Assembly (NCBI RefSeq): GCF_011947225.1
Contig: NZ_JAATVW010000007.1
Location: 124,001 to 188,000, forward strand
Direction: 5' to 3'
DNA length: 64,000 nt
Origin: Planosporangium flavigriseum
GTDB lineage: Bacteria > Actinomycetota > Actinomycetes > Mycobacteriales > Micromonosporaceae
Shown here one piece after another: positions 1 to 64,000 of the stretch (position 1 is its first letter; every line of letters starts with the position of its first letter). A program made the position numbers and the translations under genes. The notes beneath the pieces were generated by a model, which was not told the origin of the DNA, searched no databases, and was given only the letters and a program-made list of their open reading frames with translations.

Positions 1-880
1 AGCCGAGCGGCCGCCACATCAGCGGCCAGGTCACCCCGACCGCCTGGATGCGCTGGCGCGGCACCGTCTGGCTGCGCGTACTCAGCAGGCCGTGGTACAG
101 CCGCAGGCCCGCGGAGTCCTCCAGGATGTGGAAGTGCCAGTCGTCGACGATGCGCCGGATCGGCACCTGTACGACGCCGACCATGGCGGTGAGCATGCTG
201 CCGACGGCGACCAGATTCCACACCTCCTGCCGCTGGTAGGGCAGGAGGGCCACCACGAGCCCGACCGGCACGAACCAGGTGTGCGGCGTGAGTAGTTGAG
301 CGAGGAGAACCCGGCCGTTGCGCACCGAGTGCACGGGCCGTTCGACCGGTCGCTGTCCCGGCGTGAGGCCGTCAAGGCCGCCCGCCAGGGACAGGAGGTG
401 CTCGCGCAGCCGGGTCGCGACCGGCAGGCTGAGGTAGGCCAGCGGGGCCTCGGCCCGGAACGCGCCGATGACCTCCAGCCGCAGTTCGGCCATGCCGGTC
501 AGGCGGGCGAGCAGCGGGCGTACGACGTCGACCGCCTGTAGCCGTTCGAGCGGTATCGCCCGGGTCCGCCGCCAGAGCAGGCCTTCCGAGATCCGCAGTT
601 CCCGCCCGTGGATCTGGTATCCCGTGGTGAGCCAGCTGACCGCGGCGACGGTGAGGGCCGCGACGAGCACAGCAAGGGCGCCGAGCGCCCACCGCGCCGG
701 GCCGAGCTCCTGGTACCCCTGCCAGGAGAAGACCGCGATGACGATCGCCAGCATGTGCAGGCCGCGCAGGAGTGGGGTCACCGGGTGCAGGCGCTGGCGC
801 GGCTCGACGGCGGTCGCGGTGATCTCCCGGTCCGGCGCCTCGGCCGTCGACGTGCTGGTCACGGCCTCTCCGATGCTCAC
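1..880 (-). CDS. PH domain membrane protein, YdbT-like (3' end outside window)
   Basis: At least 293 residues; the gene runs off the left edge, so its C-terminus is missing. The start is a GTG that overlaps the stop of the upstream gene (GTGA), which indicates translational coupling. Visible parts are a first pair of hydrophobic segments (about residues 38-85), a bacterial PH (bPH2) block with the motif RAIPLERLQAVDVVRP, a second hydrophobic pair near 205-235, and the beginning of a second PH block (TRSQTVPRQRIQAVGV). Repeated TM-pair plus bPH2 units are typical of the YdbT family, which is usually encoded beside a single-unit YdbS partner, as here. Its molecular role is unknown; a membrane or envelope function is inferred. 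Confidence 0.85.
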   Translation of the reverse strand, partial: MSIGEAVTSTSTAEAPDREITATAVEPRQRLHPVTPLLRGLHMLAIVIAVFSWQGYQELGPARWALGALAVLVAALTVAAVSWLTTGYQIHGRELRISEGLLWRRTRAIPLERLQAVDVVRPLLARLTGMAELRLEVIGAFRAEAPLAYLSLPVATRLREHLLSLAGGLDGLTPGQRPVERPVHSVRNGRVLLAQLLTPHTWFVPVGLVVALLPYQRQEVWNLVAVGSMLTAMVGVVQVPIRRIVDDWHFHILEDSAGLRLYHGLLSTRSQTVPRQRIQAVGVTWPLMWRPLG

Positions 881-1374
881 AGCCCCTCCGAGCGGGCGTC
901 GCCGAGCGACGACAGCCGGTCTCTCAGCCGTGCGGCCTCGACCGAGGGCAGGCCGGGGATCCGGGCGTCGCTCGCCGCCGCCGCCGTGTGCATCGTGACG
1001 GTGGCCAGCCCGAACAGCCGCTCCAGCGGGCCGGCGGTGACGTCGACGAACTGCATCCGCGCGTACGGCACGATGGACAGCCTGCGCAGGAACAAGCCAT
1101 GGCGTACGAGCAGGTCGTCGTCTCGCTCGGCGTAGCGCCAGGTCCGCACCGACCGCGCCACGAGGACGGCGCTGACCAGCCCGATCGCGATGGCGACGGC
1201 AGCCACGAACAGCGGTAGGCGGTTGTCGATGAACAGCAGCGCGGCGAGGTTGGCGGCCACGACCACCACCGTGCTGGCGAGCACCTGAAGCTCTTCGATC
1301 ACGACGAGGCGGCGCGACACCCGCCGCCAGGTAATGGTGTCCGGCGACGGCTCGAGCGCGAGTGCCTGGGTCAC
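877..1374 (-). CDS. PH domain membrane protein, YdbS-like
   Basis: 165 residues, GTG start. Two hydrophobic segments (about 28-50 and 53-72) are followed by a bPH2 domain with the characteristic LSIVPYARMQFVDV strand and a C-terminal stretch (GLATVTMHTAAAASDARIPG) like YdbS proteins. It is the first gene of a two-gene unit with the YdbT-like gene, overlapping it by 4 bp. The pair probably forms a membrane complex; no catalytic residues are expected. Confidence 0.88.
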   Translation of the reverse strand: MTQALALEPSPDTITWRRVSRRLVVIEELQVLASTVVVVAANLAALLFIDNRLPLFVAAVAIAIGLVSAVLVARSVRTWRYAERDDDLLVRHGLFLRRLSIVPYARMQFVDVTAGPLERLFGLATVTMHTAAAASDARIPGLPSVEAARLRDRLSSLGDARSEGL

Positions 1375-1391
1375 AGGCGTGAGCCTATTGC

Positions 1392-1610
1392 TCAGGACAG
1401 CGGTTCAACCTCACGGAGAAACCCGCGAATCCTTAAGAATTCCGCAAGTCCTTCTTTGTGGTCGTCGCACGCGAGCCAGTTCTTGCGCCGCTCCTCGGTG
1501 TGGATGCGCGGGTTGTTCCAGCGCAGCGCCCACCTGGCCGGTTCACGGCAGGCCTTTGCGGAGCAGATCAAGAGTTCGGCGTCCGGTGCGGGTGAGAAGG
1601 GCGCGTTCAT
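1392..1610 (-). CDS. Small conserved Cys-containing protein
   Basis: 72 residues from an ATG at 1610. The open frame continues upstream, but that part is low-complexity and unlike a protein. The sequence contains ICSAKACREPARWALRW, then a second cysteine cluster (ACDDH), so a Cys-X4-Cys ... Cys-X2-His arrangement could bind zinc. It resembles a small conserved actinobacterial hypothetical protein with the same RWNNPRIHTEERRK core. Function unknown. It is probably transcribed divergently from the MoxR operon. Confidence 0.7.
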   Translation of the reverse strand: MNAPFSPAPDAELLICSAKACREPARWALRWNNPRIHTEERRKNWLACDDHKEGLAEFLRIRGFLREVEPLS

Positions 1611-1927
1611 TGGCACGGCATGCAGTGTGCCAGGTGCGCGGTCGGCCGGGCCGGGAAGGGATCGAGCGCCGGGCGACCACGGGGGAAGCCGCCCGGCGAC
1701 GGGTGAATCGTACCCTCGGATCCCCCCGCGCTGTCTACCCTTGTCCGCTCTCCGGTGGACGGTTCCGGTTGGCTGATCGTCAATTACCGAGCGATCCCGC
1801 ATCCCGAGCCCAATTCTCCTTCACTTTCCGCTGCCTCCGGGCCCGGTCCGGGTGCCCGGGCGCGATCGCGGACACGTTCATGCGACGCTTGGAGCGATCC
1901 TTACGTGTCTGCAGTTGTGGAGGACCG
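1611..1927. other. Intergenic region between divergent genes (317 bp)
   Basis: No convincing gene. It must hold the promoters of the small Cys protein (minus) and the MoxR operon (plus). An imperfect inverted repeat, TGGCAC at 1611-1616 and GTGCCA at 1627-1632, lies directly upstream of the small gene and could be an operator. No good -35/-10 pair was recognised for the MoxR operon. The MoxR ribosome binding site (GGAGG, 1919-1923) closes the region. Confidence 0.4.
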
Positions 1928-3070
1928 GTGGCTGAACCGACCATGCCCGCGCCGACCCCGTCCGACTCCAGTGCTGGCGAGTCCGGAGCCGACGGTCGGT
2001 CCGCCACCGCCCCAGCTACCACCCCAGCCCAGGACGCAACGCTGCTGGAGCGGGCCCTGTTCGAGGTCAAGCGGGTCATCGTCGGTCAGGACCGGATGAT
2101 CGAGCGGATGTTCGTGGCGTTGCTGGCCCGCGGCCACTGCCTCCTCGAAGGTGTTCCCGGCGTGGCGAAGACCCTCGCGGTCGAGACGCTCGCCCGAGTC
2201 GTGGGTGGCACGTTCGCACGGATCCAGTTCACGCCGGACCTCGTGCCCGCCGACATCGTCGGTACCCGCATCTACCGCGCGTCCAGCGAGAAGTTCGACG
2301 TGGAGCTGGGGCCGGTGTTCGTCAACTTCCTCCTCGCCGACGAGATCAACCGGGCCCCGGCCAAGGTCCAGTCGGCGCTCCTGGAGGTCATGGCCGAGCA
2401 GCAGGTGTCGATCGGCGGGGAGACCCATCGGGTGCCGCAGCCGTTCCTGGTGATGGCCACCCAGAACCCGATCGAGCAGGAGGGCGTGTACCCGCTGCCG
2501 GAGGCGCAGCGCGACCGGTTTCTCATGAAGATCCAGGTGGGGTACCCGACGGATGCCGAGGAGCGGGAGATCGTGTACCGGATGGGCGTCTCCGCACCCG
2601 AGCCCGCCACCATCTTCAGCCCCGCCGACCTGCTGGGCCTGCAGCGCAAGGCCGACGACGTCTTCGTGCACAACGCGCTGGTCGACTACGCCGTGCGGCT
2701 CGTGCTGGCGACCCGCGCGCCGGCCGAACACGGCATCCCCGAAATCGCGCAGCTCATCCAGTACGGGGCGAGCCCCCGCGCGTCGCTGGGCATCGTGCGC
2801 GCCACCCGGGCCCTGGCCCTGCTGCGCGGCCGCGACTACGCCCTGCCGCAGGACGTCCAGGACGTCGCCCCGGACATCCTCCGCCACCGCCTGGTGCTGT
2901 CCTACGACGCCCTCGCCGACGACATCCCGGCCGACCAGATCGTCAACCGGGTCCTCGCCGCCGTGCCGCTGCCGACCGTCGCGCCGCGGCAGAACTCCGC
3001 GCCCGGAGGCCCACCCGGTGGCGCCGCTGGGCAGCAGCCGGCGTCAGCGTGGCCCGGGCGGCCGGCATGA
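1928..3070 (+). CDS. MoxR family AAA+ ATPase
   Basis: 380 residues, start GTG chosen because GGAGG (1919-1923) lies 4 nt upstream; an ATG at 1943 would be too far from it. After a Pro/Ser/Ala-rich leader of about 40 residues comes an AAA+ core: Walker A GVPGVAKT (an Ala where most MoxR have Gly), a Walker B-like LADEINRAP, and sensor 1 in MATQNPIEQEG. MoxR ATPases act as chaperones that remodel VWA-domain partners, and DUF58 and VWA genes follow directly. The order matches moxR1-Rv1480-Rv1481 of M. tuberculosis. A Pro/Gly tail ends the protein. Confidence 0.93.
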   Translation: MAEPTMPAPTPSDSSAGESGADGRSATAPATTPAQDATLLERALFEVKRVIVGQDRMIERMFVALLARGHCLLEGVPGVAKTLAVETLARVVGGTFARIQFTPDLVPADIVGTRIYRASSEKFDVELGPVFVNFLLADEINRAPAKVQSALLEVMAEQQVSIGGETHRVPQPFLVMATQNPIEQEGVYPLPEAQRDRFLMKIQVGYPTDAEEREIVYRMGVSAPEPATIFSPADLLGLQRKADDVFVHNALVDYAVRLVLATRAPAEHGIPEIAQLIQYGASPRASLGIVRATRALALLRGRDYALPQDVQDVAPDILRHRLVLSYDALADDIPADQIVNRVLAAVPLPTVAPRQNSAPGGPPGGAAGQQPASAWPGRPA

Positions 3071-3113
3071 GCCTTCCGGCTCCAGCATGGTATGAGGACG
3101 AGGCGGTGTCGCC

Positions 3114-4115
3114 GTGAGCCCCGCCGGGCTCTCGGCGCTGGCGCGGCTTCGCCGGCGCGGGTTCGCCGCGCCCGCGCCCGCCTCCCCGGCCGGCGGTGCC
3201 GAGTTCGACGCGGAGTTCGATGAGGCCCGCGCCGAACTCGTGTTGAGCCGGCTCCAGCTGTTGATCACCCGCAAGCTCGACGGGCTGCTGCAGGGCGACT
3301 ACCTGGGGCTGCTGCCCGGACCGGGCACCGAGGCGGGCGAGTCGCGGGAGTACCGCGCGGGCGATGACGTCCGCCGGATGGATTGGCCGGTGACCGCCCG
3401 TACCCAGACGCCGCACGTCCGCCGGACCGTGGCCGACCGGGAGCTGGAGACCTGGCTGGCCGTGGACCTGTCGGCGAGCCTCGACTTCGGCACCGCCCAG
3501 TGCCTCAAGCGCGACCTCGCCATCGCGGCCGCGGCGGCGATCGCGCACCTCACCGTCCGTGGCGGCAACCGGATCGGCGCGGTCGTCGGCACCGGGGACA
3601 GCCGGGTACGGATGCCGGCCCGGCCCGGTCGCAAGGAGGCCAACGGCCTGCTGCGCCAGATCGCCCGTACGCCGTCGAAGGCGGGGCGCGACGATCTCGG
3701 CGGGCTCGTCGACCTGCTCAACCGACCGCCCCGCCGGCGCGGCATGGCGGTCGTCATCTCCGACTTTCTCGCCCCGGTCGAGTCCTGGGCCCGACCGCTG
3801 CGGAAGCTCGCCGTACGACACGACGTCCTGGCCGTCGAGATCGTCGACCCGCGCGAGCTCGACCTGCCCGACGTCGGGGTCATCGCGTTCGTCGAACCCG
3901 AAACCGGGCAGATGCACGAGGTACAGACCGCTGACCCGCGGCTGCGGGAGCGGTACGCGGCAGCCGCGGCCGCGCAGCGTTCGACCATCGCCGGCGCGAT
4001 CCGCGGTGCGGGCGCGGCGCACCTGCGACTACGCACCGACTCCGACTGGCTACTCGACATCGTGCGGTTCGTGGCCGCGCAACGCCATGCCCGTACCAGG
4101 GGGACCACGCGATGA
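3114..4115 (+). CDS. DUF58 domain protein
   Basis: 333 residues, GTG start. The DUF58 core motif is present (SREYRAGDDVRRMDWPVTAR), followed by a degenerate VWA-like region (LAVDLSASLDFG) and a C-terminal half (AVVISDFLAP) of the same fold. DUF58 proteins are routinely encoded between MoxR and VWA proteins and are thought to join them in a cell-envelope or stress-related complex. It overlaps the VWA gene by 4 bp (ATGA). No transmembrane segment is evident. Confidence 0.9.
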   Translation: MSPAGLSALARLRRRGFAAPAPASPAGGAEFDAEFDEARAELVLSRLQLLITRKLDGLLQGDYLGLLPGPGTEAGESREYRAGDDVRRMDWPVTARTQTPHVRRTVADRELETWLAVDLSASLDFGTAQCLKRDLAIAAAAAIAHLTVRGGNRIGAVVGTGDSRVRMPARPGRKEANGLLRQIARTPSKAGRDDLGGLVDLLNRPPRRRGMAVVISDFLAPVESWARPLRKLAVRHDVLAVEIVDPRELDLPDVGVIAFVEPETGQMHEVQTADPRLRERYAAAAAAQRSTIAGAIRGAGAAHLRLRTDSDWLLDIVRFVAAQRHARTRGTTR

Positions 4116-5062
4116 TCCGTTTCCTCGAACCGTGGTGGCTGCTGACCGTCATTCCGGTCCTCGCGGTGGCCGGCGCGTACGTGTGGCGCCAGGTGCGGCG
4201 GAAGGCGTACGCGATGCGCTTCACCAACGTCGAACTGCTGCGGGTCCTCGCGCCGCGCGGTATCGGCGCACGGCGGCACCTCGCGGCAGGCGCGTTGCTG
4301 GTCGCGCTGCTGGCGATGGCCGCCGGTATGGCCCGGCCGTCGGTCGACACCAGGGAACCACTCGAGCGGGCCACGATCATGCTTGCCATCGACGTGTCCC
4401 TGTCGATGGAGGCCACCGACGTGGCACCGACCCGGATCCAGGCGGCGAAGCAGGCCGCCAGCGAGTTCGTCAAGAACCTGCCGCCGACCTTCAACGTGGG
4501 GCTCGTGGCGTTCGCGAAGTCCGCCAATGTGCTGGTCTCGCCCACGAAGGATCGACCGGCCATCCAGCAGGCGCTCAACGGGCTGCAACTGGCCCAGTCC
4601 ACGGCGACCGGCGAGGCGGTCTTCTCGTGCCTGGAGGCGCTGCGCAGCGTGCCGGCCGACGGGGCCCAGGGGCTTCCTCCCGCGCGGATCGTGCTGCTGT
4701 CCGACGGGTACCGCACGTTCGGCCGCTCCATTGAGGAGGCTGCCACGGCGGCGGACACGGCCAACGTGCCGGTCTCGACGATCGCGTTCGGCACCGACAC
4801 CGGGATGATCGAGATCGACGGGCAGGCGCAGCGGGTACCGGTCGACCGGCCGTCGCTGCAGCGGCTGGCGCAGGCCACCAAGGGCCACTTCTACGAGGCG
4901 ACGTCCGCGGCCGAGTTGAAGCAGGTGTACCAGGACATGGGCAGCTCGATCGGGTACCGGACGAAGCCGCGCGAGGTGACCCAGTGGTACGTGGGGACGG
5001 CGCTGCTGTTCGCGCTCGCCGCGGCGGCGATGAGTCTGTTGTGGACGTCCCGGCTGCCGTGA
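4112..5062 (+). CDS. VWA domain membrane protein (BatA-like)
   Basis: 316 residues. It has two N-terminal membrane helices (about 8-25 and 55-73), an extracytoplasmic or cytoplasmic VWA domain with an intact MIDAS DxSxS (Asp94, Ser96, Ser98 in LAIDVSLSME) plus LLSDGYRTFG, and one C-terminal membrane helix (about 288-310). This is the layout of aerotolerance-type BatA proteins and of Rv1481. The ATG overlaps the DUF58 stop. It is the last gene of the MoxR-DUF58-VWA operon and is followed by a hairpin. Confidence 0.9.
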   Translation: MIRFLEPWWLLTVIPVLAVAGAYVWRQVRRKAYAMRFTNVELLRVLAPRGIGARRHLAAGALLVALLAMAAGMARPSVDTREPLERATIMLAIDVSLSMEATDVAPTRIQAAKQAASEFVKNLPPTFNVGLVAFAKSANVLVSPTKDRPAIQQALNGLQLAQSTATGEAVFSCLEALRSVPADGAQGLPPARIVLLSDGYRTFGRSIEEAATAADTANVPVSTIAFGTDTGMIEIDGQAQRVPVDRPSLQRLAQATKGHFYEATSAAELKQVYQDMGSSIGYRTKPREVTQWYVGTALLFALAAAAMSLLWTSRLP

Positions 5063-5088
5063 CCGGAGTCGCCGGCTAGCTCACCACG

Positions 5089-5113
5089 CCCTCCACCGTA
5101 CGTCGGCGGAGGG
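5089..5113 (+). terminator. GC-rich hairpin after the VWA gene
   Basis: CCCTCC-a-CCG (5089-5098) pairs with CGG-c-GGAGGG (5104-5113) around a 5-nt loop, 26 bp after the VWA stop. No U-tract follows. Position fits a terminator of the MoxR operon, and it is also downstream of the minus-strand micro-ORFs. Confidence 0.6.
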
Positions 5114-5119
5114 CCGGTT

Positions 5120-5203
5120 TCAGTGCGCGCTGACCAGAACGAAGACCACGGCCACCCACAGGGTGGCGAGGGTGAAGCCCAGTGGGGCGAGGTAACGGCT
5201 CAT
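5120..5203 (-). CDS. 27-residue single-helix membrane microprotein
   Basis: The frame reads MSRYLAPLGFTLATLWVAVV followed by FVLVSAH and a TGA. It is one hydrophobic helix with a short basic N-terminus, so it would insert in the membrane. A GGAG sits 6-7 nt upstream of the ATG on the minus strand. It lies where M. tuberculosis has Rv1482c but is unrelated in size. Too short for most gene finders; expression is unproven and function unknown. Confidence 0.45.
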   Translation of the reverse strand: MSRYLAPLGFTLATLWVAVVFVLVSAH

Positions 5204-5365
5204 CGACGGCTCCGGACGAGGCGAGAGGCGGACATGACCGGGGTGGGGTCAGAGCCGTGGCCGATGTCGCGGCGCCCTCGCGCCGGTCAGCGTGGACGTC
5301 GGTTCTCCACGTGCCGGTACGCCGACCGGATGGCCGGGAGCGGATGGGCGTGCGACAGGAGTGCG

Positions 5366-5416
5366 TCAGACAGTGACGCGAATCCGGCCACGACTCGGAG
5401 GATCGCTATCTCGCAC
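5366..5416 (-). CDS. 16-codon ORF behind a perfect Shine-Dalgarno
   Basis: A GTG at 5416 opens a 16-residue frame (MRDSDPPSRGRIRVTV). It is preceded on the minus strand by AGGAGGTGATC, a full match to the 16S anti-SD, 8 nt from the start. The peptide has no recognisable motif. It may be a leader peptide for the downstream 27-residue membrane ORF, or the SD may belong to a structured RNA. Low confidence as a gene; the SD itself is clear. Confidence 0.3.
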   Translation of the reverse strand: MRDSDPPSRGRIRVTV

Positions 5417-5480
5417 AGCGATCACCTCCTGAAGGTCGGGGCCGGTGGGGAGCGCGTAGGGCGCTCCGTAAGCGGGCATC

Positions 5481-5509
5481 ATCGTACACGTATCTCAGCC
5501 GAATTTCAC
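5481..5509 (-). promoter_or_regulatory. Candidate promoter for the micro-ORFs
   Basis: On the minus strand GTGAAA (5504-5509) and TACGAT (5481-5486) are separated by 17 nt, each matching 4 of 6 consensus positions. It points toward the 16-codon ORF and lies in the divergent region upstream of fabG. Confidence 0.35.
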
Positions 5510-5604
5510 CACGCGGGTTCGCTGTCCGACTTCTGTGTACCGGCCGGTAGCACATAGTCTCCGGTCCGAGAGGTACACGACCGAGACGGACAAAAGGGGG
5601 CACC

Positions 5605-6309
5605 GTGGCGCGCACGGTACTGGTCACGGGTGGTAACCGCGGCATCGGACTGGCGATTGCACGGGCGTTCGCCGCGCAGGGTGACCGGGTAGCGGTGACG
5701 CATCGCGGTGGAGCGGCGCCGGAAGGGCTCTACGGCGTCGTCTGCGACATCACCGACCCGGTCGCGGTCGACAACGCGTTCAGCAAGGTCGAGGCCGAGT
5801 TGGGCCCCGTCGAGGTCCTGGTCGCCAACGCCGGCATCACCGACGACACGCTGTTGCTGCGGATGAGCGAGGAGCAGTTCACGCGGGTGGTCGACACAAA
5901 CCTCACCGGCGCGTTCCGCTGTGCCAAGCGCGCCGCACCGAAGATGTTGCGGGCTAAATGGGGCCGTATGATCTTCATCTCGTCGGTCGTCGGCCTGTAC
6001 GGCAGCCCCGGGCAGGTGAACTACGCGGCGAGCAAGGCGGGCCTGGTCGGCATCGCGCGCTCGATCACCCGCGAGCTCGGCAGCCGTAACATCACGGCGA
6101 ACGTCGTGGCGCCCGGTTTCGTGGAGACCGACATGACCGCCGAGCTGCCCGATGACCGTAAGAAGGCGTACCGCGAGGCGATCCCGCTCGGCCGGTTCGC
6201 CGCGCCCGACGAGGTGGCGGCCGTGGTGACCTGGCTCGCCGGTGACGGCGCGGGGTACATCAGCGGCGCGGTCATCCCGGTCGACGGCGGCCTGGGCATG
6301 GGGCACTGA
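5605..6309 (+). CDS. fabG: 3-oxoacyl-ACP reductase FabG
   Basis: 234 residues, GTG start. It reduces 3-oxoacyl-ACP with NADPH in type II fatty acid synthesis (cytosol). The Rossmann motif GGNRGIG is near the N-terminus, NAG is at VLVANAG, the catalytic Ser is in FISSVVG, and the YxxxK pair is in YAASK. The C-terminal PVDGGLGMGH is typical of FabG1/MabA. Followed by fabI as in the mycobacterial fabG1-inhA operon, but here a 125-bp spacer with tandem repeats separates them. Confidence 0.95.
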   Translation: MARTVLVTGGNRGIGLAIARAFAAQGDRVAVTHRGGAAPEGLYGVVCDITDPVAVDNAFSKVEAELGPVEVLVANAGITDDTLLLRMSEEQFTRVVDTNLTGAFRCAKRAAPKMLRAKWGRMIFISSVVGLYGSPGQVNYAASKAGLVGIARSITRELGSRNITANVVAPGFVETDMTAELPDDRKKAYREAIPLGRFAAPDEVAAVVTWLAGDGAGYISGAVIPVDGGLGMGH

Positions 6310-6416
6310 GGCTGCGGCGTTTCAGCGGCTGCGGCGTTTCGGGCTGCGGCTTCTCGTGGCTGCGGCGTTTCGTGGCTGCGGTGATTTTGCGGCCTCGGCC
6401 ATGAGCGGCTGTGGCC
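6310..6416. repeat. Seven-unit 16-bp tandem repeat between fabG and fabI
   Basis: Units beginning GGCTGCGG (last ones GGCCTCGG and GGCTGTGG) start at 6310, 6327, 6342, 6358, 6374, 6391 and 6407, a period of 15-17 bp; the first five share the core GGCTGCGGCGTTTCG with small changes. The array starts at the last base of the fabG stop codon and ends shortly before the fabI ribosome binding site. It encodes no plausible protein. Confidence 0.8.
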
Positions 6417-6434
6417 ACTGAGTAGGGGGTTGGA

Positions 6435-7202
6435 ATGTCAGGACTGCTCGCCGGCAAGCGCCTGCTGGTCACCGGTGTCATCACCGACCAGTCGATCGCG
6501 TTCTCCATTGCCAAAATCGCCCAGGATGAGGGCGCCGAGGTCGTGCTCACCGGGTTCGGCCGGCTCTCGCTCGTCGAGCGCATCGCCAAGCGGTTGCCGA
6601 AGAAGGCGCCCGTCATCGAGCTCGACGTGACCAGCGACGAGCACCTCGAAGGGCTGGCCGACAAGGTCCGCGAGCACGTCGACGGGCTCGACGGCGTCGT
6701 GCACTCCATCGGGTACGCGCCGCAGAGCTGCCTCGGCGGTGGGTTCCTGGACGCGCCGTGGGAGGACGTGGCCACCGCGCTGCACGTCTCCACGTACTCG
6801 TACAAGTCCCTCGCCATGGCGTGCCTGCCCCTGATGAGCCCCGGTGGTGCCGTGGTCGGCCTGACCTTCGACGCCACGCAGGCCTGGCCGGTCTACGATT
6901 GGATGGGCGTGGCCAAGGCCGGTCTCGAATCGGCGAACCGCTACCTCGCGCTGCACTTGGGCGCCAAGGGTATCCGGGCCAACCTGGTCTCCGCCGGTCC
7001 GCTTCGGACGATGGCGGCCAAGTCCATCCCCGGCTTCGAGCAGTTCGAGGAGGCGTGGACCAACCGGGCGCCGCTCGGCTGGAGCCTCACCGACCAGGAG
7101 CCTGCGGCCCGAGCGTGCCTGGCGCTGTTGTCGGACTGGCTCCCGGCGACGACGGGTGAGATCGTCCACGTTGATGGAGGATTCCACGCGATCGGCGCGT
7201 GA
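6435..7202 (+). CDS. fabI: Enoyl-ACP reductase FabI (InhA type)
   Basis: 255 residues, ATG behind TAGGGGG. NADH-dependent enoyl-ACP reductase, last step of fatty-acid elongation. It has the divergent SDR nucleotide motif VTGVITDQSIAFSIA and the FabI/InhA active-site Tyr-X6-Lys (YDWMGVAKAG). VDGG near the C-terminus is conserved. As the InhA-type member it would be the expected isoniazid/triclosan-class target. In mycobacteria the ferrochelatase gene follows directly; here about 6.5 kb of accessory genes intervene. Confidence 0.95.
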   Translation: MSGLLAGKRLLVTGVITDQSIAFSIAKIAQDEGAEVVLTGFGRLSLVERIAKRLPKKAPVIELDVTSDEHLEGLADKVREHVDGLDGVVHSIGYAPQSCLGGGFLDAPWEDVATALHVSTYSYKSLAMACLPLMSPGGAVVGLTFDATQAWPVYDWMGVAKAGLESANRYLALHLGAKGIRANLVSAGPLRTMAAKSIPGFEQFEEAWTNRAPLGWSLTDQEPAARACLALLSDWLPATTGEIVHVDGGFHAIGA

Positions 7203-7331
7203 GGCGACGTTTAGCGCGGTTGTTTTCGGCGAGTCTCCTCTCGTTCGAAAGGATGGCTGGTACGACTCTGGCGACACAGGCCAGGGGCCGCCGCACCTCC
7301 TGATCCGATTCCGGCGAGGGAGGGGAGTGGT

Positions 7332-8552
7332 GTGTCGAGCCTCCGGAGGTCGGCCGGCCTGACGCGGCCGACGCTGTCCGCAATGCTTGCGCCCCGGGTT
7401 GTCACGCGCGAAGAGCGGTTCGGCGCCGTCGCCTACGTACCCGATCGCGATCACTTCTTCGGTCTGCGTGGCGCCCCGGCGCGGGTGGTCGTCGCGCTGG
7501 CGCGCGGGGATCCGATCGCACCGGCCGACGTGGACCTCGTCCGGGTGCTGGCCGAGTTCGGCATCGCGCGCACGGTGCCGGACACGGCGCAGCGTCCGCA
7601 CTTCGGTACGTCGCTGCTCGGGCACTTCGACGAGCCGCCCGTGGTGGACAGACCCTTGGTGGTCAACTGCTTCGCGACCGCGCACTGTCCACTTCGGTGC
7701 CGGTACTGCCACGCCGACGACCTGATGCAGGCGTACCGGGACAGCGAGAGCGACGACGAGTCGTGGCGGGTGGCGCGGATGGCCGCGGCCGTTCCCGCTC
7801 TCGTCGCGGTGGTCACCGGCGGCGAGCCGCTGATCCGGCCCGAGCGTACGCGGGTGCTCGTCGGGGAGGTCGCGGCGGCCGGGAAGGCTGTCGTCCTCGA
7901 CAGCTCGGGCGTCGGCGACCTCGACCCCGTACTGCCGGTGCTGTGCGAGTACGGGGTGCACGTACGCATCTCTATGGACAGTCTCGACCGGCGCGACAAC
8001 GACCGGATGCGCCCTGTCAACCGCCGTTACCTGCCGGCGGGCACCAGCTCCGGCGAGCGGGCGCTGCGCACACTGTCCGAACTGGCCGCCGCCGGGATCG
8101 CCACCACCGTCCAGACCGTGGTGACCGCCGGCAACGAGAACCTCGACTTCCTGTACGCGATGCGGGACGGACTGATCGCGCTCGGCGTACGCAACTGGGT
8201 GCTGCACGTCGTCGTACCCGCGGGCAAGGCGGCGCTGCCCCGCAACCAGGAGCTGCGACCCAGCGCGTACGTGCTGCCCACCCTCGCCGAGCTGGTGACG
8301 GTGTCCGCGGACGAGCGGCTGCCCCTCAACATCAGGGTGACCGGCACCCACCGGGCGCCCAACTCGGTGCTGCTGATCGGCAGCCGGGGCGATCTGTACG
8401 TCGAGCGGGAGTTCGGCGGCAAGCTCCGGATCGCCGGCCCGGACGACTCCGAAGCCGATGTCATAGAGGCCTTTCGAATTCACGTCAACCTGGTGGAGCA
8501 TGTGAGTCGGTACCTCAACGGGAGCATCCAGCTGTTCCCGCGCCAGCGGTGA
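7332..8552 (+). CDS. Radical SAM protein with PqqD-like N-terminal part
   Basis: 406 residues, GTG start behind GGAGGGGAG. The radical SAM cluster motif is Cys119-X3-Cys123-X2-Cys126 (CPLRCRYC) and the GGEPL motif follows at about residues 165-170. Residues about 25-85 (FGAVAYVPDRDHFFGLRG and the helices after it) look like a PqqD/RRE-type winged helix, the peptide-binding domain of RiPP-maturing radical SAM enzymes; this assignment is tentative. There is no obvious SPASM cysteine set at the C-terminus. Substrate unknown. It is the first gene of the accessory block inserted between fabI and the ferrochelatase. Confidence 0.8.
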   Translation: MSSLRRSAGLTRPTLSAMLAPRVVTREERFGAVAYVPDRDHFFGLRGAPARVVVALARGDPIAPADVDLVRVLAEFGIARTVPDTAQRPHFGTSLLGHFDEPPVVDRPLVVNCFATAHCPLRCRYCHADDLMQAYRDSESDDESWRVARMAAAVPALVAVVTGGEPLIRPERTRVLVGEVAAAGKAVVLDSSGVGDLDPVLPVLCEYGVHVRISMDSLDRRDNDRMRPVNRRYLPAGTSSGERALRTLSELAAAGIATTVQTVVTAGNENLDFLYAMRDGLIALGVRNWVLHVVVPAGKAALPRNQELRPSAYVLPTLAELVTVSADERLPLNIRVTGTHRAPNSVLLIGSRGDLYVEREFGGKLRIAGPDDSEADVIEAFRIHVNLVEHVSRYLNGSIQLFPRQR

Positions 8553-8598
8553 CGCGCTGGCGAGAAGAGGTGGCGCGACCTTAAGGCGGCGGGATGCC

Positions 8599-9165
8599 GT
8601 GACCGGGGCAGTGGAGACGGAGAGCAAGCACCGTGTCCGGGACACAGGTGCGGTCCGGGCCGTGCTCGACCGGCTCGGCTTCCGGGCGGACGCCGCGTCT
8701 CTGCAGGCCGACGAGTACTACGACACGCCCGCCGGCCTGTTGCGTACGGCGGATCTGGTGCTCCGGCTGCGGTTGATCGACGGGCAGGTGACGGCGGGCT
8801 TCAAGGGGCCGCGGACGTTTCTGACGGACGGCTCGCACTCGCGGTTGGAGGTGGAGCTTCCGGCCGCCGAAGCCGAAGAGGTGCGTGAAGAGTTGGCGCG
8901 ACAGGGGCTCGTCTGCGTCTGGCGCCTGCAGAAGCGGCGGCGTGAGTACCGCAGGGCCGGGTTGTCCATCGTCGTCTGCCTGGACGAACTGCCGAGGCTG
9001 GGGCACTTCGTGGAGCTTGAGGGGCCCTCCGACGACATCGCCGCGGTGAGACGGTCCCTCGGCGCCCACATCGGCCCGCCCGAGCGGCTCAACTACCGCG
9101 ATCTGGCGCGGCGGTGGATGGCCGAGCGCGGAAGCGTGACCGCCGCGCTGACGTTCGGGGCGTAG
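8599..9165 (+). CDS. CYTH domain protein (CyaB / class IV adenylate cyclase-like)
   Basis: 188 residues, GTG start. The hallmark ExExK motif is at residues 6-10 (ETESK), followed by the alternating charged strands of the triphosphate tunnel (LRLRLIDG, AGFKGPRT, LEVELP, KRRREYR, LDELPRLGHFVELEG). CYTH enzymes bind triphosphates with divalent metal and act as adenylate cyclases, thiamine triphosphatases or RNA triphosphatases. The length matches the CyaB subfamily. Actual substrate unknown; it sits 46 bp after the radical SAM gene. Confidence 0.85.
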   Translation: MTGAVETESKHRVRDTGAVRAVLDRLGFRADAASLQADEYYDTPAGLLRTADLVLRLRLIDGQVTAGFKGPRTFLTDGSHSRLEVELPAAEAEEVREELARQGLVCVWRLQKRRREYRRAGLSIVVCLDELPRLGHFVELEGPSDDIAAVRRSLGAHIGPPERLNYRDLARRWMAERGSVTAALTFGA

Positions 9166-9261
9166 TTCCCGTTACGAGCGCCGGTGACCAGTGGCGGCGC
9201 CCGTCGGCCGCGCTACATTTGACGGGTTCGGAGTCGGTTTGGCGGTGCACCGCGTGCGAAA

Positions 9262-9277
9262 CCTCCCGTAAAGGAGG
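9262..9277 (+). promoter_or_regulatory. Hairpin that can sequester the SD of the next gene
   Basis: CCTCC (9262-9266) and GGAGG (9273-9277) are perfect complements with a 6-nt loop. The GGAGG is the ribosome binding site of the TTG-start gene at 9284, so the hairpin could limit its translation. Confidence 0.4.
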
Positions 9278-9283
9278 AACGCC

Positions 9284-9883
9284 TTGTTATCGACATACGT
9301 AACCTGGATTCTCGTGCTCCTCGCCCTTGCGGCGGGCGCGTGGGTCCTCATCCGCCCTAGCGGAGGTGCTCGGCCGAACACGGCCCGCGCTGATTCGACT
9401 CCGTCCGCTGAGATGGGCACGGACGGGACGATCGTCCCCGACGAGGAGCGGACCACCACTCCCAGAACGCCCCCTCTCCATGCGGTCAACAGCCCGCAGC
9501 GGTTTCCGGGCGAGCTGCCCCCGCCGGCGGACCTGCCGCGGGGCGGGACACCGCCGATGATCGGCGGGACGACGCTCGCCTCCAGCGGGCAGTCGTTCGG
9601 CGACATGCCGTCGATGCCGCCGCTCGGGATGTGGAGCGACGGCTACGCGCAGTCCGTCCGCGACCGCTGGCGCGACCTGCAGCTTCGCTTCATCGACGAC
9701 CCGCACGAAGTGGCGAACGAGGCCGAGCGGGTCGTGGAGGAGACGGTGGAGGCCCTCACCGCGTCGCTCAACGCGTTCAAGAAGGACCTCGACGCCTGGC
9801 GCAACGGGCCGGGCGACACCGAGCAGCTGCGGGCCGCCGTGCACCGCTACCGTGACTTCCTGGACCGCCTGCTCGGCTCGTAG
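9284..9883 (+). CDS. Membrane-anchored hypothetical protein
   Basis: 199 residues from a TTG, chosen because AAAGGAGGAAC lies at ideal distance. One N-terminal membrane helix (about 5-23) is followed by a disordered Pro/Thr/Gly region (25-120) and a conserved C-terminal helical domain (QSVRDRWRDLQLRFIDDPHE to YRDFLDRLLGS). That C-terminal pattern recurs in uncharacterised actinobacterial proteins. Function unknown. It ends convergently, 21 bp from the SIR2 gene, with no terminator between. Confidence 0.75.
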   Translation: MLSTYVTWILVLLALAAGAWVLIRPSGGARPNTARADSTPSAEMGTDGTIVPDEERTTTPRTPPLHAVNSPQRFPGELPPPADLPRGGTPPMIGGTTLASSGQSFGDMPSMPPLGMWSDGYAQSVRDRWRDLQLRFIDDPHEVANEAERVVEETVEALTASLNAFKKDLDAWRNGPGDTEQLRAAVHRYRDFLDRLLGS

Positions 9884-9904
9884 CGCGTACCGACAACGGC
9901 CGCC

Positions 9905-12013
9905 TCAACCCGACTCACCCAGGAACAGGGCCGACACCTCCCGGGCGATTGCCTGGATGACCCGGGGCCGCTCAGCCGGCGTCTCAAGGGCTCGCACCAC
10001 GGCCTCCCACGAGTCCAGTGGACGGCCGCCGACCGACAGCGACGGGCGGTTGCGCAGGTACTGCGACAGCAGCAGCCCGTTCTGCACGATCCAGTGCAGG
10101 TAGTGCCCTTCGGTCCGCCACGTCGGCAGCTCGCAGGTTCGCTCCAGGTGCTCCTTCAGCTCCTGGAAGCTGTTGCAGCGCAGCATGCCGGCGTCCTGGC
10201 GCAGGTTCACGATCCGCGGGTTGTACAGGTGGCGTACCGGATCGGCGAAGACCTCGTGCCACAGCCGCCACATGGTGGCCTCGTCGTCGCCGCCGAGCGT
10301 GACGACGCAGTCGCCCTGGTTGTCGAGCAGGAGATAGTGCAGGTACGCCCAGACCGCGAGGGGGCTCCAGAGGCGCTCCGCCCGGGTGGTGGCCAGGCCG
10401 GTCGTCACGGCGACCGCGTCCACGTCGTCGGCGTCGGCGTCCGGGATGGACTTGATGGTCCTGGCGAGGGCGTACAGGGTGCTGTGGCGGTAGTAGTCGC
10501 GCTCGACCGCCCAGGGGTCGGTCGGGCGCGCCAGCATGGCCGGGTCGAGCAGACGCTTGGCGATCCGGTCCGGTTCGCAGAACGCCTCGAGCGACTCCAC
10601 CGTCGGCGGCCGGGCCCCCTCCACCAGCCGGAACCAGCGCTGTACGTCCGCACGCATCACCCGGCGCAGCTCGTCGGGGTGCACCTCGGCCGCAAGGTCC
10701 TCGAAGCACAGCAGTACCCGCATGCCGCGCGCCGACAGAGCGGCCGCGATGAGCGCCTGCACCGCGTGGATCAGGGTCGGCTGGCGCAGCTGCACCGGCC
10801 AGTACAGCACCGACGGCGGTACGTCGGCGGAGCCGCCCTCCAGGCGCCAGCCGAACTCGCGGTCGAGCTGGCGCAGGAGCTCGTCAGCCGACTGGCGAGC
10901 GCCCAGCAGGCGCTCCAGTTCGGTGTGCCGTACCCGATGCCCGCTTCCGGTGCGGGGCACCGGGATGAGGGGCGGCGGGCCCGGTGCGGTCTCCGGCACC
11001 GGTGCGGTCTCCGGCACCGGTGCGGTCGTCGGCACCGGCGTCGGCGGCGCGACCACGGGCACCCGCTCCTGCAGCACCCGCGACAGCGCCGGGAAGAGCC
11101 GGTCGCTGTCCACCCCGTGGTAGACCGACAGCGTGAGCGTCGGGTCTGCCGCCGACGGCAGCGGTGCGACGTCGGGATCCGCGCTGTGCAGCGCCCAGAG
11201 CACGTCGAGGTCGCCGCCGGCCGACAGGAGCCGGAGCGCGGCGGTGAACGTGTCGTCCCAACCGCTGCAACCGACAACGCAGATCGTCTCGTCGCGCAGG
11301 AGATCGGCCAGCTCACCGGCCACGGCGGCGCGGTTGGCCCGAAGCAGCTCGGGGTCGTGCAGCACCGACCGGTCGTCGGTTTCGTCGGTCGGTCGCCAGT
11401 ACCCGTGCAGGTGCACCACGTCCACGGTGCCCTCGTCGTCGAGCGGTGCCCGCAGCGTTCCGTCCCGTCTGAGGAGCAGCGTGCGTACCCGACCGCCCGC
11501 GCGCTGGACCGCGACCTCGATCAGCGGGTCGAAGTTGGTGGTGAGTACCCGGTGGCCGAAGCTGGCCGGCCGGGTCGCCAACAGGGCGCCGAGCGCGCGT
11601 ACCCCGGCGGGCAGCAGCCAGCTGTCCAGATCGGCCTCCAGAAGGGCGCCGCGCTGGAAGCCGACGCGCTCGAAGGCGCCGGCCGCGCCGTCCTGTGGGC
11701 CCTGGGCCTGCAGCACCGCCTGCTGCACCACGATGTCGAACTCGATCGGGGACACCCATTCGGTGAAGGTGCGCTTGTAGGCCCGGTACATGTCCACCGG
11801 CCGGTCGGAGTGGGCGGCGCGGACCTGGGCGAGCGCGGCCGCGAGGTCGGGGTTCTCGATGCCTTCGGCGACGAACCGGTCGGCCAGATCCACCATGCGC
11901 GCCACGCCGGGCACGGCGGGCGCGGTCACGCCCGAACCGAGGACGAGCGCCACCCGCCGGCCGCGCTGTACGGCTGTCGCCAGGCGGTTGACCAGACCGA
12001 CCTCGGTGGCCAC
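9905..12013 (-). CDS. SIR2-domain protein with uncharacterised C-terminal domain (candidate effector)
   Basis: 702 residues, GTG start behind GAGGAG. Residues 1-290 form a SIR2-like NAD-binding domain: GSGVT at 26-30, TTNFD with Asn160 and Asp162, and HLHG at 201-204, the residues that mark NAD-cleaving SIR2 effectors of defence systems such as ThsA. A Pro/Val-rich linker (about 322-355) contains a PVPETA repeat. The remaining 350 residues (WPVQLRQPTLIH, VLLCFEDLA, ERDYYRHSTLYALARTI, LYNPRIVNLR) are not recognised. It follows the caspase gene by 15 bp, so the two are almost certainly cotranscribed. Inferred role: toxic NADase or NAD-sensing effector of the three-gene system. Confidence 0.82.
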   Translation of the reverse strand: MATEVGLVNRLATAVQRGRRVALVLGSGVTAPAVPGVARMVDLADRFVAEGIENPDLAAALAQVRAAHSDRPVDMYRAYKRTFTEWVSPIEFDIVVQQAVLQAQGPQDGAAGAFERVGFQRGALLEADLDSWLLPAGVRALGALLATRPASFGHRVLTTNFDPLIEVAVQRAGGRVRTLLLRRDGTLRAPLDDEGTVDVVHLHGYWRPTDETDDRSVLHDPELLRANRAAVAGELADLLRDETICVVGCSGWDDTFTAALRLLSAGGDLDVLWALHSADPDVAPLPSAADPTLTLSVYHGVDSDRLFPALSRVLQERVPVVAPPTPVPTTAPVPETAPVPETAPGPPPLIPVPRTGSGHRVRHTELERLLGARQSADELLRQLDREFGWRLEGGSADVPPSVLYWPVQLRQPTLIHAVQALIAAALSARGMRVLLCFEDLAAEVHPDELRRVMRADVQRWFRLVEGARPPTVESLEAFCEPDRIAKRLLDPAMLARPTDPWAVERDYYRHSTLYALARTIKSIPDADADDVDAVAVTTGLATTRAERLWSPLAVWAYLHYLLLDNQGDCVVTLGGDDEATMWRLWHEVFADPVRHLYNPRIVNLRQDAGMLRCNSFQELKEHLERTCELPTWRTEGHYLHWIVQNGLLLSQYLRNRPSLSVGGRPLDSWEAVVRALETPAERPRVIQAIAREVSALFLGESG
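10981..11034. repeat. 18-bp minisatellite, three units, in the SIR2 linker
   Basis: Two identical 18-bp units (10981-10998, 10999-11016; CCGGTGCGGTCTCCGGCA) and a third with two changes (11017-11034). In frame, they encode the PVPETA hexapeptide of the interdomain linker, so slippage would change linker length without breaking the gene. Confidence 0.85.
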
Positions 12014-12028
12014 GACTTCTCCTCAGTC

Positions 12029-13288
12029 CTACCGGCCCTGCTGCTGCCAGAACCATGTGTCCAGCTGGGTGCCCGAGACCACCAGCTCACCGGCGGCCAA
12101 CTCGGCCTCGAGTTGGCCCGGCCGCCAGCCGAGGTACCCGACGAACAGGCACGCCGCCGACAGCGTGGACGCCGTGGCCCCGTCGACGGGCACCGCGACG
12201 GTGCCCAGCCCCCCGTGTACCGGCCGGAAGCCCGCGGGGCGACGCGCGTTCGCGTGCGGGGCGGCCAGCAGTATGACGACATCGCGCACCGGACCGCCGT
12301 CGAACACCGGCGCGAACGCGAGCGCCGCCGGCGTGGGGTGCTCGAAGACTTCCTGTGCCGAGCGTGTGGTCGGGCGGTCCAGTCGTACTCCCATGGCGCC
12401 GGTGGCGGGGCTGTGCGCGAGCACTGCCACCGTGGCGCCGCGCAGCTCATCGTCGCTCACCGCCGGGCCGGCGACCAGCACACTTCCAGCATGTGAAAGT
12501 GGACCGGGCTGGACGGCCGGCGGGGCCGGCGCGGGTCGCCGTGCCGGGCGGGCGAGGTTGCGCACCAGCGGTACCCGCTCGCCGCCGTTACGGCAGCGCA
12601 ACTCCGGCAACGGCCGGGCCTTTCGCCGCATGTCCAGCAGGACCTCGTCGTACACGGTCGCCACGTCGAGCGGGTCGGGGCCGTCGGGTACCCCTTCGCG
12701 CAACACCCCCACCAGCGCGCCGGTGAACGCGGTGTACTTCTCGTCCGGTGGTGCGAGGGCGACCCGGTTGGGGGAGGTGGCGACCAGGATGCAGGTCCGG
12801 TCGATCTCGACCTCGTCGGCGACCGCGGTCAGGTCGTCGCCCATGCCGCTGATCGCCCGCCCGGCGTAACAGCAGTCGAGGATCACGACCCGCCGGCTCG
12901 CCGGGCTCGCCAGGACGGAGCGGCGGATCCACTCGTATGGCACGGCGGTGGCGTACGCGGCTTCCCGGTCGGTCTCGCGGACGGCCAGGTGCAGTTCGCC
13001 GGTGCGCGCGTCGACCAGGCCGTGACCGGCGAAGTACACCAGCAGCAGGCCGCCGACGCCGGCCGAGCGAGCCGCCCGGCGCAGCGGTCCGTCGACCTCC
13101 TGCGGCGTTTTCGGGTCGGCCACGATGCGGCAGTTGTCCGCAGGCAGGCCCCAGAGCCGGTCGTCGGTCAGGACGTCGCAGATTCCGGTGAGATTGTTGG
13201 CGACCGCGGGCAACGGCGGCAGCCGGGTGTACGCGCCAACTCCGACGAGGGCGACCTGGGAGCGAAGCGGATCGGAGAGCTGCGCCAA
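12029..13288 (-). CDS. Caspase-family protease fused to a YqgE/AlgH domain
   Basis: 419 residues. Residues 10-215 are a C14 caspase/metacaspase domain: His89 in YFAGHG and the Cys pair 139/140 in VVILDCCYAG are the catalytic dyad motifs. After a Pro-rich linker (about 240-258), residues 265-415 match the YqgE/AlgH (DUF179) family: GSVLVAGPAVSDDELRGATV, MGVRLDRPT, FVGYLGWRPGQLEAELAAGE. The only usable start is TTG 13288, two codons after the EACC1 gene's TGA and in the same frame (TGA-CGG-TTG). Inferred: a signal-activated protease controlling the SIR2 effector. This domain fusion is one I do not know from described systems. Confidence 0.88.
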   Translation of the reverse strand: MAQLSDPLRSQVALVGVGAYTRLPPLPAVANNLTGICDVLTDDRLWGLPADNCRIVADPKTPQEVDGPLRRAARSAGVGGLLLVYFAGHGLVDARTGELHLAVRETDREAAYATAVPYEWIRRSVLASPASRRVVILDCCYAGRAISGMGDDLTAVADEVEIDRTCILVATSPNRVALAPPDEKYTAFTGALVGVLREGVPDGPDPLDVATVYDEVLLDMRRKARPLPELRCRNGGERVPLVRNLARPARRPAPAPPAVQPGPLSHAGSVLVAGPAVSDDELRGATVAVLAHSPATGAMGVRLDRPTTRSAQEVFEHPTPAALAFAPVFDGGPVRDVVILLAAPHANARRPAGFRPVHGGLGTVAVPVDGATASTLSAACLFVGYLGWRPGQLEAELAAGELVVSGTQLDTWFWQQQGR

Positions 13289-13291
13289 CCG

Positions 13292-13645
13292 TCAACCCGT
13301 TTCGACTTTCGCCGCGATCGCCTCGGCCTCAGCGGCGTCGTCGGTGTCGACCGGCACCTCCCGGCCGTCGCGCTCGATGATCACCCGTACCGGCCGCCCG
13401 TGCGAGGCGCGCCACATGATGATGGACAGCACAAGCTGCGCGGTCGTCAGGCCGGAGCCGATGACGAGGCCGAGTACGTCGAGGCCGGGTCCCATGTGAT
13501 CGGCGTGCCCTGGATCTGCGCTGCCGTCGCCGTCGGACATCGTCGGCTCGCCGTGCGTACGCACCCGCGGCTCATCCTGCAGCCAGGTGAACAGCGAGCG
13601 GGCCTCGTCGATCGAGCCGTCCGCCACGCGCACGCGTAATTGCAC
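13292..13645 (-). CDS. EACC1-like protein (effector-associated constant component)
   Basis: 117 residues, GTG start with GAGGTG upstream. It has an N-terminal strand QLRVRVADG, an SLFTWLQDEPRVR helix, a central hydrophobic Gly-containing helix (VIGSGLTTAQLVLSIIMW) and a terminal strand pair (VRVIIERDGREVPVD). This pattern matches the EACC1 family known from actinobacterial NTP-dependent conflict systems, where it is encoded directly before caspase, trypsin or other effectors. It probably couples sensing to the protease. First gene of the cassette, with its own promoter-like sequence. Confidence 0.8.
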   Translation of the reverse strand: MQLRVRVADGSIDEARSLFTWLQDEPRVRTHGEPTMSDGDGSADPGHADHMGPGLDVLGLVIGSGLTTAQLVLSIIMWRASHGRPVRVIIERDGREVPVDTDDAAEAEAIAAKVETG

Positions 13646-13691
13646 GCCCCGTCACCTCGCATCGACCCATGCGTCTGGTTGGAAGCCATCG

Positions 13692-13721
13692 ACCATACCT
13701 AAGGTAGCCACGCAATGTCAC
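13692..13721 (-). promoter_or_regulatory. Candidate promoter of the conflict cassette
   Basis: On the minus strand GTGACA (13716-13721, 5 of 6 to TTGACA) and TATGGT (13692-13697, 4 of 6) with an 18-nt spacer, about 45 nt upstream of the EACC1-like start. The divergent ferrochelatase gene starts at 13784. Confidence 0.45.
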
Positions 13722-13783
13722 TGTGTAAGAGCAGCGTGAGGGGTGGTCGACGGGGCGCTGAGGGCGGCGAGCAAGATAGCGGA

Positions 13784-14812
13784 ATGGAGTACGACGCGTT
13801 TCTGCTGGTTTCGTTCGGCGGTCCGGAGGGGCCGGACGATGTCATCCCGTTTCTGGAGAATGTGACGCGGGGGCGGGGAATCCCGGCAGAGCGGCTGGCC
13901 GAAGTGGCCGAGCATTACCGGCATTTCGGAGGTGTCTCGCCCATCAACGCCCAGAACCGCGAACTACTCGCGGCGCTCGCCGAGGAACTGCCCCGGGCGG
14001 GCATCGACCTTCCTCTGTACTGGGGCAACCGCAACTGGGAGCCGTACCTCAGCAAAACCGTTGCACAAATGCGCGATGACGGGGTCCGCCGGGCCATCGC
14101 GTTCGTGACCAGTGCGTACGGGTCGTACTCGGCGTGCGGGCAGTACCTCGAGGACATCGCGCGCGCCCGGGCCGAGGTGGGGCCCGACGCGCCGCACATC
14201 GACAAGCTTCGGCACTTCCACGACCACCCCGGTTTCGTACTGCCGCACGCCGACGCCGTGAAAGCGGCGCTGGACACGCTGCCGGACCGGACGCCGGAGC
14301 GCACCCGTCTCGTCTTCACCGCGCACTCGATCCCGACCTCGATGGACGCGACCAGCGGACCGGACGGTCGGCGGTACTCCACTCAGGTACGGGAGACCGC
14401 GCGCCTGGTCGGCGGCCTCGCCGCGCTGGAACTGGCGTGGGACCTCGTGTGGCAGAGCCGTTCCGGCCCGCCGCAGGTGCCCTGGCTGGAGCCGGACGTC
14501 AACGACCACCTGGAGGCGCTCGCTGCCGACGGGGTCCGCAACGTCGTGGTCTCGCCCGTCGGCTTCATCTCCGACCACCTCGAAGTCATCTGGGACCTCG
14601 ACAACGAGGCGGCCGAGACGGCGCGGAAACTGGGCCTGAACTTCGCCCGGGCCGCGACGCCGGACACCGACCCGCGGTTCGTCAGCATGGTGTGCGACCT
14701 GGTCCGGGAGCGGATCGACCCGGCGGCACCGCGGGCGGCGCTCGGCTGCGTGCCGACCTGGGACGTGTGCCCGCGCGACTGCTGCCCCGCACCTCGGAGG
14801 GCCGGTTCATGA
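13784..14812 (+). CDS. hemH: Ferrochelatase (coproporphyrin III type)
   Basis: 342 residues from the ATG before EYDAFLLVSFGGPEGPDD, the conserved N-terminus; upstream in-frame sequence is not protein-like. It inserts ferrous iron in heme synthesis (coproporphyrin III in Actinobacteria, hence cpfC). FTAHSIPTSMD contains the catalytic His and SPVGFISDHLEVIWDLDNEA the metal-binding Glu region. Cysteines in YSACGQY and the tail CVPTWDVCPRDCC match the [2Fe-2S] ligands of actinobacterial enzymes. Overlaps the HAD gene by 4 bp. Confidence 0.95.
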   Translation: MEYDAFLLVSFGGPEGPDDVIPFLENVTRGRGIPAERLAEVAEHYRHFGGVSPINAQNRELLAALAEELPRAGIDLPLYWGNRNWEPYLSKTVAQMRDDGVRRAIAFVTSAYGSYSACGQYLEDIARARAEVGPDAPHIDKLRHFHDHPGFVLPHADAVKAALDTLPDRTPERTRLVFTAHSIPTSMDATSGPDGRRYSTQVRETARLVGGLAALELAWDLVWQSRSGPPQVPWLEPDVNDHLEALAADGVRNVVVSPVGFISDHLEVIWDLDNEAAETARKLGLNFARAATPDTDPRFVSMVCDLVRERIDPAAPRAALGCVPTWDVCPRDCCPAPRRAGS

Positions 14813-15594
14813 CCGTCAGACCACGTAAGCCGGTCGAGTCCTGGCTGACCGACATGGACGGCGTGCTCATCCACGAAGGACACCCGATACCCGGCGCGCC
14901 GGAGTTCATCGGGAAGCTCCGTGAGTCGGGCCGGCCGTTCCTGGTGTTGACCAACAACTCCATGTACACCGCGCGTGACCTGCACGCCCGGCTGGCGCGG
15001 ATGGGCATCGACGTGCCGGAGACCTCGATCTGGACGTCCGCGCTGGCGACCGCCCAGTTCCTCGACGACCAGCGGCCCGGCGGCACCGCGTACGTCATCG
15101 GCGAAGCCGGGCTGACCACGGCGCTGCACGACATCGGGTACGTCCTGAGCAACCAGGAGCCCGACTACGTCGTGCTGGGGGAGACCCGCACCTACAGCTT
15201 CGAGGCGATCACCACGGCGATCCGGCTGATCAACAACGGCGCCCGGTTCATCGCGACCAACCCCGACGCGACCGGGCCGTCCGCCGAAGGCGCCCTGCCG
15301 GCGTGTGGCGCGGTGGCGGCGCTGATCTCGAAGGCGACCGGGGTGGACCCGTACTTCATCGGCAAGCCGAACCCGATGATGATGCGCTCGGCCCTCAACA
15401 CCATCAACGCGCACTCGGAGACGACCGCCATGATCGGCGACCGGATGGACACCGACGTGCTGTGCGGCCTGGAGGCCGGGCTGGAGACGATCCTGGTGCT
15501 CACCGGCATCAGTACCCGCGCGGACATCGACCGGTACCCGTACCGCCCGTCGCGGGTGATCCCGTCGATCGCGGAGTTGATCGACGAGGTGTAG
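14809..15594 (+). CDS. HAD-IIA family hydrolase (NagD-like phosphatase)
   Basis: 261 residues; ATG overlaps the ferrochelatase stop and has CGGAGGG upstream. Motif I is a variant, TDMDGVL, motif II is VLTNNS, and motif III/IV is KPNPMMM ... MIGDRMDTDVLCGLEAG. This cap-C2a HAD layout is that of NagD/AraL-type sugar-phosphate or pyridoxal-phosphate phosphatases. Cytosolic. Its coupling to the ferrochelatase suggests a shared transcript rather than a known heme role. Confidence 0.9.
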   Translation: MTVRPRKPVESWLTDMDGVLIHEGHPIPGAPEFIGKLRESGRPFLVLTNNSMYTARDLHARLARMGIDVPETSIWTSALATAQFLDDQRPGGTAYVIGEAGLTTALHDIGYVLSNQEPDYVVLGETRTYSFEAITTAIRLINNGARFIATNPDATGPSAEGALPACGAVAALISKATGVDPYFIGKPNPMMMRSALNTINAHSETTAMIGDRMDTDVLCGLEAGLETILVLTGISTRADIDRYPYRPSRVIPSIAELIDEV

Positions 15595-15598
15595 TCGG

Positions 15599-16384
15599 CT
15601 AGATCATCGGGGCGTTGCAGGCGGCGACCAGCGCCCGACGGCAGGAGGCCAGCAGCGGGCGAAGCGCGGCATCGCGCTGCTGCGCCTCGTACCCGTTGAC
15701 CGCGCCGCCGGGAGCGGACTGGTCAGCCAGGGCCAGCACCTGATCGAGGACGCTGGCCCGGGCGTAGAGCCGGCGGGCCCGGGGGTCGTAGCCCGGCGGA
15801 AGATCCGCGGCATTGTCCGGGCTGCGGAGCGCTGCGAGGGCGCTGGCCAGTTCCGGCCGCCACTGCGCGATGTCGAGCCGGGCGAGGGCCCGGGTCGACT
15901 CGGCGAGGGTCTGGGACAGCTCAGCCTCGGCCTCCGCGGCGGTCGGTTCGTCGACCGGCCGCCCCGTGGACTCGGGCAGCGGGTAGCAGCGCCACAGCAC
16001 CGTCTCGAAGGTCACCCCGGAGCCGGAGGTGTGCGTGCGCACCTCGGGAACCAGTCCGAGCCCCGGTGTTACGACACCCTCGCCAGCGACCAGGGCCGCG
16101 CCCGTGAACGGGCCGGGGCCGGGCAGGCCACGGGGGTCACCCGGCGCGGGCAGCGCCAGCCGGATCTGGTCCGGGTGGCACTTGGAGAGGTGCGTGAGCC
16201 CCTCGCCGAGCGGGATGTCGGTCCAGGTGCCGGGGGCGTCCGCGACCAGGTGCTCCTCGTCGGCCGCGATCTGGTCGGCGACGTCGTCGTACGGCACCAG
16301 GCCGGCGCGCCAAGCGCGTACCCAGGCGACGAACCGGGTCGACCGGCGCACGGTCATGGTCGCCTCGTGCGCTGCGGGGAACAT
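15599..16384 (-). CDS. Conserved hypothetical protein
   Basis: About 261 residues with start at 16384 (MFPAAHEATMTVRRSTRF); an ATG at 16357 is an alternative. No family was recognised. It contains DDVADQIAADEEHLV, a substrate-pocket-like hydrophobic middle (GLGLVPEVRTHTSGSGVTFETVLWRCYPLP), and a helical C-terminal third. No signal peptide or membrane segment. It ends 4 bp from the HAD stop (convergent) and is divergent from DUF3097. Confidence 0.7.
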   Translation of the reverse strand: MFPAAHEATMTVRRSTRFVAWVRAWRAGLVPYDDVADQIAADEEHLVADAPGTWTDIPLGEGLTHLSKCHPDQIRLALPAPGDPRGLPGPGPFTGAALVAGEGVVTPGLGLVPEVRTHTSGSGVTFETVLWRCYPLPESTGRPVDEPTAAEAEAELSQTLAESTRALARLDIAQWRPELASALAALRSPDNAADLPPGYDPRARRLYARASVLDQVLALADQSAPGGAVNGYEAQQRDAALRPLLASCRRALVAACNAPMI

Positions 16385-16497
16385 GCCCGCAACTGTACGT
16401 GCTGCATGGGCGACTGTCTCGTGCCTGCCGGCGTACGTGTCGTCGCATGGGCGCGTCGCCGTGATAAGCCGCATCGACCCCGATAGGCTCCCCGCTC

Positions 16498-17304
16498 GTG
16501 TACGGCGAAGACGTGCTCGCGGGCAACTGGCGGCGACGCAAGGTGGTGCCCGAGATCGACGCGGAACCCGATCTCGTCGTCGAGGACGCGGACTCCGGGT
16601 TCTGCGGCGCTGTCGTCGGGTTCGAGTTCGGCGCGGTCGTGTTGGAGGACCGGCACGGCCGGCGTCGCAACTTCCCGCTGGAGCCGGCGGCGTTCCTGCT
16701 CGACGGCGAGGTCGTGACCCTGCGCAAGCCGGCGGCAGCGGCCGCTCCGGCGAAGCCGCGCCGTACCGCGTCCGGGTCGATCGCGCTGGACAAGGTCGAC
16801 GCGCGGGTCGCGCGGGCCAGCCGCATCTGGGTCGAGGGCATCCACGACGCCGCCCTGGTGGAGCGCATCTGGGGTGACGACCTGCGCATCGAGGGCGTGG
16901 TAGTGGAGCCGCTCGACGGTATCGACGAACTGCCGCAGGCGGTCCGCGCGTTCGGGTCCGGCCCGGAGCGCCGGCTCGGGGTGCTCGTCGACCACCTGGT
17001 GGCCGGCTCCAAGGAGAGCAGGATCGTCGCCTCGGTCACCTCACCCTATGTCCTGGTGACCGGCCATCCGTACATCGACATCTGGCAGGCCGTGAAGCCG
17101 GAGCGGCTCGGTATCCGGGCCTGGCCGCAGATCCCGCGTGGCCAGCCGTGGAAGGAAGGCGTCTGCGCGGCGCTGGGCGTGGCCGAACCGGTCGACCTGT
17201 GGCGGCGCATCCTCGCCTCGGTGTCGAGCTTCCGCGACGTGGAGACGCCACTGATCGGCGCGATGGAGCGGCTGATCGACTTCGTGACGGCCCCGGGCGA
17301 GTAG
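16498..17304 (+). CDS. DUF3097 family protein
   Basis: 268 residues, GTG start (MYGEDVLAGNWRRRKVVPEI). The family signature is visible in VEGIHDAALVERIWGDDLRIEGVVVEPLDGID and GVLVDHLVAGSKESRI, which resembles a TOPRIM-like acidic fold (Glu and DxD-type residues), and in HPYIDIWQAVKPE. It corresponds by position to Rv1486c in the mycobacterial gene order. Possibly nucleic-acid acting; not characterised. Confidence 0.88.
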   Translation: MYGEDVLAGNWRRRKVVPEIDAEPDLVVEDADSGFCGAVVGFEFGAVVLEDRHGRRRNFPLEPAAFLLDGEVVTLRKPAAAAAPAKPRRTASGSIALDKVDARVARASRIWVEGIHDAALVERIWGDDLRIEGVVVEPLDGIDELPQAVRAFGSGPERRLGVLVDHLVAGSKESRIVASVTSPYVLVTGHPYIDIWQAVKPERLGIRAWPQIPRGQPWKEGVCAALGVAEPVDLWRRILASVSSFRDVETPLIGAMERLIDFVTAPGE

Positions 17305-17312
17305 GCCCGGCC

Positions 17313-18671
17313 CTACCTCGCCGGCCAGGCGTCACGGGTGAACACGAACGTTGCGATGTCGAGTGCCGCCACGGCGTCGGCCTCCCGGCGTACCAACAGC
17401 ACTTCGCCCTCGTTGGACCCCGCGTGGCAGCGCCACCGGTCCGGCCCCTCGCGGGTGAATCGCCACGCCTGACCGTGCTCGGGTACGGACGTCAGCACCA
17501 ACTCGCCGGTCGCCGCGTCCCAGGAGGCCTGGAACTCCCTGCCCATCCACCACCACCGCCCGGTCAGCGGCAGCACGTCGGCGGGCGGTTCGGCGCCCGG
17601 CGCGGTCCCTGGCTCGGTCCCTGGCCGCCACGGCGCCGGGCGGGCCGGCTCCGCGTCGAGTACTGCGGTGAGCAGGTCTAGCCCCAGCTCACCGATGTGC
17701 CCGCCGTGCAGCGTGTACGCGTTGGCGAAGGCGACCACCCCGGTACGCGAGGGCCGGTGCACGGCGAGGACCGCCAGGTACCCGGGCATCGAGCCGGTGT
17801 GGCCCACGTACACCCGTTCGCCGCGCCGCCACAGTTGCAGCCCGAGCCCGTGCCCGGCGGTCCAGGAGTCGAGATCGCTGATCACCACGGGCACGCACAT
17901 CTCGGCCAGGGTGGCGGGCGTAAGAACGGACGGTTCGGGCTGCGCCAGGAACGTCGCCCAGCGCAGCAGGTCGTCGGTCGTGGACCACAGCTGGCCGGCG
18001 GGCGCCATCGCCCCGGCGTCGTGGCGCGGCTCCTCCCGCAGCGTGTCGTGCCACGGGTGCACCACGTACCCGCGGGCGAACGGCTCGGTCGGGTGGTACG
18101 TGGTCCGCGCCATGCCGAGCGGGACGAGCAGGCGCGTGGCGACGAGGTCCCACCACGGCTGCCCGGTGAGCCGGGTCAGTGCGGCACCGAGCAGCCCGTA
18201 CCCCAGGTTGGAGTAGTGGTGGGTCCGGTGCGGCGGGTACGCGATCTTCTCCGGGGTGAGCGCGCCCAGGAAGCGGTCCAGGTCGACGCCGGCCGACCGC
18301 TCCCACCAGTCGCCGTCGGGCTCGCTCTGCAGCCCGGAGACGTGACCGAGGAGTTGTCGCACGGTGACGTCGCCGACGGGGGTGCCCGGGAGGTGTCGGC
18401 GCAGCGGGTCGTCGAGCACCAGCCGGCCTTCGTCGCGGAGCGCGAGGACCAGCGCGGCCGTCATCGTCTTGGTGATCGAGCCGATCCGGAACTGCGTGTC
18501 GGGCCCGGGTCGGGAGCCCTGCCCGGCGCCGGTGAACTCCCCGGCGCCGGTGAAGTGGACCGGCTCCCCGTCGCGTACGACCGCGGCGACCAGGGCGGGT
18601 ACTCGACCGTGTGACTGCGCCGCCGCGACGGCGTCGTCGATCCGGCGGGCGGTGTCGGGCAGCAGCGGCAT
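17313..18671 (-). CDS. Serine hydrolase of the beta-lactamase / class C PBP family
   Basis: 452 residues. Motif 1 SxxK is in RIGSITKTM, motif 2 YxN in YSNLGYG, and motif 3 HTG in VGHTGSMPGY, so the active site is complete. About 100 extra C-terminal residues form a small beta domain (LTGRWWWMGREFQASWD) as in D-aminopeptidase or esterase relatives. No signal peptide is obvious, so it may be cytosolic. Likely an esterase or peptidase rather than a true beta-lactamase. Confidence 0.88.
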   Translation of the reverse strand: MPLLPDTARRIDDAVAAAQSHGRVPALVAAVVRDGEPVHFTGAGEFTGAGQGSRPGPDTQFRIGSITKTMTAALVLALRDEGRLVLDDPLRRHLPGTPVGDVTVRQLLGHVSGLQSEPDGDWWERSAGVDLDRFLGALTPEKIAYPPHRTHHYSNLGYGLLGAALTRLTGQPWWDLVATRLLVPLGMARTTYHPTEPFARGYVVHPWHDTLREEPRHDAGAMAPAGQLWSTTDDLLRWATFLAQPEPSVLTPATLAEMCVPVVISDLDSWTAGHGLGLQLWRRGERVYVGHTGSMPGYLAVLAVHRPSRTGVVAFANAYTLHGGHIGELGLDLLTAVLDAEPARPAPWRPGTEPGTAPGAEPPADVLPLTGRWWWMGREFQASWDAATGELVLTSVPEHGQAWRFTREGPDRWRCHAGSNEGEVLLVRREADAVAALDIATFVFTRDAWPAR

Positions 18672-18726
18672 GGCGGCGATCTTATGGCCGTCGCGGAGGC
18701 GTGCGCGTACGTGTCACGATCGAGGC

Positions 18727-19158
18727 GTGGCGGTGCTTTTGTGGATAGTAGCGGCGGTGGGACTCGCGGTGGCCGAGCTCTTCACCGGTACGTTCGTGCT
18801 GCTCATGCTGGCCGGCGGGGCACTCGCGGCGGCGGTGACGGCCGCGTTGGTCGATGCGCTGTGGGCGCAGGCTCTGGTCTTCGCGCTGGTGTCGGCGCTC
18901 GCTCTGGTCGTGGCGCGGCCGGCGCTCAAGCGGCGGCTCGATCGGGGCGACGGCGGGGCGGTCCGGATCGGCCTGGCCGCCATCGAAGGGTCGGCCGGCG
19001 TCGTGCTCGAGCGGGTGGACGCCGACCGCGGTCTGGTGAAGATCGACGGCGAGCTGTGGCAGGCCCGGTCCTTCGACGGGACCGAGGTGTACGAGCCCGG
19101 CGAGCGGGTGCAGGTGATCGAGGTCAAGGGTGCGACGGCGATGGTGTGGAGGGGCTGA
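18727..19158 (+). CDS. NfeD-like membrane protein
   Basis: 143 residues, GTG start (MAVLLWIVAAVGLAVAELFT). Two to three membrane helices fill residues 3-60, and the C-terminal OB-fold domain (about 75-143) carries the NfeD pattern GSAGVVLERVDADRGLVKID ... GERVQVIEVKG. NfeD proteins partner with SPFH proteins in membrane microdomains; the SPFH gene starts 7 bp downstream. Equivalent to Rv1487. Confidence 0.92.
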   Translation: MAVLLWIVAAVGLAVAELFTGTFVLLMLAGGALAAAVTAALVDALWAQALVFALVSALALVVARPALKRRLDRGDGGAVRIGLAAIEGSAGVVLERVDADRGLVKIDGELWQARSFDGTEVYEPGERVQVIEVKGATAMVWRG

Positions 19159-19165
19159 GATACCA

Positions 19166-20356
19166 GTGGGCGAAGCGATTCTGATCGCGCTGGCGGTGGC
19201 GCTGGCGTTGATCGTGATTACGGTGTTGTTCCGGTCGGTGCGGGTGGTGCCGCAGCAGCGTATGGACGTGGTGGAGCGGTTGGGCAAGTACCACCGCACG
19301 CTCACGCCCGGTCTCAATCTGCTGGTGCCGTTCATCGACGCGGTGCGCACCAAGGTGGACATGCGCGAACAGGTGGTCAGCTTCCCACCGCAGCCCGTCA
19401 TCACCTCCGACAACCTGGTCGTGTCGATCGACACGGTGCTGTACTTCAAGGTCGTCGACCCGGTACGGGCGACCTACGAGATCGCCAACTTCCTGCAGGC
19501 GATCGAGCAGTTGACGGTGACGACGCTGCGGAACGTCATCGGCTCTATGGATCTGGAGAAGGCCCTGACCAGTCGGGACGAGATCAACCGGCACCTGTCG
19601 GGAGTTCTGGACGAGACGACCGGGCGCTGGGGCATCAAGGTGACCCGGGTGGAGATCAAGGCGATCGAGCCGCCGCCGAGCATCCGCGACTCGATGGAGA
19701 AGCAGATGCGGGCCGAGCGGGACCGGCGCGCGGTGATCCTGCAGGCCGAGGGGCACAAGCAGGCCCAGATCCTGACCGCCGAGGGTGAGAAGCAGGCGGC
19801 GGTGCTGCGCGCCGAGGGCGACCGGGTGTCGCGGATCCTGACGGCTGAGGGCCAGGCGAAGGCGATCCAGACGGTCTTCGATGCCATCCACACCGCGGAC
19901 CCCAACCCGCAGGTTCTGGCGTACCAGTACATGCAGGCCCTGCCGCAGATCGCGGCCGGACAGGCCAACAAGGTCTGGATCGTGCCGGCGGAGCTGACGC
20001 GGGCACTCGAAGGCATCGGCGGCGCGCTGGGCGGCCTGAGCGGGCTGGGCGTGGCCCCGGGCGTTGAGCGGCCGGAGGCCAAGGCCGCGGTCGACCAGGA
20101 GATGGCGCAGGCCGCCGAGGCAGCGGCCGAGGAGGCCCGGGCGGCCGCCACGTCGGCTGCCGACGCCGCCAGGGAGGCCAGTGTCGCGGTCGGCGGTCCG
20201 GGCAGCGGCCCCGGAAGCGTGACCGACCCGGAGAGCGCCGGTCCGGTCACCACCCCGGGCTCGTCGGCTGCGCCTCAGCAGCTCTCCGCCGCGCCCCGCA
20301 ACCCCGCCAGCTCGCTGCTCGGGGACGAGGCACAGCCGGTTCGACAGCCGGAGTGA
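19166..20356 (+). CDS. SPFH/band 7 (stomatin-like) membrane protein
   Basis: 396 residues from GTG 19166 (MGEAILIALAVALALIVITV). One N-terminal membrane helix, then the band-7 domain (VVPQQRMDVVERLGKY, VVSIDTVLYFKVVDP) and a long coiled coil with AEG repeats (ILQAEGHKQAQILTAEGEKQ) that drives oligomerisation. The Ala-rich tail after 300 is low complexity. Resembles QmcA/stomatin and Rv1488. Cotranscribed with the NfeD gene; the unit ends at the 20364 hairpin. Confidence 0.93.
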   Translation: MGEAILIALAVALALIVITVLFRSVRVVPQQRMDVVERLGKYHRTLTPGLNLLVPFIDAVRTKVDMREQVVSFPPQPVITSDNLVVSIDTVLYFKVVDPVRATYEIANFLQAIEQLTVTTLRNVIGSMDLEKALTSRDEINRHLSGVLDETTGRWGIKVTRVEIKAIEPPPSIRDSMEKQMRAERDRRAVILQAEGHKQAQILTAEGEKQAAVLRAEGDRVSRILTAEGQAKAIQTVFDAIHTADPNPQVLAYQYMQALPQIAAGQANKVWIVPAELTRALEGIGGALGGLSGLGVAPGVERPEAKAAVDQEMAQAAEAAAEEARAAATSAADAAREASVAVGGPGSGPGSVTDPESAGPVTTPGSSAAPQQLSAAPRNPASSLLGDEAQPVRQPE

Positions 20357-20363
20357 GCAGCTA

Positions 20364-20403
20364 GATCAAGGACGAACGGTGTCCCCGCCGTTCGTCCTTG
20401 ATC
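20364..20403. terminator. Perfect 16-bp hairpin terminator
   Basis: GATCAAGGACGAACGG (20364-20379) and its exact complement (20388-20403) with an 8-nt loop, directly after the SPFH gene. No U-tract. Confidence 0.75.
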
Positions 20404-20418
20404 AGCGCTAGCGTCACA

Positions 20419-21231
20419 ATGGGCGGCGTGCCTGACCCAGTAGCTGTCACCGACCCCGATGATGAGCGGATCGCCGACTACCGCGCGCTGACCGATCTCG
20501 AGCTGCGTACCCGGTGGGAGCCGCCGAGCGGGCTTTTCATCGCCGAGGGTGAACTGGTGCTGCGCCGGGCGCTGCGGGCGGGCTACCGGATGCGGTCGGT
20601 GCTCGTCGACGAAAAGCGGCTCCGGCAGGTCAAGGACCTCGGCGACGACGCCCCCGTGTACGCGGCGAGCCAGGCTGTCATGGATGCCGTCACCGGATTC
20701 CACGTCCACCGTGGCGTGCTCGCGTCGTTCCACCGCAAGCCGTTGCTCGACCCGGGCGACGTCCTCGCCGGCGCCCGGCGGATCGCCATCCTCGAAGACG
20801 TCAACAACCACACCAACATCGGGGCGATCTTCAGGGGGGCGGCCGCCCTGGGCATGGACGCGGTGCTGCTGTCGCCCACCTGCGCCGACCCGCTCTACCG
20901 GCGCAGCGTAAGGGTGAGCATGGGGGAGGTCTTCGCCGTGCCGTACGCCACGCTGGACCCGTGGCCCGCCGGCCTCGAGCAGGTGCGGCGCGCCGGCTTC
21001 ACGCTGCTGGCCATGACCCCCGCGCCGGACGCGCTGCCCATCCAGCGCCTGACCGCGAAAGAGCGGGAGCGGCCGGCCCTGCTGCTGGGCGCCGAGGGCG
21101 CCGGGCTGACGCGCGAGGCCATCGCAGCGAGCGACCAGGCGGTGGTGATCCCGATGCACGCCGGGGTGGACTCGCTCAACGTCGCGGCCGCGGCGGCCGT
21201 GGCCTTCTGGGAACTGTGCCGGGAGACTTGA
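20419..21231 (+). CDS. TrmH/SpoU family RNA methyltransferase
   Basis: About 270 residues. The start is ATG 20419, or GTG 20428 (MPDPVAVTD), since neither has a strong SD. An N-terminal substrate-binding part (FIAEGELVLRRALRAGY) precedes the SPOUT knot with motif 1 ILEDVNNHTNIGAIFR, motif 2 LLLGAEGAGLTREA and motif 3 IPMHAGVDSLNVAAAAAVA. It 2'-O-methylates rRNA or tRNA using SAM; the exact target is unknown. It is followed 3 bp later by the PucR gene. Confidence 0.9.
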   Translation: MGGVPDPVAVTDPDDERIADYRALTDLELRTRWEPPSGLFIAEGELVLRRALRAGYRMRSVLVDEKRLRQVKDLGDDAPVYAASQAVMDAVTGFHVHRGVLASFHRKPLLDPGDVLAGARRIAILEDVNNHTNIGAIFRGAAALGMDAVLLSPTCADPLYRRSVRVSMGEVFAVPYATLDPWPAGLEQVRRAGFTLLAMTPAPDALPIQRLTAKERERPALLLGAEGAGLTREAIAASDQAVVIPMHAGVDSLNVAAAAAVAFWELCRET

Positions 21232-21234
21232 GCC

Positions 21235-22890
21235 GTGTTCCCGACCGTCCGTGAAGTGCTCGCCCTCGATCCGGTCCGGTTAGGTGCGCCGCGCGTGGTC
21301 GCGGGCGAAGCCGGGCTCGACCGGACCGTGCGGTGGGTGCACAGCGCCGAGGTACCCGATATCGCCCACCTGCTGCGCGGCGGGGAACTCGTGCTCAGCA
21401 CCGGCATCGGCCTGCCCGCCGACGACGACGGGCTGCGCCGGTTCGTCAGCGACCTCGCCGAGGTCGGCGCCTGCGGCCTGGTGCTCGAACTGGGTCGCAG
21501 GTACGCGACCTCGGTACCCAGGGCGATGGTCGCGGCGGCGCAGCGCCACGGGCTGCCCCTGATCGAGCTGCACCGGGCCACCCCGTTCGTGCCGGTCACC
21601 GAAGCCGTGCACGGGCTCATCATCGACGCCCAGCTCGCGGAGCTGCGCGCCACTGAGGAGATCCACCAGCGGTTCACCGAACTGTCGGTCGAGGGCGCCG
21701 AACCCGCGGAGGTGGTCGCGCAGGCGGCGGTGCTCGCCGGCGCCCCCGTCGTCCTGGAGAACCTCGCGCGACAGGTCCTCGCGTACGACGCCGCGGGGGA
21801 GCGGGCCGAGCTGCTGCTCGACGGCTGGGAGTCGTACTCGCGACGCATCCGCCCCGCCGGGCGCACCGGGTACGACCCGGACTCCGGTTGGCTGGTGACC
21901 GTCGTCGGCGCGCGCGGACAGGACTGGGGTCGGCTGCTGCTGCGCTGGGAGGGGCCGGGACCAGGCGGCTCACGTGGCGCCAACGGCGCGCCGCCGACGC
22001 GCCTGTCGATCCTGTTGGAGCGTGCCGCGTCGGCCCTCGCGCTGGGCCGGCTGATCCGCCGCGACGCCGAGGACCTCGCCCGTCAGATCCACCGGACGCT
22101 GTTGACCGCGCTGCTCGACCACACCGGGCCCGTCGATGAGGTCGCGCTGCGGGCGCGGGCGTTGGGCGTACCGCTGGAGCGTCGCCACCTGGTCGGTGTG
22201 GTCGTACGCCATCGGGCCGACCCGCCGGAGGCGCCGACCTCGGCCCAGGCGCGACTGCGGGACCTGGCCGAAGCGGTCGGCCAGGCGGTGCGCGAGGCGC
22301 GCCTGTCCGGGCTGGCGAGCGTACTGGACGACCACGCGGTCGGCGCCCTGCTGGCGTTGAAGAGCGCCGATGAGGCGGAGATGGCGCTGTTCCGGTTCGC
22401 GGCGGCGGTACGGTCCCTGGCCCGCGCCGAGGTCGTGGTCGCGGCGGGCTCCGGCGTGGACTCGCCGCGGGAGGCGCGTCGTTCGCTCCTGGAGGCCCGC
22501 CAGGTCGCGCACGCCGCCCGCCGGGACCGGCGGATGTCGGGCGCCGGGGCCGGCATGGTGTACCGGCTGCCCGACGTCGGCCTGGCCGGCCTGCTGCACC
22601 TGTTGCGCGACGAGCCCCGGCTGCAGACGTTCGTGGAGCGGGAGCTGGGCGGGCTGCTGACCTACGATGCGCAGCACCCACGCGAGCACCTGCTCGGCAC
22701 GCTGCGGGCCTATCTGGAGTGCGGGCGCAACAAGTCGGCGGCGGCCGAGGCGACCCACCTGTCGCGGCCGGCGTTCTACGAGCGGCTGGCGCGCATCTCC
22801 CGCATCGTCGGTGCCGACCTGGACGCCGTGGACGTGTGCCTGTCACTACATGTGGCGCTGCTCGCGCTGGACGCGGTACGCGACGCCTGA
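21235..22890 (+). CDS. PucR family transcriptional regulator
   Basis: 551 residues, GTG start. The N-terminal PucR domain (FPTVREVLAL ... RWVHSAEVPDIAHLLRGGEL) is followed by a central sensor part, a GGDEF-like fold (VVVAAGSGVDSPREARRSL) and a C-terminal PucR HTH_30 domain (LLGTLRAYLECGRNKSAAAEATHLSRPAFYERLARI). Such regulators sense purine or amino-acid catabolites; no cognate operon is adjacent, so the target is unknown. Confidence 0.9.
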   Translation: MFPTVREVLALDPVRLGAPRVVAGEAGLDRTVRWVHSAEVPDIAHLLRGGELVLSTGIGLPADDDGLRRFVSDLAEVGACGLVLELGRRYATSVPRAMVAAAQRHGLPLIELHRATPFVPVTEAVHGLIIDAQLAELRATEEIHQRFTELSVEGAEPAEVVAQAAVLAGAPVVLENLARQVLAYDAAGERAELLLDGWESYSRRIRPAGRTGYDPDSGWLVTVVGARGQDWGRLLLRWEGPGPGGSRGANGAPPTRLSILLERAASALALGRLIRRDAEDLARQIHRTLLTALLDHTGPVDEVALRARALGVPLERRHLVGVVVRHRADPPEAPTSAQARLRDLAEAVGQAVREARLSGLASVLDDHAVGALLALKSADEAEMALFRFAAAVRSLARAEVVVAAGSGVDSPREARRSLLEARQVAHAARRDRRMSGAGAGMVYRLPDVGLAGLLHLLRDEPRLQTFVERELGGLLTYDAQHPREHLLGTLRAYLECGRNKSAAAEATHLSRPAFYERLARISRIVGADLDAVDVCLSLHVALLALDAVRDA

Positions 22891-22891
22891 G

Positions 22892-23902
22892 TCAGTGCAC
22901 CGAGAGGTGTACGTGGTTGTAGTGGTCACCGGCCGGGGTGCCGTCGCCCGACGTGTACGCCTTCCAGCCCAGGCCCGGGAACCAGACCTGCTTGTACCAG
23001 ATCACGTAGAGCACCCCGAGCCGATCGCTGTTGGCGATGAGCCAGCCGGCGAGCCGATCACCGTAGGCCTTGTCGGCCCCGCTGGCCCGCGCGTTCTGGA
23101 AGCCGCTGGCGTTGGCCGCGAAGTCACACGCCCGGCCCCTCGGGTGCTCGCCGCCACCGCCGGCGCGGTAGCACGCGGTGAAGTGGTCGAAGCCGGCGCT
23201 CTGCGCCTGCTGCAGCGCGTGCAGGGTGCGCGGGGTCAGGCAGCCCGACGTCGTCGGATCCTTGACCGAGCACGACTCTCTCGGCCAGCTTCCGTCGGAG
23301 TTGCGGGGCGCCGGGTTGGCGGTTGCCGCGAGCCCGGCGCCCAGCGACGATCCGCGACCCGGATTGCCCAGCGCCTGCTCCGCGTCCCGCTTGCGTTTGT
23401 CCATCTCGGCGAGCTGCTGCTCCTGCAGTTTGATCTCGTTGTCGAGGGCCGCCTTCTGCTCGGCGTACTCCTTCTTCGCCTTGGCGAGGGTGCGGATCTC
23501 CCGGTCATCGCGCTGCGTCAGGTAGTTGACCGTGGCGGCGTCGTGCAACATCACACCGGAGGGGCCGGCGTCCAGCAACACCATCGACACGTTGAGGCGG
23601 CTTCCGCGGTAGGCCGCGGCGGCGATCGGGCCGACCTCCGCGTCGAGCTCCTTGAGGCGAAGCTCGGCGGCGCCGAGGCGCTGCTGTAGGTCGCCCTGCC
23701 GCGCGCGGGAGGCGTCCAGTCGGCCCTTCGCGTCGTTGTACGCGCTGGCCGCGGCGTCGAGTTTCTCGCGGAGGGACTGGTTGCCGATGCCGTCCGGGTC
23801 GGCGGGTGCGGCGGCGGCCGGCACAGTCGCGGCGCCCAGAACGATCAACACGGAAGCCAGCAGCGCGACGGTCGTGGACAGGCGTCGTCGGACGAATGCC
23901 AT
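22892..23902 (-). CDS. Secreted coiled-coil protein with M15-like C-terminal domain
   Basis: 336 residues from ATG 23902 (alternative ATG at 23926). A signal peptide (RRRLSTTVALLASVLIVLGA, cut near AAA-APADP) is followed by a long coiled coil (about 45-180, including KEYAEQKAALDNEIKLQEQQ), a Gly/Ala linker and a C-terminal domain (about 210-336) with GEHPRGRACDF and DHYNHVHLSVH. The His and Asp residues match the ARB_07466-like/peptidase M15-type fold. It resembles the NlpC- or RipA-like helper proteins of cell-wall turnover. Extracellular. Confidence 0.85.
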   Translation of the reverse strand: MAFVRRRLSTTVALLASVLIVLGAATVPAAAAPADPDGIGNQSLREKLDAAASAYNDAKGRLDASRARQGDLQQRLGAAELRLKELDAEVGPIAAAAYRGSRLNVSMVLLDAGPSGVMLHDAATVNYLTQRDDREIRTLAKAKKEYAEQKAALDNEIKLQEQQLAEMDKRKRDAEQALGNPGRGSSLGAGLAATANPAPRNSDGSWPRESCSVKDPTTSGCLTPRTLHALQQAQSAGFDHFTACYRAGGGGEHPRGRACDFAANASGFQNARASGADKAYGDRLAGWLIANSDRLGVLYVIWYKQVWFPGLGWKAYTSGDGTPAGDHYNHVHLSVH

Positions 23903-24292
23903 GCAATTCACCAGTACGTACCCCATTTCGGCCGATCCGTAGGGTACCGCTCGACGTTGCCGACAGCACGGGCCCTCGACATGCGGTGGCGCGGCTCGCG
24001 GCCATTGACCGCGGTGGAGCCTACCGGACATGCGCGGCGACGGTGATGATCCGGTCGGACTGGCCGTTCGGTCACTCTGCTTCTTGTTGCGGCAAGCGTT
24101 GCGGTTATTGCCATCCGCTTGCGCAAGGTCGCATGCGGTCACGATCCGGGCCGCCGTGTCGCCTGTCGGAGGCAGCTCAACTGATCGATGTAGGTAACGG
24201 TTTGAAAACTTCGACCAAAGCCTTGACAGCGGAGGGGCCTCAGTAAGAACTTTTACCACTAACAGTTAACACTCCTTGCGGAAGGCGGGGGC
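23903..24292. other. Divergent intergenic region (390 bp)
   Basis: No gene seen. It separates the secreted protein (minus) and the RpiR operon (plus). Local A+T richness rises near 24190-24275, where a -35-like TTGACA (24223-24228), a near-palindrome (24243-24256) and GTTAAC (24265-24270) occur. No convincing minus-strand promoter was found. Confidence 0.45.
24243..24256. promoter_or_regulatory. Candidate RpiR operator
   Basis: GTAAGAACTTTTAC is an imperfect palindrome (10 of 14 positions) in an otherwise GC-rich region, 37 bp upstream of the RpiR start and just downstream of TTGACA (24223). Autoregulation by the RpiR protein is the simplest reading. Confidence 0.4.
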
Positions 24293-25279
24293 ATGGCTGG
24301 GTATGACGCGGTTTCCCCCGCGGCCGGCGCTGGGTCGGCCGGCGCTGAGTCGGCTGCCGCTGAGTCGGCCGCCGCAGAGCCGATCGCCATGCCGGTGCTT
24401 CCCGCCGATGGGGTTCTCGCCCGGGTGCGCTCCCGGCTGCCCGAGTTCACCGGTGCGCTCCAGCGCGTCGCCGAACTCGTACTGACCGACCCGGCGAACG
24501 CCGCCCGCTGCACGATCGTCGAGCTTGCCGAGCGAAGCGGTACCTCACCGGCGACCGTGACCCGGTTCTGCCGGGCCCTCGGCTTCGAGGGCTACGCCGA
24601 TCTGCGGCTGGGAATCGCCGGGGAGACCGGCCGGGCCGCGCGAACCGGTGGCTGGACCGTCGACATTGGACGCGAGATCCAGCCCACCGACCCCCTCGAC
24701 CGAGTGCTGGGCCAGATCATGGCGGCTGATACCCGTGCGATGCACGACACGGCGGCCCTGCTCGACCTGGGGGAGATCGAGCGGGCCGCCGATGCGATCG
24801 CCGGCGCCTCACGGGTGGACATCTACGGCGCCAGCGGCAGCGCGCTCGTCGGCGCCGAGATGCAGTTCTGCCTGCACCGGATCGGCGTCGCGGCGTGGGC
24901 GTGGACCGATGTCCACAACGGACTTGCCAGCTCCGCGCTGCTGAACCCGGGTGACGTCGCGCTCGGCATCTCGCACAGCGGCCAGACCCGCGAGACGATC
25001 GAGATGATCGCCGAGGCCGGCAGCAAGGGCGCCACCACGGTCGCACTGACCAGTTTCCCCCGCTCGCCGCTGGCGGACGTCGCGGACATCGTGCTGCTGA
25101 CCGCCACGCAGGCGACGACGTTCCGCCCCGACGCGCTGTCGGCCCGCCATCCGCAACTGGTCGTGCTCGACCTGCTCTACATCGCGGTGGCGCAGCGAAC
25201 CCACGAGCGGGCGCACGCGTCCTTCCAGGTCACCGCGCGCGCGGTGGCGGGCCATCGGGCCGCGAAGGAGGCGGATTAG
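24293..25279 (+). CDS. MurR/RpiR family regulator with SIS domain
   Basis: 328 residues. A Ser/Ala/Glu repeat leader (about 1-35) precedes the HTH_6 domain (IVELAERSGTSPATVTRFCRALGFEGYADLR) and a C-terminal SIS sugar-phosphate-binding domain (VDIYGASGSALVGAEMQ, LGISHSGQTRETIEM). It likely binds a GlcNAc- or MurNAc-type phosphate and controls the transporter genes that follow on the same strand. Confidence 0.92.
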   Translation: MAGYDAVSPAAGAGSAGAESAAAESAAAEPIAMPVLPADGVLARVRSRLPEFTGALQRVAELVLTDPANAARCTIVELAERSGTSPATVTRFCRALGFEGYADLRLGIAGETGRAARTGGWTVDIGREIQPTDPLDRVLGQIMAADTRAMHDTAALLDLGEIERAADAIAGASRVDIYGASGSALVGAEMQFCLHRIGVAAWAWTDVHNGLASSALLNPGDVALGISHSGQTRETIEMIAEAGSKGATTVALTSFPRSPLADVADIVLLTATQATTFRPDALSARHPQLVVLDLLYIAVAQRTHERAHASFQVTARAVAGHRAAKEAD

Positions 25280-25390
25280 GTGCGCATGCACATCCGGTCC
25301 GGACGGGTCCCCGAACCCCGTTCGGGCAACGCCTCGCAAAACCTGTCAGCCCAGATCAGCACCGCCCGACCGTCAACAGAGGAGCCGAAG

Positions 25391-26827
25391 ATGTCCATTG
25401 ATCCCGAGCCAGCATCGTCCGTCCCCACCGTCGCCCGCCGCTCGCTCCTACGCGGCGCGGCCGCCGTCGGCTTAGTCGTCGTCCCCGGTACTAGCTTGCT
25501 GAGCGCCTGCGCGACCAGCGGTGGCGACAGCGAGACCGACGGCGGGGGCGGCACCAAGAGCGACAAGAACCCGTTCGGTGTCAAGGAGGACGCCGCGCTC
25601 GACGTCGTGATCTTCCCTGGTGGGTACACCGACAAGTACGCCACCGACGTGCACGAGCCGCTGTACAAGAAGGCCTTTCCGAAGGCCGCCATCAAGCACG
25701 AGGCGGTCACCGAGATCAGCACCGTGGTCCAGCCGCGGCTGGCCAGCGGCACCAACGTGCCGGACATGATCAACAACTCCGGCAGCAAGCTGTTGGACTT
25801 CGGCGCCATGGTCGCGGACAAGCAGCTCGCTGACCTGACCGACCTGTGGGACGCCCCGTCGGTCGACGACCCCGGCAAGAAGGTCCGCGACACCGTCGTG
25901 CCGGGCACCGTCGAGCGGGGCTCGTTCAACCGCAAGCCGTACGTGCTGTACTACGTGTCCACCGTCTTCGGCCTGTGGTACTCGGGCAAGCTCTTCTCCG
26001 GCCGGGGCTGGACCCAGCCGGCCGACTGGGACGCCTTCCTCAAGCAGCTCGACGACATCAAGAAGGCCGGCATCACCCCGTACGGGTACGCGGGCGCCAA
26101 CGCCGCGTACTACCAGTACACGGTCATTCTCACGCACGCGGCGAAGCTCGGCGGCCAGGAGGTTCTCAAGAACATCGACAACCTCGAGGACGGCGCGTGG
26201 AAGCAGGACGCCGTCAAGCAGGCGGCCACCGCGTGGGCGGAGGTCGGCGCGAAGTACCTGGACAAGGCGTACGAGGGGCTCAAGCACACGGACGTTCAGC
26301 TGCAGCAGAACCAGTACAAGCTGGCCTACTACCCGAGCGGTGACTGGCTGGAGAACGAGCAGAAGAAGGACGCCCCGGCGGACTTCACGTACCAACTGCT
26401 GCCGATCCCGGTGAAGGGCAAGCTGTCGACGAAGGCGGTACGGGCGACGGCCGCCGAGGGATACCTCGTGCCGGCGAAGGCCAAGAACAAGGCGGGCGGG
26501 CTGGAGTACCTGCGCCAGATGCTGTCGCGTGCCGGCGCGAAGGGCTTCGGCGAGCTGGTCGGGTCGAACACGGTCGTGGTCGGTGGCGCGGAGGGCGTCA
26601 CCTTCCCGCCCGGCGTGACCAGTTCGACGAACGCGCTGAAGGCGGCCGGTAAGGAGGTCGTCGACTTCTTCTTCGACGGCGACTACAAGGACATCGAGCA
26701 GGAGTGCCGTACCGCGACCAACGCGCTGATGTTCGGCCGGGAGACGCCCGACCAGTTCTGCGAGCGGATGCAGAAGAAGGCCGACGCGGTGAAGAACGAC
26801 AAGTCGATCACCAAGTTCACGCGCTGA
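25391..26827 (+). CDS. ngcE: ABC transporter sugar-binding lipoprotein, NgcE-like
   Basis: 478 residues, ATG 25391 with GGAG at 25381. The N-terminus has an RR motif (RRSLLRGAAAVGL) and lipobox LLSAC, so it is a lipid-anchored, possibly Tat-exported, binding protein. The rest (GYTDKYATDVHEPLYKKAFP, FGLWYSGKLFSGRGW, TPYGYAGANAAYYQY) matches the N-acetylglucosamine/diacetylchitobiose-binding NgcE family. Acts outside the membrane with the two permeases that follow; the ATPase (MsiK-like) is elsewhere. Confidence 0.9.
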   Translation: MSIDPEPASSVPTVARRSLLRGAAAVGLVVVPGTSLLSACATSGGDSETDGGGGTKSDKNPFGVKEDAALDVVIFPGGYTDKYATDVHEPLYKKAFPKAAIKHEAVTEISTVVQPRLASGTNVPDMINNSGSKLLDFGAMVADKQLADLTDLWDAPSVDDPGKKVRDTVVPGTVERGSFNRKPYVLYYVSTVFGLWYSGKLFSGRGWTQPADWDAFLKQLDDIKKAGITPYGYAGANAAYYQYTVILTHAAKLGGQEVLKNIDNLEDGAWKQDAVKQAATAWAEVGAKYLDKAYEGLKHTDVQLQQNQYKLAYYPSGDWLENEQKKDAPADFTYQLLPIPVKGKLSTKAVRATAAEGYLVPAKAKNKAGGLEYLRQMLSRAGAKGFGELVGSNTVVVGGAEGVTFPPGVTSSTNALKAAGKEVVDFFFDGDYKDIEQECRTATNALMFGRETPDQFCERMQKKADAVKNDKSITKFTR

Positions 26828-26843
26828 CCGGAGCGGACCCGTC

Positions 26844-27752
26844 ATGCAGCACCGCAAGTACCCATTCGTGTTCGGCTTTCTGGCCGTACCCGTCGCGCTG
26901 TACCTGACCTTCGTGATCTCGCCGTTCGCCCAGGCGTTCTACATCTCGATGACCAGCTGGCGCGGCTTCGCCCCACCGAAGTGGATCGGCTTCGACAACT
27001 ACCGGAGGTTGGCCGACGACGGCACGTTCTGGAAGGCGGTGCAGCACAACGGGATCCTTCTGCTCGTCCTGCCGCTGGTGACGATCGCGCTCGCGCTGCT
27101 CTTCGCGTTCCTCATCAACGTGGGTGGGGGATCGCGCAGCGGCACGATGTCGGGGGTGTGGGGGTCGAAGTTCTACCGGGTGGTGTTCTTCTTCCCCCAG
27201 CTCCTGGCGGTACCGATCGTCGCGGTGCTGTTCCAGACGGTGTACCGGCCGAACTCGTCCGGCCTCATCAACGGCTTCCTGATGAAGCTGGGCCTGGAGC
27301 CCGTCGGGTTCCTCATCAATCCCAAGCTCGCACTGTGGGCGATCATCGCGGCCCTGGTGTGGCAGTGCGTGGGGTTCTACGTCGTCCTGTTCTCCGCGGG
27401 GATGGCCTCGATCCCGAAGGACATCTACGAAGCGGCGGCGCTGGACGGCGCCGGCGGCGTGACGCTGTTCTTCCGGGTCACGCTGCCGCTGCTGTGGGAC
27501 ACCCTGCAGGTGGCGTGGGTCTACCTGGGGATCGCGGCGTTCGACGCGTTCGCGATCGTCAACGTCCTGTCGGTGGACAACGGTGGTCCGGACGGCACGA
27601 CCACCGTGCTGTCGGTCGAGATCTACCGCAACGCGTTCGCCTTCTCCCGGTACGGCTACGCATCGGCGATGGGGGTGGCGCTGTTCTTCTTCACGCTCAC
27701 GTTCGCGGCGCTCACGCTGCGGGTGACCCGGCGCGAGTCGATCGAGTTTTAG
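26844..27752 (+). CDS. ngcF: ABC sugar permease, NgcF-like
   Basis: 302 residues, ATG 26844. Six membrane helices; the ABC transporter EAA loop reads EAAALDGAGGVTLFFRVTLP. It belongs to the MalF-type carbohydrate permeases (CUT1). It pairs with the downstream MalG-type permease for GlcNAc or chitobiose import. Confidence 0.9.
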   Translation: MQHRKYPFVFGFLAVPVALYLTFVISPFAQAFYISMTSWRGFAPPKWIGFDNYRRLADDGTFWKAVQHNGILLLVLPLVTIALALLFAFLINVGGGSRSGTMSGVWGSKFYRVVFFFPQLLAVPIVAVLFQTVYRPNSSGLINGFLMKLGLEPVGFLINPKLALWAIIAALVWQCVGFYVVLFSAGMASIPKDIYEAAALDGAGGVTLFFRVTLPLLWDTLQVAWVYLGIAAFDAFAIVNVLSVDNGGPDGTTTVLSVEIYRNAFAFSRYGYASAMGVALFFFTLTFAALTLRVTRRESIEF

Positions 27753-27764
27753 GTGGGATCGCTC

Positions 27765-28667
27765 ATGACTATCGAAACTCAGCGGGCCACGAGCCCGTCC
27801 CGCCACTCGACGCCCGACCGCGGGAAGCCCTCCACCCGGTCGGAGGCGCGGATCCTCTCCCGGCTCGGCCAGGTCGCGCTGATCCTGTGGGCTCTCGTCG
27901 TGATCGGGCCGATCCTGTGGACGTTCCTGGCCTCGTTCAAGAACACCGCCGAGATCTTCAGCAGCCCCTGGACGTTGCCGGCTGAACTCCGGCTGGAGAA
28001 CTGGTCGCGGGCGTGGACCAAGGCGCACGTGGGACGGTACTTCTTCAACAGCGTCATCGTCGTGGGGCTCAGCACGTTCGGCACGATGCTGCTCGGCTCG
28101 ATGGCGGCCTATGTCCTCGCCCGGTACACCTTCATCGGCAACCGGTTCGTCTACTTCCTGTTCGTGTCGGGGCTCGCGTTCCCGCCCTTCCTCGCGCTCG
28201 TCCCGCTGTTCAAGGTCGTGCAGAACTTCGGCCTGCTCAACACGTACACGGGGCTGGTGCTCGTCTACATCGCGTACTCGCTGCCGTTCACGGTCTTCTT
28301 CCTCTCGGCCTTCTTCAAGACGCTGCCGGGTTCGGTGGCGGAGGCGGCCGTGATCGACGGCTGCTCGCACACCCGGCTGTTCTTCCAGGTGATGTTGCCG
28401 ATGGCCAGATCGGGAATGGTGAGCGTGACGATCTTCAACATCATCGGGCAGTGGGCGCAGTACCTGCTGCCGGTGGTGCTGATGACCAGCGCGGACAAGT
28501 ACGTGCTGACCCAGGGCATCGCCCAGATCTCGGTCAACGCCGGCTACGAGGCGGACTGGTCGGGGTTGTTCGCCGCGCTGAGCATGTCGATCCTTCCGAT
28601 GATCATCGTGTACGCGTTCTTCCAGCGGCAGATCCAGGCCGGCCTGACCGCGGGGGCCGTCAAGTAA
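27765..28667 (+). CDS. ngcG: ABC sugar permease, NgcG-like
   Basis: 300 residues. ATG 27765 was preferred over GTG 27753 because GGTGGGA lies 6 nt upstream of it. Six helices, EAA loop EAAVIDGCSHTRLFFQVMLP; MalG-type CUT1 permease and partner of the preceding gene. It is the last gene of the unit and is closed by the 28680 hairpin. Confidence 0.9.
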   Translation: MTIETQRATSPSRHSTPDRGKPSTRSEARILSRLGQVALILWALVVIGPILWTFLASFKNTAEIFSSPWTLPAELRLENWSRAWTKAHVGRYFFNSVIVVGLSTFGTMLLGSMAAYVLARYTFIGNRFVYFLFVSGLAFPPFLALVPLFKVVQNFGLLNTYTGLVLVYIAYSLPFTVFFLSAFFKTLPGSVAEAAVIDGCSHTRLFFQVMLPMARSGMVSVTIFNIIGQWAQYLLPVVLMTSADKYVLTQGIAQISVNAGYEADWSGLFAALSMSILPMIIVYAFFQRQIQAGLTAGAVK

Positions 28668-28679
28668 CGCGGCTTCTCA

Positions 28680-28729
28680 TGATCACGGAGACTGTTCCGG
28701 GCCCGGGGGCGGAACAGTCTCCGTGATCA
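28680..28729. terminator. Perfect 19-bp hairpin terminator
   Basis: TGATCACGGAGACTGTTCC (28680-28698) and its exact complement (28711-28729) with a 12-nt GC-rich loop, 12 bp after the NgcG-like gene. Confidence 0.8.
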
Positions 28730-28788
28730 CGGTCGCGGGACGGGCGCCGGGTGCCGGAATTGTCGGAGCGGTGCGATGTAATCGGGCC

Positions 28789-30468
28789 ATGCTGGTCGCC
28801 GTCCATCCCGACGTGAGTGGCGGCGGCCGCCTGCGCGAGCTGTCCGACGATGGTGAGCCGCTCGGCCCGGTCATCGAGGTCGCCGACCTCACCGCCGCCG
28901 TCAGGGCGCGGGAAGCCGCCAGTACACCCCGGTGGCTGTGGCCGGCGACCGCAGCGATCTACCCGCGGCTGCTGGAGGCCGGCGTGCGGGTCGAGCGCTG
29001 CCACGACCTGGAGTTGGTCGAGGCGCTGCTGCTCGGCTACGAGGGCCGTTGGGGGGCACCCCGCGCGCTACCCGCGGCCTGGGCCCGGCTGACCGGCGGG
29101 CCGGTGCCGCCCGATCCGCCGGCCCGCGCGGCCACGCCGCCGGGCGAGGCGCAGGAGGCGCTGTTCGACACCGGCCCACCCCCACCCGACCTCGGCGCCG
29201 ATCCCCTCGAGGTCCTGGTCCGGGTGTACCAGGCGCAGCGCGACCGGATCGCGGCGACCGCCGACCCGCGGCGGATGCGCCTGCTCGTCGCCGCGGAGTC
29301 CGCCGGCGGGCTCGTCGCGGCCGAGATGAGCCGGTACGGGCTGCCCTGGCGGCCCGACGTGCACGACCGGCTGCTGACCGAGATGCTGGGGGAGCCGTCC
29401 CCGGTGGGCGGGCCGCCGCGCCGGTTAGCCGAGTTGACCCAGGCCATCGACGAGGCGTTCGGCCAGCGCATCCACCCGGACTCGCCGGCCGAGGTGCTGC
29501 GCGCGTTCGCCCGCGCCGGTATCCAGCTGCCCAGCACGCGGGCCTGGGTGCTCCAACGGGTCGAACATCCGGCGGTGCCGCTCCTGCTGGAGTACAAGGA
29601 GCTTTATCGCATCTGGGTCGCGCACGGCTGGTCCTGGCTGGAGCAGTGGGTACGCGGCGGGCGGTTCCGGGCGGAGTACGTGCCGGGCGGCGTCGTGTCG
29701 GGGCGGTGGGCCACCCGTGGCGGCGGGGCGCTGCAGATCCCGAAGGTGGTCCGCCGGGCGGTGGTCGCCGACCCCGGCTGGACGTTCGTGGTCGCCGACG
29801 CGGGACAGTTGGAGCCGCGCATCCTCGCCGCGGTCTCCGGTGACCGGCGGCTCGCCGAGGCGGCCCGCGGCGGTGACCTGTACGCGGCCCTCGCCGCCGA
29901 CGCGTTCGCCGGCGACCGCGCGCGGGCCAAGGTGGCCCTGCTCGGCGCGATGTACGGGCAGACCGGGGGCCAGGCGGCGCCGGCCCTCGCCGCGCTGCGC
30001 CGGTTCTACCCGAGGGCGTGGGAGTACGTGGAGCAGGCCGCGCGTACCGGGCGGGCGGGCGGGTTGGTGCGCTCCTGGCTCGGCCGGACATGTCCGCCGG
30101 GGTCGGTGGCTATCCGGGATGAGGCCTTCGAGCCGGTCTCCGCCGAAGATGGCGACGGGCCGCGCACCGACGCCGGCGCGCGGGCACGAGGCCGGTTCAC
30201 CCGGAACTTCGTCATCCAGGCCACCGCGGCGGAGTGGGCGCTCGCGCTCCTGGCCAGGCTGCGCACCGCGCTCGCCGACACCCCGGCCCAGCTGGTGTTC
30301 TTCCAACACGACGAGGTCGTGGTGCACTGCCCCAAGGAGATGGCCGAGGCGATGGTCGCCACGGTGGAGGCCGCCGCGGACGACGCGCGCCGACTGCTGT
30401 TCGGCGACACCGCGGTACGGTTCCCGCTCGGCGTGGCGACCGTGGAGTGTTATGCCGACGCGAAGTAG
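28789..30468 (+). CDS. Pol I-like DNA polymerase / 3'-5' exonuclease protein
   Basis: About 559 residues from ATG 28789; no clear SD, and GTG 28771 is an alternative. The C-terminal half is a family A polymerase: motif A VVADAGQLEPRILA, motif B ARAKVALLGAMYGQ, motif C FFQHDEVVVHCP. The N-terminal half resembles a degenerate 3'-5' exonuclease domain with little evidence for catalytic acidic residues. Actinobacteria commonly carry such a short second polymerase; its role (repair or translesion) is inferred. Its stop overlaps the NUDIX gene end. Confidence 0.88.
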   Translation: MLVAVHPDVSGGGRLRELSDDGEPLGPVIEVADLTAAVRAREAASTPRWLWPATAAIYPRLLEAGVRVERCHDLELVEALLLGYEGRWGAPRALPAAWARLTGGPVPPDPPARAATPPGEAQEALFDTGPPPPDLGADPLEVLVRVYQAQRDRIAATADPRRMRLLVAAESAGGLVAAEMSRYGLPWRPDVHDRLLTEMLGEPSPVGGPPRRLAELTQAIDEAFGQRIHPDSPAEVLRAFARAGIQLPSTRAWVLQRVEHPAVPLLLEYKELYRIWVAHGWSWLEQWVRGGRFRAEYVPGGVVSGRWATRGGGALQIPKVVRRAVVADPGWTFVVADAGQLEPRILAAVSGDRRLAEAARGGDLYAALAADAFAGDRARAKVALLGAMYGQTGGQAAPALAALRRFYPRAWEYVEQAARTGRAGGLVRSWLGRTCPPGSVAIRDEAFEPVSAEDGDGPRTDAGARARGRFTRNFVIQATAAEWALALLARLRTALADTPAQLVFFQHDEVVVHCPKEMAEAMVATVEAAADDARRLLFGDTAVRFPLGVATVECYADAK

Positions 30469-30959
30469 GCGGACGCGAAGTAGTCCGCCATGGCCTGCGT
30501 GTGCGTGGAGAACGCCAGCCGCTGCGGTTGCGTGAGTACGAGCCACTCGGTGGCTTCCTCGGTCGGCGCCGACGGAGGTAGATCGTCGGCGCGGCGCGCG
30601 GGGAGCAGCCCGAAGATGTTGACCGTGCCGGTCGCGACGCTATGTACGGCGAACAGGCTCACCTCGTCGGGCATCGCGATCAGGCCGGTCTCCTCGCGCA
30701 GCTCACGTACTGTCGCTTCCTGCCACGTCTCGCCCACCTCGATGTAGCCACCCGGCAGTGCCAGGTGGCCGCGGGCGGGCTCGATGTCCCGGCGGACGAC
30801 GACGAGGCCGCGCTGGCCCACGTCGTCGACGGGCAACAGCGCCACCGCGACCGGCAGCGGATTGAGCCAGGTGGTTTCGCCGCAGTCGGCGCAGGACCGG
30901 GGCCAGGACGCCTCGGCGGTGAACGGGCTGCCACAGTACGAGCAGTGCGAGTGCTTCAT
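30450..30959 (-). CDS. NUDIX hydrolase with zinc ribbon
   Basis: 169 residues. An N-terminal Cys4 zinc ribbon (HCSYCG ... SCADCG) precedes the NUDIX box GGYIEVGETWQEATVRELRE (followed by ETGL), so it hydrolyses a nucleoside diphosphate derivative. The end reads YFASAYFASA, from a 12-bp direct repeat (30457-30468 and 30472-30483). It overlaps the convergent polymerase gene by 19 bp; both stops fall in this duplicated sequence. Confidence 0.92.
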   Translation of the reverse strand: MKHSHCSYCGSPFTAEASWPRSCADCGETTWLNPLPVAVALLPVDDVGQRGLVVVRRDIEPARGHLALPGGYIEVGETWQEATVRELREETGLIAMPDEVSLFAVHSVATGTVNIFGLLPARRADDLPPSAPTEEATEWLVLTQPQRLAFSTHTQAMADYFASAYFASA

Positions 30960-30986
30960 GATTTTCGACCCTACTGGGTACAGCTC

Positions 30987-31649
30987 TCAGGGGAGCGCGG
31001 CGAACCGTTCGACGTTCCGGGTGGGGCCGGAGATGATCAGGAGGTCGCCGCGCTCGATCCTGGTGTCGGGCGTGGCGTGGATGAAATCGGTCCCCGGTCG
31101 CTTCACCCCGACGACGGTCACGCCGTACTTGGATCGCAGCGCGGCCTGGCCCAGGGTGCGCCCGTGCGTCTCGCTCGGTGCCCGGGTCTTGGCGATGGCG
31201 TACTCGTCGTCGAACTCGATGAAGTCGATCATCTTGCCGGTGACGAGGTGCGCGACGCGCTCGCCCATCGCCGCCTCCGGGTAGACGACGTGGTCCGCAC
31301 CGACCCGGTCGAGGATCCGGCCGTGCTTGGCGCTGATCGCCTTGGCCCAGATCTCCGGAACGCCCAGCTCGGAGAGGGCCAGTACGGTCAGCACGCTGGC
31401 CTCGATGTCGGTGCCGATCCCCACCACCGCGCGCCGGAACTCGCCGACGCCGAGTTGCCGGAGGGTTTCCTCGTCGGCGGAGTCGGCCTGCACGACGTGG
31501 GTGAGCCGGTCGGCCATCCGCTGGACGATCTCCGGATTCTCGTCGATCGCCAGCACGTCATGGCCCAACTCGATCAGGGACAGGGCCACCTGGCGGCCGA
31601 ACCGTCCCAGGCCGATGACGACAACGTCGTTGTCACGGATGTCAGCCAA
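30987..31649 (-). CDS. trkA: Potassium uptake regulatory protein TrkA/KtrA
   Basis: 220 residues, TTG start, overlapping the TrkH stop by 8 bp. An RCK_N Rossmann domain (VVVIGLGRFGRQVALSLIEL, AIDENPEIV) and an RCK_C domain (about 140-220, GVTVVGVKRPGTDFIHA) bind NAD(H)/ATP and gate the TrkH channel. Cytosolic. Cotranscribed with trkH. Confidence 0.92.
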   Translation of the reverse strand: MADIRDNDVVVIGLGRFGRQVALSLIELGHDVLAIDENPEIVQRMADRLTHVVQADSADEETLRQLGVGEFRRAVVGIGTDIEASVLTVLALSELGVPEIWAKAISAKHGRILDRVGADHVVYPEAAMGERVAHLVTGKMIDFIEFDDEYAIAKTRAPSETHGRTLGQAALRSKYGVTVVGVKRPGTDFIHATPDTRIERGDLLIISGPTRNVERFAALP

Positions 31650-32997
31650 CGATCGGTCGCTCCTCGGGGTGTCGGTAGAGCACCTTGCGCTCCCGGAGCG
31701 CGAGCCCGGTTGCCACCGTGATCGTACCGACCCGGCCCAGGAACATGAGGATGACCAGCAGCAACTGGGCCGGCGGCGGCAGTGAGGCGGTGATGCCGGT
31801 GGAGAGCCCGACCGTCCCGAACGCCGAGAGGACCTCGAACAGCACCCGGTCCGGCGGGTGTGGGGTGAACGCCTGCACCGCGAGGGTGCCGGCGAAGACC
31901 AGGAGCACCCCGAACAGGGCGATGGTCAGCGCCTGCCGCTGCGCCGCCACCGGGATCCGCCGGCGGCCCACCACGACGTCGGGATCGCCCCTGACCTCCG
32001 CCAGCAGGACGAACGCCAGCAGGAAGAACGTCGTCACCTTGATGCCGCCGCCGGTGCCGGCGCTGCCCGCGCCGATGAACATCAGGGCGTCGGTGACAGC
32101 GAGCGTTTCCGGGTTCATCCGCCCGTAGTCCACGGTGTTGAAGCCTCCGGAGCGCGGCATCACCCCCTGGAACACGGCGTTGAGGATCTTGCCGGGGACG
32201 TCGAACCGACCCAGCGTGGCCGGATTGGTCCACTCGAAGAGCAGGACGGCCAGCGCGCCGGCCGCCAGCAGCACCAACGAGCCGTACACGGTGATCCGGG
32301 TGTGCACCGACCAGCGGGCGGGCGTGCGGAACTCACGGGCAAGCTCGAACAGCACCGGAAAGCCCAGCGATCCGGTGGCCACGGCAATGGCGATAGGCAG
32401 GCAGATCCACGGATCGGTGGCGAATCGCAGCAGGTTGTCCGGGTACAGCGAGAAGCCGCCGTTGTTGAACGCCGACACCGCGTGGAAGGCTCCGTGCCAG
32501 AGCGCGGTCCCCGGGTCCTGCCGGTACCCGATGCGCAGGCGCAGCGCCAGTACCACCGCGATGACCACCTCGAAGGCGAGCATGAGCACGGCGACCCGGA
32601 CCAGCAGCCGCCGGAGCTGGCTGAGGTCGGTGATGCGGGTCTCGGCCTGCGCGATGAGGCGGGTCCGCAGCCCGAGTCGCCGGGACACCAGCAGTCCGAG
32701 CAGCGTCGCGAGGGTCATGATCCCGTACCCGCCGACCTGCATCAGCGCCATGATCACGACATGGCCGAACGTCGACCAGTAGGTCGCGGTGTCGACCACG
32801 GTCAGGCCGGTGACGCAGACCGCCGACGCGGCCGTGAACAGTGCCGTGAGCGGTGACGGCTGGTCGGCGCCTGGCGGGTGGACGCCGGCCCGGGCGGCGG
32901 GCAGCATCAGCAGCCCGGTACCGACTCCGATGGCGAGCAGGAACGCGATGGGCACGATCCGGGCCGGGTGGCGCAGGGTCCGACGCATAGCGATCAT
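31642..32997 (-). CDS. trkH: TrkH family potassium transporter
   Basis: 451 residues. Four M1-P-M2 repeats with filter glycines in VTGLT, NNGGF, RSGGF and TVGLS show a potassium-selective pore. About 8-10 membrane helices. Forms a K+ uptake complex with the TrkA/KtrA protein that follows. The start (ATG 32997, or 32988) has no clear SD. Confidence 0.92.
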   Translation of the reverse strand: MIAMRRTLRHPARIVPIAFLLAIGVGTGLLMLPAARAGVHPPGADQPSPLTALFTAASAVCVTGLTVVDTATYWSTFGHVVIMALMQVGGYGIMTLATLLGLLVSRRLGLRTRLIAQAETRITDLSQLRRLLVRVAVLMLAFEVVIAVVLALRLRIGYRQDPGTALWHGAFHAVSAFNNGGFSLYPDNLLRFATDPWICLPIAIAVATGSLGFPVLFELAREFRTPARWSVHTRITVYGSLVLLAAGALAVLLFEWTNPATLGRFDVPGKILNAVFQGVMPRSGGFNTVDYGRMNPETLAVTDALMFIGAGSAGTGGGIKVTTFFLLAFVLLAEVRGDPDVVVGRRRIPVAAQRQALTIALFGVLLVFAGTLAVQAFTPHPPDRVLFEVLSAFGTVGLSTGITASLPPPAQLLLVILMFLGRVGTITVATGLALRERKVLYRHPEERPIVG

Positions 32998-33040
32998 TCT
33001 TGCGAACCGTGGTCGGCCGTTCTCGGCAGCGGTCGGGCGT

Positions 33041-33080
33041 AGGGGTACCTAGGGCCGTCCCGAGCCGACTAGGTACCCCT
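33041..33080. promoter_or_regulatory. 12-bp perfect inverted repeat upstream of trkH
   Basis: AGGGGTACCTAG (33041-33052) and CTAGGTACCCCT (33069-33080), 16 bp apart, in the region between trkH (starts 32997, minus) and the small plus-strand gene at 33163. Looks like a dimer operator, possibly for a LuxR-type or stress regulator. Confidence 0.5.
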
Positions 33081-33162
33081 GTCGGCCGGGAGATAGGTAA
33101 CTGCTGCCGACGTGGAAAGGCCCTTACCAAACGAAGCTGGAGTCAGCTTCGAGCGGACGGAT

Positions 33163-33300
33163 GTGACCACGATGTTGTACCACCCGGAAACCCTGCGGAT
33201 CCTCGTCAACCAGCGGCACCAGGAACTGATCGCGGAAGCCGCCGAGCGGCGCCGGTTCGGCCGGAGCCGGACCGGTCGTCACCGCCGGGGGTGCGGGTGA
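33163..33300 (+). CDS. Small conserved protein
   Basis: 45 residues, GTG start at 33163 (ATG 33172 possible). The sequence MTTMLYHPETLRILVNQRHQ followed by a Glu/Arg-rich tail resembles small actinobacterial proteins that begin MLYHPET. Function unknown. The downstream LuxR fragment is in the same frame after its TGA. Confidence 0.5.
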   Translation: MTTMLYHPETLRILVNQRHQELIAEAAERRRFGRSRTGRHRRGCG

Positions 33301-33327
33301 CGGGCGTCTCGCGCGGCACGCCGCACC

Positions 33328-33861
33328 GTGCGGTTCGCGCCAGACGCGGCGCGGCGGCGTCGCACCTCCCGGCGACTGCAGGCTCTCGTCTTCGCCCAGC
33401 TCGACGAGGCCGGTGGGCGGCATTCAGCGGCGTTCGCCGGGTACGAGGCGGCGACCACGCTGCGGGAACCCCGCCCGGCTATCCGCGCGACCGCCCGCAC
33501 CGGCGCGGCTCGATGCCTGATCCACCTGGGACGCGTCGACCAGGCCCGCGACCACGTGGTCGCGGCGGACGGCCTGCTGGCGCGCTGGAGCGGCTGGCGC
33601 GTCGCCGAGGTCGACGCCCTGCGTGGTCGGGTCGGCTTGCCGGTCTCGGTCGCGGCGGAGGGCACCGGCCCCGTTCTGACCCCACGCGAGCGCGAGGTCG
33701 CTGCCCTCATCGCCGAGGGGCTGACCAATGCCGAGCTTGCGCGCCGGCTGTACATTTCCAAGAAGACGGCCGCCGTGCACGTCTCCAACATCCTGGCCAA
33801 GCTAGGGCTGTCCTCGCGCACCCAGGTCGCCGGGTGGCTGTCGCGGGAGCAGACGCGTTAG
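33328..33861 (+). pseudogene. LuxR-type regulator remnant (C-terminal TPR + HTH)
   Basis: 177 residues from GTG 33328 (upstream in-frame codons 33301-33327 are uninterrupted up to the TGA at 33298). Residues 20-100 are TPR-like (FAQLDEAGGRHSAAFAGYEA) and 115-177 an intact LuxR HTH (LTPREREVAALIAEGLTNAE, KKTAAVHVSNILAKLG). Large ATP-binding LuxR (LAL) regulators end exactly this way, but no ATPase part exists upstream, so it looks like the leftover 3' end of one. It might still act as a free DNA-binding protein. Overlaps the convergent amidohydrolase by 4 bp. Confidence 0.6.
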
Positions 33862-34751
33862 AGGTTGAACAGTCGGGCCGCGTTGTGCCAGCACACCGCC
33901 CGTAGCCAGTCGTCGCCCAGCTCCAGGCGCGCCAGCGCCGCCAGCTGGTGTGCGTACGGGTACGGAATGTTCGGAAAGTCACTGCCCAGCAGTACTTTGC
34001 CGGCCAGTCCCAGGTCCTTGAGTCGCCCGAACAGCGTTCGGGGGAAGGGTGCCATCGTCTCGAAGAAGTCGGTGAACGCCATGGTGGTGTCCAGCCCGAC
34101 TCGCTCGTACCGCTCGGCCAGGGCGAGGAAACCCTCGTACTCGGGCGCGCCCATGTGGGCGATCAGCGCGCACAGCCGGGGGTGGCGGGCGAGCACGGCG
34201 CCGATCGGCTGCGGTCCGGTGAAGCCGTACGCGACCGGACCCGAACCCGCGTGCACCACAATTGGCGTGCCGGTCTCGGCCAGCAGCCCCCACACCGGGT
34301 CGAGTGACTCGTCGCGGGGATCGTAGCCACCCACCTGCAGGTGCACCTTGAACACCCGCGCGCCCCGGTCCAGCGCGCTGCGCACGTACTCGTCGACGCC
34401 CGGCTCGGGGAAGAACGTCGCGCTGGGCAGGCATCCGGGGGTCGCGGCGGCGAAGCCCAGGGTCCACTCGTTGAGATCGGCGGCCATGCCCGGTCGATGC
34501 GCGTAGGCGAGCGCGGAGAACATCCGTACGCCGAGCGTGGCCAGGTGCTGGATGCGCTCGGCCTCGCTCCACCTGTACCGGATCGGCCACTCCCGGCCGA
34601 TCAGCGGACCGCCCTCGTCGAAGTGCGCCCAGACCCGGCGCAGCATCCGCTCCGGCAGGAAGTGGGTATGCACGTCGGCCAGGCCCGGCAGGTCGAGCGC
34701 CCGCCAGAAGGCGGGAACGCCGGAGTCGTCGGACATGGAGTCGTCGATCAT
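33858..34751 (-). CDS. Amidohydrolase family protein
   Basis: 297 residues, ATG 34751 with GAGGG 4 nt upstream (ATG 34736 possible). Metal ligands fit an amidohydrolase_2 fold: HTHF near residue 23, VVHAGSG, ALIAHMG, and the Asp of LLGSDFPNIP. This family includes decarboxylases and lactonases of aromatic catabolism. Substrate unknown. Downstream of the YdjM-like gene by 14 bp. Confidence 0.88.
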   Translation of the reverse strand: MIDDSMSDDSGVPAFWRALDLPGLADVHTHFLPERMLRRVWAHFDEGGPLIGREWPIRYRWSEAERIQHLATLGVRMFSALAYAHRPGMAADLNEWTLGFAAATPGCLPSATFFPEPGVDEYVRSALDRGARVFKVHLQVGGYDPRDESLDPVWGLLAETGTPIVVHAGSGPVAYGFTGPQPIGAVLARHPRLCALIAHMGAPEYEGFLALAERYERVGLDTTMAFTDFFETMAPFPRTLFGRLKDLGLAGKVLLGSDFPNIPYPYAHQLAALARLELGDDWLRAVCWHNAARLFNL

Positions 34752-34765
34752 CGAACCCTCGATCG

Positions 34766-35578
34766 TCACACTTTGATGTTGAACCGTTGGAGCACCGGTT
34801 GGTAGAGCATCCACGCCGCAGTGGCGATCGACACCAGCCAGAACGCGGTGCGCAGCACGTACACCTCGACCTTGCCGCCGACCTTGACCGAGACCTCGTC
34901 GGGCAGCCCGTAGCAGCGCCACCTGCGCTTCCGTCCGGTCGGGATCGGCCAGAGGACCGGACAGCCGTGGCTGGTGAGCATGTCGCCAAGGATATGGATC
35001 AGGCCGCCGATGCCGAGGGCGATGCCGAGGATCGGGTACCCCCGGCCGGCGGGCAGGACCGCGTACGCGCCGAGCGTGCCGGCGGCGGCGGCGAGCGTGA
35101 CGATGAGCCAGCCGGCCCGGGCCGCCCACTTCTCGAACAGGCCCCGCAGCGCCATGGCGAACGTGAAGAACAGGATGCCGAGGACGGCAGGCTTTCCGAA
35201 GTGCAGGCACAGTTCGAAGACGCCGAACCCGACGCCGACGTTGAACGGCAGGGTATGGGTGAACGTGCGGTGGCCGTTGTCGCGATGCGGGTCGCGGCGG
35301 CCCTTGGTCAGGTTGTAGATGCCGAGAGACAGCTTCTCCATGCACTCGGCCAGAAACAACGACACCACCCCGAAGGTGTGCGCGACCGTCGCACCGCCCC
35401 GGTTGGTCAGGACCCGGCCCGACATGTCCATGTCGGGCAGCAGCGCCCCGCCGGCGCACATGGCCGTGCCGACGGCGAGCTGCACCGGGGTCTGATGAAT
35501 GCCCGCGAACTGCTGGAGCGCGAGCGATCCGACCAGCCACCCGGCAGCGCCCGAGAGGGCGTGCGAAGGGCCCATCAT
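34766..35578 (-). CDS. YdjM-like metal-dependent hydrolase family membrane protein
   Basis: 270 residues, ATG 35578 with GGAGG upstream. Membrane helices and conserved acidic/His residues (MMGPSHALSGAAGWLVG, LLPDMDMS, HRTFTHT, HILGDMLTSHG) match the DUF457/YdjM family, whose members are called metal-dependent hydrolases or LexA-regulated inner-membrane proteins. Biochemical role unproven. Confidence 0.88.
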   Translation of the reverse strand: MMGPSHALSGAAGWLVGSLALQQFAGIHQTPVQLAVGTAMCAGGALLPDMDMSGRVLTNRGGATVAHTFGVVSLFLAECMEKLSLGIYNLTKGRRDPHRDNGHRTFTHTLPFNVGVGFGVFELCLHFGKPAVLGILFFTFAMALRGLFEKWAARAGWLIVTLAAAAGTLGAYAVLPAGRGYPILGIALGIGGLIHILGDMLTSHGCPVLWPIPTGRKRRWRCYGLPDEVSVKVGGKVEVYVLRTAFWLVSIATAAWMLYQPVLQRFNIKV

Positions 35579-35788
35579 CGTTGATCAACCTCCACTGGGA
35601 AACGTGGGCGAAGTATCCCAGGAGCGATTCGATCAAGGCGAGTATGGGGCTATGGGTGTGTCGCACCGAATTCTGCTATCCAATGCCACGCGTCGCTGAC
35701 GCGTTTCCCGCGTCAGCGGGTCGATCGCGGCCGTCAGGTGCGCGGCGGACTCGCGGTCGAGCCAGCCGGCCAACGTCGGCTCGCTTAC
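35579..35788. other. Intergenic remnant next to the mobile element
   Basis: No complete gene. It contains a strong hairpin (next entry) and a 40-codon minus-strand open stretch (EPTLAGWLDRESAAHLTAAI and beyond) lacking a start, perhaps the tail of a gene lost when the element inserted. It ends at the TTA that flanks the element. Confidence 0.35.
35694..35718. terminator. 10-bp perfect hairpin
   Basis: CGCTGACGCG (35694-35703) and CGCGTCAGCG (35709-35718) with a 5-nt loop. Before the insertion it would have lain about 70 bp downstream of the mycosin stop codon, so it may be that operon's original terminator. Confidence 0.5.
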
Positions 35789-35792
35789 TGAG

Positions 35793-35816
35793 TGTGTCCC
35801 ATTTCAGGGGCACACC
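35793..35816. other. Hairpin at the tnpB-proximal element end
   Basis: GTGTG and CCC on one arm pair with GGG and CACAC on the other (one mismatch/wobble, ATTTCA-type loop). Subterminal palindromes of this kind mark the right ends of IS200/IS605-group elements and lie at the 3' end of the TnpB guide RNA (omega RNA). The sequence also forms the left terminal repeat of the larger element. Confidence 0.5.
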
Positions 35817-35966
35817 GGGTTCCCTTCACCGGCCCGGCGGGGCGGGTGGTTGGTTCCCTTCCCGTGCCAGTCGTTGCTGGTTTGGGTTCCGGTCCAGGGC
35901 CCCAGTGATGCAGGGTGGCGACCGGCTCTTCCCCGGCTCATCCGGGTGCAGATACCGTGCGTGGTG

Positions 35967-37346
35967 TCAGACGGCCACAGGCTGTGGCGGTGGCGCATCG
36001 GGTGCCCGCTCGAGTGCGAGCGTGGCGAGGTTGATGGCGGCGTTCACGTCGCGGTCGAGCTCAAGCCCGCATGCGGCGCATCGGTAGGTGCGGTCGGCGA
36101 GGGTGAGCCCGTCGTCGACGTGCCCGCAGCGCGAGCACGTCTTGCTGGACGGGTACCACCGGTCGGCGACCACGAGGCGGGCACCGTACCAGGCGGTTTT
36201 GTACTCCAGCTGCCGACGCAGCTCGCCGAGCGCGGCATCCGAGATGTGCCGGGCGAGTGACCGGTTACGGACCATGCCGGTGACGTTCAGGTCCTCGATG
36301 ACCAGGGTCGAGCAGCGCGTGACCAGCGTGGTGGTGATGTCGTGGAGGAGCTGGCGGCGCAGCTGCCGGATGCGGGCGTGAATCTTGCCCAGGCTTCGTA
36401 CTGCCTTCCTCCGTCCGTTCGACCCTTGCTTGGTTCTCGCAAGAGCCTGGTTGGCCAGCTTCAGGCGTGCCTGGGCGCGCTGCAACGGTTTCACCCCCGT
36501 CCACTCGTGCAGCACGAGACCGTCGGAGTCGGCCACCACCGCGAGCGCCTTCACGCCCAGGTCGACCCCGGCCGGGCGGTCGTGGCGGTGGCGGGCGGAG
36601 CGGCGCAGGTGGTGGTGCTGGGTGGCCATCCCGGTGACGGCCACCTGCCACCGTCCGTTGCGGTAGGTGAACGCGGCCGCATAGGCATGGAACCGGCCGG
36701 TCTCGAGCATCCGGGACAGCTTGCCGGTGTGCTCGGCGACCCGGATCTCACCCAGTTTCGGCAACCTCATCGCGCGGGGCCCGGCCGGCCGGACGGGTGG
36801 GGTCTTGCCCTCGGTGTACTTGCACCGCAGTCGGAACGCCGGCGTGGTGCGGTGCTTGGCCTTGAACCGCGGCCGGCCGACCTTCTTCCCCTTGCGTTCG
36901 CCACGGAAAGAGTCACGCCAGTTCTTCAGCGCCTGGGCGGCGTTCACGCTCGCGGTCTCGAACACGTCCGCCGACACCGCACCACGCCACGGCAGGCCGC
37001 GCACGACAGTGCCGTCGGCGATTTCAGTGACCGGGGAGTCGGGGGCGTAGCCGTTCTTCCACGCGTTCATGTGGTTGATGAACGACACCTTCGACCAGGA
37101 CAGTGCTGGCGTCAGCTCGGCGTCCGTGATGCCGTAGCTCTTCTCCGCGGCGCGCTGGTCAAGGTTGGCGAACACCCGCGCGATGTGGTGGTTGAACACG
37201 AGCCGGAAGGCTCCCGCGTACTGGAAGCACAGCTGGTCCTGCTCGGCCGTCGGGTCGAGGGTGAACACGAACGTCACCGGGCGGGTGAGTGGCGCACCGG
37301 TGTGCGACACCAGTGGCGTGTCGTCGTCCCCGGTCGCGCTCGGCAT
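35967..37346 (-). CDS. tnpB: TnpB RNA-guided endonuclease (OrfB)
   Basis: 459 residues, ATG 37346. An intact RuvC-type nuclease with Asp262 (GVDLGVKAL), Glu351 (LVIEDLNV) and Asp433 (LDRDVNAAINL), and a Cys4 zinc finger (C404, C407, C423, C426). N-terminal helix-turn-helix/wedge region as in other TnpB proteins. These proteins cut DNA guided by an RNA from the 3' end of the element, favouring its retention. No TnpA (Y1) partner is present; it sits 41 bp downstream of the IS5 transposase. Confidence 0.92.
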   Translation of the reverse strand: MPSATGDDDTPLVSHTGAPLTRPVTFVFTLDPTAEQDQLCFQYAGAFRLVFNHHIARVFANLDQRAAEKSYGITDAELTPALSWSKVSFINHMNAWKNGYAPDSPVTEIADGTVVRGLPWRGAVSADVFETASVNAAQALKNWRDSFRGERKGKKVGRPRFKAKHRTTPAFRLRCKYTEGKTPPVRPAGPRAMRLPKLGEIRVAEHTGKLSRMLETGRFHAYAAAFTYRNGRWQVAVTGMATQHHHLRRSARHRHDRPAGVDLGVKALAVVADSDGLVLHEWTGVKPLQRAQARLKLANQALARTKQGSNGRRKAVRSLGKIHARIRQLRRQLLHDITTTLVTRCSTLVIEDLNVTGMVRNRSLARHISDAALGELRRQLEYKTAWYGARLVVADRWYPSSKTCSRCGHVDDGLTLADRTYRCAACGLELDRDVNAAINLATLALERAPDAPPPQPVAV

Positions 37347-37387
37347 GGGCCGTATCGTGCCAGCCAGGTACGACAATCGCAGTAGTT

Positions 37388-38176
37388 CTACGCCGGCGCG
37401 AGCGCGGCCAGGAGCAGGTTCACGCACGCGGCGTGCAGCCACCCGGCCGCCGACGCGGTGGTGTTCTCGAACGACTTCGCCAGCCGCCGGGCGCGGCCGA
37501 TACGCCCGTGCGCCACCTCGACCCGCCACGCGTGAGGTAGTGGTCGGAAGACGGAGGACTTCTCCGGCCAGAACACCCGGCGTACCTCGAAGCCGAACCG
37601 TCCGCTCATCACCCGTGCGGCGTTCGCCGTCGTGCCCCGGTCCACCAGCACCAGCTCCAGGCGGTCGGTGAGGCCGAGCTCGGCGAGGTGCTCGAGCAGC
37701 AGTTCCGTCGCCCGGGACTCGGTCGTCGACGCCGGAACCACGATCGCGCCCACCGGCAGCCCGGTCACGTCGACCGCGACCACCCGCTTGGCACCGTTCG
37801 TCGCCCCGTACGGGCCGCCACGGTCGTGGAACGTCACCCCGCCCTGCGACGCGCCCCGCGCGAGGGAGGAGTCGATGACCAGCATCGAAGGCCGTCGCTC
37901 CCGACCCATCGCCGCCCTGGCCTGCTCGTGCAGCGCAGCGAGGACAGTTGCCCAGGTGTCGTTGCGCGACCAGCGCCGGAACTGCGACCACACCCGCGTC
38001 CACTGCCCGTACTCGCCCGGCAGATACCGCCACGGGCACCCGGCCCGGGTCAAGTACAGGATGCCGTTCACCACCGCCCGCAGGTCGGCGTGCTTCGGGC
38101 CGCGTTTGGAGGCCCGGCACAGCAACGGCTCCAGCACCGCCCACTGCGCGTCGGTCAGATCACTCGGGTACGCCAC
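37388..38176 (-). CDS. IS5 family DDE transposase
   Basis: 262 residues in one frame, so no frameshift is required. Begins with the IS5/IS1031-like MAYPSDLTDAQWAVLEPLL. Catalytic residues fit Asp102 (VIDSSLARG), Asp179 (LVDRG) and Glu220 (WRVEVAHGRIGRARRLAKS). The terminal repeat lies 37-56 bp upstream of its start. It should be functional. Confidence 0.9.
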   Translation of the reverse strand: MAYPSDLTDAQWAVLEPLLCRASKRGPKHADLRAVVNGILYLTRAGCPWRYLPGEYGQWTRVWSQFRRWSRNDTWATVLAALHEQARAAMGRERRPSMLVIDSSLARGASQGGVTFHDRGGPYGATNGAKRVVAVDVTGLPVGAIVVPASTTESRATELLLEHLAELGLTDRLELVLVDRGTTANAARVMSGRFGFEVRRVFWPEKSSVFRPLPHAWRVEVAHGRIGRARRLAKSFENTTASAAGWLHAACVNLLLAALAPA

Positions 38177-38232
38177 GCTCTACAGGCCGGTCAGGTCTGG
38201 CAGAACTTGAGCTGAAAATAGGACACAGTTAG

Positions 38233-39372
38233 TTAGCTGGTGGGCGGTTGGTGTCGGCGGCGAAGGAGAAGCCAGGCAGCAACGCCCACTGCGGCGAGTA
38301 CGACGACGGCTGAAACGGCGACGATCGTGCCGGAGGGGGAACCGTCGCTCTTGTTCTTGCCGGGCGCGGCCGCGTTCGTCGCGCCGGTAGTCGGTGCCGC
38401 CGAGGTGGCGGGTCGGCTCGGAGTGGCGCTTGAGGCAAGTGGCGGAACGTCTGCGGTCAGCGCGGCGACGAGGTTGAGTACGCCGTAGCCGTACTGCGGG
38501 TCGCGGCCGGGTGGGCCCTTGTCGGTCGCGGTCGCCGTGAGCCGGTGGACGACCTCTTTAGCCGACAGGTTGGGGTACTTGGATCGGACGAGCGCAGCGG
38601 CACCCGCGACTATCGCGGTGGAATCGCTGGTGCCGTCCGCGATGTTGTAGCCGGTCTTGTCGGCGGACACGATGCGGACGCCGGGCGCGCTCAGGACCAT
38701 CGGGTCTCCGGTCATCGAAATGGGCGCGACGTTGCCGGTCTGGTCCGTGGCGCCCACCGCGACGATGGTGCCGTACGCGGCCGGGAAGTCGGGAAATTTC
38801 GCGTCCGGCTTGTTGCCCATGCTTGCTACGACGACGGCGTCCGCCGCCAGCGCCGTCTGGATCGCCGCTCGCAGGCGTTCGTCGGACTCGCCGCCCTGCG
38901 AGATGGAAATGACCTTGGCGCCGGACCTGACCGCGGCCTCGATCCCCGCACCCAGATCCGCGGGATGGCCGCGCCCATTGGCACTGTCGCGGACCGGATA
39001 GATCTTGGCCCGTGGCGCTATCCCCAGCACCCCGTCGCCATTGCCGTGGCCGTGGCCCGCGATCAGGCTCGCCATGGACGTGCCGTGCCCGTCGGTGTCT
39101 ACCTGACCGTTTGTGCCCCCGCTGGCGGAGACATCGGCGCCCGGCAGCACGTTGCCGGCGAGGTCGGGGTGGCTGGCGTTCACGCCGGTGTCGACTACCG
39201 CGACGACCACCCCGTCGCCCTGGCTCTGTGCGTGCGCGGCGGCCACGTTCAGGTACGCCAGGTGCCACTGCCGGTCTCGAATGGAGTCGGCGACGGCGGG
39301 CGGCGCCGCGAGCATCACCGCCGCGGCGCCGACCGTCACTGCCGCCAACGCCCGACTGGTGCGACGCGTCAC
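38233..39372 (-). CDS. mycP: Mycosin (type VII secretion subtilisin-like protease)
   Basis: 379 residues, GTG 39372 overlapping the upstream stop (GTGA). Signal peptide, then the S8 domain with Asp (VVAVVDTGVNASHPD), His (TDGHGTSMASLIAG) and Ser (DGTSDSTAIVAG); a Ser/Thr/Pro linker and a C-terminal membrane helix (TIVAVSAVVVLAAVGVAAWL) with basic tail. Mycosins are ESX-associated membrane proteases required for secretion. The TAA stop (38233-38235) coincides with the target duplication of the mobile element. Confidence 0.92.
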   Translation of the reverse strand: MTRRTSRALAAVTVGAAAVMLAAPPAVADSIRDRQWHLAYLNVAAAHAQSQGDGVVVAVVDTGVNASHPDLAGNVLPGADVSASGGTNGQVDTDGHGTSMASLIAGHGHGNGDGVLGIAPRAKIYPVRDSANGRGHPADLGAGIEAAVRSGAKVISISQGGESDERLRAAIQTALAADAVVVASMGNKPDAKFPDFPAAYGTIVAVGATDQTGNVAPISMTGDPMVLSAPGVRIVSADKTGYNIADGTSDSTAIVAGAAALVRSKYPNLSAKEVVHRLTATATDKGPPGRDPQYGYGVLNLVAALTADVPPLASSATPSRPATSAAPTTGATNAAAPGKNKSDGSPSGTIVAVSAVVVLAAVGVAAWLLLRRRHQPPTS

Positions 39373-40763
39373 CGATCGATCCCGATGACTCCCGGCCCGG
39401 GCTCGTGCGAGGTCGGCTCCCGTCCAGGCTCCAGGACGGGGGAGACGCCGTGCTCCATCGCCCACGGATCGTCGGGGTCCCAGTGCCGCAAGTCGCGGTC
39501 CCGCTCGCCGTTGGTGCGGCGCTGCCCACCCACGACCGGTTGACCCGCCACGGTGCCGCTGGCGGCATGGGTGCGTGCCGGTCCACCGCGCTGGCCCGCT
39601 GTGGGAGCGCCCTGACCGAGGACGCCGCCGACGGGGTTGACGCGTGGCGCGGCGCCCGCGCGCCCGCCGCCCGCGCCGCCGGGGCTGGCCTCGCCCATGG
39701 CGGGCGGGCCTCCGATCACACCGCCCGGCGGGAGCGGCCGGGCCGGGGCAGCGCCCGAGCCGTGGACCTCCGGTGCGATGCCCGGCAGCGGGCCGGCGGG
39801 GCCGTGGGCCGTGCCACCGCCCAGCGGGCCGACTTTGGGAAGCCCGGGCCCCTTTGTGGAAGTCTTGCCACCGCCGGCCCCGAGTGGGCCGACGATGCCG
39901 GGGAGCGGCACCACACCAGGTCCACCCGTCGATGGGAGGCCTGTCGGCGGGTTGGGCGTGACCGTCGGCGGTTGTGGAAGCGTGGGCGTGCCGCCGGTCA
40001 GGACCGGTGCGCCGTCACCGGAGTAGCCGGTGGGGAACGGTGCGCTCGGAACCTGGGCCGCGGCCAGGGCGGCCTGGGACGCGGAGGTGCGAGGCGCCGG
40101 GATGACCGGCGGCGTCATCATGACCGCGGCCGGCGGGTCGATGTGTTCGCCATCGTGCTGGGTGGTTTTCCCCGGCGGCGTGTACGGCTCGGGCACCTTC
40201 ATCTGCGAACTCGACCTCAGCGCCACCCCGGACAGTTGCACCATCGCGTCGCGGGCCCGCTGGGTCAGCTCCTCCTGCCGGCCCGGCGGCACGGCTGGCG
40301 GGGCCGGGCTGGGCGTCGGTACGGGATAGCGGGACGGAACAGGCCGCGGTCGCGGCGGGCTCGCGTCGAGCTTTGCCTGGTTGGCCGCATGCTCCTGGTA
40401 CGCCGCCCGGACCTCGTCACGGGCCCTCGTCACCTCATGGGTGAGGTCCCCGAGTACCCGCTCGTTGACCTTGGCATCCGCGGAAGCCTTCTGCAGCGAG
40501 TCGATCAGCTCGTCGACGTACGTGATGAACGCCGCCGCAGCCGGGCTCTTGTCTGGCGGCCACCGGTCGACCAGCCCCTGCCGGTAGTACCTGATCGTGC
40601 TGGTGTGGTCGTCGAGTAGTTCGTGGGTCTTCTGCCACGCCCTGACCTGATCCCAGCTCGTGCTGATCTGGTCGTCACCCACGCTCTGCACGAGGTTGTG
40701 CATCGCCTCGATGTCGTACGCGCGCCAGTCGGTGTAAAGACCGCCGCCGTCGCTTGGGATCAC
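39369..40763 (-). CDS. PPE/WXG100-like T7SS-associated protein
   Basis: 464 residues, GTG start overlapping the upstream stop. N-terminal 140 residues are helical (IEAMHNLVQSVGDDQISTSW ... RYYRQGLVDRWPP), like a WXG100/PPE export domain; the remaining 300 are Pro/Gly-rich, ending DDPWAMEHGVSPVLEPG, a tail seen in related actinobacterial T7SS proteins. Likely secreted substrate or surface protein together with its neighbour. Confidence 0.78.
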   Translation of the reverse strand: MIPSDGGGLYTDWRAYDIEAMHNLVQSVGDDQISTSWDQVRAWQKTHELLDDHTSTIRYYRQGLVDRWPPDKSPAAAAFITYVDELIDSLQKASADAKVNERVLGDLTHEVTRARDEVRAAYQEHAANQAKLDASPPRPRPVPSRYPVPTPSPAPPAVPPGRQEELTQRARDAMVQLSGVALRSSSQMKVPEPYTPPGKTTQHDGEHIDPPAAVMMTPPVIPAPRTSASQAALAAAQVPSAPFPTGYSGDGAPVLTGGTPTLPQPPTVTPNPPTGLPSTGGPGVVPLPGIVGPLGAGGGKTSTKGPGLPKVGPLGGGTAHGPAGPLPGIAPEVHGSGAAPARPLPPGGVIGGPPAMGEASPGGAGGGRAGAAPRVNPVGGVLGQGAPTAGQRGGPARTHAASGTVAGQPVVGGQRRTNGERDRDLRHWDPDDPWAMEHGVSPVLEPGREPTSHEPGPGVIGIDR

Positions 40764-41227
40764 CGGATCCCCTTGTCGGTCAGGCCGGAGTCGGACGCCG
40801 TTATCGGACTCGAGGCGCTCTCCAACGCGTGGGTGGCTGGTCCGGGCGTCCCTTGCGGCATCGCCTTGTGCACGTCCGAGACCGTCACCTGCGCCAGGTC
40901 ATCGGCGTTGGTGTAGTTCTTCGCGACCGTCTCCGCGCCCTTGCCGATGGCGTACGTGCCGCTGGTGTAACCGCGAAGCAGGTTGACGGTGGCGGTGAGG
41001 CTCTCGTAGTGCCGTTGGCGGGCCAGGTCCATCTCCTGGAAGAACAGGCCGTCGCCGACGCACGCCTGCTTGGCCATCACATCGTAGACCTGGGGCACGT
41101 GGGTACCGAAGTTCTTCTCCAGGTCCGCCAGCAGCGCCTTCGCGAAACTCTGCAGGTTGTCGACCTGAACGTCGATCGATTGCTGGTCGCGCAGCCAAAC
41201 AGGTGGTCGGTCTTCCTCGGGCAACAT
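40760..41227 (-). CDS. WXG100/PE-like T7SS-associated protein
   Basis: 155 residues, ATG 41227 behind GGGGGAG. Predicted helical hairpin (VQVDNLQSFAKALLADLEKN, EMDLARQRHYESLTATVNLL) with YxxxD-like elements, compatible with a small ESX secretion partner. First gene of a three-gene overlapping operon ending in mycP. No EccB/C/D/E genes are in the window, so secretion machinery must be elsewhere. Confidence 0.7.
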   Translation of the reverse strand: MLPEEDRPPVWLRDQQSIDVQVDNLQSFAKALLADLEKNFGTHVPQVYDVMAKQACVGDGLFFQEMDLARQRHYESLTATVNLLRGYTSGTYAIGKGAETVAKNYTNADDLAQVTVSDVHKAMPQGTPGPATHALESASSPITASDSGLTDKGIR

Positions 41228-41364
41228 CGCAGCTCCCCCGGGTGCGTCCAGATGTCGACCACAGGTTATCGAATCAGATCAACGTCGTGGGGCCCGTTGC
41301 CGCTATGGCAAGACGGGCGGCCAGGGGGAGACAGGGATCGAATGTCGCGTGCGATGATCGGCCA

Positions 41365-42360
41365 ATGTACGCGCGCTGGGGACTGACGATCCCGCTGACA
41401 GGGGTACCACTCCGAGCACACGCGCCGCTACTTGCTGCGCTGGCCGACGCCGGCTACACGGACGTGTGGACCTCGGAGGTGGCTGGCACTGACGCGTTCA
41501 CGCCGCTGGCGCTGGCGTCGACGTGGGCGCCGGCGCTGCGGCTCGGCACCGCGATCGCACCCGTGTTCACCCGCGGACCGGGTCTGCTCGCGATGACGGC
41601 CGCGGCCCTCGCGGAGGTCGCGCCTGACCGGTTCCGCCTGGGCATCGGCGCGTCGTCGCCGGTCGTGGTCGAAGACTGGAATACGCAGTCCTTTGTGGAC
41701 CCCTTCGGGCGTACCCGTGACACCCTGCGGTTCCTGAAGCGGGCCCTCGCCGGCGAGATGGTCGACGAGCAGTATCCGACATTCACCGTGCGGCGGTTCA
41801 AGCTGGAGCGGCCACCGGCGAGCCCGCCACCGATCCTGCTGGCGGCGCTGCGCTCACGCATGCTGCGGCTGGCCGCTGCGGAGGCGGACGGGGTCATCCT
41901 GAACTGGCTGGCCGCCAGCGACCTGCCCCGGGTGCGGGCCGAGTTGGAAGGCGCGAAGGACGGATTCGAGACCGTCGCCCGGATCTTCGTGTGCCCGACT
42001 GATGACCAGCGGTACGCGCGCGAGCTGGGCCGACGCATGATCGCCGGGTACCTGACCGTTCCGGCGTACGCGGCGTTCCATCGCTGGTTGGGCCGCGGTG
42101 AGCTGCTCGAACCGATGTGGCGGGCGTGGGAGGCGGGGGACCGGCGGGCGGCGACGGCCGCGATCCCGGACGAGGTGGTCGACGCGCTGGTCCTGTACGG
42201 CTCGCCGCAGGTCTGCCGGCAGAAAATCGAGGAGTACGTGCGCCAGGGCGTGCAGACGCCGGTGATCGCGCTGTTGCCCACCCCGGCGTTGGCGTCGGGG
42301 GAGGGCGGTGTGCTGGAAACCGTGCTGCTCGATCTGGCGCCGCCATACACGGAGGTGTGA
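41365..42360 (+). CDS. LLM-class F420-dependent oxidoreductase
   Basis: 331 residues, ATG 41365. Luciferase-like TIM barrel with the F420 family pattern: MYARWGLTIPLTGVPLRAHA, LGTAIAPVFTRGP, FRLGIGASSPVVVEDWN, DTLRFLKRALAGE. The substrate is unknown. The SDR gene starts 3 bp downstream, suggesting a joint oxidoreductive pathway. Confidence 0.9.
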   Translation: MYARWGLTIPLTGVPLRAHAPLLAALADAGYTDVWTSEVAGTDAFTPLALASTWAPALRLGTAIAPVFTRGPGLLAMTAAALAEVAPDRFRLGIGASSPVVVEDWNTQSFVDPFGRTRDTLRFLKRALAGEMVDEQYPTFTVRRFKLERPPASPPPILLAALRSRMLRLAAAEADGVILNWLAASDLPRVRAELEGAKDGFETVARIFVCPTDDQRYARELGRRMIAGYLTVPAYAAFHRWLGRGELLEPMWRAWEAGDRRAATAAIPDEVVDALVLYGSPQVCRQKIEEYVRQGVQTPVIALLPTPALASGEGGVLETVLLDLAPPYTEV

Positions 42361-42363
42361 GCG

Positions 42364-43155
42364 ATGCGAGTGGACGGACGCGTGGTCGTCATCACCGGCG
42401 CGGCGGGCGGGATCGGCGCGGCCCTGGCGCGGCGGTTCGCGGCCGAGGGCGCGGCTGGGATCGTACTGTCTGATCTTGATCTGGACGCGGTGACGGCGCT
42501 GGCCGGTGAGCTGAAGGTCGACGCGCAGGGCGTCCGCACGGATGTCACGGTCTCCGACGAGGTCCGGGCGCTCGTCGACGCCGCGCTGCGGCGGTACGGT
42601 CGCGTCGACCTGTTCTGCTCCAATGCCGGGATCACGACCGGGATCGGGCTGGAGGACGGTGACGCGCTCTGGCAGCGGTCGTGGGCGGTCAATGTCCAGG
42701 CCCATGTGTACGCGGCGCGCGCGGTGCTGCCGGCGATGCTCGAACGCGGCGAGGGGTACCTGCTGCAGACCTGCTCCGCGGCCGGCCTGCTCACGGCCGT
42801 GGGCGACGCGCCGTACACGGTCACCAAGCACGCCGCGGTCGCACTTGCCGAGTGGCTGTCCATCACGTATGGCGACCGGGGGATCCGGGTCAGCGCGCTG
42901 TGCCCGCAGGGCGTCGATACGCCGATGCTGCGCGACGGTCTCGACGCCGGCCACGTCGGGGCCCGCGTGACGGCCGCGTCCGGTGCGGTGCTGTCACCCG
43001 ACGACGTGGCCGACGCGGTGATCGCCGGGCTCGCCGACGAGCGGTTCCTGATCCTGCCGCACCCGGAGGTCGGCACCTACCTGGCGCACAAGACGCAGAA
43101 TCCGGACCGATGGCTGGCGGGCATGCGCCGGCTCGCTGGGGGAATTGCCGGGTAG
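42364..43155 (+). CDS. SDR family oxidoreductase
   Basis: 263 residues, ATG 42364. NAD(P) motif [11 protein letters not shown] in CSNAGITTG, Ser in LLQTCSAAG, and Tyr-X3-Lys in YTVTKHAA. Classical SDR with unknown substrate, cotranscribed with the LLM gene and followed by a terminator hairpin. Confidence 0.92.
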
Positions 43156-43160
43156 GTCCA

Positions 43161-43179
43161 CGATCGGTTCATCCGATCG
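43161..43179 (+). terminator. Hairpin after the SDR gene
   Basis: CGATCGG (43161-43167) and CCGATCG (43173-43179) around TTCAT, 5 bp after the SDR stop. Confidence 0.55.
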
Positions 43180-43234
43180 AGGGATACAACCACATCTATT
43201 CATCTCTGCTGATCGACACCTGTGGGCGTTGTCA

Positions 43235-43248
43235 TTACCGTGTGGTAA
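43235..43248. promoter_or_regulatory. Palindrome upstream of the subtilase gene
   Basis: TTACC-gtgt-GGTAA, perfect 5-bp arms in a locally AT-rich area about 85 bp upstream of the subtilase start; TTGTCA (43229-43234) just before it could be a -35. Candidate operator/promoter region. Confidence 0.35.
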
Positions 43249-43332
43249 CCGGCTGCCCGCCGCCCTCGCGACATCCAGCCGCGATCTTCAGGCGGGAACG
43301 GCCGGGTGTCGTCACGCAGAGAGGATCCCCCT

Positions 43333-44811
43333 GTGCGCCGAACCGCCCCGATACTCCTGAGCGCACTCCTGGCCGGCAGTGCGCTCCTGACCGGCATGGC
43401 GCTGGTGCCCACCGCTCCGGCGCGGGCGAGCAATCCGCTCGCCCCGGTATCGAGTTTGCTGTCCCAGCAGTTGACCAACCTCACCGGCACCCTCCCGGTG
43501 TTCGTCCACGGCACCAGCATCGCCGCCGCCCGGCAGGCGGTCACCGACTCCGGGCTCACGCTCGTCACCACCTGGAACACGATCGGCGTCGCGGTCGCCC
43601 GTGGCAACGCCGGCCAGATCGCGGCCGTCCGCGCGCGCAGCGGCGTCACGTACGTGGAAGGCGACCAGGCGATCAAGCCGTACCTGTCCACATCGAACGT
43701 TGCCACGCGGGGAGAGCAAGCCCGCACACAGCTTCGCGACGCCCAGGGCCGACCGATCGACGGCCGTGGTGTGTCGGCCGCGATCATCGACACCGGCGTG
43801 GACGGCACTCACCCGTTCTTCAAGAATGCCGACGGCTCCAGCGCCGTCAAGCTCAACCTGAAGAATGTCTGCGGTCCGCTGACCGATGTGGGGCTGTCCC
43901 TCCCCGTACCCAACGACACGTGCTTCGCCGACCTGACGGCGGTCAACGACACCGACACGCTATCGGCGGGCGGGCACGGTACGCACGTCGCGGGCATCGT
44001 CGCCGGTCGGGACACCCAGCTCACCGACGGGACGAAGCTGCACGGCGCGGCGCCCGGCGCCACCCTCATCAGCCTGTCGGTCGGCGCGGGCCTGAGCATC
44101 TTCGGCGCGGACAGCGCCCTGAACTGGGTACTGGAGCACCACGCGAACCCCTGCGCCGGCTGCCCGCCGATCAAGGTCACCAACAACTCGTACGGCCCGA
44201 GCGGCGGCGGCACGTTCGACCCGAACTCGGCGACGGTGAAACTCCAACGGGCGCTGGTCGCGGCGGGCGTGGTCACCGCCTGGGCGGCCGGCAACGACGG
44301 CCCGAACAACAGTGCCACGAACCCGCCGGGCCAGGACCCGACCGGCGGCATCATCATGGTCGCGTCCTACGACGACCAGAGCACCGGTACCCGCGACGGC
44401 GCCGTGTCCGACTTCTCCAGCCGTGGCGCGGCGGGCCACCCCGAAACGTACCCGGACATCTCCGCGCCCGGATCGAACATCACGTCGTCGTGCCGGCTGT
44501 ACCTGGTGATCTGCTCCACCGGCGCGGATCCGCACAACGGCCCCGGGCTGCTGGACCTCGGCACGTTCAACACCATCAGCGGCACCTCGATGGCGACGCC
44601 GCACATCGTCGGCATCGTGGCCCAACTGTTCCAGTTGGCGCCGAACGCGACGCCGGCCCAGATCGAGAACGCGATCAAGTCGACGGCGTACAAGTTCGCC
44701 AACGGCGCGCCGTACGAGACCGTCGGCTCGTACACCACCTCCGTTGACAAGGGAACCGGGCTGGTCGACGCGTACGCCGCGGCGCAGAGCCTCGGCGCGA
44801 AGCCGGCCTGA
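43333..44811 (+). CDS. Secreted S8 subtilisin-like serine protease
   Basis: 492 residues, GTG start with GAGAGG upstream. Signal peptide (TAPILLSALLAGSALLTGMA, cut after ARA), an inhibitor_I9-like propeptide (about 60-120, PVFVHGTSIAAARQAV), then the catalytic domain: Asp IIDTGVDGTHPF, His GGHGTHVAG, Asn region WAAGNDGPN, Ser SGTSMATPH. Secreted and self-activated. It ends at a GC-rich repeat region next to the convergent transglutaminase-like gene. Confidence 0.93.
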   Translation: MRRTAPILLSALLAGSALLTGMALVPTAPARASNPLAPVSSLLSQQLTNLTGTLPVFVHGTSIAAARQAVTDSGLTLVTTWNTIGVAVARGNAGQIAAVRARSGVTYVEGDQAIKPYLSTSNVATRGEQARTQLRDAQGRPIDGRGVSAAIIDTGVDGTHPFFKNADGSSAVKLNLKNVCGPLTDVGLSLPVPNDTCFADLTAVNDTDTLSAGGHGTHVAGIVAGRDTQLTDGTKLHGAAPGATLISLSVGAGLSIFGADSALNWVLEHHANPCAGCPPIKVTNNSYGPSGGGTFDPNSATVKLQRALVAAGVVTAWAAGNDGPNNSATNPPGQDPTGGIIMVASYDDQSTGTRDGAVSDFSSRGAAGHPETYPDISAPGSNITSSCRLYLVICSTGADPHNGPGLLDLGTFNTISGTSMATPHIVGIVAQLFQLAPNATPAQIENAIKSTAYKFANGAPYETVGSYTTSVDKGTGLVDAYAAAQSLGAKPA

Positions 44812-44816
44812 CGAGA

Positions 44817-44855
44817 GTGGGGCCGGCGCCGGTCAAGGGGCGGGGCCGGCCCCAC
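44817..44855. terminator. GC-rich hairpin after the subtilase gene
   Basis: GTGGGGCCGGC (44817-44827) pairs with GCCGGCCCCAC (44845-44855), 17-nt loop, 5 bp after the subtilase stop; serves either strand of the convergent pair. Confidence 0.6.
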
Positions 44856-44903
44856 CAGGTCAGCGCCGGCCCCACCGGGTCAGCGCCGGCCCCGGCCCCA
44901 CCA
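44845..44903. repeat. 20-bp direct repeats spanning the transglutaminase-like stop
   Basis: GCCGGCCCCACC-(A/G)-GGTCAGC occurs at 44845-44864 and 44865-44884, and a third, diverged copy starts at 44885. The array crosses the end of the transglutaminase-like gene and encodes its last residues (WWGRGRR). Confidence 0.75.
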
Positions 44904-47144
44904 CACCGGGCGCGGATCGGCTGACCAGAGCAGCCGCCGCCACCACGACCGCCGCGCGCGCAGGTGTTCGACGTACGCGAGGGCTGCTGCTGTGGCCTGG
45001 TCCGCCTGCGCGGCGCTCGCGCCGTCGGGGGCGAACGTCACGACGTTGACCAGCCCCGCGAGCTCGTCGAGCCCCGGCGCCGCTGGGCGAATTGGGGACT
45101 TGAGCTGTTCGTCGGTGCGCTGTTCGTCGGCGGTGCGCGCGGCGTGCTCGGCGATCTCGGTGGCGGCCAGGTGACGGGGCGGCGGCCGGCCGGCCAGCCG
45201 CAGGGCGTCGAGGACCTCCAGCCACGCTCCGATGATGCGGCGGGGCGGATCGCCTTCGTGCAGCCGTCGCCTGCGTTGGGATGTGCGCAGCAGCACCACC
45301 AGGCCGACCGTCAGGACCAGTGCGAGAAACAGCCCGGCGACCACCGCTGCGGCGATCGTGCCCGGCGGGGTCGCGGCGGCGGGCGGCGCGGCCTTGGCGG
45401 AGGGCTTGGGTGGTGCCGAGGACGGCGCGACCGAGGCGGGCGGCGCGGTCGACGGCGGGGGAGTGGAGGGCTCCGGCTTGGGTTTGAAGTCGTCCTCCAC
45501 CGGCCGGGGCTGCGTGTTTGGTTGCGGCAACGGGTTGAACGCCACCCATCCGATTCCGGTGAAGAGCACTTCCGGCCAGGCGAAGGCGTCCGCTCCGCGT
45601 ACCGCGGTGCCGCTCGTGGGCGACCGGAAACCGACCACGACCCGGGTCGGCAGGCCGACCAGTCGGCCGAGGACCGCGAACGCCGCGGCGAACTGCTCCG
45701 ACGTGCCCCGCTGGCCACCGCCGTTGCGCGGGCCGAACAGGAAGAAATTCAGGTTGGGGTAGGCGTGACCGCTGGGCGCGTCCGCCACCAGTTGGTAGTG
45801 CTCGGACAGGAACTGCTCGATCGCCTGTGCGCGCGCGAACGGCGCGCCATTGCCCTCGGTGAGCTGTTCGCTGAGTCGGCGGATCTGCGGCGGTGCCGCG
45901 CCGCCGAGCGTCACGAACCTGGCGACGCCTGGTCCGGTCGGTATGTCGGCGGTGGGCAGCAGGTTGCCGTCGGTCCGGGGTGGCTGCGACACCACCTCGT
46001 ACCGTAGGCCCGACCGTAGCCCTTCGGGCAGCGCGATCGTCCCGCTGGTCTCGTCGAAGGCGACCCGCACCCCGTCGATGCGCTCCGGTACCGCCACGGA
46101 GGGAACCAGCCGGCCGTCGAGTTCGGCGATGGTGATCTGCTGCGTCACGGCCGGTCCGCGCCTACCCGAGCGGGCTCCGCCGGCCGAGGTGGCGTTCGGG
46201 CCGGTGAGCACCCGGCCGGCGCTGCGGTAGGTGGCGCCGACGCGCCAGGTCACGCCGTCGTAGTCGTTGAGCACGGCCAGGCGGGTGACGTATTTGTCAG
46301 CCGACGCACCGGAGATCCGGGCGTCGAACAGGTGCTGGTCCGGATTGAGCGCCCAACCGGACAGGCGTACCAGCGGGTTCTCGTCGAGGGTGTCCAGCCG
46401 TGGGGGAGCGACGTACCGTCGCGGGTCAGTGGGGCGATTGTGGACACCGGCGGCGACGCTCGGCCCGATCGCGGCGACCAGACCGACGCTGACCGTCAGG
46501 CTCGCCGCGGTCCCGAGGGCGAGGCGCAGGCGGAGGGCGTGGCGTTGGGACGCGGTCAGATTGGGCGCGGCGCCGCCACGGGTACCGGCGCTCGCCGCGA
46601 GCGCCAGGGCGACGAGGCCGGCGAAACAGATCGGCTGCCACAGCGCCGCGTTCGCGTTCGGGCCGATCGTGTACAGCACGACGGCGTACAGGAGCGTGGG
46701 CGCCGTGCACGCGAGCAGCACCCGCCGGGCGCGCAGCGCCAGTTCGGCGCTGGTGAGCCCGGCCAACCAGGTCGCGACTACCGGGACCGCGACCGTGTCG
46801 GGCTGCGCCTCAACGGGGATCATCGCGGTCAGGACGCGGGGGATGCCGTTGCGCAGGGCGTCCACGGTCAGCGTCACCAGCGGGCCGTGAATCTGGCCGC
46901 TGGCGGCCGACAGCCGCACGGCCAGCAGCGTGTAGCCGGCGAGGGCGAGGACTGACAGCGGCGCCACGGACCAGGACGGGAGCCGCCGCACCGCGACGCT
47001 CACGATGACCGCACCGACCGCGGCGCCGAGGAACATCCTGGGGCCGAGGCCACCGGCGTAGATGCGTCCCAGCGCCAGTCCGGCGATGGCGAGCATGCCG
47101 GCGAGGGCCGCGGGCACGATCAGCGACCGCAGCGAACGCGTCAC
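44880..47144 (-). CDS. Transglutaminase-like membrane protein, catalytically degenerate (TgpA family)
   Basis: 754 residues; GTG 47144 overlaps the DUF58 stop (GTGA). An N-terminal block of six or so membrane helices (10-240), an extracytoplasmic transglutaminase-like domain (about 430-545), a Pro/Ser linker, one more membrane helix (about 590-615) and a cytoplasmic tail. The usual Cys-His-Asp triad is replaced: Ser482 (RGTSEQFAAAF), Phe521 (DAFAWPEV), Asn537 (AFNPLP). So it is probably a non-enzymatic binding or scaffold protein, not a crosslinker. Last gene of the FnIII-MoxR-DUF58 operon. Confidence 0.88.
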   Translation of the reverse strand: MTRSLRSLIVPAALAGMLAIAGLALGRIYAGGLGPRMFLGAAVGAVIVSVAVRRLPSWSVAPLSVLALAGYTLLAVRLSAASGQIHGPLVTLTVDALRNGIPRVLTAMIPVEAQPDTVAVPVVATWLAGLTSAELALRARRVLLACTAPTLLYAVVLYTIGPNANAALWQPICFAGLVALALAASAGTRGGAAPNLTASQRHALRLRLALGTAASLTVSVGLVAAIGPSVAAGVHNRPTDPRRYVAPPRLDTLDENPLVRLSGWALNPDQHLFDARISGASADKYVTRLAVLNDYDGVTWRVGATYRSAGRVLTGPNATSAGGARSGRRGPAVTQQITIAELDGRLVPSVAVPERIDGVRVAFDETSGTIALPEGLRSGLRYEVVSQPPRTDGNLLPTADIPTGPGVARFVTLGGAAPPQIRRLSEQLTEGNGAPFARAQAIEQFLSEHYQLVADAPSGHAYPNLNFFLFGPRNGGGQRGTSEQFAAAFAVLGRLVGLPTRVVVGFRSPTSGTAVRGADAFAWPEVLFTGIGWVAFNPLPQPNTQPRPVEDDFKPKPEPSTPPPSTAPPASVAPSSAPPKPSAKAAPPAAATPPGTIAAAVVAGLFLALVLTVGLVVLLRTSQRRRRLHEGDPPRRIIGAWLEVLDALRLAGRPPPRHLAATEIAEHAARTADEQRTDEQLKSPIRPAAPGLDELAGLVNVVTFAPDGASAAQADQATAAALAYVEHLRARRSWWRRLLWSADPRPVWWGRGRR

Positions 47145-48331
47145 CACGCCCGGACTCCGTCCCACTCCGCGGCGAAGTCGGCGCCGTCAGCGGCGGACAG
47201 TACGACCATGCCTTCCGTCGGGGCCGGTGCCGACCCGGTCGCACCGAGCGCGCCGAGCGCGCCGACGATGATCGTCGGGTACGCGCCGCGGAGCGACCCG
47301 ACCTGCCCGAGATCGTCGGCCCGGCCCGGCCCGGTGAGGTAGACGAGGGTGTCGCCGAGCCGGCGCTGGCGCAGTCGGGCCGTCGCCTGTGACAACTCGT
47401 CACCATCGCCCGGGCTAGCGCTGTCCCGCAGCTGTGCCTCGGCGAGGAGGTCCAGGTACGGCCGGGTGTCGGTGATGCGCCGGCCGTCGCCGCCAGCCGT
47501 CACGCCGGTGACCGTCTGGAGCGTCAGTGGCAACTCCTCGCGCTGTGCCGCCATGACGATCGACGCGGCCGCCTCGCAGGCGGACTCGAAGCTGTCGGAC
47601 GTACCGCCGCCTAGGCCCGGGTGGGCCACCGGCCGGTCATCGAGGAGCACGACCAGCCGGGGCAGGCTGGTGTCGAGGTGCTCGCGCACCATGAGCTCAC
47701 CCACCCGCGCGCTGGTCCGCCAGTGCACGTGCCGCAGTTCGTCGCCGACCACGTACCCGCGCAGGGTGTCGAACGTGATGGTGCCGTGCGGCACCCGGTC
47801 GACCCGGCCGTCGAGGCTGCGCACCACGCCGACGGGTACCGCCGAGAGCGGGTGAACCTTCGGGTACACCCAGACGCGTGCCGTCTCGCCGTGGGATCGG
47901 GCCATCGTCACCAGGCTGAGCGGGTCACGACGCACGATACGCAGCGGCCCGACGGCGACAACGCCGCGGCGGGCGGTGGGCACCGGGTACTCGGTCACCG
48001 TGTCCTGACCCGGTCGAAGCTGCAGCACCGGTACGGGTACTGTCGCCGGTCCACACCGGTCGTACGCGATGAGCGTCGCCGCCCGCACCCGGTTGGCGTT
48101 GCGCACGGTCAGCGTCATCCGGCTGTCCTCGCCGCGCATGACCCGGTCGGGCTCGGCCCGGCGGGTCACGGCCAGCCGCGGGCGCAGCGCGGCGTAGGCA
48201 TGCGCGAGTAGCACCGCGAGGAGTCCGGCACAGCCCAGCACGGTGAGTTCCGGGTATCCGAACCGGAACCCGGTGGCGAGCAGGATCAGCCCGGCGACGA
48301 GAAGTCCGATGCCGCGCTTGGTGATCGTCAT
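47141..48331 (-). CDS. DUF58 domain membrane protein
   Basis: 396 residues, ATG 48331 behind GGAG. Two N-terminal membrane helices (about 8-50), a beta-rich middle (AVTRRAEPDRVMRGEDSRMT), then DUF58 (LRGYVVGDELRHVHWRTSAR) and a degenerate VWA-like end. Second DUF58 in this window; unlike the first (3114) it is membrane anchored. Coupled to the transglutaminase-like gene. Confidence 0.9.
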   Translation of the reverse strand: MTITKRGIGLLVAGLILLATGFRFGYPELTVLGCAGLLAVLLAHAYAALRPRLAVTRRAEPDRVMRGEDSRMTLTVRNANRVRAATLIAYDRCGPATVPVPVLQLRPGQDTVTEYPVPTARRGVVAVGPLRIVRRDPLSLVTMARSHGETARVWVYPKVHPLSAVPVGVVRSLDGRVDRVPHGTITFDTLRGYVVGDELRHVHWRTSARVGELMVREHLDTSLPRLVVLLDDRPVAHPGLGGGTSDSFESACEAAASIVMAAQREELPLTLQTVTGVTAGGDGRRITDTRPYLDLLAEAQLRDSASPGDGDELSQATARLRQRRLGDTLVYLTGPGRADDLGQVGSLRGAYPTIIVGALGALGATGSAPAPTEGMVVLSAADGADFAAEWDGVRAW

Positions 48332-48347
48332 GGACGGCTCCGACCGA

Positions 48348-49370
48348 TTACGGGGCGGCGGGCGCCGGCACCGGGACCGCCTCGATGACCTCGGTCAGCA
48401 CGTCGAGGGCGGAGACCCCGCGCACCTGGGCGTCCGGAGACAGCAGCAGCCGGTGCGCGAAGACCGGCTCGACCAGGGCCTTGAAGTCCTCCGGGACGAC
48501 GTACGCGCGTCCGGCGGCGAGGGCGTACGCGCGGGCGGCGCGGGTCAGCGCGATGACGCCGCGCGGGCTGACGCCGACGCGGACCTGCGGATGCGTCCGG
48601 GTCGGCGCAGCCAACCGGACAGCGTACGTGAGCAGCGGGTCGGCGACGTGCACCCGCTGGGCGAGCGCGACGAGCTGGGCGACCGTGTCGGTGTCCGCGA
48701 CCGCGGGCAGGGCTTCCGGGCTGTGCCCGATCGCCGCGCCCCGGAGCACGTCGATCTCGACCGCCTCGTCGGGGTACCCCATCGACAGCGTCATCAGGAA
48801 CCGGTCGAGCTGCGCTTCGGGCAGCCGGTAGGTGCCGTCCATCTCGACCGGGTTCTGCGTGGCGACCACCAGGAACGGCCGGGGCACCGGGTGCGGTATC
48901 CCGTCGACGGTGACCTTGCGCTCCTCCATCACCTCGAGCAGCGAGGACTGGGTCTTGGGCGAGGCCCGGTTGATTTCGTCGGCGATGACGATGTTGGCGA
49001 ACACCGGCCCCGGGTGGAACTCGAAGCCGTGGGTGGCCTGGTTGAAGATCGTGACGCCGGTGACGTCGGATGGCAGCAGGTCGGGCGTGAACTGGATCCG
49101 CCGCCACTGCCCCTGCACCGACGCGGCGACCGCCCGGGCCAGGGTCGTCTTTCCCACGCCCGGCACATCTTCGAGCAGGATGTGGCCTTCGGCGAGCAGG
49201 GCCGTGAGGGCGAGCCGCACGACCTGCGGCTTGCCGAGCACGACCGACTCGACGTTGGCGGCCAGCCGGGCGAAGAGCCCGGCGAAGGCGTGTATCTCCT
49301 CGGCGCTGAGCGCGGTGTTGGGCGTGACCGTGCTGCGCCCGACAGTGTTGTGCGGTGGTGCTTGCGTCAC
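48348..49370 (-). CDS. MoxR family AAA+ ATPase
   Basis: 340 residues, GTG start with GAGGAG upstream. Walker A is DVPGVGKT, Walker B IADEINRAS and sensor 1 VVATQNPVEMDGTY. A lid domain with SPRGVIALTRAARAYALAAG. Partner of DUF58 and transglutaminase-like proteins downstream; likely chaperones their complex at the membrane. Confidence 0.93.
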   Translation of the reverse strand: MTQAPPHNTVGRSTVTPNTALSAEEIHAFAGLFARLAANVESVVLGKPQVVRLALTALLAEGHILLEDVPGVGKTTLARAVAASVQGQWRRIQFTPDLLPSDVTGVTIFNQATHGFEFHPGPVFANIVIADEINRASPKTQSSLLEVMEERKVTVDGIPHPVPRPFLVVATQNPVEMDGTYRLPEAQLDRFLMTLSMGYPDEAVEIDVLRGAAIGHSPEALPAVADTDTVAQLVALAQRVHVADPLLTYAVRLAAPTRTHPQVRVGVSPRGVIALTRAARAYALAAGRAYVVPEDFKALVEPVFAHRLLLSPDAQVRGVSALDVLTEVIEAVPVPAPAAP

Positions 49371-49393
49371 GGGGCGGTGCTCCTCAGGATCCT

Positions 49394-52012
49394 TTATGGA
49401 CAGTCGGGCAGGGCGTTGATGTTGTCGCCGTTTTCAAGGTTGAGCCAGGCGAACGGTATGTAGCGCTGCTTGCCCCCGAACGGGATCTGGATCCACATCG
49501 AGCTCTGCTTGCCGTGGTTCGAGTTGGCCGCGTTGATCGTGGGGCCACCCTGGTTGCCCGCCGTGCCCTGCTTCTTGCAGGAGGCCTGGAAGCGGGTTCC
49601 GTGTGCTGCGTCGCCCACCGCCTCGTTGTCCTGCTGGCGGGAGTTGCGGTAGATGCCGATCCCGCTGCTGCAGTTGACCCCGGGGTCGGCGGTGACGCAG
49701 TAGACGGATCCGAAGAGCGCTGGGGTGGCCACCGAGCCGTTCCTCGTGGCGGTTCCGGCCGCGTTGGACACGGTGAGGCTGTAGCTGTAGTTTCTGCCCG
49801 GCCACAACCCACCCACCGTCAGGCTGCTGCAGTTCCGGTCATCCTGCCCCGCGCCGGCGACGCTGAGCGTGCACTTCGGCGTCGCTCCGCCGCCGTCGGC
49901 GGAGAACGTGACGGTGATGGAGTTCAGCGCGCCGTTCTGGTCGGTCACCGTCACTGTTGGCGGGGAGAGCGTCTTCGCCGTGGTGGCGGCCGGTGGGCTG
50001 CTGCCCGCCGCGTTCACCGCCGTGATTTTCACCGGGATGTTGGTGCCGTCGGGCAGCCCGGTGATCGTCACGCTGGTGGCGCCGGTGACGTCCCGCTTGG
50101 TGCCGTTCGCGTCCACGACATACTTCGTGATCGGGCGGCCGTTGTCCTTGGCCGGCTGCCAGGAGACCTGGATAGCCCCGGGCTGGTTGGTCACCGTGCT
50201 CGCTCGCGGGTTCGGAGGCGTCTCCGGCACCGTGTACGGCACGACGGTGTTGCTGATCGGCGACGCCTTCGAGTTGGCACCCTTGTCGTTGACCGCCGTC
50301 ACGGTGAACGCGTACTGCGTGCCGTATCTCAGCGCGCCCGCCGGGATCGTCAGCGTCGTCGAGGTGGCGCTGAAGGCCTGGTCCTTGGGCGCGGCCGGAG
50401 TCGACGTGATCTGGTAGCTGACGATCTGTCGACCCTGACCGTTGGCGGCCGGCCACGTGACCGTGACCGTGCCGTCCTTGTTCTCGGCGGCCGTGACGCT
50501 CGCCGGCGGATCGGGCACCTCGGACGTGGGGACCACCGGGTTCGCCGCCCGTTTCGGGCCGTTGCCCTTGGCGTTCACCGCGTACACGGTGAAGGTGTAG
50601 GACTGGCCGTTGGTCAGACCCGTCACGTCGAGCGCCCGCTGGTCGGCGCCCACCTCGTGGGGCTTGCCGTCACCCTCCACCACGTACTTGAGGATCGGCG
50701 CGTTGTTGGCCGTAGCGGGGCCCCAGGTGATCCGCGCGGCAGCGTTCCCGGCGGCGGCGCGTACGTTGACCGGCGCGCCGGGTGGGCCGACCGGCGGCTT
50801 CTGCGGTGGCGGTGGGGGAGGCGGGGGCGGCGGCGGGTCGCCGCCGAGAATGTTGTTGGCGTACTTGTCGACCAGTTTCGCGCGTCCCCGGTCGTCGACC
50901 ACCTGGGCCTTCGACGTGCTGGGCGCGTTGATGAACAGGTGGTCCTCGCGCACCTCGAGGTCGAGCGGGCCGCCGGCGGAGTTGGGCAGCGTGATGGTGT
51001 TGGCGAGCCGGCCGGAGCCATCCAGCACGTACACGTTGCCGGTCGCCTCGTCGGCGCAGTACAGACGCTTGGACCAGGCCACGCACGGCGAGAGCTCGGG
51101 ACCTTCGCCCGGCACCGTGAACTGGTTGACCTTGTCGCCGCTCACCACGTACACCGTGCGACCGTCGATGACGGTGACCGGAACGTCGGCGCCGGTGGTG
51201 CGCAGTGGCATCGAGCCGGGGCCGGAAAGCGACAGTGTCGTTTTCTTGGTGACGTCGCCGCGCAGGGTCGTGAGCACGGCGGCCGTCTTGTCGAGCACGG
51301 CCACCCCGGCGTCGAGCACTGAGAGCGTCAGGTCGTGGCTGGGATCGGCGATGGACAACGTCTTGACGATCTTCGGATCTGCCGAAGCCGCGCCGCCGGT
51401 ACCGCCGTTCCTGTTCGTTGTTCCCTTCGGAACCGCGGTGGGTTGGATTGCGACGGCGGTTCCTTCGCCAGGCACCAGAAGCCACAGCCGGCCGTCTGCA
51501 TCGAAGGAGCCGCCGGCCAGGCCCGGCATGAACCGCAGCGGCGCGCCGATCGGGGTGAGCGTGGCGGGGTTGAGTTGGCTCACGGCGCCCTGCACCGAGT
51601 CGATGACGAACGCGGAGTCCCCGTGCAGAGCGACGGTCACGCCGATGCCCGCGGTGGTCTGGGAACTCGCGGCCAACTGCAGGCTGGACAGGTCGAGCAC
51701 GCTCACCTTGCCGGTGGTGACATCGCGGAGGATGACGTACCGGTCGGTCTGGCTGACCTGCACGGTGTGGCCCAGCGAGTCGGAGACCTTGTATCGCGTG
51801 TCGACCCGGCCGGTGACTCCGTTGACCCGAGCCACCTCGCCCTTGTTGCTGCTCCACAGCCAGGACGCGGCGTCGAAGTTCGCGATCGCGTTGTCCGCCG
51901 CGCCGAGACCGAACAGGGTGGCGCCGATACCCGCCAGGAGCGCCGCGACGATCCCGACCGTTACCAGGCCGCCCCGGCCCTGCGCCAGCCGTCGAATACG
52001 CGCGCTAAACAT
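49394..52012 (-). CDS. Large FnIII-domain envelope protein
   Basis: 872 residues, ATG 52012 behind GGGGAGG. One N-terminal membrane anchor (about 15-40), then a beta-propeller-like region (50-395: VIDSVQGAVSQLNPATL, YCADEATGNVYVLDGSG), a poly-Pro linker (11 Pro), three FnIII domains (about 415-680) and a C-terminal domain with six cysteines (CTLSVAGAG ... YCVTADPGVNCSSG ... ALPDCP). Faces outside. Heads an operon with MoxR, DUF58 and the transglutaminase-like protein. Confidence 0.88.
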   Translation of the reverse strand: MFSARIRRLAQGRGGLVTVGIVAALLAGIGATLFGLGAADNAIANFDAASWLWSSNKGEVARVNGVTGRVDTRYKVSDSLGHTVQVSQTDRYVILRDVTTGKVSVLDLSSLQLAASSQTTAGIGVTVALHGDSAFVIDSVQGAVSQLNPATLTPIGAPLRFMPGLAGGSFDADGRLWLLVPGEGTAVAIQPTAVPKGTTNRNGGTGGAASADPKIVKTLSIADPSHDLTLSVLDAGVAVLDKTAAVLTTLRGDVTKKTTLSLSGPGSMPLRTTGADVPVTVIDGRTVYVVSGDKVNQFTVPGEGPELSPCVAWSKRLYCADEATGNVYVLDGSGRLANTITLPNSAGGPLDLEVREDHLFINAPSTSKAQVVDDRGRAKLVDKYANNILGGDPPPPPPPPPPPQKPPVGPPGAPVNVRAAAGNAAARITWGPATANNAPILKYVVEGDGKPHEVGADQRALDVTGLTNGQSYTFTVYAVNAKGNGPKRAANPVVPTSEVPDPPASVTAAENKDGTVTVTWPAANGQGRQIVSYQITSTPAAPKDQAFSATSTTLTIPAGALRYGTQYAFTVTAVNDKGANSKASPISNTVVPYTVPETPPNPRASTVTNQPGAIQVSWQPAKDNGRPITKYVVDANGTKRDVTGATSVTITGLPDGTNIPVKITAVNAAGSSPPAATTAKTLSPPTVTVTDQNGALNSITVTFSADGGGATPKCTLSVAGAGQDDRNCSSLTVGGLWPGRNYSYSLTVSNAAGTATRNGSVATPALFGSVYCVTADPGVNCSSGIGIYRNSRQQDNEAVGDAAHGTRFQASCKKQGTAGNQGGPTINAANSNHGKQSSMWIQIPFGGKQRYIPFAWLNLENGDNINALPDCP

Positions 52013-52108
52013 CGATGCACCTCCCCATGGCCGGCGCTCATCCTATGCGCAGGTCGAGCGGCGTCGATACCCCTGAGCTACACCTGTGGAAAACTTTGTA
52101 TGCGCAGG

Positions 52109-53218
52109 TCAGCGCCTTGGGCTGGCGGACGGACCGCGCCTGGTGCAGGTCAGGGAGGACGGCGCGGTCTGTTGCGGTGAGTACACTGCGGCGACCAGAA
52201 AGCAATAGGTCGCGCTCGTACTGAGACCGTTGATTGTGTAGGTCGTCTCGCCGGATCCGGCCGATCCCAGCGTTTTGTACCCGCTCTCGGGGCGGCCGCC
52301 TGCGATGACGAAAGGAACGCTGCCGTTTGTGGGATCCGTCCAGGTCAGCGTGACGGACGTGCCGTCGTCACGCAGCTTGAGGTCGCCGGGTGCCCGCAGT
52401 GCGTCAGCCGTCGGGCTCGGCTGGGGACGTCCACCCTCCCGGCGGTCAGGCGCGTTCAGCACCAGCAGCGCCGCGACGCCGCCGCCAACCAGCGCCATGG
52501 CCGCGACGAGCACGAGTACCAGCATCGGAAGCCGCGAATGGCGATGTTCGTCGGTGTTGCGAGGCGGCCACGAGGGCGCGACCTCCGGCGCGGGTAGCGG
52601 TGGGACTGGTCGCGGTGCGGACGGTGGCGGGAACGGACCGGTGGCCGGTGGCGGAACCGGTGTCTCGGCGCGCGGAACCGGTGTCTCGGCGCGCGGAACC
52701 GGTGCGTCGGTGCGCGGAACCGGGAGCTCGGTGGGTGGAGGCGGCGCGGCGGGGCCCGCCGTTCCCGGCGGAGAGGCGCCAAGGTAGCTACTCGCGGCCT
52801 GGACGTACTCGTGGTCGGGGCCCAACGCCGCCGGACCGTGACGCAGCACCGTGGTGAAGTTGCGCCGCGCCTCGTGTCGGTTGCCCAGCTCATCAGCGAG
52901 CGTCGCGAGGTCGTACGACAGCGGCAGCAGCGCCGGGCTGTCCTCGCCAAGCGTGAACTGCCCGGCGGCCAGGGCCTCTTCCAGCAGGCGGCGCGCGTGC
53001 ATCAGGTCACCGAGTTCGCGGTGCAGTGAGGCGAGCAGGCGGGTGCCGGCGAGGACCTCGGGATGGTCGGCGCCGAGCGTGGCGGCGGCTGGGTCGAGCG
53101 CCTGCTCGAGCTTGACCTGTGCGCCGCGCAGGTCACCGCGGCTGGCGAGGGCGTGTGCGTTGCGTACGACGGCGGCGAGGTGATCGGGCACGGACACGCC
53201 GCTATGCTGCCCGTTCAC
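52109..53218 (-). CDS. TPR-FnIII membrane protein
   Basis: 369 residues, GTG start; GTG 53197 is an alternative. Tetratricopeptide-like N-terminal half (about 15-145, LRGAQVKLEQALDPAAATLG, EVLAGTRLLASLHRELGDL), Pro-rich linker with heptad repeats (PVPRAET), one membrane helix (about 232-255), and a C-terminal FnIII domain (APGDLKLRDDGTSVTLTWTD). Single-pass protein with cytosolic TPR and external FnIII; likely functions with the neighbouring envelope operon. Confidence 0.82.
   Translation of the reverse strand: MNGQHSGVSVPDHLAAVVRNAHALASRGDLRGAQVKLEQALDPAAATLGADHPEVLAGTRLLASLHRELGDLMHARRLLEEALAAGQFTLGEDSPALLPLSYDLATLADELGNRHEARRNFTTVLRHGPAALGPDHEYVQAASSYLGASPPGTAGPAAPPPPTELPVPRTDAPVPRAETPVPRAETPVPPPATGPFPPPSAPRPVPPLPAPEVAPSWPPRNTDEHRHSRLPMLVLVLVAAMALVGGGVAALLVLNAPDRREGGRPQPSPTADALRAPGDLKLRDDGTSVTLTWTDPTNGSVPFVIAGGRPESGYKTLGSAGSGETTYTINGLSTSATYCFLVAAVYSPQQTAPSSLTCTRRGPSASPRR
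52652..52735. repeat. 21-bp minisatellite in the TPR-FnIII linker
   Basis: Two identical 21-bp units (52652-52672, 52673-52693; beginning CGGAACCGGTGTCTCGG) and two diverged units to 52735. Encodes the PVPRAET heptads in frame. Confidence 0.85.
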
Positions 53219-53320
53219 GCTCGCGGTCCGCTACCCGGCCCCTGGTACGGAAATGGGACAGAGAGCCGGGGCGGGCGGAGAACCGCCCACCCCGGCCACA
53301 CGAAGCTGCTGATGAAGCTT

Positions 53321-53926
53321 TCAGCTCTGCTGGCGCAGCGCCTTGCTCAGTTCGGTCTTGGACATCGACGACCGGCCCGAGATGTCGGCGTCCTTGGCCA
53401 TCTCGTAGAGCTCATCCCGGGTGGCGTCGGTAAGGTCCGACCGGCCCCGGGCGTAGGCCGCCGCGTGCTCGGTCTCTGCGTCGAAGCCGGCCTTGCGCAG
53501 TTCGTCGAGCCTGAGCTCGGTGAATGCCTGGCCGAGCTGCTCCAGCTTGGCCTTGTCAACGGCGTCGCGCAGGGCCGGGAGGATCTCGCTCTCCTCTTCC
53601 TCCACGTGGTGCTTGACGGCGTTCACGAACTCGGTGAACATCTGCTCGAACTGTGGCGAGTCAATGTTCTGCTGGGCCTTCTTGAGCAGTTGCTCGGCCT
53701 CGTCGTGCTCCTCGTACCCGTGATGGACCTCGTCCTTCTCGCTCGGGTCCGCTTTGGTCAGCGCCGGATAGACCTTCTTCTCCTCGGCTTGCGCGTGCGC
53801 CATCAGCCGCGCGGCGATCTCCTCGACCAGGGCCCGTCGGTCGCCCTTGCCGCTTTGGACCTGCTCGAAGAGGTCCTCCAGCATCCGGTGGTCATTCATG
53901 ATCAAGGTGACAGCATCTGACGCCAT
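53321..53926 (-). CDS. Hemerythrin HHE domain protein
   Basis: 201 residues, ATG with GGAGGAG. Hemerythrin-type HHE helices (LIMNDHRMLEDLFEQV, LMAHAQAEEKKVYP, GYEEHDEAEQLL, VKHHVEEEESEILP) bind a di-iron centre. A C-terminal Rho-N/SAP-like helical segment (TRDELYEMAKDADISGRSSM) may bind nucleic acid. Stress-related iron/oxygen sensing is probable; transcribed from a SigB-like promoter. Confidence 0.9.
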   Translation of the reverse strand: MASDAVTLIMNDHRMLEDLFEQVQSGKGDRRALVEEIAARLMAHAQAEEKKVYPALTKADPSEKDEVHHGYEEHDEAEQLLKKAQQNIDSPQFEQMFTEFVNAVKHHVEEEESEILPALRDAVDKAKLEQLGQAFTELRLDELRKAGFDAETEHAAAYARGRSDLTDATRDELYEMAKDADISGRSSMSKTELSKALRQQS

Positions 53927-53957
53927 GACTCCTCCAGATTCTCAGGTGTCAACGTCG

Positions 53958-53981
53958 TACCCATCGACCACCTGGTGAAAC
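53958..53981 (-). promoter_or_regulatory. SigB/SigF-type promoter of the hemerythrin gene
   Basis: On the minus strand GTTT (53978-53981), 15 nt, GGGTA (53958-53962): the GTTT-N14-16-GGGTA pattern of actinobacterial general stress promoters. The ATG is about 32 nt downstream. Confidence 0.65.
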
Positions 53982-53983
53982 GA

Positions 53984-54799
53984 TCAAGTCATGGCGGCGC
54001 CGATGCCGGTCACCGTCCAATCGTCAGCTCGGCAGGGCGTGGTCAGACCGCGCTGGCCGGCATGTTGACCGGCAGGCGGGGGGGTGGGCGCGCCGGTCCT
54101 GCCCGCCAGCTCGGGCGCCGCTTCAGCCGGCTCAGGTGGCACTTCAGCCAGCTCGGGTGCCTCCTCGGCCGCTTCAGGCACCGCCTCGACCGGGGCGAAC
54201 GTTTCGATCAGCACGAGCTCGGTGGGCTGGGCGATCACCTCAGCGGGTACGTGATCGATGAGCGTCATGCCGGATGGGTGGAGCTTGAGGAGAAGGCGCC
54301 ATGCCGACGCGGCGATCTCGGCGTCGACGTGGAGTTCGTGGCGCGTTGCGACCAGATGGCAGCGCGAGGGGAGACCCCGGGGGTCGCTGAGGATCGCGTA
54401 CGCGCTCAGCCCCAGCGCGGCGCCGAACACCGCACCGAGCGGGAGCCCCCACGACAGGCCCAGGAGCAGCGCATCGACACGTGCCCGGTCGAGGACCGCG
54501 ATCAGTACCATCAGTGCGCCGATCCACAGTCCACCGCACCCGCCGAGGGTCGCCGCGCGCCAAGCGGTGATCCTGGCGTCAACGTCGGTGACCAGTTTCA
54601 GGTTTCCGCCGACGACAGTCACCCGGTGGATCGGGAAGTGGGTGAGGGCGAGCAGGTCGACGGTACGCCGCGCGTCGGCGTACCGGGCGAATGAAGCGAC
54701 CTGCGTACGGCCGACTAATTGGGCGTGTTCGGTCATGACTGGGCGGGATCCGCGCAGCGCGCCGAAGCGGAGGGGAAGGCGCTTCGGCGAATCGGTCAC
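53984..54799 (-). CDS. General stress protein-like membrane protein
   Basis: 271 residues, GTG start behind GAGGAGG (54736 ATG is an alternative but lacks an SD). The GSP17M-like pattern (SFARYADARRTVDLLALTHF, VTVVGGNLKLVTDVDARITA) is followed by a glycine-rich membrane pair (about 85-135) and an Ala/Glu/Pro-rich tail. Widely present in actinobacterial stress regulons. A weak GGGTA at 54842-54846 is upstream. Confidence 0.8.
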   Translation of the reverse strand: MTDSPKRLPLRFGALRGSRPVMTEHAQLVGRTQVASFARYADARRTVDLLALTHFPIHRVTVVGGNLKLVTDVDARITAWRAATLGGCGGLWIGALMVLIAVLDRARVDALLLGLSWGLPLGAVFGAALGLSAYAILSDPRGLPSRCHLVATRHELHVDAEIAASAWRLLLKLHPSGMTLIDHVPAEVIAQPTELVLIETFAPVEAVPEAAEEAPELAEVPPEPAEAAPELAGRTGAPTPPPAGQHAGQRGLTTPCRADDWTVTGIGAAMT

Positions 54800-55163
54800 G
54801 GGTACCGCCTCCTCGGTGCCGGCCGGCAGGCGCAGACCAGCTACCCGTATCAGGCATCTTTACTCGCTGATCATGCGCTGGGGCGTACGGTAGTTGCTGC
54901 TGCCCGCGCCGGTTCGGTAACAGACCGACCGGCAGCGAGTCGTGCCCGTGCCGGTGACGCCGTAGCGACTGGGCGTAGCCGTGCCGGGGTGGCCGCCAGC
55001 AGGGCGTCCAGATCGGACGCGGGGCGTTGCCACGTGTTGTGCGTTGCGATGTTGTGCGAAGTGACCAGTCCGTAGGCCGGGGCCGGATGGGTAGGTCGGG
55101 GGCCCTACCCGGAGCGGCGCCTGCCCTACGGACTGGTTTGCGTGCGCAAGGGGGCGAACCACG
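54800..55163. other. Divergent intergenic region (364 bp) before the sigma factor
   Basis: No gene. Contains a weak GGGTA on the minus strand (54842-54846) for the stress protein, and a long nested hairpin (55065-55136) just upstream of the sigma gene. No clear GTTT-N-GGGTA promoter for the sigma gene itself was found. Confidence 0.45.
55065..55136. promoter_or_regulatory. Nested stem-loop upstream of the sigma factor gene
   Basis: Outer stem: CCAGTCCGTAGG (55065-55076) and its exact complement CCTACGGACTGG (55125-55136). Inner stem: GGGTAGG (55089-55095) and CCTACCC (55104-55110). It ends 27 bp before the ATG. Could be an RNA switch, attenuator or protein-binding cruciform. Confidence 0.55.
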
Positions 55164-55961
55164 ATGTCCGTCGCGCTTGACCATGCTCACCGGCCGTCCC
55201 TGTTTGGTGGGGACCTCGACGAGCGCATTCCCGTACTACTGCAGAAGATGTGCGCCTTCACACCGGGAGATCCCGCCCGGGCGGAACCGCGCGCCGAGTT
55301 GATCAGTCTGTGCCGGCCGCTGGCGGCGTACCTGGCACGGCGATACCGAGACAAGGGGGAACCGCTCGACGACCTGGTGCAGGTCGCCACCGTCGGGCTC
55401 ATCAAGGCCGTGGACGCGTACGACCCGCGCCGCGGTGTGCCGTTCGGCAACTACGCCTCACCCACGATTGTGGGTGAGATCAAGCGCCACTTCCGGGACA
55501 AGGGCTGGGCGCTGCGCGTACCGCGGCGGCTACAGGAGTCGCGCCTGCGCATCGCGCGTGAGGTGGGGCCGTTGACCCAGCGGCTCGGGCGGTCGCCGAC
55601 CGTGGCGGATCTGGCCGCCTCGCTGTGCGAACCGGAGGAGGACATCATCGCCGGCCTGGCGTGCGCTCCGGCGTACCGGGTGCTGTCGCTGCAAGTGCCA
55701 CTGCGTACCGCGGCAGGAGCGGAGCTGATCGAGGTGCTCGGTGGCACCGATCCGCTGCTGGAAGGGGTGGAGCAGAGGGAGTCGCTCCGTCCGCTGATCG
55801 CCCGCCTTCCGCGCCGTGAGCAGCGGATTCTTCAGATGCGCTTCTTCGCCAACATGACCCAGGCGCAGATCGCCGCCGAGACCGGCATCTCGCAGATGCA
55901 CGTGTCGCGGCTGCTCGGCCACTCGTTGCGAGTGCTCCGGGAGGGCCTGCTGGCGGAGTAG
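55164..55961 (+). CDS. RNA polymerase sigma factor, SigB/SigF/SigG group
   Basis: 265 residues. Region 2 (EPLDDLVQVATVGLIKAVDA, GVPFGNYASPTIVGEIKRHF), region 3 and region 4 (RREQRILQMRFFANMTQAQI, GISQMHVSRLLGHSLRVLRE) are intact. This is the stress/sporulation sigma group that recognises GTTT-N-GGGTA, the elements seen in neighbouring promoters. No anti-sigma gene is adjacent. Likely master of the surrounding stress genes. Confidence 0.92.
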   Translation: MSVALDHAHRPSLFGGDLDERIPVLLQKMCAFTPGDPARAEPRAELISLCRPLAAYLARRYRDKGEPLDDLVQVATVGLIKAVDAYDPRRGVPFGNYASPTIVGEIKRHFRDKGWALRVPRRLQESRLRIAREVGPLTQRLGRSPTVADLAASLCEPEEDIIAGLACAPAYRVLSLQVPLRTAAGAELIEVLGGTDPLLEGVEQRESLRPLIARLPRREQRILQMRFFANMTQAQIAAETGISQMHVSRLLGHSLRVLREGLLAE

Positions 55962-55979
55962 CTGGCCGGCTAGCTCGGC

Positions 55980-56031
55980 ATGATCATCGAGAGGTCGGGG
56001 CGTCATGACGCCCCGACCTCTCGATGATCAT
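55980..56031. terminator. 52-bp perfect palindrome between convergent genes
   Basis: The sequence from a55980 to t56031 is its own reverse complement; the centre is GTCATGAC and the ends ATGATCATCG. As RNA it gives a 24-bp stem with minimal loop. Serves the sigma gene and the convergent DUF4190-like gene. Confidence 0.8.
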
Positions 56032-56037
56032 GGAGAA

Positions 56038-56817
56038 CTACCAGTTGCGCATCCAGGGCAGGTGGGCGTCGAGCCAGTCCCGTAGCTGGGCGGCCTGGTC
56101 GGCGCCGCCATCGAGCCAAGGCAGTGCCTTGGTGATCGCGAGGATCCCGAGTACGACGCCGGCGATACTGAACGCCAGTCCGAGCAGCGCGACGTGGTGA
56201 CCGGTCACGTGCCGGCGCGCCACCGCGGACAGCCCGGCTGCTGCGAATACGAGGCCGACCACGCCGATCGCGACGCCGAGCGGCGCGAGCCGGCCACTGA
56301 GCGCCGCGAGGGTGGCACACACCCCGAGGATCAGGCTCAGCGTCGAGGTGAAACTGGTATGCGCCCAGCGAGCCGGTTCGGCCCGCTCGGCGTCGACGGC
56401 GTCGACCCGGTCGCGATCAGCGACGGCGTCGGCTCGGTCCCGCTCGGCGACGGTTTCTGCCCGGTCCCGCTCGGCAACCGGTCGGTCGGCCATCGACGGA
56501 CGCATAGGCCTCGTCGTGTCGGGCGCTACCGCGCCACCGGGCGGGACCGGCGCTACCGCGCCACCGGGCGGGACCGGCGCTACCGCGCCACCGGGCGGGA
56601 CCGGCGCTACCGCGCCGCCCGGGGGAACCGGATGGCCGGGCGCCCTCCGGCGCTGCGGGATTGTCGCGCCGGGGTCAGCGGAGCCGGCGGGGCCAGCGGA
56701 GCCGGCGGTGGTCATGCCGCTGGGAATCCCGCCGGTGGGCGTCGACTCGGCGGGCATAGCGTGATCGGCGGCACGTCGCCCATCGTGGGACCGTCGGGGG
56801 AACAGGCCAGTAGCCAT
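56038..56817 (-). CDS. DUF4190-like membrane protein
   Basis: 259 residues, ATG 56817 behind AGGAGGTG. A long disordered N-terminal half with four PPGGAVAPV repeats and charged AERDRA(D/E) repeats is followed by two membrane helices (about 155-230; LSLILGVCATLAALSGRLAP, VALLGLAFSIAGVVLGILAI) as in DUF4190 proteins. Ends WLDAHLPWMRNW. Preceded by a SigB-like promoter. Confidence 0.8.
   Translation of the reverse strand: MATGLFPRRSHDGRRAADHAMPAESTPTGGIPSGMTTAGSAGPAGSADPGATIPQRRRAPGHPVPPGGAVAPVPPGGAVAPVPPGGAVAPVPPGGAVAPDTTRPMRPSMADRPVAERDRAETVAERDRADAVADRDRVDAVDAERAEPARWAHTSFTSTLSLILGVCATLAALSGRLAPLGVAIGVVGLVFAAAGLSAVARRHVTGHHVALLGLAFSIAGVVLGILAITKALPWLDGGADQAAQLRDWLDAHLPWMRNW
56523..56630. repeat. 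27-bp minisatellite in the DUF4190-like gene
   Basis: Three exact 27-bp units (56523-56549, 56550-56576, 56577-56603) and a diverged fourth, encoding the PPGGAVAPV nonapeptide in frame. Confidence 0.9.
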
Positions 56818-56878
56818 TGCACACCTCCTATGGGTCGCCCGTCTGCGACGGCGCGTCACGGGCGGGATATTGATGAAT

Positions 56879-56903
56879 TACCCATCCCGGCGGACGGCTA
56901 CAC
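56879..56903 (-). promoter_or_regulatory. SigB-like promoter of the DUF4190-like gene
   Basis: Minus strand GTGT (56900-56903), 16 nt, GGGTA (56879-56883), 62 nt upstream of the start. One mismatch in the -35. Confidence 0.5.
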
Positions 56904-56928
56904 GGACCGGTTGGCCGTTTGTGCCATG

Positions 56929-56953
56929 GTTTGCGCTAGCTGGGGCGCGGGTA
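56929..56953 (+). promoter_or_regulatory. SigB-like promoter of the DUF2795 gene
   Basis: Plus strand GTTT (56929-56932), 16 nt, GGGTA (56949-56953). The ATG at 56964 lies 11 nt after the -10, at or next to the expected transcription start, so the mRNA may be leaderless. Confidence 0.6.
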
Positions 56954-56963
56954 CCCACACCCC

Positions 56964-57374
56964 ATGGAACGCGGCAATTCGAAGCATGGGCCACGGCTCG
57001 ACAACGAGATGGAACATGAGGTTCGCGGCATCCTCCAGGGGTTGGTCAACGACCGGGTAGAGGAGTGGCGCGATCCTGAGCCGCCCGGCGAGGACCAGCC
57101 GAATCCGACGCGCGCGCCGCACGGGTTCGAGCGGGCCGGCGCCCCGCCTGGCATGACACCGGAGGAGGTCGATACGCGCAGCCGCATCGGACGGTACATC
57201 CCCCTGTCGGCGCTGCCCGGCGATCGCGACGACCTGCTCGCGGCAGCCGAGGAGATGGAGGCGCCGGACGACGTCATCGAGATGCTTAGCGCGCTCCCCG
57301 CCGACCAGGTGTTCGAGACGGTCAACCAGGTGTGGGCCGCCCTCGGCGGGCACAACGAGGAGACGCGCGTCTGA
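56964..57374 (+). CDS. DUF2795 domain protein
   Basis: 136 residues, ATG 56964 without an SD. Charged N-terminus (HGPRLDNEMEHEVRGILQGL) and a C-terminal DUF2795 (RYIPLSALPGDRDDLLAAAE, MLSALPADQVFETVNQVWAA). Small soluble protein of unknown role, found in actinobacterial stress regulons (inference from its promoter). Followed by a 20-bp hairpin. Confidence 0.85.
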   Translation: MERGNSKHGPRLDNEMEHEVRGILQGLVNDRVEEWRDPEPPGEDQPNPTRAPHGFERAGAPPGMTPEEVDTRSRIGRYIPLSALPGDRDDLLAAAEEMEAPDDVIEMLSALPADQVFETVNQVWAALGGHNEETRV

Positions 57375-57394
57375 CGTGAAAACCACAACGGCAT

Positions 57395-57440
57395 CCGGGA
57401 GGTCGCCATCCCACAGTGCCGTGGGATGGCGACCTCCCGG
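57395..57440. terminator. Perfect 20-bp hairpin between convergent genes
   Basis: CCGGGAGGTCGCCATCCCAC (57395-57414) and its complement (57421-57440) with loop AGTGCC; flanking AACGG/CCGTT extend it. Separates the DUF2795 gene from the LLM gene. Confidence 0.8.
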
Positions 57441-57461
57441 AACCGTTACCTGAGGAGCGGC

Positions 57462-58424
57462 TCAGCGCGACCGCAGCGCGGGCAGCAGCTCGCGCTCGGC
57501 GAACTCGAGGAACTGCCCCTGGCCCTCGGCGCCCACCTGTACCAGGGCGACGTGCGTGAAGCCGGCGTCGAGAAACTTACGCACCGCGGCGACGTGCTTG
57601 TCCACATTGGGCCCGCAGGGGATCCCCGCCGCCACGTCCTCCTCGCGCACCGCGTCGCTGGCCCGCGCGAACGACCGGGGATTGGGCAGCTCGGCGTTGA
57701 CCGGCCAACTCAGGCCGAACCATCGGAACTGCTCGTACGCAATCTTGCGGCACTGCGCCTCGTCCGGGCCGTAACAGACCGCGACCTGCCCGTACCGCGG
57801 CTTGCCGGTGCCGCCCGCCGCGTCGAACATCTCGCACAGCTCGCGCCGGGGCTCGACGGCGATCATGACGTCGGCGAACTCGCCCGCGAGTTCACATGAG
57901 GACGGGCCGGACACCGCGATCCCGATCGGCACGCCGTTCTCGGGGAGATCCCACAGCTTGGCCTCCGGCGCCTCGAAGTACTCGCCGCCGTGGTGGATCG
58001 TTTCGCCGGCGAGCAGCGGACGGATGATGTCGAGCGCCTCCACGAGCATGTCGTGGCGTTGGGCCACGTGCGGCCAGGCGCCGACGACGTGCTCGTTGAG
58101 GTTCTCACCGGCGCCGAGGCCGAGGGTGAACCGGCCGCCGGACATGACGCCGATCGTCGCCGCCCGCTGCGCGACCACGGCCGGGTGGTAGCGGCGGATC
58201 GGCGAGGTCACGAACGACATCAGTTTGATGGTCGATGTCGAATACGCGACGGCGCCCAGCACCGACCAGGCGTACGGGGAGTGGCCCTGCTCCTCCAGCC
58301 AGGGGTAGTAGTGATCGGAGATGACAGCGAAGTCGAAGCCGGCCCGCTCGGCGCCGATTCCGTCGTTGACCAGCTGGGTCGGTCCGGCCTGTTCGCACAT
58401 CATGGTGTAGCCGAAGGTCGCCAC
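57462..58424 (-). CDS. LLM-class F420-dependent oxidoreductase (FGD-like)
   Basis: 320 residues, GTG 58424 behind GGGAGGAG. Pattern of TIGR03557-type F420 enzymes: FGYTMMCEQAGPTQLVNDGI, DHYYPWLEEQGHSPYAWSVL, TLGLGAGENLNEHVVG. Close to F420-dependent glucose-6-phosphate dehydrogenase relatives; substrate not assignable. 14 bp downstream of recQ. Confidence 0.9.
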   Translation of the reverse strand: MATFGYTMMCEQAGPTQLVNDGIGAERAGFDFAVISDHYYPWLEEQGHSPYAWSVLGAVAYSTSTIKLMSFVTSPIRRYHPAVVAQRAATIGVMSGGRFTLGLGAGENLNEHVVGAWPHVAQRHDMLVEALDIIRPLLAGETIHHGGEYFEAPEAKLWDLPENGVPIGIAVSGPSSCELAGEFADVMIAVEPRRELCEMFDAAGGTGKPRYGQVAVCYGPDEAQCRKIAYEQFRWFGLSWPVNAELPNPRSFARASDAVREEDVAAGIPCGPNVDKHVAAVRKFLDAGFTHVALVQVGAEGQGQFLEFAERELLPALRSR

Positions 58425-58438
58425 GAAGCTCCTCCCGA

Positions 58439-60064
58439 TTAGGTGAGTAGTCCCTGCTCCTCGACGACCGGGACCGACAGGGTCTTGTACCCGACGTCGT
58501 CGAACAGCACCGTCATCTGATCGCCGGAGTAGCGCAGGACGGTTCCGCCGCCCCACTCCGGGTGCGTGACCCGGCTGTGCACCGGATAGGGGCCCGCCTC
58601 GCCGGAGGCCTCCACCTCGCGCGCCGCGCCCGTCAGACAGTTGTCGCAGTGCCCGCACGGTTGGTCCAGATGCTCGCCAAAGTAGGCGAGCAGGGTCTGC
58701 CCGCGGCACGCGGTCGTGTCGGCCAGATTGCGCATCATGTCCAGGCGGGAGCGCTGTACGGTCTGCCGCCGCTGCGCCTGCTCGAGCGCCGCCTCGGCGG
58801 CCTGTTCCAGCGGCGGGGTGTAGGCGGGTGACCGCCACTTGCCGCCCCGGCCGGCCGCCGCCGCGGCGCCGACCTCCTCCAGCAGCGAGAGCAGTTCGCC
58901 GAGTTTGCGGGGGCCCAGCCCGGTCTTCTCCCGAAGCTGCGTACGGGACTTCGGGCCGGCGTGCAGCGCTTCGGCGAGCCGGATGAGGTCGTTCGTCGCC
59001 GGCAGCCCACCGGTGAAGAACTTGCGCAGGCCGGTGTCCTCGGCGCGGTACAACAGGAGCGCCTGGGCCGGTTCGCCGTCCCGGCCGGCCCGGCCGATCT
59101 CCTGGAAGTAGCTGTCAGGGGAGTCGGGCAGCGAGACGTGGTTGACCCAGCGGATGTTCGGTTTGTCGATGCCCATGCCGAACGCGCTGGTCGCGACCAT
59201 CACGGGTACTTCGTCGGCTGCGAACGCCTCGTGGCGGCGCCTACGCTCGCGTACAGCCATCCCGCCGTGGTATGCGGTCGCCGGGATCCCGGTGTCGGTC
59301 AGCCAGGCCGCAAGCTCCTCGGCCGCCCGCCGGGTGGCCACGTAGACGATGCCGGGCGGAGACGACTGCTGGAGGCGGTCGAGCAGGCGCTGCCGGCGCT
59401 GCTCGTCGTCGACGCACTGCACCGCCTCGAGGAACAGGTTGGGCCGGTCCAGCCCGGTGATCACCACCTCCGGGTCGGCGAGGCCCAGCCGACCGATGAT
59501 GTCCTCGCGTACGGGCGGGGAGGCGGTCGCGGTCAGCGCGACGACCGGCGGGTGCCCCAGTTCTCGAATCGCGCGGCCGAGCTGGAGGTAGTCGGGGCGG
59601 AAGTCGTAGCCCCAGGCGGAGATGCAGTGCGCCTCGTCGACGGCGATCAGGCTGGGCCGCGCGGCCCGGATCGCCGCCAGCTTCTCGGGGTCGGCGAGCT
59701 GTTCGGGGGTTACGAAGACGTACTCGACCTGTCCGGACTGCAGCCGCTCCAGCGCGGCGCGCTGTGCCGTCGCGCCCTCCGCCGAGCTGAGCCGTACCGC
59801 GGCGAGGGCGTCGTCGCCGCGCTCCGCGAGCCCGGCGATCTGGTCGGTCTGCAAGGCCAGCAGCGGGGAGACCACGACGGTCGGGCCGGGCAGCAGCGTG
59901 GCGGGTACCTGGTAGATCGCCGACTTGCCGCCGCCGGTCGGCGCCACCACGAGGGCGTCGCGCCCGGCCATCAGGGCGTGCATGGCGATGGCCTGCTCGG
60001 GACGCAGCTCGTCCCAGCCGAATCGCTCGCGCGCGGCGGCGCGCAGCTGAGAGGTGACGTCCAT
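58439..60064 (-). CDS. recQ: RecQ family ATP-dependent DNA helicase
   Basis: 541 residues. Walker A APTGGGKS, DEAH box VDEAHCISAWGYDFRPDY, motifs IV-VI (GMGIDKPNIRWVNH, QEIGRAGRDG), RQC zinc-binding cysteines (CRGQTLLAYFGE, CGHCDNC), and a C-terminal domain (VTHPEWGGGTVLRYSGDQMT) in place of HRDC. DNA repair and recombination. Its start overlaps by 11 bp with an upstream in-frame extension of the divergent radical SAM ORF. Confidence 0.92.
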   Translation of the reverse strand: MDVTSQLRAAARERFGWDELRPEQAIAMHALMAGRDALVVAPTGGGKSAIYQVPATLLPGPTVVVSPLLALQTDQIAGLAERGDDALAAVRLSSAEGATAQRAALERLQSGQVEYVFVTPEQLADPEKLAAIRAARPSLIAVDEAHCISAWGYDFRPDYLQLGRAIRELGHPPVVALTATASPPVREDIIGRLGLADPEVVITGLDRPNLFLEAVQCVDDEQRRQRLLDRLQQSSPPGIVYVATRRAAEELAAWLTDTGIPATAYHGGMAVRERRRRHEAFAADEVPVMVATSAFGMGIDKPNIRWVNHVSLPDSPDSYFQEIGRAGRDGEPAQALLLYRAEDTGLRKFFTGGLPATNDLIRLAEALHAGPKSRTQLREKTGLGPRKLGELLSLLEEVGAAAAAGRGGKWRSPAYTPPLEQAAEAALEQAQRRQTVQRSRLDMMRNLADTTACRGQTLLAYFGEHLDQPCGHCDNCLTGAAREVEASGEAGPYPVHSRVTHPEWGGGTVLRYSGDQMTVLFDDVGYKTLSVPVVEEQGLLT

Positions 60065-60170
60065 CGACTATGCGCCGTACCCGGAAGAGGACTCGCCAAA
60101 CCCTCAGTGGTTCGTGGCGACGCAGTGGGGTAAGGGCCGGAAGGCACCCGGCGGCGAGAGGAGAGCGAGG

Positions 60171-61196
60171 ATGGGTGTGGCGACGGCAGAAACCTGGATC
60201 GATGCGCCTCCGCTGCCCACCGAGTTACAGGTGGAGATCACCTCCGCCTGTAACCTGCGCTGCACGATGTGCCTGGTCAGCTACCGGCCGCCGGTCAACA
60301 AGCTGGTCGGTGCGATGGCACCGGACCTGTTCGCGGGCATCCTCGACGGGGTGCCGACGCTGCAGCGGCTGACCATGCAAGGGCTCGGTGAGCCGCTGCT
60401 GTCGCCGTACCTCGTCGACCAGGTACGGCAGGCCAAGCGGCGCGGGATCACGGTCGGCTTCAACTCCAACATCACGCTGCTGAGCCGGCGGCGGGCCGAC
60501 GAACTCGTCGCGGCCGGCCTCGACTGGCTGCACGTCTCCCTGGACGGGGCCGCCGCCGACACGTACGAGAGCATCCGGAAGGGGTCGACCTTCGACACCG
60601 TCGTCGCCAACCTCACCGGCCTGGTGGCGGCGAAACGGGCCGCGGGGAGCGCGACGCCGTGGCTCCGGGTCGTCTTCGTCGCGATGCGCCGCAACGTCGC
60701 CGAACTGTCCGCCCTGGTCCGGCTGCTGGCCGACATCGGCGTCAACGAGCTACGGGTGCAGAACCTCAGCCACGACTTCTCCGACACCGATCCGTCCGGG
60801 CAGTACGCCGGCATCCGCGAGTTCGCGGCCGCCGACGGGCTGTGGACCTCCCCGGAGTCCGCAGCGGCCGCGCGGAAGGCCTTCGACGCGGCTGAGCGCG
60901 CGGCCGAGGAGCACGGGCTGACCCTGCGCCTGCCCCGGTTGGAGACGGTGCCGCACGAGCCCGGCCGGCCCGGCTGCACCTGGCCCTGGGAGTCGGTCTA
61001 CATCACGAGTCAGGGCGTGGTTCAGCCGTGCTGCATGGTGATGGGGGACGACCGGGTCGCGCTCGGGCGCCTGTCCGAGTCCAGCTTCGCCGAGATCTGG
61101 CATTCACCGGCGTACCGGGACTTCCGCCGGCGGCTCGCGGCCGACGACCCACCCGACGTGTGCCGCGGCTGCGCGCTGTACCAACGGACGTTTTGA
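60171..61196 (+). CDS. Radical SAM/SPASM domain protein
   Basis: 341 residues from ATG 60171, preferred for its SD (GAGAGGAGAGCGAGG); the frame is open back to GTG 60054. Radical SAM motif Cys27-X3-Cys31-X2-Cys34 (CNLRCTMC). The C-terminal SPASM-like cysteines are in GCTWPW, QPCCMV and VCRGCALY. Such enzymes modify peptides or cofactors. The TGA overlaps the ATG of the FAD oxidoreductase (TGATG), so the two form one pathway. Confidence 0.88.
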   Translation: MGVATAETWIDAPPLPTELQVEITSACNLRCTMCLVSYRPPVNKLVGAMAPDLFAGILDGVPTLQRLTMQGLGEPLLSPYLVDQVRQAKRRGITVGFNSNITLLSRRRADELVAAGLDWLHVSLDGAAADTYESIRKGSTFDTVVANLTGLVAAKRAAGSATPWLRVVFVAMRRNVAELSALVRLLADIGVNELRVQNLSHDFSDTDPSGQYAGIREFAAADGLWTSPESAAAARKAFDAAERAAEEHGLTLRLPRLETVPHEPGRPGCTWPWESVYITSQGVVQPCCMVMGDDRVALGRLSESSFAEIWHSPAYRDFRRRLAADDPPDVCRGCALYQRTF

Positions 61197-62788
61197 TGGG
61201 TGAGACGGTAGACGCGGTCGTTATCGGGGCCGGTCCCAACGGTCTGGTCGCGGCGAACATGCTTGTCGACGCGGGCTGGGACGTGATCGTCCTGGAAGCC
61301 ACGGACCACCTGGGCGGCGCGGTGCGCTCGGCGCCCCTCGCCGCGCCCGGCTTCCTGTCCGACGTGTGCAGTTCGTTTTACCCGCTGGGGTACGCGTCAC
61401 CGCCGCTGGCCGCGCTGCGCCTCGACGAGTACGGGCTGCGCTGGACCAACGCCCCGCATGTGCTGGCCCACCTGCTACCCGACGGCCGCGCCGCCGTGCT
61501 CGACCGGGACCTCGACGTCACCGCCGCCTCGCTGGAGGAGTTCGCGCCCGGCGACGGGCGGCGTTGGCGCAGCGAGTACGCGCGGTGGGCCGAGGTGAGC
61601 GACGAACTGCTCGGCGCGCTGCTGACGCCGTTCCCGCCGGTACGCCCGGGCCTCGCCCTGTACCGGCGGCTGCGCACCGCCGGCCTGCTGCGGCTGGCCC
61701 GCTGGTTCCTGCTGCCGGCCCGGATCCTCGGTGAGGAGATGTTCGAGGGCGAGGGCGGCCGGGCGCTGCTCGCCGGCTTGGCGCTGCACACCAACCTGTC
61801 ACCCGTCGAGGTCGGCAGCGGGGTGTACGGGTGGCTGCTGGCGATGCTCGGCCAGCAGTACGGGTTTCCGGTGCCCGTGGGCGGTGCGGGCCGGCTCGCG
61901 GACGCCCTGGTGGACCGGTTGCGCGCCCGGGGCGGGGAGATCCTGCTCGACGCGCCGGTGGACCGGGTGATCGTCGGCGCCGGGCGGGCGCTCGGCGTCC
62001 GCAGCGCCGACGGCCGTCACTGGCGGGCCCGCCGGGCGGTCCTCGCCGACGTGCCGGCGCCGGCCCTCTTTCTCGACCTGGTCGGCGCCGACCGGCTGCC
62101 CGATCGCTTCGTTGACGACCTGCGCCACTTCCGTTGGGACGACGCCACGATCAAGGTGGACTGGGCGCTGTCGGGGCCGGTGCCCTGGGTCAACGAGGCG
62201 GCGCGCCGAGCGGGGACCGTGCACCTGCGCGTGGACACGCCGGGGCTGGTCGACTTCTCGGCCGACCTCGCCGCCGGGCGGGTACCGGAGCGGCCGTTCG
62301 TGCTCGTCGGCCAGATGACCACGGCGGATCCGACCCGGTCGCCCGCCGGCACGGAGGCGATGTGGGCGTACACGCACGTGCCGCGCCGCGAGAAGTGGAC
62401 GGCCGCCGACATCGACCGGCATGTCGAGCGGATCGAGAGGGTCATCGAGCAGTCCGCGCCCGGGTTCCGGGATCTGGTCATCGGCCGGCACGTGACCGGG
62501 CCGGAGCGGATGGAGGCGGAAAACCCCAGCCTGGTCGGCGGCGCGATCAACGGTGGCACGGCCGCGCTGTACCAGTTGCTGTTCCTGCGGCCCGTACCGG
62601 GCCTGGGGCGGGCCGACACCCCGGTCGACAAGCTCTATCTGGCGAGCGCGAGCGCCCACCCGGGCGGGGGCGTACACGGTGGTCCGGGTGCGAACGCCGC
62701 GCGGGCCGCCCTGGCGCGCCACCGGGTAGTGGCCGGCGACCTGTACGCGGCCGGCGTCAAGGCCGCCCAGCGCGCCGTCTACAGCTGA
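61196..62788 (+). CDS. FAD-dependent oxidoreductase (phytoene desaturase/CrtI-like)
   Basis: 530 residues, ATG 61196. FAD-binding motif VVIGAGPNGLVAANMLVDAG near the N-terminus, ATDHLGGAVRSAP, and the CrtI-like C-terminal SAHPGGGVHGGPGANAARAA. Likely NAD(P)/FAD desaturase or amine/diene oxidase. Cotranslated with the radical SAM gene, so its substrate is probably the radical SAM product, not a carotenoid. Its stop begins a 31-bp repeat array. Confidence 0.9.
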   Translation: MGETVDAVVIGAGPNGLVAANMLVDAGWDVIVLEATDHLGGAVRSAPLAAPGFLSDVCSSFYPLGYASPPLAALRLDEYGLRWTNAPHVLAHLLPDGRAAVLDRDLDVTAASLEEFAPGDGRRWRSEYARWAEVSDELLGALLTPFPPVRPGLALYRRLRTAGLLRLARWFLLPARILGEEMFEGEGGRALLAGLALHTNLSPVEVGSGVYGWLLAMLGQQYGFPVPVGGAGRLADALVDRLRARGGEILLDAPVDRVIVGAGRALGVRSADGRHWRARRAVLADVPAPALFLDLVGADRLPDRFVDDLRHFRWDDATIKVDWALSGPVPWVNEAARRAGTVHLRVDTPGLVDFSADLAAGRVPERPFVLVGQMTTADPTRSPAGTEAMWAYTHVPRREKWTAADIDRHVERIERVIEQSAPGFRDLVIGRHVTGPERMEAENPSLVGGAINGGTAALYQLLFLRPVPGLGRADTPVDKLYLASASAHPGGGVHGGPGANAARAALARHRVVAGDLYAAGVKAAQRAVYS

Positions 62789-62857
62789 GCCGAACTACGG
62801 TGAGCCGCACTACGGTTGAGCCGAACTACGGTGAGCCGCACTACGGTTGAGCCGAAC
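62786..62857. repeat. 31-bp tandem repeat across the oxidoreductase stop
   Basis: Two exact 31-bp units (62786-62816, 62817-62847) beginning TGAGCCGAACTACGG plus 10 bp of a third. Each unit is itself two 15-16-bp half-units (GAGCCGAACTACG/GAGCCGCACTACG). The first base is the T of the oxidoreductase TGA; the array also includes the SRPBCC stop. Confidence 0.85.
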
Positions 62858-63323
62858 CCGGCGGAGCACATCGTCCAGAATGGACCGACTGGCGGCGGGT
62901 TGCCAGATCGGCCAAGCGGCGCAGCGACTCCTTGTTGCGCCAGTGCAGAGCGAAGTCGTTGAGCTTGGTGTGCAGCCAGCGCAACGGCCCTTCGGGGAAG
63001 TCCTCGACCATCGTGACCCGGGTCGAGTCGGCGCCGACCGGGGTGAGCGACAGGTGCACCCGGCCCGCGCCCCACGGCCACAATCCCACCCGGAGCAGCA
63101 GCATCCGGTCCTGCTCGCAGTCGACCGCGACGGTCTTGTCGCGTACGGACAGCGGCCACGGCCCGACCTTGTGGTGGATCGCGGTGCCGGGCGAAGGGAA
63201 GCCCCGTTCGACGTAGCGGATGTGGGCGCTGCCGACCACCCAGTCGCTGTAGGTCCACCCGTCGGCGAGGACGGCGAACACCCGGTCCGGGGTCGTATTG
63301 ATCACGTACTCAGTTGTGGCCAC
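62841..63323 (-). CDS. SRPBCC family protein
   Basis: 160 residues, GTG start. START/SRPBCC fold (TTEYVINTTPDRVFAVLADG, VGSAHIRYVERGFPSPGTAI, DSTRVTMVEDFPEGP), binds a hydrophobic ligand. Cytosolic, function unknown. Its last codons lie in the 31-bp repeats; convergent with the FAD oxidoreductase. Confidence 0.85.
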   Translation of the reverse strand: MATTEYVINTTPDRVFAVLADGWTYSDWVVGSAHIRYVERGFPSPGTAIHHKVGPWPLSVRDKTVAVDCEQDRMLLLRVGLWPWGAGRVHLSLTPVGADSTRVTMVEDFPEGPLRWLHTKLNDFALHWRNKESLRRLADLATRRQSVHSGRCAPPGSAQP

Positions 63324-63431
63324 CCGGACAGGATGCCCGCCCCGGCTGGCCCACTAACCGGTTGCGCGGTCCGGGCGTACGGCGGCAGGTAGAGATTCAC
63401 CGATTGGAGATCATGATCATGGAAAGGGAGC

Positions 63432-64000
63432 TTACGGCTGGGTGGTCTCGTGGATCGCCATCTCCTCGGCGGTCGGCCCGCCGCCGTCCGGGCCCGCGTC
63501 CCAGGCGACCGCCTCCTTGATCTTGTCTTCGTGTGCTCCCTCGTCGGGTTCGACGAGACGGCCGATCGGCCGGATCAGGCCGGGAGTCACATCCGGCCGG
63601 TCGTACAGCGAGACGGGGGAGTCGTCGGCCTCCAATGGGGGCTCCTCGGCCAGCCCGACCTCCTGCGGGGGCCGGTCGACCTGGTCGTTGCCCAGGTCGA
63701 CGTTGTCGCCCGGCAGGTTGTCGACCAGTGCGGCCTGTGCGCTCCCGGACGGGCTGGCCAGCTCGCCGCCCTCTTCGACCGGTTCCTCACGGGCCAGCTT
63801 GTACTCCAGCGACTCGCCGAGGCGGCCCTCCTCCGGCGTGACCCCGTACCGGTCGATCGCCATCGGAGCGCGTCCGGGCAGGGGAGCCGGGTCCGGGCCG
63901 TCGGCTTCCCGCGGCGACTCCGCCCTGCTCTCCTCCATCGCTATATGGTCGTCGTCGGCCACCTCCGGCAGTCCCAGGGACTCCGGGTCGGAGATGGGTT
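63432..64000 (-). CDS. DUF5709 domain protein (5' end outside window)
   Basis: At least 189 residues; the frame is open to the right edge (ISDPESLGLPEVADDDHIAM), so the start lies outside. The family core (VTPEEGRLGESLEYKLAREE, GRLVEPDEGAHEDKIKEAVA, GGPTAEEMAIHE) is clear. Acidic, soluble; common and uncharacterised in Actinobacteria. Confidence 0.88.
   Translation of the reverse strand, partial: PISDPESLGLPEVADDDHIAMEESRAESPREADGPDPAPLPGRAPMAIDRYGVTPEEGRLGESLEYKLAREEPVEEGGELASPSGSAQAALVDNLPGDNVDLGNDQVDRPPQEVGLAEEPPLEADDSPVSLYDRPDVTPGLIRPIGRLVEPDEGAHEDKIKEAVAWDAGPDGGGPTAEEMAIHETTQP

Follow-up and report, generated by a model that had tools for sequence, protein, structure and literature searches.

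Here, we provide evidence that three adjoining genes in the analysed 64,000-nucleotide stretch of Planosporangium flavigriseum DNA (the window) encode an EACC1 protein, a caspase fused to an AlgH/YqgE domain and a SIR2-like protein, and that they lie on a block inserted between a fabI-like gene and hemH. We interpret the locus as an enlarged EACC1-caspase conflict module in which the caspase would unleash a latent SIR2 NADase, a reading that we hold with about even confidence for and against; the block most likely serves suicide or stress defence. From bacteria to animals, immune cell death makes use of caspases and of enzymes that destroy NAD, and this conserved locus joins a caspase and a putative NAD-destroying enzyme behind a predicted membrane component. 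As a natural copy without an antitoxin-like gene, it allows control of NAD depletion by a caspase to be tested directly, and it gives a lead on a possible role of the widespread protein AlgH/YqgE. The features of the locus are as follows.

7203 to 13714, no strand: entire insertion, flanked by the fabI-like gene and hemH
7332 to 8552, plus strand: radical SAM protein, 406 aa, accessory partner (PF04055, 4.2e-14)
8599 to 9165, plus strand: CYTH-domain protein, 188 aa, possible accessory (PF01928, 6.1e-19)
9284 to 9883, plus strand: protein without assigned family, 199 aa (no Pfam family above cut-off)
9884 to 9904, no strand: junction where 27 other loci hold an Xre/MbcA/ParS-antitoxin-like gene, absent in the window
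9905 to 12013, minus strand: SIR2-like protein, 702 aa, with SIR2_2 (residues ~1-315; PF13289, 1.1e-10), a Pro-rich linker and an orphan C-terminal domain (~355-702)
12029 to 13288, minus strand: caspase (~10-225; PF00656) fused to AlgH/YqgE DUF179 (~265-410; PF02622), 419 aa
13292 to 13645, minus strand: EACC1 protein, 117 aa (PF19953, 1.6e-23)

The open reading frames of the three minus-strand genes are separated by gaps of 3 bp and then 15 bp, as the preliminary description had noted, and the promoter-like sequence that it saw before the first gene corresponds to a sigma-70-like site at 13721-13692, a consensus match only, at 9 of 12 positions (shuffles: mean 0.0, s.d. 0.2). The three genes that it named are thus all present; its delimitation of a three-gene system is too narrow, as the block also holds the radical-SAM and CYTH genes and 27 other loci hold an Xre-like gene. 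The block is an insertion, because fabI abuts hemH in all 14 other genomes tested (match ends -26 to 157 bp apart) and the two genes, whose names were assigned by eye without a profile call, are 6.5 kb apart here. The island has no border repeat at its edges and no GC content distinct from its surroundings, and no Rfam family was found within positions 5000-20000 of the window. In a plasmid collection, the SIR2 protein is matched by nine records and caspase-AlgH by 44, with no match extending over 80% of the query.

Assignment of the 117-residue protein to EACC1, as originally suggested, is borne out by its Pfam score (83.2 bits, cut-off 23.6), and it is the sole EACC1 match in its own genome. 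A search of that genome for EAD2 (PF19956) gave no match, and carries no weight because it gave none anywhere. Its residues ~58-76 form a hydrophobic stretch with a G-S-G patch (hydropathy 1.84 over 19 residues), a membrane helix as predicted by hydropathy only. The label 'NTP-dependent' attached to such systems in the preliminary description is unfit for this locus, since the corresponding System 4 of Kaur et al. (2020) is presented there as a membrane-associated two-gene system and no Pfam NTPase family was matched in the EACC1, caspase-AlgH and SIR2 proteins. EACC1 is present in 23 of the 26 SIR2-bearing loci whose contig reaches its place; it may be dispensable for the module, as it was not found in the other three (L044, L046, L048).

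The caspase-YqgE fusion was likewise recognized by Pfam, with caspase (6.2e-10) and, C-terminal to it, DUF179/AlgH (4e-14) both above cut-off, and NCBIfam NF047832 'caspase_w_EACC1' places it in the EACC1-associated caspase type (235.8 bits, cut-off 140). The proposed dyad of H89 and C139/C140 is invariant among 27 aligned caspase sequences, the window's included. A profile of 27 caspase-AlgH proteins matches solved chains over the AlgH part (2gs5/2hrx, 5e-24; AlgH 2mui, 3e-10).

The third gene encodes a SIR2 protein as first read, with SIR2_2 above cut-off and the motifs GSG, TTNFD and HLHG, which we take to be the Gly-rich NAD loop and to contribute the TTNFD Asn and the HxHG His. All 28 SIR2 proteins compared carry TTNFD, and 26 carry HxHG (HxNG in the other two). 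Its closest solved chain is FAM118B (9r3e, 1e-4), and a PADLOC scan of the EACC1, caspase-AlgH and SIR2 proteins gave a best match of only 4.6e-7, to residues 136-260 of the SIR2 protein. We regard the protein as a putative NADase, an enzyme of the NAD-destroying kind. At the boundary to the C-terminal domain, 23 of the 28 proteins have R-x-R-[H/Q], as counted by eye; a uniform cleavage site is disfavoured, because the motif is missing in five proteins and the linker is short in 19 of the 28 loci.

For the C-terminal domain of ~350 residues, neither Pfam nor the PDB gave a credible match by sequence. A HIGH-like motif (IHxxQ...RGxxVxxCxDD) was spotted ahead of any structure search; profile comparison failed to identify the domain as a class I aminoacyl-tRNA synthetase. 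AlphaFold models from four-row alignments were poor (mean pLDDT 52.4 and 49.3). Among the 50 Foldseek matches listed, none of these significant, TyrRS-type entries stood at ranks 1, 2, 4, 5 and 24 (4hjr and 7ckg are TyrRS variants) and a cyclodipeptide synthase at rank 43, and VIA scored dehydrogenases (5.8) slightly above synthetases (5.0). A TyrRS-like fold is therefore a weak lead with a non-significant signal. The domain recurs in G332, a genome from another family, in a protein with a helix-turn-helix-like stretch that adjoins a radical-SAM gene; among 13 genomes around G332 it was found in G332 alone, and searches of viral contigs with two patterns returned no relative.

Caspase-AlgH and the SIR2 protein are held by the same 28 of 150 genomes of the family (Fisher 5e-31 by genome, 6e-9 by genus), and 27 of the 28 loci have caspase-AlgH immediately upstream of SIR2, the 28th ending at a contig edge. 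No SIR2 protein of this kind occurred without caspase-AlgH in the 150 genomes, absences in the genome searches holding among the first-look candidates scored and being incomplete to that extent. Failure of the three genes to co-occur had been named as one outcome that would refute the preliminary description; the neighbourhood survey found the two larger genes adjoining, with EACC1 beside them as counted above. Distance matrices of four proteins correlate with pairwise r of 0.92-0.98, values that partly reflect species history. Judged from sequence, caspase-AlgH and SIR2 are inherited jointly. The module sits at different genomic sites and forms two deeply divergent lineages within one genus. 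A weak fragment in G031 (E 2.6e-4) was left out of the 28; G043, whose caspase is cut by the end of its contig, and G073, whose SIR2 is, count as holders but not for genes past that end, and alignment A3 is without L050.

Of the plus-strand genes, the radical-SAM family occurs in 12 of the 150 genomes, all among the 28 module holders (Fisher 1.8e-10 by genome, 4e-6 by genus). The protein was not filed as viperin because its score of 34.4 bits falls short of the cut-off (180), and no named equivalog was above cut-off among the matches listed. The CYTH protein remains under the cyaB cut-off (51.0 bits, cut-off 57.95) and its gene adjoins the module in 8 of the 28 loci, while the 199-aa protein occurs among them only in the window, L002, L003 and L067.

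An Xre/MbcA/ParS-antitoxin-like gene comes after SIR2 in 27 of the 28 loci and is missing only in the window, where no antitoxin-like gene was found next to SIR2 or elsewhere, so that the gene pair of a type II toxin-antitoxin system is not seen there; its own genome gave no match at E<=1, the search returning empty. PF09722, the toxin-binding C-terminal domain, was matched at E<=0.1 in 8 of the 27 Xre-like proteins (best 8.9e-9, above cut-off) and in none of the other 19, and the two proteins scanned against NCBIfam score 28.1 and 21.3 bits, far under the antitoxin cut-off of 90. Loss of this gene here beside a motif-intact SIR2 suggests that SIR2 is off by default.

By analogy with System 4, canu and RES-type NAD toxins with Xre/MbcA-like partners, we infer that the caspase activates SIR2. 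EACC1 would sit in the membrane, sense and signal to the caspase. The caspase would then cut either the SIR2 protein itself, perhaps in the Arg-rich stretch that separates its SIR2 part from the C-terminal domain, or a complex held by AlgH. Cleavage would free the latent NADase, and NAD loss would kill or arrest the infected or stressed cell compartment. Where present, the Xre/MbcA-like protein may restrain or repress SIR2, and the radical-SAM enzyme could be an optional modifier. A five-part immune island is conceivable as an elaboration, with the membrane EACC1 sensor and caspase-AlgH releasing a SIR2 NADase held by a TyrRS/cyclodipeptide-synthase-like nucleotide-binding domain, the radical-SAM enzyme modifying or supplying its ligand and the Xre-like antitoxin as safety catch; we consider it improbable, and rank it behind the first two of the three alternatives discussed below.

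The most probable of these alternatives, though still unlikely, places SIR2 upstream, such that the caspase is switched on by an NAD-derived signal that SIR2 makes, or by its sensing of the NAD state, and caspase-AlgH does the killing. Catalytic motifs are indeed kept in both enzymes; however, SIR2 domains known from defence are NAD depleters, and the Pfam matches of the caspase protein include no nucleotide-sensor domain. Type IV Thoeris, as described in PMC12847820, sets a precedent for an operon that combines an NAD enzyme with a caspase, and the same text describes ThsA as depleting NAD. Next, and also doubtful, is a SIR2/Xre-like toxin-antitoxin pair travelling with an EACC1-caspase system, whose caspase may target the antitoxin and not SIR2. 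The position of the Xre/MbcA-like gene after SIR2 in nearly all loci would fit, as would the similar partner of a RES-type NAD toxin (PMC11535050), but this SIR2 kind was not found without caspase-AlgH in the genomes surveyed and the window keeps a motif-intact SIR2 with the Xre-like gene gone.

Least probable of all, the locus would be a regulatory module of hyphal actinobacteria that acts in development or on redox/NAD state, rather than in defence. AlgH/YqgE also occurs widely apart from conflict systems, with a stand-alone copy seen in many of the family genomes surveyed, and none of the six block proteins has a Pfam match to a phage or mobile-element family. The varied genomic sites, the divergent lineages within one genus and the presence in only 28 of 150 genomes nevertheless agree better with a conflict module that has been transferred than with a fixed regulator.

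ThsA, DSR2 and the SIR2 partners of pAgo are SIR2 NADase defence proteins, and MbcT-MbcA is a RES/Xre toxin-antitoxin module. With the former and FAM118B our SIR2 protein shares a SIR2-type domain with NAD-site motifs, and it differs in its orphan C-terminal domain and remote PADLOC match. In NatT-NatR, as described in PMC11535050, a RES-type NAD toxin has an Xre/MbcA-like partner; the relatives of our locus similarly place an NAD-degrading enzyme type next to a protein whose C-terminal domain is Xre/MbcA/ParS-like, whereas RES is replaced by SIR2, caspase and EACC1 are added, and the window is without the antitoxin-like gene. Type IV Thoeris, in which TIR-made N7-cADPR activates a caspase-like protease (as given in PMC12847820), also combines an NAD enzyme and such a protease within one system, but Pfam matched no TIR domain in any of the six block proteins and no nucleotide sensor was recognized on the caspase protein. 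In the canu defence system (CanABC), as described in PMC12799240, activation of a separate enzyme by a caspase has been demonstrated. Our locus resembles it in a caspase and partner protein adjoining an effector enzyme, here of proposed latency; canu has a nuclease effector and CanA with an Ig-like fold, in place of which we find SIR2, AlgH and EACC1, and Pfam recognized no pro-nuclease in the six block proteins.

The preliminary description knew of no described system with this gene set. Its core is known, since the EACC1-caspase pair was published as System 4 (Kaur et al. 2020, PMC7159879), whose caspase has a variable C-terminal domain. According to that account, the two share the EACC1 gene 5' and the caspase 3' with a variable C-terminal domain, the caspase here being of the NF047832 type, and one hydrophobic EACC1 stretch with a small-residue GSG patch, corresponding to the single TM helix of System 4. 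AlgH, YqgE, DUF179 and SIR2 are absent from the main text of PMC7159879 (its supplements and figures lying outside this statement). Our locus differs from System 4 as described there in AlgH as the variable domain, SIR2 as the third gene, the radical-SAM/CYTH neighbours and, in relatives, the Xre-like fourth gene, and the enlarged block appears to be a new variant, so far undescribed.

The window encodes three minus-strand genes, separated by gaps of 3 and 15 bp, with the coordinates and arrangement given in the preliminary description. The EACC1, caspase-AlgH/YqgE (DUF179), and SIR2 assignments proposed there all exceed curated profile cut-offs.

13292-13645, minus strand: EACC1 gene (EACC1, 83.2 bits; curated cut-off 23.6)
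12029-13288, minus strand: caspase-AlgH gene (caspase, 39.6, cut-off 21.4; DUF179/AlgH, 53.3 bits, cut-off 27)
9905-12013, minus strand: SIR2 protein gene (SIR2_2, 42.3 bits; curated cut-off 24.5)

The caspase also belongs to the NCBIfam family 'caspase, EACC1-associated type' (235.8 bits, cut-off 140), and the AlgH part of the caspase-AlgH profile matches solved UPF0301/AlgH chains (2gs5, 5e-24; 2mui, 3e-10). The SIR2 half matches the solved chain of FAM118B (1e-4) and retains the GSG, TTNFD, and HLHG motifs. HxNG replaces HxHG in the SIR2 proteins of two other loci (L045, L047), where catalysis is possibly altered or lost. One EACC1 match was found in the genome as a whole.

A gene-neighbourhood survey, as the preliminary description had suggested, establishes the three genes as one unit. 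Among 150 Micromonosporaceae genomes, the SIR2 protein search matched 29, of which 28 match in both halves; a weak SIR2 fragment (genome G031) was excluded, and a genome whose SIR2 start is cut by a contig end (G073) was counted. The caspase-AlgH fusion was found in the same 28 genomes, in one of them (G043) split across two contig ends. Some part of the caspase-AlgH profile matched in 149 of 150 genomes, among the matches listed, because caspases and stand-alone AlgH proteins are common. The co-occurrence is highly significant (Fisher, 5e-31 by genome, 6e-9 by genus), read with a profile that was derived from SIR2 neighbours and is biased toward this fusion type, and with searches that scored a limited number of candidates per genome, so that absences are incomplete. 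In 27 of 28 loci SIR2 is directly preceded by the caspase-AlgH gene, and the remaining locus is contig-cut. EACC1 is present in 23 of the 26 loci with a sufficiently long contig; it was not found in L044, L046, and L048, where the contig reaches its place. Pairwise distances of the EACC1, caspase-AlgH, SIR2, and downstream Xre-like proteins are correlated (r between 0.92 and 0.98; p 0.001 in a Mantel test with 999 permutations), demonstrating joint inheritance that partly reflects species history. The best-scoring caspase without AlgH in the profile search was a 382-aa, EACC1-linked protein (genome G140, L103 5680-6828), whose C-terminal region had no Pfam match.

The module block is an insertion between genes that we take, from inspection of their proteins by eye, to be fabI and hemH; the vWA, fabG, and HAD names are presumptive in the same way.

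4112-7202: vWA-, fabG-, and fabI-like genes, before the island
7203-13714: separation of fabI and hemH, 6.5 kb
13715-15594: hemH- and HAD-like genes, after the island

In contrast to this separation, the ends of the fabI match and of the hemH match after it lie -26 to 157 bp apart in every one of 14 further genomes of the family that were tested (8 lack the module and 6 hold it elsewhere), and fabG-fabI-hemH is adjacent and island-free in 14/14 relatives tested. No repeat or GC change was seen at the island borders. Module neighbours differ in more distant holders, and one genus (g44) has two SIR2 lineages with 35% identity (L044 versus L055), one of them nearer to genera g1 and g24; both observations fit with horizontal movement.

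A radical-SAM gene (7332-8552) also belongs to the module. Its family occurs in 12 of the 150 genomes (E<=1e-60; 12 candidates per genome scored), every one a module holder (Fisher, 1.8e-10 by genome, 4e-6 by genus), and adjoins the module in 11 of these, the G129 copy being on a different contig. The family was not found in the other 16 holders at this threshold and is thus an optional part. L044 and L046, in which EACC1 was not found, are variant modules with a second radical-SAM type on the same strand downstream of SIR2 and the Xre-like gene. A CYTH gene adjoins the module in 8/28 loci.

The C-terminal domain of the SIR2 protein (about residues 355-702) is an orphan, with no convincing sequence match in Pfam or the PDB. 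Among 246 class genomes (8 candidates per genome scored), it was detected only in the window's own genome and in G332, from another family (match 4.3e-18). There the gene adjoins a same-strand relative of the second radical-SAM type. This pair (L099 1189-2616 and 203-1864; also L101) carries the domain without SIR2, and helix-turn-helix-like matches of the G332 protein were sub-threshold (best 0.0068). A HIGH-like motif had raised the suspicion of a class I synthetase-like fold prior to any structure search. The tests of this were weak: profile comparison failed, the top Foldseek hit for poor models (pLDDT 52 and 49) was a TyrRS-type entry below significance, and in VIA dehydrogenases scored slightly above synthetases. 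The synthetase-like fold is at most a lead.

As the most likely mechanism, we propose that EACC1 would anchor and trigger the caspase, which would release a latent SIR2 NADase; NAD loss would then halt the cell. An R-x-R-[H/Q] stretch at the SIR2/C-terminal boundary, counted by eye in 23/28 proteins, is a candidate cleavage site. By analogy to type IV Thoeris, as described in the accessible part of PMC12847820, SIR2 might instead act upstream of the caspase as signal maker, or the module might be a non-immune regulator. SIR2 and the Xre-like protein could also form a toxin-antitoxin pair. The module extends beyond three genes: a small same-strand gene follows SIR2 in 27/28 loci, the Pfam Xre/MbcA/ParS antitoxin C-terminal domain matches 8 of these 27 proteins (E<=0.1; best 8.9e-9), and the available text of PMC11535050 describes a NAD-degrading RES toxin whose partner has an Xre/MbcA/ParS-type domain. 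The window holds the sole locus of the 28 without this gene. The Xre-like stretch is missing after its SIR2 stop in alignment with close relatives (L002, L003, L067), and its genome gave no Xre-like match at E<=1, an empty answer that is weak evidence. As the SIR2 motifs are intact without the Xre-like gene, SIR2, if a toxin, is probably off by default.

The EACC1-caspase core of the gene set, for which the preliminary description knew of no described system, is a known system. Kaur et al. 2020 (PMC7159879), in the portions available, describes a membrane-associated two-gene system of EACC1 followed by a protein often with an N-terminal caspase and ending in any of as many as 50 different C-terminal domains, and proposes sensing at the membrane and effector deployment via auto-proteolysis. 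The available main text makes no mention of AlgH, YqgE, or sirtuin, nor of DUF179 or Sir2 as whole words. In the accessible part of its follow-up (PMC8195603), AlgH, YqgE, and DUF179 were not found, and SIR2 is named once, among 13 effector domains of the different EAD10 system. None of the titles and abstract openings retrieved on EACC1 itself, on YqgE/AlgH/DUF179, on SIR2 paired with a caspase or with Xre, or on caspases and Thoeris described the gene set. The interpretation in the preliminary description is partly supported: within this literature, the AlgH-SIR2-Xre-radical-SAM extension of the known core seems to be a variant not described before. The proposed mechanism resembles that of canu, whose caspase, according to the available part of PMC12799240, was demonstrated to activate a separate latent enzyme, as the caspase of this module would do with SIR2.
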